DNA of 32,111 nucleotides from a bacterium. GTDB lineage: Bacteria > Hydrothermota > Tepidihabitantia > B3-TA06. This document shows positions 1 to 32,111 of the stretch, piece after piece (positions within the stretch are counted from its first letter, which is position 1; every line of letters starts with the position of its first letter). The translations under genes and the position numbers were made by a program. The notes beneath the pieces are model-generated. The model saw only the letters and a program-made list of their open reading frames with translations. It was not told where the DNA came from and ran no database searches. Where the stretch lies: positions 1 through 32,111 of the forward strand of contig JAAYVC010000091.1 of the NCBI GenBank assembly GCA_012517375.1, in the 5' to 3' direction.

Positions 1-317
1 AGGCTATCCAAGTCGCTAAGATATTTATCTGATGCAAAACCTTGGATCACAACAGCTGAATCCCGCATAATTGCCGGTGGCGTAGGATCACCCGGCGGTG
101 AACTTGTGTATGTATATGCTGAATAAAATCCAGAAACCGCTGTTCCTGAATCTCTAGTCTCAGCTTTTGCAGAATCGTTTTCCAAATATCCAAGTGTCCC
201 CGTATATGCTTTCCAGGAACTGTCTTCCTTCTCAAAGCTGTGATTCTTGATTAAATTCACTCTCTCAAGTGCAAATAACGCCATCGGCAGAAACACTATA
301 ATCATCAACTTCTTCAT
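1..317 (-). CDS. Secreted protein with CBM-like N-terminus, 3' part beyond window
   Basis: An open frame starts with ATG at 317 and runs without a stop to base 1, so about 105 residues are visible and the C-terminus is missing. The protein begins MKKLMIIVFLPMALFA, a clear signal peptide, followed by a stretch containing NLIKNHSFE and a later Trp. That layout resembles the first strand of carbohydrate-binding-module-like jelly rolls (CBM4/9-type), which often open with an N-x-(S/G)-F-E motif. A GGAGG Shine-Dalgarno lies 5 bases before the ATG, and a TTGACA/TAAAAT promoter is upstream at 343-371. The role is unknown; export and carbohydrate or surface binding are inferred from the N-terminus only. 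A competing 62-codon frame inside it is out of phase and lacks these signals. Confidence 0.8.
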   Translation of the reverse strand, partial: MKKLMIIVFLPMALFALERVNLIKNHSFEKEDSSWKAYTGTLGYLENDSAKAETRDSGTAVSGFYSAYTYTSSPPGDPTPPAIMRDSAVVIQGFASDKYLSDLDS

Positions 318-342
318 TGCATCCTCCGGGTTAAAACACTCG

Positions 343-371
343 ATTTTAGTCTTCTTTTTACGTGTTGTCAA
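343..371 (-). promoter_or_regulatory. Promoter of the secreted-protein gene (TTGACA-17-TAAAAT)
   Basis: On the minus strand TTGACA lies at 371-366 and TAAAAT at 348-343, separated by 17 bases. It is the only promoter in the window whose spacer is not 16. Transcription would start near 336, giving a leader of about 20 bases that carries the GGAGG site. Confidence 0.6.
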
Positions 372-426
372 TTCTCAAAAAGCTCCATCCTGATGAACGG
401 AAAGCGGCTTTCGGAGAACCCCATAT

Positions 427-472
427 CACCCCCAACCCTCCCCCTCGATGGGGGAGGGCAGGGGTGGGGGTG
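427..472. repeat. GC-rich imperfect palindrome (intergenic hairpin element)
   Basis: Arms CCCTCCCCC (436-444) and GGGGGAGGG (450-458) flank the loop TCGAT. Outside them, CACCCCCA (427-434) can pair with TGGGGGTG (465-472) across small internal loops. It lies downstream of the oxidoreductase gene's stop and upstream of the next gene's promoter. No U-tract follows on either strand, so an intrinsic terminator is less likely than a dispersed hairpin element. Very similar C-rich/G-rich palindromes occur scattered between genes in many unrelated bacterial genomes. Confidence 0.7.
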
Positions 473-509
473 TATTACTGTCCCGCGTCTCATGAGAACC
501 TGCTGAGCC

Positions 510-566
510 TCACTTTATCATTACCATCTTCCTTGAGGCTTTGTAGTCTTCAGCAGCGAAGGGATT
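510..566 (-). pseudogene. Possible relic of a type IX secretion C-terminal tail
   Basis: On the minus strand, 566 to 510 reads NPFAAEDYKASRKMVMIK and then a stop; the codon before it is also a stop. The sequence resembles the end of type IX secretion sorting domains, whose last strand typically carries a basic residue pair, hydrophobic residues and a final Lys or Arg. It has no start codon, so it would be the last fragment of a decayed gene. The evidence is one short motif, so chance is not excluded. Confidence 0.3.
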
Positions 567-586
567 TTATGCAAGCGGCTTGTTTC

Positions 587-1246
587 CTACTGATTCTCGA
601 AGATCAGTCCTCTCTCGTCGCCGTCGTTGGAATAACCGCGCTGTTCCCAGAAGCCGCGGTAGGCAGTATCGCTGGAAAGCTCTATCTTTGAGACCCATTT
701 AATCCACTTGTAGCCCCACTTGCCTTCAGCCGCAAGCTGGAACGGAAATCCGCGTTCGCGCGGAATATTCAAGCCGTTCATCTTCGCGGCAAGAAGAAGA
801 CGCTTATTCATGACGTAGGAAAGCGGAAGCGAGGTTGAGTAGCCGTCCGGGGAGGCAAAGATTGCAACCCTGGCTTCGGGTCTAACTCCCGCTTCATTCA
901 AAAGTTCGGGCAAAGGCACGCCCTCCCACAAAAGGGTAACGTCCCAGCCCTCGACGCATTTCATGGTTATCACCTTCTTTTCAAGCTGGCGGCTGAGGAG
1001 TTCATGATAAGTGTAGGTTCGCGGCGTATCCACAAGACCCGTTATCTCAAGGCGCCAGGTGGAGGTATCAATCTTTTGCGGTCCGCGAATCGAGTTCTCG
1101 CGGAAGTCGTTTACCGAGGAGAGCTTTATGCCATTGTAGGTTCTTATTTCCTCTCCGTTCATCGGGCCTCCTTTGTTTTGAGCGACTCTGCTGCACCCTG
1201 CCGCGAGTGCGAGCGAAATGGGGATTAGGATTGTCATTTTATTCAT
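587..1246 (-). CDS. Molybdopterin-dependent oxidoreductase lipoprotein (sulfite oxidase/MsrP fold)
   Basis: 219 residues. The N-terminus is a lipoprotein signal ending in LALAAGC (Cys18). The rest is one sulfite-oxidase-type molybdopterin domain: MKCVEGW supplies the conserved molybdenum-ligating Cys (Cys97), and the C-terminal block with KWGYKWIKW and YRGFWEQRGY is typical of the family. MsrP (YedY) is about 330 residues and Tat-exported, while this one is short, has no twin-arginine motif and looks like a minimal version. The electron donor and substrate are unknown; reduction or oxidation of a small periplasmic or surface substrate is inferred. No cofactor-synthesis gene is nearby. The start is supported by a TTGACA-16-TATATT promoter whose -10 box ends 7 bases before the ATG, so the mRNA should be leaderless. 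Confidence 0.88.
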   Translation of the reverse strand: MNKMTILIPISLALAAGCSRVAQNKGGPMNGEEIRTYNGIKLSSVNDFRENSIRGPQKIDTSTWRLEITGLVDTPRTYTYHELLSRQLEKKVITMKCVEGWDVTLLWEGVPLPELLNEAGVRPEARVAIFASPDGYSTSLPLSYVMNKRLLLAAKMNGLNIPRERGFPFQLAAEGKWGYKWIKWVSKIELSSDTAYRGFWEQRGYSNDGDERGLIFENQ

Positions 1247-1253
1247 GCTATCT

Positions 1254-1281
1254 AATATAGAAAAGGGAAAGCGGATGTCAA
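1254..1281 (-). promoter_or_regulatory. Leaderless promoter of the molybdopterin oxidoreductase gene
   Basis: TTGACA at 1281-1276, a 16-base spacer, TATATT at 1259-1254, then 7 bases to the ATG at 1246. No Shine-Dalgarno fits between, so transcription should begin at or next to the start codon. Confidence 0.75.
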
Positions 1282-1430
1282 GAAGCGCAGCTTCAATGGA
1301 TGCCTTCTGAAATAATATCCTCGACCATTAGCCCCTCATCCATCAGGATAAGCTTATAGAATCTATTAGCGCAAAGGGGAGGTGTTGACCCGTAAACCCG
1401 ATAAATTCGACTCGAGTTATTCCGAGTATC

Positions 1431-3218
1431 TTATTTGTTAGTCTGTCTTGCAGGGACAAGAGTTCTGCGAAGCAAGAAGGGGCCCAAAAGGTCGATAAAC
1501 CATCCGAAGAATGACTCGACCCAGGGCACAATCCACAATAACCTGGGCACAAACGCGAGCTTTTTGGGTCTGTTAAGAAGCCCCCAGATCCTTTCTACAA
1601 CCTTTTCAACGCTGACTGCAAGACCTTCTGCCGCCGGTATCGGAAGACTGGTAGGGTCGTTTTTCACGGTATTGAAGAGGTCGGTTGCTACTGCGCCCGG
1701 CTTGATGCAGCTTACGTGGACGTTGGTGCCGCGCATCTCGCGAAAGAGTACGGTCGAGAACGAATCCACGAAAGACTTTGAGGCGCTGTAAAGCATCGTG
1801 CCCTGCTGCGGGAAGCTGCCGGCGATTGATGACACATTAACGATGTGTCCGTAGTTGTAGGAACGCATCCTCTTCAAGACCATGAGCGTCATGTGAACGA
1901 GCGACTTTACGTTCAAGTCAATCATCCGCGATGCAACATCCCATGGCATGTCGGCGCCGTAGCCGTACCATGCGAATCCTGCGTTGTTGATGAGCACATC
2001 TATGTTTCCCCATGCGTTCCGGACTTCTTCGATTACCCGAAGCCTGTCGTCCTCGTTAATGAGATCTGCCTGGATGACTATTGCTTTTCCGCCCCGGGAT
2101 TCGATATCGCGCGCTAAATCCTCCAGACGCTCCTTTCTGCGCGCAACAAGCACAACCCGGAGCCCTTCGCTTGCAAGCCTTCGCGCTGTAACTTCTCCTA
2201 TTCCGCTTGATGCGCCCGTCACCAAGGCGACCTTATCCTTCCAGTAGGCCTGCCGCTTTTTCGAAACAGACGAGCAGCGAGGCAGGTAAGGCGAGAGCCT
2301 GAGCATGTAGCGTCTGATGATGGGTCTGAAAACGGGGATAAGAAAGCGTTTGAGACCGAGTTTGGCGCGCATCTCGCAAAGGTAGTCGTCGAAGGAATAG
2401 CGCTGGTATTTAAGAATTCGTTCGCTTTCTTCTGTATCCATCCAGTCCGTATAGAAAGGCTCCTTTCCGAACGCCTCGCACGGGAGCCTGCGGATTCCAA
2501 CCGCGTCAAGAGTCCTTCCAACGTAATCGCAGTACTCCAGCCACGAATCCTTGCCTCCTCCAATGAGGAGGATTTTACCGGACGCTTCCTTGGATGAAAC
2601 CGCATTCGCAAGCGCAAGGCCTGCATCGCGCGGGTCAAGAAATTCTATGCGCGTCTCAAGGGCAATATCGAACATGACAGGGTCTATGCCCATCGCAGAA
2701 AGAGAAGGCACTGCAGGAAACCTGAGAATGCTCCATTCAAGACCCGATTCTCTTATCATGTTTTCGCAAAGTATCTTGTGTCTCGAGTAATTGTCGGATG
2801 GTTCAACGCTTTCTGCTGCCCTTCTGGGCGGCGGACTTGCAAACTTTCGTCCGTAAACGGAAACTGAGGATGAAAAGACGAGTCTTGCAGGCTTGGGCAT
2901 TGTCTTTATTGCCTCAATAATATTGTAGGTTCCCTGAACGTTCACCTGCTCGGAGAGCTCGGTATTGCGTTCGCTGTGGGGCGGGATAATGGCCGCAAGA
3001 TGAACAACAACCTCCTGCCCTTCAAGAGCCTGGATAATATCCGCGCGGTTGCGTATATCGCCCCAGAACATGTCTATCTTATCCCCGAATTTCCTGGAAT
3101 ACTTAATGTTTGCTTTGGTTGGCAAATCAAAGCAGCTGACCTTATGACCCTGCTTAAGCAGCTCATTCAGCGTATTGCTTCCTATATTGCCGAATGCACC
3201 AGTCAATAGTACTTTCAT
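1431..3218 (-). CDS. Fusion of an extended SDR (NAD-dependent epimerase-like) and a classical SDR
   Basis: 595 residues in two Rossmann modules. Residues 1 to about 325 form an extended SDR: nucleotide motif TGAFGNIG near the N-terminus, HLAA at 73-76, and YSRHK (Tyr144, Lys148) as the catalytic pair, as in sugar-nucleotide epimerases and related dehydratases. Residues about 328-595 form a classical SDR: TGASSGIG at 334-341, NNAG at 411-414, Asn436, Ser464, Tyr477 and Lys481, the complete catalytic set. A hydrophobic C-terminal stretch (about 560-587) may touch the membrane. Both modules look active, so the protein could perform two successive redox or epimerase steps on one substrate, which I cannot name. 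A full-consensus promoter lies upstream, and a GGGGG ribosome site precedes the ATG. Confidence 0.9.
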   Translation of the reverse strand: MKVLLTGAFGNIGSNTLNELLKQGHKVSCFDLPTKANIKYSRKFGDKIDMFWGDIRNRADIIQALEGQEVVVHLAAIIPPHSERNTELSEQVNVQGTYNIIEAIKTMPKPARLVFSSSVSVYGRKFASPPPRRAAESVEPSDNYSRHKILCENMIRESGLEWSILRFPAVPSLSAMGIDPVMFDIALETRIEFLDPRDAGLALANAVSSKEASGKILLIGGGKDSWLEYCDYVGRTLDAVGIRRLPCEAFGKEPFYTDWMDTEESERILKYQRYSFDDYLCEMRAKLGLKRFLIPVFRPIIRRYMLRLSPYLPRCSSVSKKRQAYWKDKVALVTGASSGIGEVTARRLASEGLRVVLVARRKERLEDLARDIESRGGKAIVIQADLINEDDRLRVIEEVRNAWGNIDVLINNAGFAWYGYGADMPWDVASRMIDLNVKSLVHMTLMVLKRMRSYNYGHIVNVSSIAGSFPQQGTMLYSASKSFVDSFSTVLFREMRGTNVHVSCIKPGAVATDLFNTVKNDPTSLPIPAAEGLAVSVEKVVERIWGLLNRPKKLAFVPRLLWIVPWVESFFGWFIDLLGPFLLRRTLVPARQTNK

Positions 3219-3298
3219 CGAATTCCCCCTTTATAATTTAAGCTTGATTTCTTGCTTATTATTTGATTAGCTTTCATAATATTACTCATCACGAGATG

Positions 3299-3326
3299 AT
3301 TATAGGTAAATTAAATTAATTGTCAA
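3299..3326 (-). promoter_or_regulatory. Consensus promoter of the SDR fusion (TTGACA-16-TATAAT)
   Basis: TTGACA at 3326-3321 and TATAAT at 3304-3299, both perfect, with a 16-base spacer. Start of transcription near 3292 leaves a leader of about 75 bases. A small inverted repeat (TCATC at 3286-3290, GATGA at 3295-3299) overlaps the expected start point and could be an operator. The 261-base gap 3219-3479 is AT-rich and otherwise holds nothing I recognise. Confidence 0.8.
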
Positions 3327-3479
3327 GTTAATTAACTATACATACGCTTTTTCTAAAATAAGTTATGCTTAGATGCAACTTAGATGAATATTACTTTAAC
3401 AACTAATAAGTTAATGGAGTTAATGATTTTTCAATTCTGTCGATGCTTAAAAAACGTAGTGATGAGCAAATTATTGTGG

Positions 3480-4265
3480 TTAGGCTTTTCTGCAGCGAAG
3501 AATCAGGAAATGGGAGATTAGCCTGGTATCTGCAAGATGAGGGTACTTTCTTATTGCCTCATCAGATGCTGTAGGTTCGTGGACGCGTTCGATGCTGTAC
3601 CCGGCGTCGAGGACGAGATTCATCCAGGAACTAAGGGTCCGATGATAGGAAAGAATGCGAAACTTCGGCAGCTTCGCCTTGAGGTCAGCAGGGGTCTCAT
3701 TAAAGATCCATTCCTCGATTATTGGTTGACCCTCTTTGAAGTAGTCCGTAACCGCTAACCCTATGTGTCCCCCTTCGTCGTCGTCTATCCATCTGCGTGC
3801 TGAGGAATTAAAACAAGGATGACAGATTGAGAATTGAAGAAACCCTCCTGGTCTCAAAACCCTGTACGACTCTTTTATTGCCTTTTCGTGATCGACCATA
3901 TCCATAAAACTCATGAACGCTGTGCAGAAATCGAAAGAATAATCCGGAAATGGAAGCTCTGTCCCGTCTGCAACCGAATAGACTATACCTAAAGGATCTT
4001 CCCTTTCCTTTTCCAGAGCATAGCGGATAAAAGTAGGCGCGATATCGACCGCCGTCATCTTTGCGCCTCTTGACGCTACCTGTCTGGTGTTCGATCCCTC
4101 TCCGCAGCCGATATCGAGACCGGATAACCCCTTCACGTCCGGAAGCATAGACATGAAAGCTGGCGTATTGAATTGGTCGCGGTATATATCGCAGCCCATT
4201 CGCGCAAGAAGTGTCCAGTTTTCTGCGTTTGCTTCCCACATCTCTCCCATTTGTCTTTCATCCAT
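3480..4265 (-). CDS. SAM-dependent methyltransferase (class I)
   Basis: 261 residues from the preferred start. LDIGCGEGSN is SAM motif I, VDIAP carries the acidic residue that binds the ribose, and VLRPGGFL is the usual post-motif strand. It belongs to the broad small-molecule methyltransferase group (UbiE/Methyltransf_11-like); the substrate cannot be told. An ATG five codons upstream (4280) is also in frame, but AAAGGAG lies 5 bases before the ATG at 4265, so the shorter form is favoured. A 17-base near-perfect palindrome lies about 50 bases upstream. No promoter of the usual 16-base type was found, so it may be read from the amidotransferase gene upstream. Confidence 0.85.
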   Translation of the reverse strand: MDERQMGEMWEANAENWTLLARMGCDIYRDQFNTPAFMSMLPDVKGLSGLDIGCGEGSNTRQVASRGAKMTAVDIAPTFIRYALEKEREDPLGIVYSVADGTELPFPDYSFDFCTAFMSFMDMVDHEKAIKESYRVLRPGGFLQFSICHPCFNSSARRWIDDDEGGHIGLAVTDYFKEGQPIIEEWIFNETPADLKAKLPKFRILSYHRTLSSWMNLVLDAGYSIERVHEPTASDEAIRKYPHLADTRLISHFLILRCRKA

Positions 4266-4315
4266 TATTTCTCCTTTCATTTTACGGGAACCTTAAGACG
4301 CCCAACCCCAAAAGA

Positions 4316-4332
4316 TTGTTTACAGTAAGCAA
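4316..4332. promoter_or_regulatory. 17-base palindrome, candidate operator
   Basis: TTGTTTACAGTAAGCAA is symmetric about its central base except for one position pair. It sits in the 117-base gap upstream of the methyltransferase and downstream of the amidotransferase. The size and symmetry fit a dimeric helix-turn-helix repressor site; no partner regulator is identified. Confidence 0.35.
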
Positions 4333-4382
4333 TCACGCCGATATTTTTAGACTAATCAACAAAACAGAACATGCTCCCGACT

Positions 4383-4985
4383 TCATCGGCAGGAGAGTTG
4401 TTCGACAATTCTATAAAAATTCCTTGCGAAAGGCATTCCTAACTCGCCTGAACGTTCGGGATGAAACTGCGCCCCCCAGAGCGGTCGCTTTTTGTGCCTA
4501 ATTGCCTCCACCTCGCAGGAGGGGGAGGAGGCGAGGACGTCAAAGTGTTCGAGGAGCACGGGGTTTCGGACAACGTGCTCGTAGTGCGACTCGAACCCGT
4601 AGAACGTCTCCCCCATCCCGTCGAGGAACTCGTCTTGTTTAAGGACACACATCTTTTCTATCGTCTGGATGATGGGTTTTGAGATTATAGACGCACCCCA
4701 CGCGAGCGCCAGCGTCTGATGGCCCCAGCAGATGCCAAGGAGCGGTTTTGCGGTTTCACGATACAGACGCAGGAGGGCTTCGGGAACCGGGTTCTTGAGT
4801 ATCTCCCATTCCGAGCCGGTAACGACTATTGCGTCCTGCTCGACGATGGTTGATTCGAGCGCGGCGATGTAGACGTTCGTGACCGCGAAGTGCGGCTCAA
4901 GCCAGTGGATGTAGGGCGCGAGCTTCTCTCGAGACGGTTCGGGGTGTGTTTCTATTAAAAGAACGGAGGGCTTAGAGGAAGTCAT
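4383..4985 (-). CDS. Stand-alone class I glutamine amidotransferase domain protein
   Basis: 200 residues. The nucleophile elbow GICWGHQ holds Cys86, and GAQFHPE holds His175 and Glu177, completing the class I glutaminase triad. The length is that of the GMP-synthase-type amidotransferase domain without its synthetase partner, and no partner gene adjoins it. It could hydrolyse glutamine for a distant synthase or act on another gamma-glutamyl compound. The start is fixed by a TTGATA-16-TAAACT promoter ending 6 bases before the ATG, which implies a leaderless mRNA. This promoter is back to back with the one for the LptA-like gene. Confidence 0.88.
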   Translation of the reverse strand: MTSSKPSVLLIETHPEPSREKLAPYIHWLEPHFAVTNVYIAALESTIVEQDAIVVTGSEWEILKNPVPEALLRLYRETAKPLLGICWGHQTLALAWGASIISKPIIQTIEKMCVLKQDEFLDGMGETFYGFESHYEHVVRNPVLLEHFDVLASSPSCEVEAIRHKKRPLWGAQFHPERSGELGMPFARNFYRIVEQLSCR

Positions 4986-4991
4986 GAAGGA

Positions 4992-5019
4992 AGTTTACGG
5001 ATAAAGTATTCTTTATCAA
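4992..5019 (-). promoter_or_regulatory. Leaderless promoter of the amidotransferase gene
   Basis: TTGATA at 5019-5014, a 16-base spacer, TAAACT at 4997-4992, and 6 bases to the ATG at 4985. Its -35 box lies only 5 bases from the divergent -35 box at 5025-5030. Confidence 0.6.
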
Positions 5020-5024
5020 GTTAC

Positions 5025-5052
5025 TTGACACTATTAACATAAGAAATATACT
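5025..5052 (+). promoter_or_regulatory. Promoter of the LptA-like gene (TTGACA-16-TATACT)
   Basis: TTGACA at 5025-5030 and TATACT at 5047-5052 with a 16-base spacer. The start point near 5059 gives a leader of about 20 bases that includes AAGGAGG. Confidence 0.78.
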
Positions 5053-5078
5053 AGTTTACTTAATGTAAGGAGGATAGT

Positions 5079-5516
5079 GTGAAGAAAACATTATACATAT
5101 CTTTAATGCTTGTCGCTTTTGTCTCATCGGCATCTAATGCTGATTCTATTGATGAGTACACAACTATAACCCTGCATGACCCGGAAATCCTTGATTTCAA
5201 AGCGGACAGCATCGAAATCAATCCAAGCACTAGATGCGTAAATCTCTCAGGCAATGTATCTGTTCTGGCAAAAAGCTTTACTATTTATTCAAATGAACTG
5301 ACTTTCACGATTGGTGATGACTCAATATCTTTCAGTGGAACCATATACATTCCCGATATTTTTGCAACCCGTATAAATGTTCCGGTCGAATGGAGTGCGG
5401 ATTCTTCGATCTTCACCGCTAAAGTCAGGGACTTATCGCTGAACGGCAATGTAGAAATCTGCATCGGAAAATTGAAAGCTACAACCCAGAAGGCAAAAAT
5501 AGTATTAGCGCAATAA
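5079..5516 (+). CDS. Small LptA/OstA-like periplasmic protein
   Basis: 145 residues, starting at GTG with AAGGAGG 5 bases upstream. Residues 1 to about 21 are a signal peptide (MKKTLYISLMLVAFVSSASN). The mature part is beta-rich, with a pattern like the OstA/LptA repeat: FKADSIEINPSTRCVNLSGNV resembles the A-D-x-hydrophobic...G-N-V rhythm of LptA strands, followed by a second unit around YSNELTF and SFSGTI. LptA proper bridges lipopolysaccharide across the periplasm; a related lipid-carrier or envelope role is inferred and not proven. It stands alone as the only plus-strand gene before tldD, with no other lpt gene in the window. It converges on the next gene. Confidence 0.6.
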   Translation: MKKTLYISLMLVAFVSSASNADSIDEYTTITLHDPEILDFKADSIEINPSTRCVNLSGNVSVLAKSFTIYSNELTFTIGDDSISFSGTIYIPDIFATRINVPVEWSADSSIFTAKVRDLSLNGNVEICIGKLKATTQKAKIVLAQ

Positions 5517-5597
5517 TTTGACCTGTAATCCTGAAAGAATTCTTTATGTATAGTAGAGGTTGACTTTAAATTCGGTCAGAAGAATAAGCGTAAGAAC

Positions 5598-5636
5598 GGG
5601 CTGACCGTCCGCTCTTCGAGCGCTTTTGATCAGCCC
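5598..5636. terminator. Composite hairpin between convergent genes, possible terminator
   Basis: Outer arms GGGCTGA (5598-5604) and TCAGCCC (5630-5636) enclose an inner stem CGCTC (5610-5614), loop TTC, GAGCG (5618-5622), followed by CTTTT. The position between two converging genes favours termination in both directions. The T-run is short and inside the outer loop, so termination strength is uncertain. Confidence 0.45.
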
Positions 5637-5658
5637 CTACATTGATTGGGGTATTATT

Positions 5659-6774
5659 TTACAATTTGTTCGCTACCGCTTCGCCCATCTCGAGGGTTGT
5701 TGCTTTGCCGCCCATGTCGTAGGTGCGAACCTTGCCTTCGGCGATGACGGCGGCGATTGCCTTTTCGAGCGCCGTTGCCTTGTCCTTCTCTCCCAGCCAG
5801 TCGAGCATGAGCTTGATGGTGAGGATCATGGCAAGCGGATTGACCTTGTACTGACCCGCGTACTTGGGCGCCGAGCCGTGCGTGGGCTCGAACACTGCAT
5901 ATTTGTCGCCGATATTGGCGGACGCTGCAAAGCCGAGCCCGCCCACGAGTTGGCCGCACAGGTCTGAAATGATGTCGCCGAACATGTTGGATGAGACGAG
6001 CACATCGTAATCAAGCGGATTCTTTAGTAGCCACATGCACATGGCGTCGATGTTGGCCTCCCAGAGGGGGAAGTCCGGGTATTCCTTCGCCATCTTGCGC
6101 GCCTCGCGCACCATGAGACCTGATGTCTCGCGGACGACGTTGGGTTTTTCAACGACGGTAAGAGAACGGCGGCCAAACTTCTTCGCGAACTCGAAGCCTG
6201 AGCGAAGGATACGCTGGCAGCCTTTGCGGGTGAAGAGACGGAGGGAGAGTGCCATGTCTTCGTTGGAGGTGTCCTTAAACTTCTTGGCAGCCGGGTGCGA
6301 ATCGACTGCGGCACGCACGTTATCGGGCACCGGATGCCACTCAATTCCGGCGTAGAGGCATTCGGTGTTCTCGCGGAAGACCACCAGGTCGATCCCTTCC
6401 TTATAGTTGAGGGGGTTGCCCGGATATGCCTTGCAGGGTCGCATATTCGTGTGCAAATCGAAAAGCTGGCGCAGACCGACTATCGGAGAACGGTAAACTA
6501 ACCCTTTTCCCTTAAGCGAGGTATCAAGCTCATCGTCTGCCTCCTGCTTGGGCTTGGATGTTATTGCACCGAACAGACAGCAGTCGGTTGATTTGAGAAG
6601 GTCTATAGTGCGCTGAGGCAGGGGATTGCCCTCCTTGCGCCAGAACTCCCAGCCTATGTCGCCGTATATATATTCTGCGTCGAGTCCGATTTTCTTTAAT
6701 ACAATCATCCCGGCTTCGGTGACATCATTGCCGACGCCGTCGCCCGGGAGCACCGCGATTTTGTATTTAGCCAT
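5659..6774 (-). CDS. Isocitrate/3-isopropylmalate dehydrogenase family enzyme, NADP-type signature
   Basis: 371 residues, the full family length. GDGVG at 11-15 opens the fold. The substrate loop SPIVGLRQ (Ser96, Arg102) with NMRP, RENTE (Arg134) and Tyr141 is present, as are Lys210 and metal ligands Asp267 and Asp271. The cofactor loop THGSAPKY has Lys304 and Tyr305, the residues that select NADP in Escherichia coli isocitrate dehydrogenase; NAD enzymes usually have Asp-Ile there. The second half of the NADP site is less clear because VRTYDMGG looks more like NAD/isopropylmalate members. Oxidative decarboxylation of isocitrate to 2-oxoglutarate is the best guess; isopropylmalate and homoisocitrate remain possible. 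The gene stands alone with its own promoter and an AGGAG ribosome site. Confidence 0.88.
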   Translation of the reverse strand: MAKYKIAVLPGDGVGNDVTEAGMIVLKKIGLDAEYIYGDIGWEFWRKEGNPLPQRTIDLLKSTDCCLFGAITSKPKQEADDELDTSLKGKGLVYRSPIVGLRQLFDLHTNMRPCKAYPGNPLNYKEGIDLVVFRENTECLYAGIEWHPVPDNVRAAVDSHPAAKKFKDTSNEDMALSLRLFTRKGCQRILRSGFEFAKKFGRRSLTVVEKPNVVRETSGLMVREARKMAKEYPDFPLWEANIDAMCMWLLKNPLDYDVLVSSNMFGDIISDLCGQLVGGLGFAASANIGDKYAVFEPTHGSAPKYAGQYKVNPLAMILTIKLMLDWLGEKDKATALEKAIAAVIAEGKVRTYDMGGKATTLEMGEAVANKL

Positions 6775-6858
6775 CGAATCTCCTAGGTTGTATTTCCTTG
6801 GTTTTTATAAAAATGGATTAAACCTTTTAACTTGCCCTTTACCTTATTATTCGCATGT

Positions 6859-6886
6859 ATTATAGTGAAACGATGGTAAGAGTCAA
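6859..6886 (-). promoter_or_regulatory. Promoter of the isocitrate dehydrogenase-family gene (TTGACT-16-TATAAT)
   Basis: TTGACT at 6886-6881 and TATAAT at 6864-6859, spacer 16. The leader to the ATG at 6774 is about 78 bases and holds AGGAG near its end; I saw no strong structure in it. Confidence 0.78.
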
Positions 6887-6908
6887 TCCAGGAAATTTAA
6901 TCTACCGC

Positions 6909-7226
6909 TTACAATACCGTAAACTGCTCCAACTGCCGAAAACTCAACGTACTTGTCAAATCCTTGATAATAGAACTCTGTTCTCTGATCATGCGGCATG
7001 TATTTCTTAAGTTTTCAGATATAGCAAGTTCCTCAAGAACCCTGGAATCAGCAGCATTCAAAGATACTCTTGCCGATGATATTGAATGTTTGATGGAATC
7101 GATGACGGCTCCAATGTGCTTCGATTCACCGGTGAAAGGCGCAGGGTGTGCCGATAAAGCGGTTCTGACTGCGGCGCATACGGTGTGCCCTAGAACCAAA
7201 AGAAGAGAGCAGCCAGTGAGCTTCAC
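6909..7226 (-). CDS. Doubtful small ORF, hypothetical protein
   Basis: 105 codons from a GTG at 7226. The first 20 residues look like a weak signal peptide and the rest is predicted helical. There is no ribosome site or promoter, and the first part overlaps the nucleotidyltransferase relic in another frame, so the real gene, if any, may start later. I recognise no family. Confidence 0.25.
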   Translation of the reverse strand: MKLTGCSLLLVLGHTVCAAVRTALSAHPAPFTGESKHIGAVIDSIKHSISSARVSLNAADSRVLEELAISENLRNTCRMIREQSSIIKDLTSTLSFRQLEQFTVL

Positions 7227-7313
7227 TGCGAGTTAAATAGAACCGTAGATAACGAAAGCGCGCAAATCGTTGCCAAGCTTTTCTCTTATCTCCCCGCAAA
7301 GAGTGAATGCCAT
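7126..7313 (-). pseudogene. Frameshifted relic of a second KNTase-like nucleotidyltransferase
   Basis: An ATG at 7313, preceded by AAAGGG, opens 26 codons ending at 7233. They include CGEIREKLGNDLRAFVIYGS, clearly homologous to the start of the intact neighbour (GQIRDELKK..GDDLRAFVIFAS). Shifting frame at the YGS codons continues as LTRSEAHWLL, which fits the G-S-x-x-R segment of the family, until a stop at 7126. The copy begins 29 bases after the neighbour's stop codon, as if it had once been the next gene of the operon. It lacks the catalytic acidic pair and most of the fold. Confidence 0.6.
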
Positions 7314-7342
7314 GCCGACCCTTTACTCGTAACTGGCTCTTT

Positions 7343-8128
7343 TCATCTTCTGAATATTTTCTTCGGCATCTTGTATACGCCTTCCTTCTCCCATTTGATG
7401 CCCAGTTCGTCCATCCAGTCGAGGATGTTCTGCCATAGTCCGAAAGCTGTTACATACCTTACCTCGACGGGCGCTGAGGTTTCGCCGTGTATTATCTCAA
7501 TAAGTTCTGCGTAATCCTTCGGGAGATTTTCTAGCTTCTTGGATTCTTCCCAGGCGTTGCGCATGCTTGGGTAAAAGTGACGGTTCATAAAACTCATGAG
7601 TTTTACGACCATCACAGAAAAATTGAAAAGATGAGTGCATACATCCGAGCGCACGCCCTTCTCCCAGGCGTTCATTAGAGAGCCTATCTCCTCCTGGATA
7701 GGAAATACTGACAAACCTGCAGCTTTTCTGAATTCCTCTTCCTTGTTGAGAGATTGCCATGCCGCCATCTGAATATGGCCCACGCAGTCATCACCCTGTT
7801 TAACGTATACGGGAAGCATGCGGTGCCACTGGTCGGCGCTGAAAGGCCAGTCCTGGTCTATCTTAGCCGCATCCTTCAAAGCCTTCATGAACGGTATGTA
7901 GTATATCTCGCAGTAAATGCCCTCGCGCATGAACCCGCACGCAGTCTCATCGTAATCGTCGGTCATTATAGCCATCATCTCGAGATCTGAATAAGGTCCA
8001 TCCTCTTCCTTCGCCGTTGACGCAAATATTACGAACGCCCTCAGATCGTCTCCAAGCGATTTCTTTAATTCGTCTCTAATCTGACCGGCCATTAGCAGCC
8101 GGTCCTCGTGCGTCGCCCGTCTCAGCAT
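7343..8128 (-). CDS. Kanamycin nucleotidyltransferase-like protein (KNTase/ANT(4') family)
   Basis: 261 residues, close to the 253-256 of KNTase. Alignment by eye is collinear: GDDLRAF, GPYSDLEMM (catalytic Asp48, Glu50), DWPFSADQWHRMLPVY, and a C-terminal FGLWQNILDWMDELG block match KNTase landmarks. Family enzymes attach a nucleotide to aminoglycosides, but the GS motif reads AS and the following ATP-binding Arg is absent, so activity or substrate may differ. It is the last intact gene of the long operon and overlaps the creatininase gene by 7 bases. An ATG at 8092 is an alternative start. Antibiotic resistance should not be assumed, because the operon is otherwise concerned with the envelope. 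Confidence 0.82.
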   Translation of the reverse strand: MLRRATHEDRLLMAGQIRDELKKSLGDDLRAFVIFASTAKEEDGPYSDLEMMAIMTDDYDETACGFMREGIYCEIYYIPFMKALKDAAKIDQDWPFSADQWHRMLPVYVKQGDDCVGHIQMAAWQSLNKEEEFRKAAGLSVFPIQEEIGSLMNAWEKGVRSDVCTHLFNFSVMVVKLMSFMNRHFYPSMRNAWEESKKLENLPKDYAELIEIIHGETSAPVEVRYVTAFGLWQNILDWMDELGIKWEKEGVYKMPKKIFRR

Positions 8129-8847
8129 TCCCCAAGCTGGTTGAATTCGTTCCAGCCCTCCAGAATCTCTTTTATAAGAAACCTTAATTCGCTTTTGAGG
8201 GATTCGTAGTATGCTTTAGCGGATTCAGGAGTAAGCGGCTTTGCAGGTTCGTCAGAGTATTTTATTGAAGAGCGGGGCGAAGGCCACGATTTGACTCCAT
8301 CGCGATATCTGAATGCCCTCGAACCATCCCAGACCTCCGGTACGATTCGAGGATTCGCCATGTATACGAGCGCAAGCTCGTCGGCTCCTCCGTGCCCGGC
8401 TGCGGAACCGAACCGCTCGTCGGACAGTTCCTTGCCAAACGTCCACCAGTCAAGATATGCGGCCTTCATTCCGTTTTCCTTCCACACTTCCGGGAGAACC
8501 TCAGACAACGTCTGCGTGTTTCCGCCGTGCCCGTTGAAGATGATGACCGATTCCACCCCTGATAATGCAAGAGAGGACAGAAGCTCGAATATGACATCCT
8601 TGTAGGTCTCCTGCGATACCCACATACCGCCGGGGTACCCGGAAAGGGAGGAGACAAGACCGTAGGGAAGAGTGGGCAAAAGAATGGCTTCGAACTCTGC
8701 TGCAAGGTCTGTCGCAAGCTTCTCCGGAGCGATAACGTCCGTGCCGAGAGGACCCTGGTCGTGCGCCTCTATGGTTCCTACAGGCCAGAAGCAAAGACGC
8801 GGTTCGAGTTTTGCATACTCATGAGTCGAAATCTCAAGAAGCTTCAT
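8122..8847 (-). CDS. Creatininase-family metal-dependent amidohydrolase
   Basis: 241 residues. PVGTIEAHDQGPLGTD holds the usual metal ligands Glu27, His29 and Asp37. NGHGGN (105-110) and GHGGADE (151-157, with His152 and Glu157) complete the family signature. Members open cyclic or linear amides: creatinine, formamidopyrimidine intermediates of flavin synthesis, and the mycofactocin peptide (MftE). No mycofactocin or flavin genes are near, so the substrate is unknown. The ATG overlaps the RmuC stop codon, with AAAGGAG upstream, indicating translational coupling. Confidence 0.87.
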   Translation of the reverse strand: MKLLEISTHEYAKLEPRLCFWPVGTIEAHDQGPLGTDVIAPEKLATDLAAEFEAILLPTLPYGLVSSLSGYPGGMWVSQETYKDVIFELLSSLALSGVESVIIFNGHGGNTQTLSEVLPEVWKENGMKAAYLDWWTFGKELSDERFGSAAGHGGADELALVYMANPRIVPEVWDGSRAFRYRDGVKSWPSPRSSIKYSDEPAKPLTPESAKAYYESLKSELRFLIKEILEGWNEFNQLGEC

Positions 8848-9863
8848 AACGGTATCTCCTTTTGTCCCTTTTCGCTTCTTATCTCAAGGGCTTTAATGTT
8901 GTCGCCTATGCGTTCAAGACGCTTGGCTACTTCATCGTACTTCCCCCTTGCGTTCGTAATGTGTTTTCCAACAATCTCCCAGTCCGATTGAGCGGCCTCG
9001 AACTCCCTGGCGATACGGTTGAGGCTATCAAGGATTTGCTGAGCTTCCTTCTCTATGGCAAGACCCCTAAGTCCAAGAAGAATCGTTTCAAGAAACTGGT
9101 AGAACGTAGATGGAGAAACGGGAAATACCCTTGAGCGCCGAAGCGATGTCATGAGATTATCCATTCCGGAGAGTTTAGAGTATATCTTTTCCGATGGTAT
9201 GTACATGAGGGCGAAGTTGGTCGTGTTCTCATTGGGATTGATGTAGCGTTTGACCTCTGTAACGCGCGGTTTTAGTATCTGGATGAAACGCTTCTCAAAA
9301 GCCTCTTCATCTACCCCTTCAGCCGACATCCTCTGGAACTCCTCAAGAGGAAACTTCGCATCTATTGGGATTATCCTGTCTTCGGTTTTAATAACGGCGT
9401 CGACTTTTGTTCCGTCCCTGAATGAGTACTGGAACTCGTAATGAGCCTCAGGGAGAACATCCTTGATAAGATCGTTTAAGAGAATCTCACCGAACCCGCC
9501 TCTTACCTTCGGTGAAAGCAAGAGCTCCTGGAAGGTGGATATCGATTTTCCAATGTCCTGCATGCCTTTTGCCGCCTCCTGCATAGCACCGAGGTCCTTT
9601 CTGATGTCGCCGAATAGGTTTGTAGTGGATTCAAGTCTTTTGTTTATCTCGTGGAGAGTGTCGAGCTGCGCCGGGTTTGAGGCGAGCGTTTCGAGCTTGA
9701 TTAACTTTTCCTTTATTGCTTCCTGTTCAGTCTTTTGTTCCTGCCTTCTCGCCTCCTCCTCCATGCGGCTCTTCTTTTGCGCCGAAAGTATGCCGAGAAG
9801 GACTATAAGAAGAGCGACCGCAAGCGCACCCAGGGCCCCCAATACGGCGTAGATGCCAATCAT
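8844..9863 (-). CDS. rmuC: RmuC-family protein
   Basis: 339 residues from ATG 9863, which overlaps the upstream stop codon in an ATGA junction and has GAGGAG before it; the 12-codon longer frame lacks this logic. Residues 4-26 form one membrane helix, about 30-110 a charged coiled coil, and the rest the RmuC domain, distantly related to restriction-type nucleases. It contains the conserved IDAKFPLEEF segment and YINPNENT followed by MYIPSE. RmuC limits inversion of short inverted repeats in Escherichia coli; the molecular activity is unsettled. It sits in the long operon between DUF362 and creatininase. Confidence 0.9.
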   Translation of the reverse strand: MIGIYAVLGALGALAVALLIVLLGILSAQKKSRMEEEARRQEQKTEQEAIKEKLIKLETLASNPAQLDTLHEINKRLESTTNLFGDIRKDLGAMQEAAKGMQDIGKSISTFQELLLSPKVRGGFGEILLNDLIKDVLPEAHYEFQYSFRDGTKVDAVIKTEDRIIPIDAKFPLEEFQRMSAEGVDEEAFEKRFIQILKPRVTEVKRYINPNENTTNFALMYIPSEKIYSKLSGMDNLMTSLRRSRVFPVSPSTFYQFLETILLGLRGLAIEKEAQQILDSLNRIAREFEAAQSDWEIVGKHITNARGKYDEVAKRLERIGDNIKALEIRSEKGQKEIPL

Positions 9864-11200
9864 ATGCTCCTCCTCAAGGAATGCGTTGCTTGGTTCCATA
9901 CTCGCATAAACTGCTCCTCCAAAAATGCTCTTATGAAAGGCAGGCCTTCCATAACGTCTATATACGGGTTAATGATACGGGCTTTACGGGAAAAAGCAAA
10001 CGCCTTCCTTGCCATGTAGACAGGGCATCCCTTGAGATGGAGCTTCGGTTTTACGCCCTTTGCATGCGTGCAGTCGCCGACGAATATGAGATTATCAATG
10101 ACATCATGCGGAATCTCGCCGTCGTATTCACCGACAACGATGCCGAGCTTACGAGGTCGTTCCTGCGAAGGGTCTTGTCCAAGAAGCCGGAAGAGGGCCT
10201 TTGCGGCAGTATTTACCTTTTCTTTGTTGCGCCAGGCGCGGTAGTGATTTATATAATGTATGGCCTCGGCAACAAAACCAACGCACCCGCCCCTGCATCT
10301 TTTTCCGTTGTAGAGCCTTCCCTCTAAATATTTCATATAGGGATTGAGTTCTGATATAGGCTTTTCATAGTAATAGCCTAAGGGCGCGGGTTTCGCGTTA
10401 TCCGGGTTGATTATCTCTATGTCCCTGAGCGAGACCGGACCCAACCCTCTCTTCGAGGCAAGAACGAGATGCTCTATCTTGCAGGGTTCGAACCCAAGAA
10501 GCCATGCTCCAACGGAGTCTGCGGCGACCGCATTTCTTGAGGCTATGGCAAGCCCTAGATTTCGGGGATCTGGACATCCGACTCCATTGACGCCGACGGT
10601 AATCGCGTCTACAAGAACAAGATCAGGCGGAAAAGCTCTCAGCGCATCAGCTATTTTATTCCCCAGGTCGTAGTGATGGCTTTTAAGCCGAATTGAACGC
10701 TTTATCAAGCCTATGAGGAGTTTGGATGCTCCTGTTATATCCGTTTGCGAATGAACCTTTAACTTTGGAACAAAAACCCTGAGACCGTTACCGGTCAAGA
10801 TTTTGGGTAACGGCAGAAAAGGATGGACCCTGTGGTCAGGAACTTTAAGAAAGCCGTCATGAACCGCCTCTGAAAGATTGAGAAACCTCGTATTTTCTTC
10901 TTTGCAGAGTTTATTGTAGCCCGACTTGCGGTAAACGTAACGCAGAGGAACCATGAGACCGCAGTCTTCGAATATTATCCGTTCCTTTACCCCCCTCTCC
11001 CTTAGTGCGCAGAGCACCCCGCGCATGAACGCAGGGTGAGTATAGGCATGCTCACCATAACGCGTAGCATGCACGAGATTGGGCTTGATGAAACCTTTTT
11101 GCCTTGGTTCTAGCGCGAGTATCTGCATTGCCGACGCGGCGAATTCGCTGATAAGCGCTTGATCGTATCCCGGGATTTTCTTGATTATTACTTTTTCCAT
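9860..11200 (-). CDS. DUF362 family protein with an unusual C-terminal Cys cluster
   Basis: 446 residues. The first about 290 match DUF362: IKPNLV near 38-43, HPAF, LKVHSQTDITGASKLLIGLI around 147-166, and LVLVDAITVGVNGVGCPDP. DUF362 proteins often end in a ferredoxin domain; here that is replaced by a different C-terminal region with Cys302, Cys306, Cys377 and Cys392 (RCRGGC, GDCTHAKG, KGCPVY), spaced so that a folded iron-sulfur or zinc site is possible. The function is unknown. The ATG lies 5 bases after the stop of the prenyl fusion, and the end overlaps rmuC, so it is co-translated with both. A redox link to the neighbouring prenyl reductase is a reasonable but unproven inference. Confidence 0.82.
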   Translation of the reverse strand: MEKVIIKKIPGYDQALISEFAASAMQILALEPRQKGFIKPNLVHATRYGEHAYTHPAFMRGVLCALRERGVKERIIFEDCGLMVPLRYVYRKSGYNKLCKEENTRFLNLSEAVHDGFLKVPDHRVHPFLPLPKILTGNGLRVFVPKLKVHSQTDITGASKLLIGLIKRSIRLKSHHYDLGNKIADALRAFPPDLVLVDAITVGVNGVGCPDPRNLGLAIASRNAVAADSVGAWLLGFEPCKIEHLVLASKRGLGPVSLRDIEIINPDNAKPAPLGYYYEKPISELNPYMKYLEGRLYNGKRCRGGCVGFVAEAIHYINHYRAWRNKEKVNTAAKALFRLLGQDPSQERPRKLGIVVGEYDGEIPHDVIDNLIFVGDCTHAKGVKPKLHLKGCPVYMARKAFAFSRKARIINPYIDVMEGLPFIRAFLEEQFMRVWNQATHSLRRSI

Positions 11201-11205
11201 ATTAA

Positions 11206-13407
11206 TTATTGATTCTCCTGGCTGACAGCGAATCTTGTCCAGTAACCAAGAACCCTTACAATGTCCTTGAGCTTTTCCAGGAATGGATTCGAAGGAATGA
11301 AGTCTATCGTTTGTAAAGCACGCTCCAAGTACTCTCTCGATAACTTCTGGTTGTAGCCTAGTGCGTCGTAGCGCCTGTACAAATCAAGAATTTCATGGGC
11401 GCTCTCTGTTGTACCAAGTGAAAGCAAATGGAGTAGACGCTTTCTGTCCTCTGAGGAAGCCGAATTCATTGTATGAATGAGCTGAGCGGTCAATTTCCCT
11501 TTTTTTATATCCGTAAAACGGGACTTAAGGCTTACGGTAGACGAAGCCAGCAGATCCTTCGCGTCGTCATATATCTGGAAAGCTATCCCGAGATTCTTGC
11601 CGAACTCCCGCATTGCTTTTACGTTTTCTTGTGATGCATTTGCAAGTATTGCTCCGGCTTCGGTTGCGGCTTCAAGCAAGGCGCCCGTTTTCATTCGAAT
11701 GAGCTCTATGTAATCTTCAAGACTTTTGCTCTCGATTTCTTCCGGAGAGAAATTTATATCCCGAACCTCTCCTTCAGATGCCTCAAGTCCTGAACGGCAT
11801 CCGACTTTTATGAGTTTAATAACCCTCGCCTTGTCTACACCGGCGTTCGCCTCGTAAGAAGACATCATCTCGAAACCTTTTATGAGAAGGGCATCCCCTG
11901 CCGTTATCGCGTGGCCTATCCCGTATCTGCGGTGAAGGGTCTCGGCGCCCCTGCGCCATTCTCCGCCGTCTATTATATCGTCGTGAACGAGCGAAGCGGT
12001 ATGACTTACCTCATAAGCCATGGCAACCGGGAGAAGATCGTTAAGCTCGGCGCCGAGGGCCTGACCTGCGAGAAGAACAAGAACGGCCCTGAGTCTTTTG
12101 CCGCCATGAAGAAGAACCTCATTTGCCATTCTGTGAAGCTCGGAATCTTCTTTGAAGAGTTCCTTTAGCCCCTTGTCGATGAGCTCCTTTTCTTCACGGA
12201 TTATAGAGTCAAGTTCTTCGGCAATAAGACCAAACGAAGCCTCTTCCACAAGCTCATAGGACTTGCGGTGTCCCTCTGTCGACGAAAGAAGTATTCCCAA
12301 CCCTTCCCTTATGGTTGAATCGCTCCTGCCTCTATCAAGAATCCGTTTGACAAGGTTTTCATCCGTCAAGAAAGGCTTAAGACGCAGATCCCAGCGGCGT
12401 TCCCGCTCATTAAAGTAATCATGCACCCTCTCTTCGTACCCGGAAAGAGTTCCAACTTCACCTGAGAAGTACCCTTTTATGGCCTCGGATGCTAATACGG
12501 CTGATTTACGGGCCTGATATATTCCTCCGCCGTGTAATATTGAGCCAACACCTGCCGCATCGCCGACAACAAGAAATCCATCTCCATACAGAGGTCTGCG
12601 GAGCCTCATCGGCATCTTTCCTCCATCCTGCCTGATTACAGATAACCCAGAAAGCCCTAAGCGCTCAAGATTTTCCTTGAGGAAAGCCTCCAACTCATTC
12701 TTAAGGGAGATACGTTTGGCGCGGATGATATCTATCGTCGTCCCCACCCCTGCCACAAGCACATCCTTCTTCGGAAAAAGCCAGAAATATCCTTCGGGTA
12801 CACGGTGAGGGAGAAAGTGAAATTCTATTGAATTTTTGAAAGCCCTATCCAATTTCTCCTGTCCGGCATCAAGCCAGAACTGACAGGTTATTCCCATACC
12901 TTTGTTAGACAAGGGAGTAAGATCCAATCTCGATTCAAGATGCGATGCGTTCGCGCCTGCGGCGTGAATAAGAATGGGCGTCTCTACACCTGTATTACCT
13001 AATGGCGTATCGACTACAACGTTCCATGCCCCTTTATTTCTCAGGATGCTTACGATGCCCGCTTTCTCGATGAACTGAGCGTTCGAAGCCCTGGATTGAA
13101 GCCAGCTGTCGTATGCGGAGCGTTTTACGGTAATTCCAGATTGTTCAGAATGAATTGTGCTGATTGAAAGAAAAGAGCCGTTCGGACCGAATATCCTGGC
13201 TTCCCGGACTTCGCGTTCGATTATCAGGGGTGGAGGAGTACCGAACTCAAGCAGCTCGCCCGTCTGGATGGCTCCGCCGCAAGGCTTCTCTCTATCCAGG
13301 GAAAGCTTTTCCAAAACAACAACACGCAGCCCCGATTCAGAGAGATTGTATGCCGCCTCCGCGCCCGCCGGCCCTGCACCAATAATTACTACATCAGCTC
13401 GAATCAC
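11206..13407 (-). CDS. Geranylgeranyl reductase - polyprenyl diphosphate synthase fusion
   Basis: 733 residues. Residues 1 to about 390 are a geranylgeranyl-reductase-type flavoprotein: GAGPAG (11-16) for FAD, PCGGA (42-46), GYFWLFP (206-212), VVGDAAG (280-286) and HGGGI (292-296). Residues about 395-733 are a trans-prenyl synthase: GGKRLR (435-440), first aspartate motif DDIID (476-480) and second DDAKD (614-618). Both active sites appear complete. The fifth residue before the first motif is Ala (TASLVHDD), with no two-residue insertion, which fits products of C20 or longer. The enzyme may build a prenyl chain and then saturate it. Archaeal-type ether lipids, a quinone tail or a polyprenol carrier are possible ends. 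GTG start overlapping the Yip1 stop. Confidence 0.92.
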   Translation of the reverse strand: MIRADVVIIGAGPAGAEAAYNLSESGLRVVVLEKLSLDREKPCGGAIQTGELLEFGTPPPLIIEREVREARIFGPNGSFLSISTIHSEQSGITVKRSAYDSWLQSRASNAQFIEKAGIVSILRNKGAWNVVVDTPLGNTGVETPILIHAAGANASHLESRLDLTPLSNKGMGITCQFWLDAGQEKLDRAFKNSIEFHFLPHRVPEGYFWLFPKKDVLVAGVGTTIDIIRAKRISLKNELEAFLKENLERLGLSGLSVIRQDGGKMPMRLRRPLYGDGFLVVGDAAGVGSILHGGGIYQARKSAVLASEAIKGYFSGEVGTLSGYEERVHDYFNERERRWDLRLKPFLTDENLVKRILDRGRSDSTIREGLGILLSSTEGHRKSYELVEEASFGLIAEELDSIIREEKELIDKGLKELFKEDSELHRMANEVLLHGGKRLRAVLVLLAGQALGAELNDLLPVAMAYEVSHTASLVHDDIIDGGEWRRGAETLHRRYGIGHAITAGDALLIKGFEMMSSYEANAGVDKARVIKLIKVGCRSGLEASEGEVRDINFSPEEIESKSLEDYIELIRMKTGALLEAATEAGAILANASQENVKAMREFGKNLGIAFQIYDDAKDLLASSTVSLKSRFTDIKKGKLTAQLIHTMNSASSEDRKRLLHLLSLGTTESAHEILDLYRRYDALGYNQKLSREYLERALQTIDFIPSNPFLEKLKDIVRVLGYWTRFAVSQENQ

Positions 13408-14087
13408 CGACCGAAGCCGATATTAATCGCGGCGACGCCCAGAGAAAGAAGGAGCCAAGGAACAATGACAAGCGTAAGGCCTTTCCAGCGCTGGCTTTCG
13501 GTGACTATGGCGAAACCGAATCCCATAAGCAATACCCGCCATAAGGCAAAGAAATCAATCTGTGATGCGAATCGGAAAAGGAAGGTGCCTCTTTCAAGAA
13601 AAGGAAGAAGACCAAGTGAAGTCATGATGTCTACCCTCTGAAGGATAATACTGAGCGCCGAGATAAACAGTAATCCGAGTGCCGTTACAAGCCCGGTGTA
13701 TGCAACTACCGAGATGGATTTCTTAAAGCTGCTTTTTCCGCCAAAAAGGGAAAACAATACCCAGAACACAAGAGCCGATAGAAAAGTTATTATTGTCTGA
13801 AGAAGCATTACAGAAACAGCCGTACCTATTATGGCTATAGGAGAATTCATCCTCTCAACAATCATTTGCATTTGTTCTTCCTGCATTTCGACGCCCTGAG
13901 GAAGGTTCTGCCTTATAGTATCAAGAAATACGTCCGGAGGTATTATAAGCCTGGGCAGCACGGATGCAGCTGCCGCGACAACGAGGAGTATCAAGAACGG
14001 CAGCCACCAGCGTGATTTTTCTTTTATGTCTTCAAAGCATCGTGAAGGCGATACGAAAACTGAAATAAGACGTTTTCCTTCGTTCAT
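13404..14087 (-). CDS. Yip1-family multi-pass membrane protein
   Basis: 227 residues with about five membrane helices (near 28-48, 84-110, 124-150, 175-195, 204-224). The cytoplasmic start FVSPSRCFEDIKEKSRWWLPF is the typical opening of bacterial Yip1-domain proteins. Their function in bacteria is not established. GGAGG lies 4 bases before the ATG, which overlaps the regulator's stop, and the end overlaps the prenyl fusion, so the three genes are tightly coupled. Confidence 0.8.
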   Translation of the reverse strand: MNEGKRLISVFVSPSRCFEDIKEKSRWWLPFLILLVVAAAASVLPRLIIPPDVFLDTIRQNLPQGVEMQEEQMQMIVERMNSPIAIIGTAVSVMLLQTIITFLSALVFWVLFSLFGGKSSFKKSISVVAYTGLVTALGLLFISALSIILQRVDIMTSLGLLPFLERGTFLFRFASQIDFFALWRVLLMGFGFAIVTESQRWKGLTLVIVPWLLLSLGVAAINIGFGR

Positions 14088-15625
14088 GAATCCTCCTTTT
14101 CGAATCCGAGTTCCTTCTTCAATCTCGAGAGATAACTTGGCTGAATTCCGAGCATCTCTGCGGCTTTTTTATGATTGCCGCGGGTCTCTTTAAGTATATG
14201 CGTTAAATATTCCTTCTTGAAGTGCAGAACCGCATCCAGCCAGGGCTTTGGCTCTGCGAAAAGATCCACCCTTTCCGACTGAGGTCCTTTGCCGATTACG
14301 ATGTCGCCCTTGCTTATATGCGTACTCCTGGAGAGGACGAAAGCACGCTCAATTACGTTTCTAAGCTCTCTGACGTTGCCGGGCCAGTCGTACTCCTCAA
14401 GTAATTCCAGGGCTTCCTTATCTAGCTTGTCTATTCCCTTCGTTGTCTCGGCATTGAAAAGCCTGATGAAATGCTCAGCCAGAAGCTTAATATCGCTTTT
14501 GCGTTCCCTGAGATGCGGAAGCTCGACCGGAAAAACATTTATTCTGTAATAAAGATCCTCCCGGAATTTTTTTTCCCTGATAAGGTTGGGAATATTCTGG
14601 TTTGTGGCCGTAATGACTCGAACATCGACCGAGATAGTCTCCTTTCCGCCGAGACGTTCAAACTCCTTCTGTTCGAAAAACCTCAGAAGTTTGACCTGCG
14701 TCTCAAGACCCAAATCTCCTATCTCATCGAGAAATAATGAACCCTTGTGCGCCTGTTCGAACTTGCCTTCCTTGCGAACGGACGCTCCGGTAAAAGCACC
14801 CTTTTCGTAGCCGAACAACTCGCTTTCAATGAGAGTGGTTGGAATTGCCGCGCAGTTCACTACAACGAACGGTCCCTCACTGCGGGGACTGTTGAGGTGT
14901 ATGAATCGCGCAAGAAGCTCTTTGCCTGTTCCGCTTTCTCCGGTAATGATTACGGTCGTATTCGAAGCGGCTACGCGTTTAGAGAGATCAAGAGCTTCGA
15001 GAAGTTTAGGGTCGCGACCTATTATCCTGTATCTTAACTCCTGCGCTTCTTCTATAACGCGTTTCGAAGCCTGAAGCTCCATGTAGTTCTGAGCATTCCG
15101 CAGCACCTGGGCGGCCTGGCCTGCGAGAAGTTCTAAAAGCGTCACGTCTTCATCGGTAAAATCAGCTCTCGATTCCTTGTTAAGAACCTCGATAACGCCG
15201 ACCGTTTTGTCCTCAAGCCTCAAAGGAACGCCAAGTATTGAACGGGTCTGGAAAGAAGTGGCTTCGTCAGTACCCGAGTACCACCGGCCATCCTTTTTAA
15301 CATCATTCACCACAAGGGGCTCGCCTTTAAGAAAAACGTAACCCGCAATGCTTTCCTCACCCAGGGGAACGTAAAGCGAAACAAGGGATTCCTTAGCCTC
15401 GCCCGTCGCTATCGCAAAACGCAGCTTGTTTACCTTTTCGTCTAAAAGAAGCAGCGATGAAGCCTCGGACTGAGTCAGGGATTTTGCGGATTCCAGAATA
15501 ATCTCAAGCAGACGGTCAAACTCAATTGTCGAAAGAAGCTTACCGGTAACATCAACGAGACGTCTGAGCTCCTCAAGACCTATTGCCGCTGCCTTTGACG
15601 TTTCCTTAGAGCCTTTTTTCGACAT
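14084..15625 (-). CDS. Sigma-54-dependent activator with GAF sensor domain
   Basis: 513 residues in the order GAF (about 20-180), AAA+ (about 203-430) and Fis-type helix-turn-helix (about 480-506). Walker A is GESGTGKE (229-236), the sigma-54-contacting loop GAFTGA is intact (276-281), Walker B is FLDEIG (298-303), and NHKKAAEMLGIQPSYLSRLKK forms the DNA-binding helices. It should open sigma-54 promoters in response to a small molecule or redox signal bound by GAF. No kinase or receiver domain is present. No -24/-12 promoter was recognised by eye in the window, so its targets may be elsewhere. It overlaps surA by 20 bases, with AAAGGA before its ATG. Confidence 0.93.
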   Translation of the reverse strand: MSKKGSKETSKAAAIGLEELRRLVDVTGKLLSTIEFDRLLEIILESAKSLTQSEASSLLLLDEKVNKLRFAIATGEAKESLVSLYVPLGEESIAGYVFLKGEPLVVNDVKKDGRWYSGTDEATSFQTRSILGVPLRLEDKTVGVIEVLNKESRADFTDEDVTLLELLAGQAAQVLRNAQNYMELQASKRVIEEAQELRYRIIGRDPKLLEALDLSKRVAASNTTVIITGESGTGKELLARFIHLNSPRSEGPFVVVNCAAIPTTLIESELFGYEKGAFTGASVRKEGKFEQAHKGSLFLDEIGDLGLETQVKLLRFFEQKEFERLGGKETISVDVRVITATNQNIPNLIREKKFREDLYYRINVFPVELPHLRERKSDIKLLAEHFIRLFNAETTKGIDKLDKEALELLEEYDWPGNVRELRNVIERAFVLSRSTHISKGDIVIGKGPQSERVDLFAEPKPWLDAVLHFKKEYLTHILKETRGNHKKAAEMLGIQPSYLSRLKKELGFEKEDS

Positions 15626-16853
15626 AGAAATCCTTTCTTGCTTCCGATACTATATCCTCCACCCACTCCTCCTGTTTCTGGGAAGCAAGAAAATTCCTTA
15701 TCATGGACTGCACCTCTTCGAACGAAAGCGTACGCTCGTTCTTCTTATCCTTTGCGTATACGAGGTAGACGCCTATGTCGGAGACGAACGGCCCGCTGAT
15801 TTGTCCGGAGTCTATGGAGGCAACAACGCTGTCGAAAGGCGGTTGCAGCACTGAAAGCGGGATTCTTCCTATAAACCCGCCGTTCTTTATGGTAGTCGAA
15901 TCCTCGGAGTAGCGCCCTACGGCCTCCTCGAACGTAAGTTTACCGGAGACGATTTCCGATCTTATTTCATCAGCTTTCGATATGACCCTTAATGTATCGC
16001 TTCTTAATACACGGGCCTTAAAAAGCATGTGTCTTGCATATACCTTGTTGCCCGAACGCTTTTCTACAATGAAAAGATGATACCCCTGACGCGACTGAGC
16101 AGGGGTAATCCTGTCCACAGGAATACTGAATAAAACCGTATCTATCTCAGGGTATAAATCCCCCCGTTTCACCCAGCCCAGCAAGCCTCCGTTAGCACTT
16201 GTTGCCGGATCCTCTGAAAAGGAGGCGGCGACTACGTCAAATTCACCGCCCCTGGAGAGGATGTCGTAGACTTCATTTATTTTCCTTGTTACTCTTGCCT
16301 GTTCGGACTGGGAAGGCGTTATGCCCATTGCGATATAGGAAAGATCAATATAACCGGGAACCTTAGCCAGAGAGTCTTTGTGGAGATCGTAAAACTCCTT
16401 TATCTCGTTCGGAGATACATAAGGCTCGGTTTTTCCCTGAAGCATTAGCATCTGCTGAATAGTCGCCTCAAATCTCGCCTGATTCATTAGAACTGACCGG
16501 AGTCTGTCGCGGGTCAGCCCCATTTTTTCAATTTCTTTTGCCTCCTCGGGCAGAGTATCCAGCTGGGAAAAAAACTTTTCAATTTGGGCGTCTACCCTTT
16601 CTGCAATTGCATCGCGATCGACCTGAATCGTAGTATCCTGAGCGGCCTTTTTGAAGACTAATTTCTGGGCAATGAGACGATCAAGAAGCACCGTTTTCAA
16701 TGAATCCTTGAGGGAATCAGGAACCTGGCCCTCAAGCTGGGCCAGGTTCAACATCATCACTACATCGCTTTCAAGTATGGGATCCTTGTCAACGATTGCT
16801 ACCACGCGATCTGCAGTGCTAGCAAGAAGCCAGAAGGCCAGAAAAAAAACCAC
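15606..16853 (-). CDS. surA: SurA-like periplasmic chaperone with two parvulin domains
   Basis: 415 residues from GTG 16853, which has AGGAG 4 bases upstream and follows the previous stop by 7 bases; a longer ATG frame (16892) would overlap the neighbour by 32 bases and bury the signal peptide. The start VVFFLAFWLLASTADRVVA is a signal peptide. An N-terminal SurA-like helical region (AIVDKDPILESDV..., about 18-150) is followed by two PpiC domains with ...FSEDPATSANGGLLGWV and ...YSEDSTTIKNGGFIGRI. SurA escorts outer-membrane proteins across the periplasm. It is third of three consecutive prolyl isomerases in the operon. Confidence 0.9.
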   Translation of the reverse strand: MVFFLAFWLLASTADRVVAIVDKDPILESDVVMMLNLAQLEGQVPDSLKDSLKTVLLDRLIAQKLVFKKAAQDTTIQVDRDAIAERVDAQIEKFFSQLDTLPEEAKEIEKMGLTRDRLRSVLMNQARFEATIQQMLMLQGKTEPYVSPNEIKEFYDLHKDSLAKVPGYIDLSYIAMGITPSQSEQARVTRKINEVYDILSRGGEFDVVAASFSEDPATSANGGLLGWVKRGDLYPEIDTVLFSIPVDRITPAQSRQGYHLFIVEKRSGNKVYARHMLFKARVLRSDTLRVISKADEIRSEIVSGKLTFEEAVGRYSEDSTTIKNGGFIGRIPLSVLQPPFDSVVASIDSGQISGPFVSDIGVYLVYAKDKKNERTLSFEEVQSMIRNFLASQKQEEWVEDIVSEARKDFYVEKRL

Positions 16854-16860
16854 AAATCTC

Positions 16861-17772
16861 CTAGTAAAGGATATTGTCCATGCGGATCTCAATATCCTTC
16901 TGCGCGGCAGTTTTCAAGGAATCAAGCTTGCGGGCAATGATCTGCTGTGAACGCTCATATAGAATCATGGTGTTCAGATAACCGGCAACATCGCTGAAGA
17001 CCACGCTCTTCCTTGTCTTTTGCTTATCTTCAAGCTTGAATATCATTGTTAATCCAGCTGGATCGGCGCTGAGCGGTTCGGTGAACTGGCCAGGCTTCAA
17101 TGCGAATATCGCGTCCTCCATCTGGAGCGTAAAGAAGCCTGAACCCCTGGGGATGAAATTAGAGGGCTGACCTTTAAGGGAATCCAGCGTGTACTGTTCG
17201 GCAAGTTTTCTGAAATCAGCGCCCTGCTTCAGCTGCTGATAGATATTCTGGGCGCTGATGGGATCGGCAACAATGATTTGCGATATTTTTACCTCGTAGG
17301 TAAACTCGTCTTTGTGGGCATTGAAGTAATTCTCGAGTTCGGACTGGGAAATTGTAATCTTTTTTGCCTCATCCTCAAGCCATGCCTGTGAAAGAAGCCT
17401 TTTCCGGCTCATATCATATGCAAACTCGAGCTGATCAAGCGCCATCTTGATGGTATCTTTTTTATCGAGTCCTGTCTTCTTAGCCTGCTGGTAGACAACC
17501 TCTTGTTCGACCCAGAGGTTGATTACTTCCATAGGATCGACCTGCGCCTGCTGTGCACGAGGCACGTAAAGTGCAAGAAGACTCTTGTACTCATCAAGGG
17601 TAAGCTTGGATGAACCGACCCTTGCAACTACTTTTGAACCCGCTTCGTTATTTTTTGAACCGGATCCTGAGAATATATTCTCCACAAAAGGCGGGTTCCA
17701 TACAAGAAGTACACCTACGGCTACGACTATAACCGCGCCCACAATTATCCACGGAAGCCATTTCTTTTTCAT
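16861..17772 (-). CDS. Membrane-anchored parvulin-type prolyl isomerase
   Basis: 303 residues. Residues 5-25 form a single N-terminal membrane helix after KKKW, with the rest outside. The region after VARVGSSKLTLDEY is the SurA/PrsA-type N-terminal helical chaperone domain, and about 165-265 is a degenerate PpiC domain (KISQIIVAD..., FRKLAEQYTLDS, GSGFFTLQMEDAIFALKPGQF). It resembles PpiD/PrsA in layout. Its stop codon overlaps the ribosome site of surA. It is probably a folding factor held at the inner membrane. Confidence 0.85.
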   Translation of the reverse strand: MKKKWLPWIIVGAVIVVAVGVLLVWNPPFVENIFSGSGSKNNEAGSKVVARVGSSKLTLDEYKSLLALYVPRAQQAQVDPMEVINLWVEQEVVYQQAKKTGLDKKDTIKMALDQLEFAYDMSRKRLLSQAWLEDEAKKITISQSELENYFNAHKDEFTYEVKISQIIVADPISAQNIYQQLKQGADFRKLAEQYTLDSLKGQPSNFIPRGSGFFTLQMEDAIFALKPGQFTEPLSADPAGLTMIFKLEDKQKTRKSVVFSDVAGYLNTMILYERSQQIIARKLDSLKTAAQKDIEIRMDNILY

Positions 17773-17808
17773 AAAGGTTTATCTCCTAGATTATTTAAAA
17801 ACCGGCAC

Positions 17809-19458
17809 TTATCCTTGCACGCGGTTTTTCTGAGACTTAGGTTCCTCTTTTATCTTTCCTATGCTCATAAGAAGTTTTTTGTCCTGGGTAACCGTTATCT
17901 TACCCCTAAGCTCATTAAGAAATTCAGTCTTGCGTTCGGATTCCTTCTCGCCTCGCAACTTTCTTTCAAGACGCTGTTTTTCTTCTTCATACTTGCGGAC
18001 TGAGGAAGGCTGAATATCAAGCACCTTAACGATTCCGAATCCGTTGTAAACCTCAAAAGGTCTCGAATACTGTCCCTTAGGAATCTTGAAAGCCTGCTCC
18101 GTGAAGGGTCTGAATGAAACATCGTTAGCTGCTCGGAAACCTATTGCACCGCCTCTTGAAGCCGACTGATGATCCGAGTACTTTGCTGCGACTTCATCGA
18201 ATGTTTTACCTTGGCTGAGAAAAGCATACGCTTGCTGGATATCGCTGTAAGAAGACGTCCGGATTATCGATATGTTGCGTCTTTCAGGAACCTGGAATTC
18301 GTCCGGATGAGAATCGTAATAGGCTTTAGTCTCTTCTTCTGTTACACTTACTTTGTTTGTTACTTCCTCTTTGTAAAGACGCTCAATCATCTTAGAGTCA
18401 ACGAAACCAGACACAGCCTCGCTGACGCTTTTTTCCTTATCCAAATGTCTTCTTTCTGCAGCATGGATAAGAGCGGGAAATTGAGCTCTTCGTTCGGCAA
18501 TACGCTGGATATATTCCTGAGGAACGCCTTCGGGGAACTGGGAATAAAGGCCAAGCATCGAACCAATGCTATCTATTACTTTGCCGTCAACCTTAATAGT
18601 CCAAATATTGAGTTCCTTGTCGGTAAGCGAATCCTGAGGTTTGCTTAAGAGAGCAAGTCCTGTACTGTTATACTCTATGTTGGATTCCTTAAGCAACCTT
18701 TCAAGGCTCTCCTGGCTCAACTTGGACTGCTTAAGCATCTCCACCCGCTGTTTAATAAGCGGTTCCTGCTCCTTGGTTAAGGGTTCGGGATTCTCCTTCT
18801 TTGTTCTTTTAACCAGATAAAATATGTCGTAACCGCCAATCTGGCTCTTGATGGGTTTCGTGGCCTGACCATCCTTCAGCTTTGCCAGCTGATCGAAGGG
18901 GTCTCTTGCAAAGAAATTCGAGAGCGGAATGGTGCCTATGTTTCCGCCGTTTCGAGACGATGGGTCGGATGAATATCTTGCAGCAAGAGTGTCAAAGGGT
19001 ACACCCTTGGCTAAATCCGATAAAACCATGCTGGCTAAGGTATCCGAATCCGTATGTATCACCCTGAGTTCAAGAAGCTCCTGATCTGCGTCGTAGAATT
19101 TCTTGATTTCCATCCTGGAAGCTTTGGATTTATCAACTACCTCTCTGGTGTAAAGGGCATTGATCATCGCTTCTTTTTTGACGTCTTCAATGACAGCTTT
19201 TATTGAAGAATCTTCGGCGAAACCTCGGCTTCTTGCCTCCGATATCATTAGCTTGTCATCAACCATCTTATCTAGAATGCGTTGCTTAGCCTCAAGTTCG
19301 GCCTCTTCTGTTGGGTATAGTTTGGGGACGTAGACGGCCAAAAAATCCTTGACTCTTATCGTCTCTTCTCCCACGCGTGCAAGTACGCGTTCATCCTCTT
19401 TGCCGCAGGCAACCAGCGCGGCAAGGATTAAAAGAATAAGAAATGCAGTTTTTTTCAT
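17809..19458 (-). CDS. Lipoprotein parvulin-type prolyl isomerase, first gene of the operon
   Basis: 549 residues from ATG 19458. The start MKKTAFLILLILAALVAC is a lipoprotein signal with Cys18. Two PpiC modules are visible, one around the AARYSSDPSSRNGGNIGTIPL block and a second around AAKYSDHQSASRGGAIGFR, each with a SurA-like helical segment before it. The long open frame extends 11 codons further upstream, but those codons cover the -10 box of a TTGACA-16-TATACT promoter whose end lies 5 bases before this ATG, so the shorter start is right and the mRNA is leaderless. With the next two genes it makes a trio of extracytoplasmic folding factors. Confidence 0.9.
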   Translation of the reverse strand: MKKTAFLILLILAALVACGKEDERVLARVGEETIRVKDFLAVYVPKLYPTEEAELEAKQRILDKMVDDKLMISEARSRGFAEDSSIKAVIEDVKKEAMINALYTREVVDKSKASRMEIKKFYDADQELLELRVIHTDSDTLASMVLSDLAKGVPFDTLAARYSSDPSSRNGGNIGTIPLSNFFARDPFDQLAKLKDGQATKPIKSQIGGYDIFYLVKRTKKENPEPLTKEQEPLIKQRVEMLKQSKLSQESLERLLKESNIEYNSTGLALLSKPQDSLTDKELNIWTIKVDGKVIDSIGSMLGLYSQFPEGVPQEYIQRIAERRAQFPALIHAAERRHLDKEKSVSEAVSGFVDSKMIERLYKEEVTNKVSVTEEETKAYYDSHPDEFQVPERRNISIIRTSSYSDIQQAYAFLSQGKTFDEVAAKYSDHQSASRGGAIGFRAANDVSFRPFTEQAFKIPKGQYSRPFEVYNGFGIVKVLDIQPSSVRKYEEEKQRLERKLRGEKESERKTEFLNELRGKITVTQDKKLLMSIGKIKEEPKSQKNRVQG

Positions 19459-19463
19459 GCAGA

Positions 19464-19491
19464 AGTATAACCTTACCGACCTCATTGTCAA
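19464..19491 (-). promoter_or_regulatory. Leaderless promoter of the long operon
   Basis: TTGACA at 19491-19486, spacer 16, TATACT at 19469-19464, then 5 bases to the ATG at 19458. It faces away from the tldD promoter at 19554-19581. Confidence 0.8.
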
Positions 19492-19553
19492 GCCGGAATT
19501 AACTAAAAAGACAACTTTTCAAATGATATTGAAGATTCAACACTGCAAAGAAC

Positions 19554-19581
19554 TTGACATCTCTTGGAAGTCGTGTATTGT
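19554..19581 (+). promoter_or_regulatory. Promoter of tldD-tldE (TTGACA-16-TATTGT)
   Basis: TTGACA at 19554-19559 and TATTGT at 19576-19581, spacer 16. The start point near 19588 gives a leader of about 33 bases that is almost entirely taken up by the hairpin at 19595-19619. Confidence 0.75.
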
Positions 19582-19594
19582 ATGGTTGCGGAAG

Positions 19595-19619
19595 AGACCT
19601 TTCAATGAAAGCGAGGTCT
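19595..19619 (+). promoter_or_regulatory. Leader hairpin covering the tldD ribosome site
   Basis: AGACCT (19595-19600) pairs with AGGTCT (19614-19619), with an inner TTC/GAA pairing. The right arm contains the only purine-rich ribosome-site candidate (GAGG), and the ATG follows one base later. Folding would hide the site, so translation could be conditional; this is inferred from sequence alone. Confidence 0.45.
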
Positions 19620-19620
19620 T

Positions 19621-21003
19621 ATGCTCGATAAACTAAAGAAAGCGCTGAACTTCTCAAAAGCGGATTATGCTGATCTGCGTTTTGAGGAGAACTGTGCCGT
19701 TAACATAGCATATCAAAACAAGGAACTTATGACCTTCTCGACGCCAACGAGTCGCGGAGGCCACATACGTTGCTATGCAAATGGCGGTAAAGCCATACAC
19801 TCTTTTTCCAAGATTGAGGATCTCGAAAAGGGTGTGGCACAGTGTTCTTCGGATGCAGTCGTCTCAGGTTCTCACCGTAAAAAGAAACTTACGCTTGCGG
19901 CATCCGAACCCTTAAACGGACAATTCTTTTTAACCCCAAAGAATGATCCCAGAAAATGGTCACTAGAAGAAAAACAAGAACTCCTCAAGTATTACCGGGA
20001 TATTGTTTTAGATATTCCGAAGATAATTGTGGCTTACGGGTCGTATTCTGAATGGTACTCCAGAAGATGGTTTGTTAATACCGAAGGAACGGCCATAGAA
20101 TACGAGCTCATGATATCCAACATAGTCTTTCGGTTAACGGCTAAGGATGGAAATGTGGTTCAAACAACAGCTGCAGCTGTCGGCGGTTCGGATGATTACG
20201 ACAAGCTGCTCTCGAGAGAGGACAAGTTCATAGAGAAGGCTACCATAGCAGCAGAGTTGACTACCGCCGATATGCTTCCTGCCGGAAATTTTCCGGTTGT
20301 GCTTGATCCCGATGAAGCCGGCGTTTTCATACATGAGGCTTTCGGACATCTGTCTGAAGCCGATGGACTGCAGGATAATCCTGCGTTTCTTGCAAAACTC
20401 GAGATAGGACAGGCACTTGGCAGAGACATTCTTAACGTTACGGATGACGGCACAATTTACGGAATCCCCGGATGGCATCAGGTCGACGATGAAGGCGTGA
20501 AAACCCGCAGAACGGAGCTGATTAAGAACGGAGTATTAGCCGGAAGAATGCACTCAAGGGAGACGGCTTCGGAGTTCGGAGAGCCCCTTTCTGGAAATAT
20601 GAGGGCTGTGGCGCCTCAGTTTACGCCTATTGTAAGGATGTCGAACATATACATAGAACCGGGTAAATCCACATTCGATGAAATGGTTTCTTCGATTGAC
20701 AGCGGTTATTATCTAATAGGAGCACAGGGCGGTCAAACGTCTGGCGACCAGTTCACATTCGGCGCCCAGTACGGATACGAAATCAAGAAAGGCAAGGTGG
20801 GAAAACTTATCAGAAACATCAACATGTCTGGCGAGCTCTTTTCCACATTAAAGAATATATCCATGATAGGCAACGATCTTGAATTTGCAGAACGAGGCGG
20901 CTGCGGAAAAGGCGGAAATGGACCCATGCAGCTCAACGCGAAATCAGGAAAAGGCGCTCCGCACATAAAGATTGATGCCGTAACGCTAGGAGGTGCGCGA
21001 TGA
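19621..21003 (+). CDS. tldD: TldD family metalloprotease subunit
   Basis: 460 residues, the usual length. HEAFGH (His238, Glu239, His243) followed by LSEAD is the zinc site, and Cys428 in GGCGKGG is the expected third ligand of TldD. The N-terminal half (AYQNKELMTFSTPTSRGG...) is the cradle domain. TldD and TldE form a heterodimer that degrades unfolded peptides and trims modified peptides such as microcin B17. No RiPP precursor or modification gene is seen nearby, so housekeeping peptide degradation is more likely. It overlaps tldE by 4 bases. Confidence 0.93.
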   Translation: MLDKLKKALNFSKADYADLRFEENCAVNIAYQNKELMTFSTPTSRGGHIRCYANGGKAIHSFSKIEDLEKGVAQCSSDAVVSGSHRKKKLTLAASEPLNGQFFLTPKNDPRKWSLEEKQELLKYYRDIVLDIPKIIVAYGSYSEWYSRRWFVNTEGTAIEYELMISNIVFRLTAKDGNVVQTTAAAVGGSDDYDKLLSREDKFIEKATIAAELTTADMLPAGNFPVVLDPDEAGVFIHEAFGHLSEADGLQDNPAFLAKLEIGQALGRDILNVTDDGTIYGIPGWHQVDDEGVKTRRTELIKNGVLAGRMHSRETASEFGEPLSGNMRAVAPQFTPIVRMSNIYIEPGKSTFDEMVSSIDSGYYLIGAQGGQTSGDQFTFGAQYGYEIKKGKVGKLIRNINMSGELFSTLKNISMIGNDLEFAERGGCGKGGNGPMQLNAKSGKGAPHIKIDAVTLGGAR

Positions 21004-22304
21004 TTGACAAAATTCTCAACGCTTCAATGGAGCTTTTCGACGATTCAGAAATCTATTATAAGGAGAATTCCAATACAAGTGTAAATTACGGAAACGGCGA
21101 TCTGAGGGCTATAGTTTCTAATCGAGTTTCAGGAATCATGATGAGGGTAAAAAAAGAGGGTAAGCTTGGAACCGCTTCAGCAACGACTCTTGAGGCTCCG
21201 AACGCTCTCATTGACGAAGCGGCCGAGTCGGCAAAACGCGGCGATAAAGCCCCCTTCTCCTTTTCAATTGCCAGAGACTTTCCGAAGATTGATATGTATT
21301 CTTCAGAGACATCCGTTTATGCGACTGAGAAGATGATTCAGATGTGCGAAGAAGCTCGCGAAAAAGTGCTTAAGACGTTACCTGATCTGGCTTTGAACGT
21401 ATCGGTATCAAAAGATGAGGAACGACTTGTAATAGCGACATCAGGCGGAACATGGGCTGAACACAAGGAATCCAATATAAGCTTTACCGTATCCGCTCCT
21501 ATAAAAGAGGCAGGGTCAAGTGTCTACTTTTACAAATCATCCATCTCGCCTTTTGATTTTCCAGCTGAAGTAACAGATAAGTTCATCCGCTTTTACAAAT
21601 GGACGGACAAGAAAGTCACCGCACCCACAAAACGGATGCCGGTTATATGGTCTCCACAGGCGCTCTATATGTTTACGCTGTCACTCTCAAGCGGACTTTC
21701 AGGAGAAGAGCTCTTCAAAAAGACCTCCCCCCTAATGGAAAGGTTCGAAAAAAAGATCTTTTCCGATAAAATCACCCTGATGGAGGACCCGCATACACCG
21801 CGACCCGGCGCACGCGGTTTTGACGACGAAGGCGTACCTACAGAAAAAAGACCGCTAATCGAAAAAGGTATACTGAAAAGCTTCCTTCTGGATTTGAGAA
21901 CAGGTTCTAAATTAGGTGCGCGTTCATCCGGCAACGGTTTCAAAAGAGCCCTTTTCGGCGGAGGCACGAACATGATGCCGACGCCCTGGCCAGCCAGTCT
22001 ATGGATTGAACCTGGCGATTCTTCATTCGACGACATGGTGTCTTCGCTTGACGAAGGAATCATCCTGACAGGCGGAATGGGCTTCCACTCGTCCAGATAC
22101 GACCAGGGCCATATTTCCGTTCAGGCGACCGGTTTTATGGTCGAAAAAGGACAGGTATCAGGCAGACTCGAAGGCACGATGGTTTCAGGAAATATATATG
22201 AAGATTTTCTCAATATCCGCTCGATATCTAAAGAATACGAGGAAGCCTATTACGGTTACTACCCCTACATAACGCTAGATTCAATGCAGGTTGTAGGAAA
22301 GTAA
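21000..22304 (+). CDS. pmbA: TldE/PmbA family subunit
   Basis: 434 residues. It shares the TldD fold but lacks the HExxxH zinc motif, as TldE does. The N-terminus (SEIYYKENSNTSVNYGNGDLRAIVSNRVSG) and C-terminal stretch GRLEGTMVSGNIYEDFLNIRSIS are characteristic. It should pair with the TldD encoded just upstream, the ATG overlapping the tldD stop in an ATGA junction. A weak imperfect hairpin (22353-22373) lies at the convergent end with the metallo-beta-lactamase gene. Confidence 0.92.
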   Translation: MIDKILNASMELFDDSEIYYKENSNTSVNYGNGDLRAIVSNRVSGIMMRVKKEGKLGTASATTLEAPNALIDEAAESAKRGDKAPFSFSIARDFPKIDMYSSETSVYATEKMIQMCEEAREKVLKTLPDLALNVSVSKDEERLVIATSGGTWAEHKESNISFTVSAPIKEAGSSVYFYKSSISPFDFPAEVTDKFIRFYKWTDKKVTAPTKRMPVIWSPQALYMFTLSLSSGLSGEELFKKTSPLMERFEKKIFSDKITLMEDPHTPRPGARGFDDEGVPTEKRPLIEKGILKSFLLDLRTGSKLGARSSGNGFKRALFGGGTNMMPTPWPASLWIEPGDSSFDDMVSSLDEGIILTGGMGFHSSRYDQGHISVQATGFMVEKGQVSGRLEGTMVSGNIYEDFLNIRSISKEYEEAYYGYYPYITLDSMQVVGK

Positions 22305-22370
22305 CCTCTGGAAGTTAAATAGCTGTCTGTATTAATTTTGTGCACTGAGGCTTAAGTTTTCTAAAAAGAC

Positions 22371-23204
22371 TTAGATGGTAAACTCCATCCCTTCCATAAG
22401 CCCGAATGCGTCGATAGAACTGACTCTGCCGTCCATTAAGGAGTTGATTATCCTGTCAATCTCGAAGTCGATTCGCTCGGGTGCATGATGGGTAAACGCG
22501 AGTCTTTTTGCCCCTGAATCCTCGGCAAGCTTATGCGCCTCTTCGAAAGAAGAGTGGCCCCATGTCCTTCTGTTCGCGAGTTCATCATCCGTAAATTGCG
22601 CGTCGTGCACAAGAAGTTCGGCTCCTTTGGAGAACTTGACGTAATCTTCATAGCTGTGAGGAAGTTTTTCCTTGAGTCCTGCTTCATGATCGGTTAGAAA
22701 AACAAAAGCTCTTTGCTTTTCCAGTATCCTCAAGCCGAACGCACCGCCAGGATGGCAGTTTTCTATCGTTTGAATATGCAGTTCGCCTATTTTGAGGGAG
22801 TTTTCTTTCAGAGGGACGAATTCGAACTTTGAGGGAAGCTTATCGAATTCTACGGGAAAATACGTAGATCTCATCTGATTGCCGAACAAGCCTTTAAGTT
22901 GATCAGCAGAAGAAGAGCGGCCGAAAACAATAAATTCATTCCCTGGAAGAAACGCAGGCATAAAAAAAGGCCATCCCTGAATGTGGTCCCAGTGATAGTG
23001 AGTGAGAAGAACATGAAGCCTTAACTGCTTATTTCGCTTCATCAAATCATTGCCCAAAGAACGGATCCCAGTACCTGCGTCTATCACTAGCAAGGTCCCA
23101 TCCTGCCCTTCAACCTCCACGCATGTAGTGTTGCCGCCGTATCTTAGGGTTGCAGGACCCGGCACGGGCACAGAACCGCGAGTGCCCCAGAACTTGACCC
23201 GCAT
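22371..23204 (-). CDS. Metallo-beta-lactamase fold hydrolase
   Basis: 277 residues from ATG 23204. WGTRGSVPVPG, IDAGTG and THYHWDH (His69, His71, Asp73, His74) are family motifs; later His residues in NCHPGGAF, HDAQF and THHAPE complete a two-metal site. It resembles the RNase Z/PhnP-like group (COG1235) acting on phosphodiesters, but no specific substrate can be assigned. The open frame extends 11 codons upstream into the promoter (TTGACA-16-TATATT ending 5 bases before this ATG), so the short start and a leaderless mRNA are favoured. The 157-base gap to the rubrerythrin gene holds this promoter and no gene. Confidence 0.9.
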   Translation of the reverse strand: MRVKFWGTRGSVPVPGPATLRYGGNTTCVEVEGQDGTLLVIDAGTGIRSLGNDLMKRNKQLRLHVLLTHYHWDHIQGWPFFMPAFLPGNEFIVFGRSSSADQLKGLFGNQMRSTYFPVEFDKLPSKFEFVPLKENSLKIGELHIQTIENCHPGGAFGLRILEKQRAFVFLTDHEAGLKEKLPHSYEDYVKFSKGAELLVHDAQFTDDELANRRTWGHSSFEEAHKLAEDSGAKRLAFTHHAPERIDFEIDRIINSLMDGRVSSIDAFGLMEGMEFTI

Positions 23205-23209
23205 ATAAT

Positions 23210-23237
23210 AATATACGAAATTACGTAACTCTGTCAA
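23210..23237 (-). promoter_or_regulatory. Leaderless promoter of the metallo-beta-lactamase gene
   Basis: TTGACA at 23237-23232, spacer 16, TATATT at 23215-23210, then 5 bases to the ATG at 23204. Confidence 0.78.
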
Positions 23238-23361
23238 TAGTAAACGCCTCCAGGGTTCTTTAATTGTTTTAAGTTACCGACTCGTGTTGGAGTTCAGTAC
23301 AATCTAAGAAACCCTTCCTGGGGATATAATCAGATTTGCTTGTTAAGATTAAAAAGGAGTG

Positions 23362-23847
23362 TTAATAGCCCCGCTGACGCTTTTTCTCAGTCAGGTCTTT
23401 TATATGCTTTCGCTCTTCTTCCGCTATCTTTTCAACAAGAGGGTGATCTTCCTTGTTAATAAATCTCATCATCTCGTGGTAAAAAAGAAGGGAATCCTTC
23501 TCAAGGCCGATAGCGGCATCGAAAGCAGAACGTTCATCTTTTGCACTCTCGGCGGCCTTTGCACCCATGTTTGAATCCGAAAACACCTCTTTAGCAACCA
23601 GAGCCGATAGATAATCCCTGGCTTCGTCCCAATCATAAGGAGCAACGTAGCCTTCTTTAGAAAGACTATCGCGAAGCTCCTTGAACCTTTCCATATGTTC
23701 TGACTCCTGTTCGGCAAGGTACTTAAAGAAAGCTCTAATATCGTTGTCATTGGATTTTTTTTCAAGAACCTCGTAGAAGGTTTTGCCGTTTCTTTCAATC
23801 TGAATAGCCATCTCTCCTATTTCATATCCTGAGAACTTTATACCCAC
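23362..23847 (-). CDS. Rubrerythrin-like diiron (ferritin-like) protein
   Basis: 161 residues, GTG start with GGAGG 4 bases upstream. The four-helix diiron pattern is present: Glu18, Glu48-x-x-His51, Glu116 and Glu145-x-x-His148. The C-terminal rubredoxin domain of classic rubrerythrin is missing; the separate 39-residue desulforedoxin-like protein encoded just upstream could supply the iron-sulfur-free electron centre instead. Rubrerythrins reduce hydrogen peroxide in anaerobes. Downstream of the PerR-like regulator, this fits a peroxide-response operon. Confidence 0.88.
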   Translation of the reverse strand: MGIKFSGYEIGEMAIQIERNGKTFYEVLEKKSNDNDIRAFFKYLAEQESEHMERFKELRDSLSKEGYVAPYDWDEARDYLSALVAKEVFSDSNMGAKAAESAKDERSAFDAAIGLEKDSLLFYHEMMRFINKEDHPLVEKIAEEERKHIKDLTEKKRQRGY

Positions 23848-23862
23848 TTTTCCTCCAAAATA

Positions 23863-23886
23863 TAAGTTGTTAATTTTTGCAACTTA
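23863..23886 (-). promoter_or_regulatory. Inverted repeat upstream of the rubrerythrin-like gene
   Basis: Perfect 7-base arms TAAGTTG (23863-23869) and CAACTTA (23880-23886) with a 10-base AT-rich gap, lying about 16 bases before the GTG start. It could be a regulator site or an mRNA hairpin in the intercistronic leader. No clear -35/-10 pair accompanies it. Confidence 0.4.
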
Positions 23887-23913
23887 GGCTTTTTATGTAT
23901 TTCAGTACAGGGA

Positions 23914-24033
23914 TTATTCGTCCTGAAGCTCCATATCCTGTCCGCAACATACCAGCGTTCCTGCGCCAGCTTTAAGCACCTTGACCTCCTGACCGCATAT
24001 CAAACAAACATAGGTCTTACCTTCTTCTGCCAT
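23914..24033 (-). CDS. Desulforedoxin-like small iron protein, 39 residues
   Basis: The ATG at 24033 has GAGGAG 6 bases upstream; the frame ends at TAA 23914-23916. The sequence has YVCLICGQEV, then GAGTLVCCG, i.e. Cys10-x-x-Cys13 and Cys29-Cys30. This is the desulforedoxin pattern, as in the N-terminal domain of desulfoferrodoxin: a single iron held by four cysteines, normally in a homodimer of about 36-residue chains. It should carry electrons to the rubrerythrin-like protein encoded 66 bases downstream. It is short enough to be missed by automatic gene callers. Confidence 0.88.
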   Translation of the reverse strand: MAEEGKTYVCLICGQEVKVLKAGAGTLVCCGQDMELQDE

Positions 24034-24101
24034 AATTAACTCCTCTTCTTATTGTACGTTTCGTGCTTAAATTCGATTACCGGGTTTCATAATCCCGATA
24101 T

Positions 24102-24653
24102 TCATCTTACATGTGCGATTTTCTTCTCTTTTTTAATTTTCAGGGAAGCTTTACCCTGTTTGTCCTGCATTGCTTGATCGGTATCCTTATGCTTGGATGC
24201 GTTTCCGAATTCATCCAATTGCAGGTTGACATTAACCATCGTGGAACAGATCCAGCATCTTCCATAATAAAGGGTTTGCTTCCTGATCACCTTAAAGCTC
24301 TTGCCCATGGCAAGTATGCTTTCCTTTTCCGGATCATGCTGAGCTACATCAAAAAGCCTGCCGCACGCTTCACAGATAGCATGATCATGCGGATAAAGAT
24401 TAGGATCAAACCGCCTCGAGCCGTTTGAGTTAGAGAAATCCCTGACTTCTCCTATCTCTACAAGCATATTCAGGGTGTTATATACGGTTGCGAGGGATAT
24501 ATTTGGATATTCCCTGCACACAGCTCTATATATATCCTCCACCGTAGGATGACTCCTATTACCAAGAAGTTCCCTCAGGATAAGGATCCTCTGTGGAGTT
24601 ATCCTCATGCCTTGCTCGCGGCATTTTCTGATAGCGGCTTCAATACTAGTCAT
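24102..24653 (-). CDS. perR: Fur-family repressor, PerR-like peroxide sensor
   Basis: 183 residues from ATG 24653. RITPQR and SLATVYNTLNML form the winged-helix region. CEACG (94-97) and CWIC (133-136) are the two CxxC structural zinc pairs. The regulatory metal ligands of Bacillus PerR all have counterparts: His35, Asp83, His89, His91 and Asp102, the last being the Asp that marks PerR over Fur. A lysine-rich tail of about 40 residues follows the second CxxC, longer than usual. An upstream ATG (24758) would add 35 residues across the promoter and is rejected: TTGACA-16-TAGAAT ends 10 bases before 24653. Its likely targets are its own promoter and the two peroxide-defence genes downstream. Confidence 0.9.
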   Translation of the reverse strand: MTSIEAAIRKCREQGMRITPQRILILRELLGNRSHPTVEDIYRAVCREYPNISLATVYNTLNMLVEIGEVRDFSNSNGSRRFDPNLYPHDHAICEACGRLFDVAQHDPEKESILAMGKSFKVIRKQTLYYGRCWICSTMVNVNLQLDEFGNASKHKDTDQAMQDKQGKASLKIKKEKKIAHVR

Positions 24654-24659
24654 ATTTAG

Positions 24660-24682
24660 ATGAATTCTAAACAAAAATTCAT
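24660..24682 (-). promoter_or_regulatory. Candidate PerR autoregulatory operator
   Basis: Perfect 7-base arms ATGAATT (24660-24666) and AATTCAT (24676-24682) with a 9-base AT-rich centre. The palindrome covers the -10 box and most of the spacer of the perR promoter, where a bound Fur-family dimer would block polymerase. It differs in detail from the Bacillus PerR box. Confidence 0.5.
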
Positions 24683-24691
24683 TCGTGTCAA
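24664..24691 (-). promoter_or_regulatory. perR promoter, near-leaderless
   Basis: TTGACA at 24691-24686, spacer 16, TAGAAT at 24669-24664, with 10 bases to the ATG at 24653. The predicted leader is about 3-4 bases. The rest of the 262-base gap to the divergent methyltransferase (24692-24881) holds nothing I recognise. Confidence 0.72.
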
Positions 24692-24881
24692 GCACTAGAC
24701 CGCATTTTCTCCAAAAGATATACCTGCAGCTTTCAGATATGCTATTCCAATATTCCAATTACAGCATCCTTCCTGCATCTCCAGTATATTTAGATATTAT
24801 TTAGAATGTTTCAAACAAAATTTTTGATAACTGAGTGTCCTGATTTCGTTTCAGTATTTTTCGATATAAGGGAGCAGGGGC

Positions 24882-24909
24882 TTGACTAGTTGAAATTTTC
24901 GAATAGGAT
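24882..24909 (+). promoter_or_regulatory. Leaderless promoter of the second methyltransferase
   Basis: TTGACT at 24882-24887, spacer 16, TAGGAT at 24904-24909, and 6 bases to the ATG at 24916. Confidence 0.68.
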
Positions 24910-24915
24910 GATGAC

Positions 24916-25596
24916 ATGACCGAAGAGGCAGGCAGAAATGACCCGCAGATGATGGGTGCGCTTAAAGATTCAAATGAGGAATCCACTGGAGCCAGATTTA
25001 TTCCCGATCTTTTTTTGTTGCAGTATATTTCGATCATCCCTAAGGGTTTCGCCCTCGACCTGGGAGCCGGAAAAGGAAGAAACACAATGTTCCTTGCAGA
25101 ACACGGCTTTGAAGTAGACGCTTTCGATAGGGATTCAGAATCGGTAGCGCATTTGCAAAACACAGCAAGCGAACGAGGAATGCCTGTAAGAGCGATAAAG
25201 AACGAATTAACAACTCTTACAATACTTCCCAAACGATACTCTCTTGCTATTGCGGCATGGGTCCTCATGTTTCTGAGACGCGGCGAACGAGAAGGTCTTG
25301 TTAAAATGGCAATTAGAGGACTTGTACCTGAAGGGTACCTATATCTGGGTGTTTTTTCTTCAGAAGACCCAGGCTATGAGATGTGCAAGGCTGATTTTGA
25401 AGAGATCGAGGAACGCACTTTTTTTGTCCCTAAGCGCAAGATGACAATCCATTACTTCGTCGCCGAAGAAGTCCAGGCCATGGTCAAAGGTTTGGAGGTT
25501 ATTGCTTTCAAGAAGGGGTACGAGATGGATATCGGTCATGGAAACCCGCACTATCATGGAAAGATTGAAGTCCTGGCAAAACTTCCCAAAGAATGA
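24916..25596 (+). CDS. SAM-dependent methyltransferase, TehB-like
   Basis: 226 residues. ALDLGAGKGRNTMFLAEHGFEV (about 46-67) is SAM motif I, with Asp71 in AFDRD as the ribose-binding acid. The region IAAWVLMFLRRGERE and the EGYLYLGVFSSED strand follow the TehB/thiopurine-type arrangement. TehB-like enzymes methylate tellurite, thiols or other small soft nucleophiles; the actual substrate is unknown. The promoter ends 6 bases before the ATG, so no leader and no ribosome site is expected. It is followed 52 bases later by the FmdB-type gene, which has its own promoter. Confidence 0.85.
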   Translation: MTEEAGRNDPQMMGALKDSNEESTGARFIPDLFLLQYISIIPKGFALDLGAGKGRNTMFLAEHGFEVDAFDRDSESVAHLQNTASERGMPVRAIKNELTTLTILPKRYSLAIAAWVLMFLRRGEREGLVKMAIRGLVPEGYLYLGVFSSEDPGYEMCKADFEEIEERTFFVPKRKMTIHYFVAEEVQAMVKGLEVIAFKKGYEMDIGHGNPHYHGKIEVLAKLPKE

Positions 25597-25613
25597 ATTA
25601 ACTTGTCTTAAGC

Positions 25614-25641
25614 TTGACTTGAGTTAGACAAAACCTATAAT
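25614..25641 (+). promoter_or_regulatory. Leaderless promoter of the FmdB-type gene
   Basis: TTGACT at 25614-25619, spacer 16, perfect TATAAT at 25636-25641, then 7 bases to the ATG at 25649. Confidence 0.78.
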
Positions 25642-25648
25642 TGACATC

Positions 25649-25876
25649 ATGCCGTTAAGAGAATTTAAATGCAAAAAATGCGGTAACTTCTTCGATTTTC
25701 TTATCTTAAGTAAGAACGATGAAGATGAGCTGCAATGCCCAGCATGTAATTCACAGGATTTAGAACAGCTTTTTTCTGTCTTTGGTGTAGCCGGAGCGGT
25801 CGAAAAACCTCTTAGCACGGGTAGCAGTGGATGCTCTGCCTGCGGTGGCGGAACCTGCTCAACATGCGGACATTAG
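25649..25876 (+). CDS. FmdB-type zinc ribbon protein
   Basis: 75 residues. MPLREFKCKKCG opens the FmdB/regulatory zinc-ribbon family, with Cys8-x-x-Cys11 and Cys30-x-x-Cys33 binding one zinc. The tail is Gly/Ser-rich and adds Cys62-x-x-Cys65 and Cys70-x-x-Cys73, a second possible metal or redox site often seen in this family. The function is unknown; some members sit near one-carbon or transcription genes. The mRNA is predicted leaderless. Confidence 0.88.
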   Translation: MPLREFKCKKCGNFFDFLILSKNDEDELQCPACNSQDLEQLFSVFGVAGAVEKPLSTGSSGCSACGGGTCSTCGH

Positions 25877-25938
25877 TTCGAAAATTCCTGATTCTCCTTG
25901 AAATATAACTTAGGATTTATCAGTTAAGCGATGATTTT

Positions 25939-26703
25939 TTAAAAGCTGGTATAATAGATACGCCTTGCTTCCTCTGTATCGTTTTCTTGAAGCGCTTCCT
26001 GTAACATCTTGAGGTATTTAAGATGTTCAGAGTCAACACCGTCTTTGATATCCGTGGCGGAAAGTGTTTTATATGTATCGCTTACGTCTTCAATCCACTC
26101 TGTTCGATATCCCGCGTCATTGTGGAGAACGTCAAAGGTTCTATCTACAGGCTCCCAGTTCTCATCTTTAGCTGGCGCACAGAAACGGGCTAACCAGGGT
26201 GAGCTTGCACCCCAAATGCCTAGATTATCGTGGCGGTATCTTGAAATAAGCATATCCGCTATACCATCAGTGTCATAATCGTAAAGGCCATCAGAACCTT
26301 CGTATATCACGGCAATGGAATCCGTCTTGGGAGGTTGAAATATGAAGAAAGCATTGACGCGGAAACCGGTTCCTGAACATCCGGTACGAATTAGAGCGAT
26401 CTCACGTTTTGTTCCGCCTTCAAACTCAAAAGGCTCCTTTTCGATGCTGAACCACCCCAGCTCGCCTATCTCCTGAGAATTATAGAGAAGACTCCCTCTT
26501 GTATCATTAATTGTGATATTAAAATCGAAAATCCCGATTGACCGGACATCCGGATCCATATCCTCGCTCTCGATTATAAGTGTTTCTCCTACTTTATCGC
26601 CGTTCAAATCTACAAGGATAGCGGCCCTGTCACCTGGTTTATACGTCTCTGAAGGTTCTGAACTTATTATCGAAAATATTACTGACAGCAAGACAAACAT
26701 CAT
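25939..26703 (-). CDS. Secreted protein with Ca-binding-like DxNxD/DxDxD loops
   Basis: 254 residues. The N-terminus is a short signal peptide (MMFVLLSVIFSIISS). VDLNGDKVGE (31-40) and YDYDTDGIAD (141-150) are Asp-rich loops of the kind found in FG-GAP/VCBS or dockerin-like repeats and probably bind calcium. No complete repeat series is visible and the family is not recognised. GGAGG lies 2 bases before the first ATG and 5 before the second (26700), so the second may be the true start. It converges on the FmdB-type gene and may be a surface or periplasmic protein. Confidence 0.75.
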   Translation of the reverse strand: MMFVLLSVIFSIISSEPSETYKPGDRAAILVDLNGDKVGETLIIESEDMDPDVRSIGIFDFNITINDTRGSLLYNSQEIGELGWFSIEKEPFEFEGGTKREIALIRTGCSGTGFRVNAFFIFQPPKTDSIAVIYEGSDGLYDYDTDGIADMLISRYRHDNLGIWGASSPWLARFCAPAKDENWEPVDRTFDVLHNDAGYRTEWIEDVSDTYKTLSATDIKDGVDSEHLKYLKMLQEALQENDTEEARRIYYTSF

Positions 26704-26739
26704 CGCCTCCGCGCGATTTTGAATTTTATTATTAAGATG

Positions 26740-26767
26740 AGTATACCGTCAAAGCCTGGCCGGTCAA
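26740..26767 (-). promoter_or_regulatory. Promoter of the secreted Asp-loop protein (TTGACC-16-TATACT)
   Basis: TTGACC at 26767-26762, spacer 16, TATACT at 26745-26740. Transcription from near 26733 leaves a leader of about 30 bases with GGAGG at its end. Confidence 0.68.
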
Positions 26768-26832
26768 GCCGGTTGATATATCTGAGGATCTAACTCTTTT
26801 GTTGTTGACAGATGCAATCACGAATGGAGGGG

Positions 26833-28314
26833 CTAATCGTTCCTTGCCCAGCGGACGCTCTCTTGAGTTTCTTCGAGATCTTTTTCTGAAAGCCCCAGGT
26901 AAGGCAGTGCATTGTCTGGAATCTCTATAGGCAAAGGGTCCGGTCCTGTATTAAAACCTTCAAGGAAGTTGGCTGAAGCAGCGAAACCAGAGATGAGGGA
27001 TTCATCAATGGTGCAGTAGTAGAATCGTCCGTTGCGGCCGATAAGGGAAAGATTTTTGAAGCGGTTAAGATAATCGAAGATGACGCCAAGCGTTTTGCGA
27101 TATTCCACACTCCAGAAGGGATACGCCCTTTCAAAAACATACTTTTCAGCAGAACCAATCTCTTTGCCTCCAAGGAGTCCAAGCTTTTTACCGGTTTTTA
27201 AGGTTATTGATAAAAGCTCTTCTTTTGAAGCGTTCCAGAAAGCGTCCCCCCTGTTGGCAAAGAATTCGACTACAAGAGAGGAGTGCCGAGCGTCGGGCAC
27301 CATATCTATGCTCCAGTTCTTGGGTTCATGCCAGCGTCCGAACGGAACTGACTCGTCAGGAAAGTATATCCAGGAATCATCCGTTACGTTTTCCGAGTTG
27401 ATGCGTACGAAAAGAATGACGAGTGACCGGTAGGTTAAATTCATAGCCGCGTTCAGAACCTCTCGTGGAGGAGGAGGATCAAGAGCTTTGATAAAAAGAT
27501 CCAGGTCTATGGATGAGGCAATCCATTCAGGAGTCAGGGTCCTCTTTTCACCCCTGCTGTTCGTGCTCGTAACCTTGGTTATCCGTTTGCCGTCATGCTC
27601 TATTCTTGCCACCTCTTCGGCAAGATGAACCTTTCCTTTCAAGTCTGTTATTCCATTTTCTAAATAATGGGAAATCTGACCTATGCCGTGTCTTGGGTAA
27701 AGAAAGCGGTCAACAAGAGTGGCAATATCGCCCTTACGAGAAAGAAACTCGCTTACGATCTTGCCCAGAGAAAGTCCCTTGATTCTCAAAGATGCCCAAT
27801 CCGCCGATATCGATTTTGGGGCAACGCCCCATACCTTCCGGGTGTAATTCTCGAAGTTAAACTCGTAAAGCGCTCTTCCGAAGCGGTGGATCATCCAGTC
27901 TTCGTATGAATCTTCCTTTCTGTTTTTGCGGCCCCTCGCTTTTTCGGCAACGTAATCCTTAAGCATCCTCAAGGAATGGGTTACAGGGAGTTTTATCGCG
28001 ACGTCATTAAACCTGACAGGATAATCAAAAAACCTGCCGTTCAGATAAAAGCGGCTCTTGCGAGGCGTTAATATAAGTTCATCACCGAGAAGCTTCTTTA
28101 GAAATGGAACAAGATAGCGCGACGGACTGTAATATCGATGTCCCCCAAGATCGTAATAGTATCCGTCAGGCGTTCGCCGCGTAAGGGCCAAGCCCCCTGA
28201 GACATTAAGTTTTTCAATAACCTCTGTCGCCGCGCCTGCCTTTGCAGCAAGATACGCCGCACCCAAACCCGCGGTTCCGCCGCCTAGCACGAGAATGCAT
28301 GGATTAACCGGCAA
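26833..28314 (-). CDS. FAD-dependent oxidoreductase (UDP-galactopyranose mutase/protoporphyrinogen oxidase-like)
   Basis: 493 residues. LVLGGGTAGLGAAYLA (8-23) is the FAD Rossmann motif; YYYDLGGHRYYS (52-63) and FFDYPVRF match the substrate-side region seen in UDP-galactopyranose mutase relatives, and YTRKVWGVAPKSISADWA is a strong block of this group. The C-terminal FYYCTIDESLISGFAASANFLEGF is the second FAD-binding segment. Members of this group often sit in polysaccharide loci next to glycosyltransferases, as here, so a sugar-nucleotide or lipid-sugar rearrangement or oxidation is inferred; heme synthesis is less likely. A TTG start preceded by GGGGA overlaps the upstream glycosyltransferase by 11 bases. 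Confidence 0.84.
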   Translation of the reverse strand: MPVNPCILVLGGGTAGLGAAYLAAKAGAATEVIEKLNVSGGLALTRRTPDGYYYDLGGHRYYSPSRYLVPFLKKLLGDELILTPRKSRFYLNGRFFDYPVRFNDVAIKLPVTHSLRMLKDYVAEKARGRKNRKEDSYEDWMIHRFGRALYEFNFENYTRKVWGVAPKSISADWASLRIKGLSLGKIVSEFLSRKGDIATLVDRFLYPRHGIGQISHYLENGITDLKGKVHLAEEVARIEHDGKRITKVTSTNSRGEKRTLTPEWIASSIDLDLFIKALDPPPPREVLNAAMNLTYRSLVILFVRINSENVTDDSWIYFPDESVPFGRWHEPKNWSIDMVPDARHSSLVVEFFANRGDAFWNASKEELLSITLKTGKKLGLLGGKEIGSAEKYVFERAYPFWSVEYRKTLGVIFDYLNRFKNLSLIGRNGRFYYCTIDESLISGFAASANFLEGFNTGPDPLPIEIPDNALPYLGLSEKDLEETQESVRWARND

Positions 28315-29743
28315 TAGAATCCCCGTGCTGTTTTGAATCGGTTTTAACTTTCTTTATTCTCCTGGATGCAACACCTATTCCCGCAAGAGCCGTTAATAGA
28401 GGCTCTAAAGGTACCCTCATCCTCGGAGAGATGCCGAAGCCCAAAAGACCAAGGAAATACAAACCTGTTATTAGGAACAAAAGCATTGCCGGATCACGCA
28501 TCCCCTTAATGATATACGCTTTAAGACCGAATGCAAGTTTTACCATATGGAATATGCTGTAAAGAATGAAAAGAGAAAAAAGAGCAGCCCCAAAATAACT
28601 AAGCCGCTCGCGCCAGGCTATTCTTATTGCATTCCAGAACCTGCCTTTCATTAGTTCAAGCATAACGTTCTGTGCAATACCGGGCGCCGGAAGATTCTCT
28701 TTCCCCTTGAAATAAATTCCGGTTTCACTCATAGGTAAGGGGTATATAAGAGTTACTACTCCTCCGAGTATCAATGTTCCGATATAGGGTATGGGATGGC
28801 TGATAATATATCTTTTTGACGGATAACTCCAAAGCCTGTAGTATTGGGCTTCATTCTTCCATGATTTTCCTCTAACTGCCTCGTCCTCGAGCTCCTTTTG
28901 AGCCTGGGTTCTTGATTTGTGCTCAAGAGCCGCTTTCAAGGGAGCAACCTGGTATTGGAGTAGATTTACGTCGGAGATTGTCGTATAGAAGGCCTCCCCG
29001 AAAACTGCCTTGTTGCGGATAACCCATGGCGTGATGCAAGCGATCTGGACGACAAGTATAATTACCCACCCCGCAAGCTTTTGCCAGTTTATTTTCGTTA
29101 AGAAAAAAAACGCAAGAATGGGCACCGAGAAGTAAAGGGCTATAGGTCTTATCAGAGTTGCCAAACCCAGAAGAACGCCAGACCAAATTGATGTGACTAT
29201 CCTTTTATCTTCTACGAATCTTATTAGAAGCAATAACAACGCGACAAGAACCATGGTAAATAACGTTTCAGTAGTAAGCTGCGAAAGGAATATTACCATA
29301 TTGATATCCAAAACGAAAAACAGGCCTCCCCAGAATGCCGCTTTAACGCCGAAACGATCCTTTATAAAGCTGTAGATGACGACAAGCAGCGCCAGATTAA
29401 TGATTATTTGAATTAAGATTACGGCTAATCTGGAATAGCCCGCAAAAATATATACTGCGGATAAAAATAGAGGATACCCCGGCGTAATTGTCGAGTTCGG
29501 CTCATAGGGAGCTTCAAAGCTGACGCTGAATCCCTTTCCCTCAAGCGTATGCCTGGCAAGTAAATCGTAGGATACTGCATCGTAACAGGCTTGTGTTCTA
29601 GACATATCAACAAAAACCGGAATAGCAAGCGCAACTCTTATCACTAAAGCTAAGAACAAAATCGAGAGAAGATATTTGTCGGACTTCGACCAGAGGCGTT
29701 TTATGGATTGGACAAGGAGACCGCTATTTGTTTTTTCTCTCAT
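28304..29743 (-). CDS. GT-C family membrane glycosyltransferase (PMT/ArnT-like), copy 2
   Basis: 479 residues from ATG 29743, which has GGAGG 6 bases upstream; the longer frame to 29806 lies inside the upstream gene and has no ribosome site. About ten membrane helices. The first loop carries ACYDAVSYDLLARHTL, with the acidic residue typical of GT-C catalytic loops, then TITPGYPLFLSAVY. These enzymes transfer sugars from polyprenyl-phosphate donors on the outer side of the inner membrane. It is clearly paralogous to the gene before it (see LTTETLFT, IACITPW, SDVNLLQY), so the pair arose by tandem duplication. It overlaps its neighbour by 20 bases. Confidence 0.86.
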   Translation of the reverse strand: MREKTNSGLLVQSIKRLWSKSDKYLLSILFLALVIRVALAIPVFVDMSRTQACYDAVSYDLLARHTLEGKGFSVSFEAPYEPNSTITPGYPLFLSAVYIFAGYSRLAVILIQIIINLALLVVIYSFIKDRFGVKAAFWGGLFFVLDINMVIFLSQLTTETLFTMVLVALLLLLIRFVEDKRIVTSIWSGVLLGLATLIRPIALYFSVPILAFFFLTKINWQKLAGWVIILVVQIACITPWVIRNKAVFGEAFYTTISDVNLLQYQVAPLKAALEHKSRTQAQKELEDEAVRGKSWKNEAQYYRLWSYPSKRYIISHPIPYIGTLILGGVVTLIYPLPMSETGIYFKGKENLPAPGIAQNVMLELMKGRFWNAIRIAWRERLSYFGAALFSLFILYSIFHMVKLAFGLKAYIIKGMRDPAMLLFLITGLYFLGLLGFGISPRMRVPLEPLLTALAGIGVASRRIKKVKTDSKQHGDSIAG

Positions 29744-31112
29744 GCTTTGCCTCCTTGTTTTTTTCTCTTTTTTTCGAAACAATGCCAATCGCCGCAAGTA
29801 AGGCAAGAAGTGGTTCTAGAGGAACCCTTAAGCGGGGCACTACTGCAAGTCCCAGAAATGCAAGCATGTATACGCCTGTTGTAAGCGATAAAAGCATTGA
29901 CGCATCCTTTAATCCCTTCAAGATATATGCTTTTAAAACGAATCCAAGCTTTGCAAAATGAAACAAACCGTACAAAACGAACACCACAAATGCAGCAATA
30001 CCGTAATAACCTAATCTGTTCTTCCATAGGAGGCTGAATACATCGCCGAAATGTCCCTTTGAGAAAAGCGAGATGAGTTCTAGCATAATGCTTCCTGAAG
30101 GCGGCTCTCTCTGACCGGCGAAAAAAACGCCTGCTTCGTGCATCATCAGAGGAGAAAAAAGCGTTCCTAATCCTCCGAGCAATGCCATTCCTGTATAGGG
30201 CAAAGGATGTTTCAGAATATAGCGCCTCGCCCCGGTGCCTGTAAGTCTGAAATACTCCGCATCGTTTCTGCATGTTTTCCCGCCGAGCGCGCTTTCAACA
30301 AGCTCCTTTGAGGCCAAATCTAGGGGTTTGTTTTCAAGAGAAGCTTTCAAAGGAACCGCATGGTAGCGCATTAAGTTCATATCCGACACCGCAGAATAGA
30401 AGTACTCATCGAATACAATCTTGTTTCTAATAATCCATGGTGTAATACATGCCAGCTGCACTGCGATTACTATTGCCCATCCGGCGATCTTGCGCCAGCT
30501 TAGTTTTGACAGTATGATGAAAAGAAGCAAGGGAACGCCAAGGAATAAAGTAATAGGTCTGACAAGAGTAGCCAGACCTATTAGTATGCCTGAAAATAAA
30601 GCATATCTGAGACGACCTTGTTCGACAAACTCAACGAGAAATAAAATAGAAGAGATGAACAAAAAAGTAAAAAGGGTCTCCGTTGTGAGTTGTGTAGTAA
30701 AAAGAGCGGTATTGAAATCCAAGGTCAGGATTGCCCCTGAGATAAGAGCCGCCGTATCACCAAAACGTTTTTTTACGAACAAGAAAACGATAAGGATGAG
30801 AATCACGTTGATAACGATTTGAAATAATACGACTGCTATTGTCGAATTGTCGAATACCGCATAGATTCCGGCAAGAAAAATCGGATACCCTGGAGTCACT
30901 GTCGTTTCCGGGGTGTAGGGCAAAGCATTATTTGCACTGAAGCCCTTTCCTGCAAGGAGGTTATGCGCTATACTATGATAGGTTCTTGCGTCCGTACAAG
31001 CAAACGCTCTTGAAGGATCGAAGAAAACCGGTATCGAGAAGGCAATTCTTGAGATAAAACCTATTATAAGAAAGAGTAAAACAAGCTTACTCTTGGCCGA
31101 GAACTTAGTCAC
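29724..31112 (-). CDS. GT-C family membrane glycosyltransferase (PMT/ArnT-like), copy 1
   Basis: 462 residues; GTG start with AAAGG about 6 bases upstream. About ten membrane helices. The loop-1 region ACTDARTYHSIAHNLL carries an Asp as the likely catalytic base, followed by TTVTPGYPIFLAGIY; QLTTETLFT, LACITPW and SDMNLMRY match the downstream paralogue closely. The substrate lipid-sugar and acceptor are unknown. It sits between the TPR gene (39 bases away) and its paralogue, forming one operon with the FAD enzyme. Confidence 0.86.
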   Translation of the reverse strand: MTKFSAKSKLVLLFLIIGFISRIAFSIPVFFDPSRAFACTDARTYHSIAHNLLAGKGFSANNALPYTPETTVTPGYPIFLAGIYAVFDNSTIAVVLFQIVINVILILIVFLFVKKRFGDTAALISGAILTLDFNTALFTTQLTTETLFTFLFISSILFLVEFVEQGRLRYALFSGILIGLATLVRPITLFLGVPLLLFIILSKLSWRKIAGWAIVIAVQLACITPWIIRNKIVFDEYFYSAVSDMNLMRYHAVPLKASLENKPLDLASKELVESALGGKTCRNDAEYFRLTGTGARRYILKHPLPYTGMALLGGLGTLFSPLMMHEAGVFFAGQREPPSGSIMLELISLFSKGHFGDVFSLLWKNRLGYYGIAAFVVFVLYGLFHFAKLGFVLKAYILKGLKDASMLLSLTTGVYMLAFLGLAVVPRLRVPLEPLLALLAAIGIVSKKREKNKEAKHERKNK

Positions 31113-31151
31113 TCCTTGCCTTTAAAATCAAAAAACACTTAGCTGCGAATA

Positions 31152-32111
31152 CTAGGGATTTGTTGATTGAATGTTTTCAAGATAAGTCTTCACGGACGAA
31201 GCGAAAGGTCCATCCGGGTCAAGCTTTATTACCTCCTCGAAATCGCTTCTTGCCCCTGTCATGTCACCTGATGCAAGACGCTCCTTGCCGCGTTCGAATC
31301 TTACTTCCACTATTCTATCCTTTGCCAGTTTGTTTTCCGGCTCTAGCGCCAGCGCTTTTTCATAGTCCCCAAGAGCAGAAGTGTATTCCTTTTGGTCATA
31401 GTACACCCTGCCTCGGTTTAGATAAGTGCGAACGAGTTTAGGATCTATGAGAAGCGCTTTAGTGTAGTCGGATTCAGCCCTAATTAAGTCATTCATTTTG
31501 TAATAAGCCGTCCCTCTGTTATTGTAAGCAAGTGCATACCCCGGTTTTAATTCTATTGCCCGCGTGTAATCGGATATTGCATCCTCTAGCCTGCCCGATT
31601 CGGCGTAAAGATATCCTCTGTTGTTGTATGCAAGCGCAGACGAGGAGTCTATAGCAAGAGCCTTATCGTAATAATTCAAGGCTTCCTGGGTTTTACCCTC
31701 CTTCTCCGCACATAGAGCCAGATTCAGAAAGACAGCCGAATCAAGCGAATCAAGCTTCAGAACTTTTTCGTAAATGGTTTTTGCCTGGAGATAGTTCTCT
31801 TTATTGAAGTATATATTCCCGAGCGCATTTAAATAATCCGCCTTAGTTGAATCCAGCCTTACCGACTGCTCAAGATCAAGTCTTGCCTGATCATAAGCCC
31901 TCAAGTGAATGTAAGTGCTTGCCCTGTTGTAGTAATAGGCAGCATTTCTTGGATCAAGTTCTATTGCTTTTGTAAAAGCTTTTGCGGCAGAATCATATTC
32001 CATTTCGGCATCGTACGACAGCCCGAGTCGATTAAAGGGTTCCGGCTTCTTCGGATTCTTGTCCGTATACTGTTTGTAAAGCTCAGAAGCTTTTTGGTAA
32101 TCCCCTTCTTC
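31152..32111 (-). CDS. TPR repeat protein, N-terminus beyond window
   Basis: The frame stays open to the right edge, giving 319 visible residues ending at 31152; the ATG at 32003 is internal, since EEGDYQKASELYKQYT just before it is already TPR sequence. About nine consecutive 34-residue TPR units are visible, with strong YNNRGxxY and AIxDYTRAIEL signatures. TPR proteins act as scaffolds; in surface-glycan or O-glycosylation loci they often accompany GT-C enzymes. A partner role for the two glycosyltransferases downstream is inferred. The promoter lies outside the window. Confidence 0.9.
   Translation of the reverse strand, partial: EEGDYQKASELYKQYTDKNPKKPEPFNRLGLSYDAEMEYDSAAKAFTKAIELDPRNAAYYYNRASTYIHLRAYDQARLDLEQSVRLDSTKADYLNALGNIYFNKENYLQAKTIYEKVLKLDSLDSAVFLNLALCAEKEGKTQEALNYYDKALAIDSSSALAYNNRGYLYAESGRLEDAISDYTRAIELKPGYALAYNNRGTAYYKMNDLIRAESDYTKALLIDPKLVRTYLNRGRVYYDQKEYTSALGDYEKALALEPENKLAKDRIVEVRFERGKERLASGDMTGARSDFEEVIKLDPDGPFASSVKTYLENIQSTNP

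Follow-up and report, generated by a model that had tools for sequence, protein, structure and literature searches.

A geranylgeranyl reductase–polyprenyl diphosphate synthase fusion in Stahlbacteria and DPANN archaea, with a predicted role in making and partly saturating prenyl chains

The fusion gene and its surroundings

The window analysed here is the whole 32,111-nucleotide stretch of contig JAAYVC010000091.1. On its minus strand, a single open reading frame (positions 11206–13407; GTG start at 13407, stop codon at 11206–11208) encodes a 733-residue protein that joins a geranylgeranyl reductase (GGR) to a polyprenyl diphosphate synthase. The initial annotation had placed this frame correctly without giving its strand, and the motifs that it listed do all lie in one frame and in the order described: GAGPAG, PCGGA, GYFWLFP and VVGDAAG, followed by GGKRLR, DDIID and DDAKD.

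The N-terminal FAD domain (residues 1–345; 12373–13407, minus strand, as for all features of the protein) is a member of the geranylgeranyl reductase family by profile score and motifs. It matches TIGR02032 (GG-red-SF, NCBIfam) with 171.7 bits against a cut-off of 158.8 over the first ~345 residues, and PF22578 (GGR_cat, Pfam) with 28.6 against a cut-off of 27. It carries Cys43 (13279–13281), the counterpart of the redox Cys47/Cys45 of characterized GGRs, the YFWLFP stretch (residues 207–212; 12772–12789) that starts the YxWxFPx7-8GxG substrate motif, and a GGG motif (residues 293–295; 12523–12531). The C-terminal half (residues 396–733; 11209–12222) belongs to the all-trans polyprenyl diphosphate synthase family, as indicated by PF00348 (polyprenyl_synt, Pfam; 201.7 bits against a cut-off of 27, residues 423–676), GGKRxR, KT and both DDxxD motifs, namely DDIID (residues 476–480; 11968–11982) and DDAKD (residues 614–618; 11554–11568). 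The two enzymes are separated by a helical junction (residues 346–395; 12223–12372), in and around which helices were modelled at residues 320–348, 350–360, 364–375 and 380–402.

The AlphaFold2 model of the fusion, built from a 12-row alignment, is confident (mean pLDDT 88.4, pTM 0.83): each half is predicted to adopt a fold that matches the one expected of its family, with a helical stretch connecting them. When the model was compared with solved structures using Foldseek, the best match of the reductase half was the Thermoplasma acidophilum GGR 3oz2 (TM(target) 0.82, 22% identity in the structural alignment). The synthase half matched the Escherichia coli octaprenyl synthase 5ze6 (TM(target) 0.88) and 1wy0 (TM(target) 0.85, 33% identity), the latter also being its nearest solved sequence (phmmer E value of 2.8e-51). 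None of the 50 best Foldseek matches listed is a structure that spans both halves.

The fusion gene sits in a closely packed run of minus-strand genes. Its start overlaps by 4 bases a gene for a Yip1-domain membrane protein (13404–14087; PF04893), a similar gene lying directly upstream in relatives. Beyond this are a GAF/sigma-54 activator with an AAA+ domain and a Fis-type helix-turn-helix (14084–15625) and, upstream of the activator, three PPIC/SurA-like genes in tandem (15606–19491). On the other side, a DUF362 gene (9860–11200; PF04015) starts 5 bases past the fusion stop and is followed, again closely, by an RmuC-family gene (8844–9899; PF02646). The Yip1–fusion–DUF362 order is kept in family members with readable flanks; in some genomes there is a gap or an unrelated contig end. 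In G008, a genome from another family of the same order, an orthologous-looking activator lies directly upstream of the fusion, and a PPIC gene is also retained upstream. On that contig (C151; locus L044, about positions 1–9400) the fusion is directly upstream of mraZ and an apparent dcw wall-synthesis cluster, whose genes beyond mraZ were named by reading, with no profile.

Archaeal contigs offer other neighbours: a HIT-domain gene on L078 and, by reading, on L054, hydrogenase-like genes on L080 (also by reading), and a cis-prenyltransferase-family gene 3.8 kb downstream of the fusion on L054. The last of these (L054:6848–7531) has MGGQ where UppS has MDGN, together with an RRG end, which we take to suggest a non-catalytic, NgBR-like subunit. 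No acceptor enzyme is genetically linked to the fusion across lineages, and promoter and terminator scans gave results at chance level. The initial annotation had read the operon as pointing to the envelope. This holds in so far as the conserved, closely packed genes have an envelope flavour and a dcw-like cluster follows the fusion in G008, but contexts differ between lineages, and for that reason the neighbourhoods lean only weakly towards the envelope and carrier lipids.

Two observations on other genes of the window can be added. Seven cysteines of the DUF362 protein, among them C302, C306, C377 and C392, do not vary across an alignment of ten orthologue sequences, which includes repeats from the same genome, and may form a metal or Fe–S site; that this protein carries electrons to the reductase half is a guess. 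Elsewhere, positions 1431–3218 hold a single open reading frame of 595 amino acids that combines an NAD-dependent epimerase with a short-chain dehydrogenase (PF01370 and PF00106).

Conservation and spread of the fusion

The genome from which the window comes (G000; 2.54 Mb, 96.9% complete, 125 contigs) has one copy of the fusion. Full-length counterparts with 66–71% identity occur in 7/7 other sampled genomes of its family (8/8 when G000 is counted), and G008 encodes another at 37% identity. These nine are the only carriers among the 147 genomes of the phylum that were examined (eight in one family plus G008), and all are WOR-3/Candidatus Stahlbacteria. A scan of named genomes added two full-length fusions, one from an uncultured proteobacterium metagenome-assembled genome (MAG; 34% identity) and one from a Nanoarchaeota archaeon (37%). 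The MAG is the sole carrier among 200 genomes around it, whereas the fusion is present in four of 288 genomes around the archaeon, the other three copies being 63, 63 and 46% identical to the first over the probe. We found no viral carriage of the fusion; a structural search of viral proteins returned matches to single halves only.

Because the source genome is fragmented into 125 contigs, an assembly chimera of two genes had to be considered; it is ruled out by uninterrupted, full-length orthologues across independent assemblies. With copies in the family, a sister family, one proteobacterial MAG and four DPANN genomes, the fusion is neither an artefact of the junction nor unique to one genome, the two outcomes that the initial annotation had named as fatal to its reading. 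Mis-binning is likewise an unlikely origin of the archaeal copy, because three further archaeal genomes carry fusions that are 46–63% identical to it.

We aligned 13 fusions from Bacteria and Archaea, including stahlbacterial, proteobacterial and DPANN members. Both DDxxD motifs of the synthase half are invariant, as are RRG, Lys573-Thr574 and Gln611, and we take these to be the residues that are functional in prenyl synthases. The GGK loop is less constant: its two glycines vary in G008 and in the DPANN and proteobacterial members, and its lysine is replaced by arginine in G008. In the reductase half, GxGPxG, Cys43, Tyr207/Trp209/Phe211/Pro212, the GxG that follows (completing YxWxFPx7GxG in 13/13 fusions) and the GD motif are invariant, and the GGG motif is present in 12 of the 13, with AGG in one (G355). 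The junction aligns across all of the fusions, at a lower identity of 20–32% to members from outside the family. The role of the cysteine and the YxWxFPx7-8GxG motif have been described for GGRs (PMC6309074; for the motif, also PMC4244643). As these residues of both halves are invariant in 13 bacterial and archaeal fusions, both catalytic sites appear to have been under selection while fused. The initial annotation had proposed a single polypeptide that makes and then saturates prenyl chains, and with both active sites conserved, this chemistry is the natural reading of the protein.

The 13 fusion proteins cluster together in a tree of the synthase half (support 99/98) and in a tree of the reductase half (90/92), in each case against few standalone homologues; sampling of standalone proteins is thin in both trees, and several branches are long. 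These groupings fit a fusion that arose once and was later transferred between Bacteria and Archaea. Bacterial-type isoprenoid pathways have already been described in DPANN archaea (PMC8204110).

Chain length and fate of the predicted product

The residues five and four positions before the first DDxxD motif are Ala-Ser in 13/13 fusions (Ala471-Ser472 in the window protein). Among archaeal GGPP synthases, 1wy0 has Tyr at position −5 and 5jfq has Phe, and one or other of these two residues is found in 11 of the 12 standalone WOR-3 synthases examined; Ala occupies this position in E. coli octaprenyl synthase and in chains labelled hexaprenyl or decaprenyl synthase in their depositions. Altering the −5 Phe of the Sulfolobus acidocaldarius GGPP synthase leads to C30–C50 products (PMC4244643). 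The product of the fusion is therefore probably longer than C20, a C20 product being doubtful because the −5 residue is the non-aromatic Ala, although this one residue is not decisive for product length. Taken as a whole, the sequence of this half most resembles archaeal short-chain types (IdsA/GGPP synthases). The fusion reaches none of the NCBIfam equivalogs for chain length, falling below the long-chain cut-offs (HepT, 153.7 against 456.55; solanesyl, 149.2 against 383.2; octaprenyl, 130.9 against 412) and below the short-chain ones as well.

The genome of the window also encodes a GGR separate from the fusion and, adjoining dxs and folD (identities assigned by reading), a separate IspA-like short-chain synthase; the fusion is thus an added branch of isoprenoid metabolism. 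It also has the cis-prenyltransferase UppS alongside two UbiA-family genes, neither of which comes near the DGGGPS equivalog cut-off, and UbiA genes occur in every stahlbacterial fusion genome. One UbiA prenyltransferase of G000 is itself fused to IspH (HMBPP reductase) in a protein of 579 amino acids (L039:4748–6487, contig C47). UbiA matches in open frames of 580–626 amino acids in at least six other genomes of the family suggest the same architecture, making IspH–UbiA a second isoprenoid gene fusion of this clade. In G008, a genome without a detected GGGP synthase, there is a four-base overlap between a standalone GGR gene and a UbiA gene (L040:1684–3716, contig C179).

We favour, with about even confidence, a bifunctional enzyme that would make a medium- or long-chain polyprenyl diphosphate and then partly saturate it, for a lipid or carrier that is neither an ether lipid nor menaquinone. 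The C-terminal half would extend an allylic primer with IPP into an all-trans polyprenyl diphosphate, its length probably exceeding C20; the primer itself is probably supplied by the separate IspA-like synthase encoded next to dxs. Some of the isolated double bonds of the chain would then be hydrogenated by the FAD reductase of the N-terminal half, as in GGRs and mycobacterial HepR. The partly saturated chain would end up in a lipid whose synthesis depends on UbiA, in a polyprenol carrier or as free polyisoprenoids in the membrane, and would serve neither ether phospholipids of the archaeal type nor, in Stahlbacteria, menaquinone. Prenyl diphosphates are reduced by GGRs in vitro (PMC6309074), and the GGR paralogue HepR of Mycolicibacterium vanbaalenii is described as reducing heptaprenyl diphosphates at their omega and E units (PMC10821996). 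Direct hand-over of the chain from synthase to reductase is plausible given the fusion and its fixed domain order, a fusion in itself being no proof of channelling, and a saturated polyprenol carrier is among the better candidates for the end use. We infer each of these four elements: the activities, the chain length above C20, the direct hand-over and the end use.

The two activities may instead be co-located and uncoupled. The synthase would then release its product for attachment to an acceptor by a UbiA enzyme, and only the finished lipid would later be saturated by the tethered reductase, with the fusion serving only to co-regulate or co-localize the two. Action on finished lipids is common among archaeal GGRs, UbiA genes accompany every stahlbacterial fusion, and the overlap of a separate GGR gene with a UbiA gene in G008 makes reduction of UbiA products likely in the clade. 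However, the UbiA-linked GGR of G008 is a different, unfused gene, and we saw no UbiA gene adjoining the fusion in any locus that was read; we regard uncoupled action as rather unlikely. A C20 route, in which GGPP would be converted to phytyl diphosphate or to dihydro- or tetrahydro-GGPP for a UbiA enzyme, would suit the sequence proximity of the synthase half to archaeal IdsA/GGPP synthases and the substrate for which GGRs are best known. The uniform Ala-Ser at −5/−4, where GGPP synthases have an aromatic residue at −5, and the separate short-chain synthase already in the genome argue against this route, which we consider improbable.

Two end uses with clear precedents fare worse. Saturated archaeal-type ether phospholipids, suggested in the initial annotation, would require GGGP and DGGGP synthases to link the chains to G1P. 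As the initial annotation noted, FCB bacteria with archaeal-type ether-lipid genes have been reported (PMC7852524). GGGP synthase (PF01884), a key gene of that pathway, is widespread in the phylum (89 of 147 genomes) but missing from the families with the fusion: it was undetected in 9/9 stahlbacterial fusion genomes, of which six reach 90% completeness or more, and in the DPANN representative (G147) and the proteobacterial MAG (G148) only fragments below the cut-off were found. The mutual exclusion of fusion and GGGP synthase has a Fisher P value of 1.5e-4, which is not independent evidence because the nine fusion genomes come from two related families. With GGGP synthase missing from the fusion genomes, ether lipids made by the archaeal route are an extremely unlikely end use. 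A partly saturated menaquinone or other respiratory quinone would have a parallel in mycobacterial MenJ, which saturates menaquinone side chains, and long all-trans chains are typical of quinones. The Archaeoglobus fulgidus GGR paralogue AF_PR also saturates menaquinone side chains (PMC10821996). Yet none of the nine stahlbacterial fusion genomes has MenD or PF02621 (MqnA/MqnD) and the known menaquinone routes are therefore missing, so that we reject menaquinone by either known route in Stahlbacteria and consider quinones in general very unlikely, while leaving room for a novel quinone route or for quinones in the proteobacterial host.

Taken furthest, the bifunctional reading would have a single fused enzyme, exchanged between Bacteria and DPANN archaea, channel a growing all-trans polyprenyl diphosphate of at least C25 from its synthase half to its reductase half. 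The saturated polyisoprenoid thus defined would be a lipid or glycan carrier distinct from ether lipids, quinones and the known dolichols. We put this forward tentatively.

Relation to known enzymes and implications

Both halves of the protein belong to known families, and its architecture is the new element. With the GGR family (TIGR02032; arCOG00570; Ta0516, 3oz2; S. acidocaldarius GGR, 3atq) the fusion has in common the FAD fold, the redox Cys, YxWxFPx7-8GxG and GGG, but it is joined to a prenyl synthase and is only 22% identical to 3oz2. HepR, likened here by description, offers the nearest biochemical parallel for the saturation of a prenyl diphosphate of greater length, although it acts on chains of mixed Z,E configuration, unlike the all-trans chain predicted for the fusion. 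Long-chain all-trans synthases (E. coli 5ze6; solanesyl synthase OsSPS3) share both DDxxD motifs with the fusion, and the E. coli enzyme also has Ala at −5, but they are without a reductase domain and serve quinones. Archaeal GGPP synthase/IdsA enzymes (Pyrococcus horikoshii 1wy0; NF040698) are nearest by sequence to the synthase half; in contrast to the fusion, they have an aromatic residue at −5, a C20 product and no reductase domain. The archaeal-lipid genes of the FCB lineage Candidatus Cloacimonetes (GGGPS, DGGGPS, polyprenyl synthases and GGRs) are enzymes of the same kinds in bacteria; we found no mention of a fusion in that report, and the GGGPS present there is missing from the fusion genomes (PMC7852524). 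A search of open-access full texts, including papers on GGRs, FCB lipids and DPANN archaea, found no published description of the fusion; a listing of this domain architecture may already exist in subscription journals or annotation databases.

Most GGR paralogues remain uncharacterized (PMC10821996). Whereas isoprenoid saturation is usually assigned to free-standing GGRs, the fusion names a likely partner reaction. That bacteria with the fusion lack a detected GGGP synthase means that prenyl synthase and GGR genes in FCB-type genomes need not imply archaeal-type membranes, a caution for genome-based claims on the lipid divide. The sharing of the fusion between bacteria and DPANN archaea adds a further case of isoprenoid genes that cross between domains.
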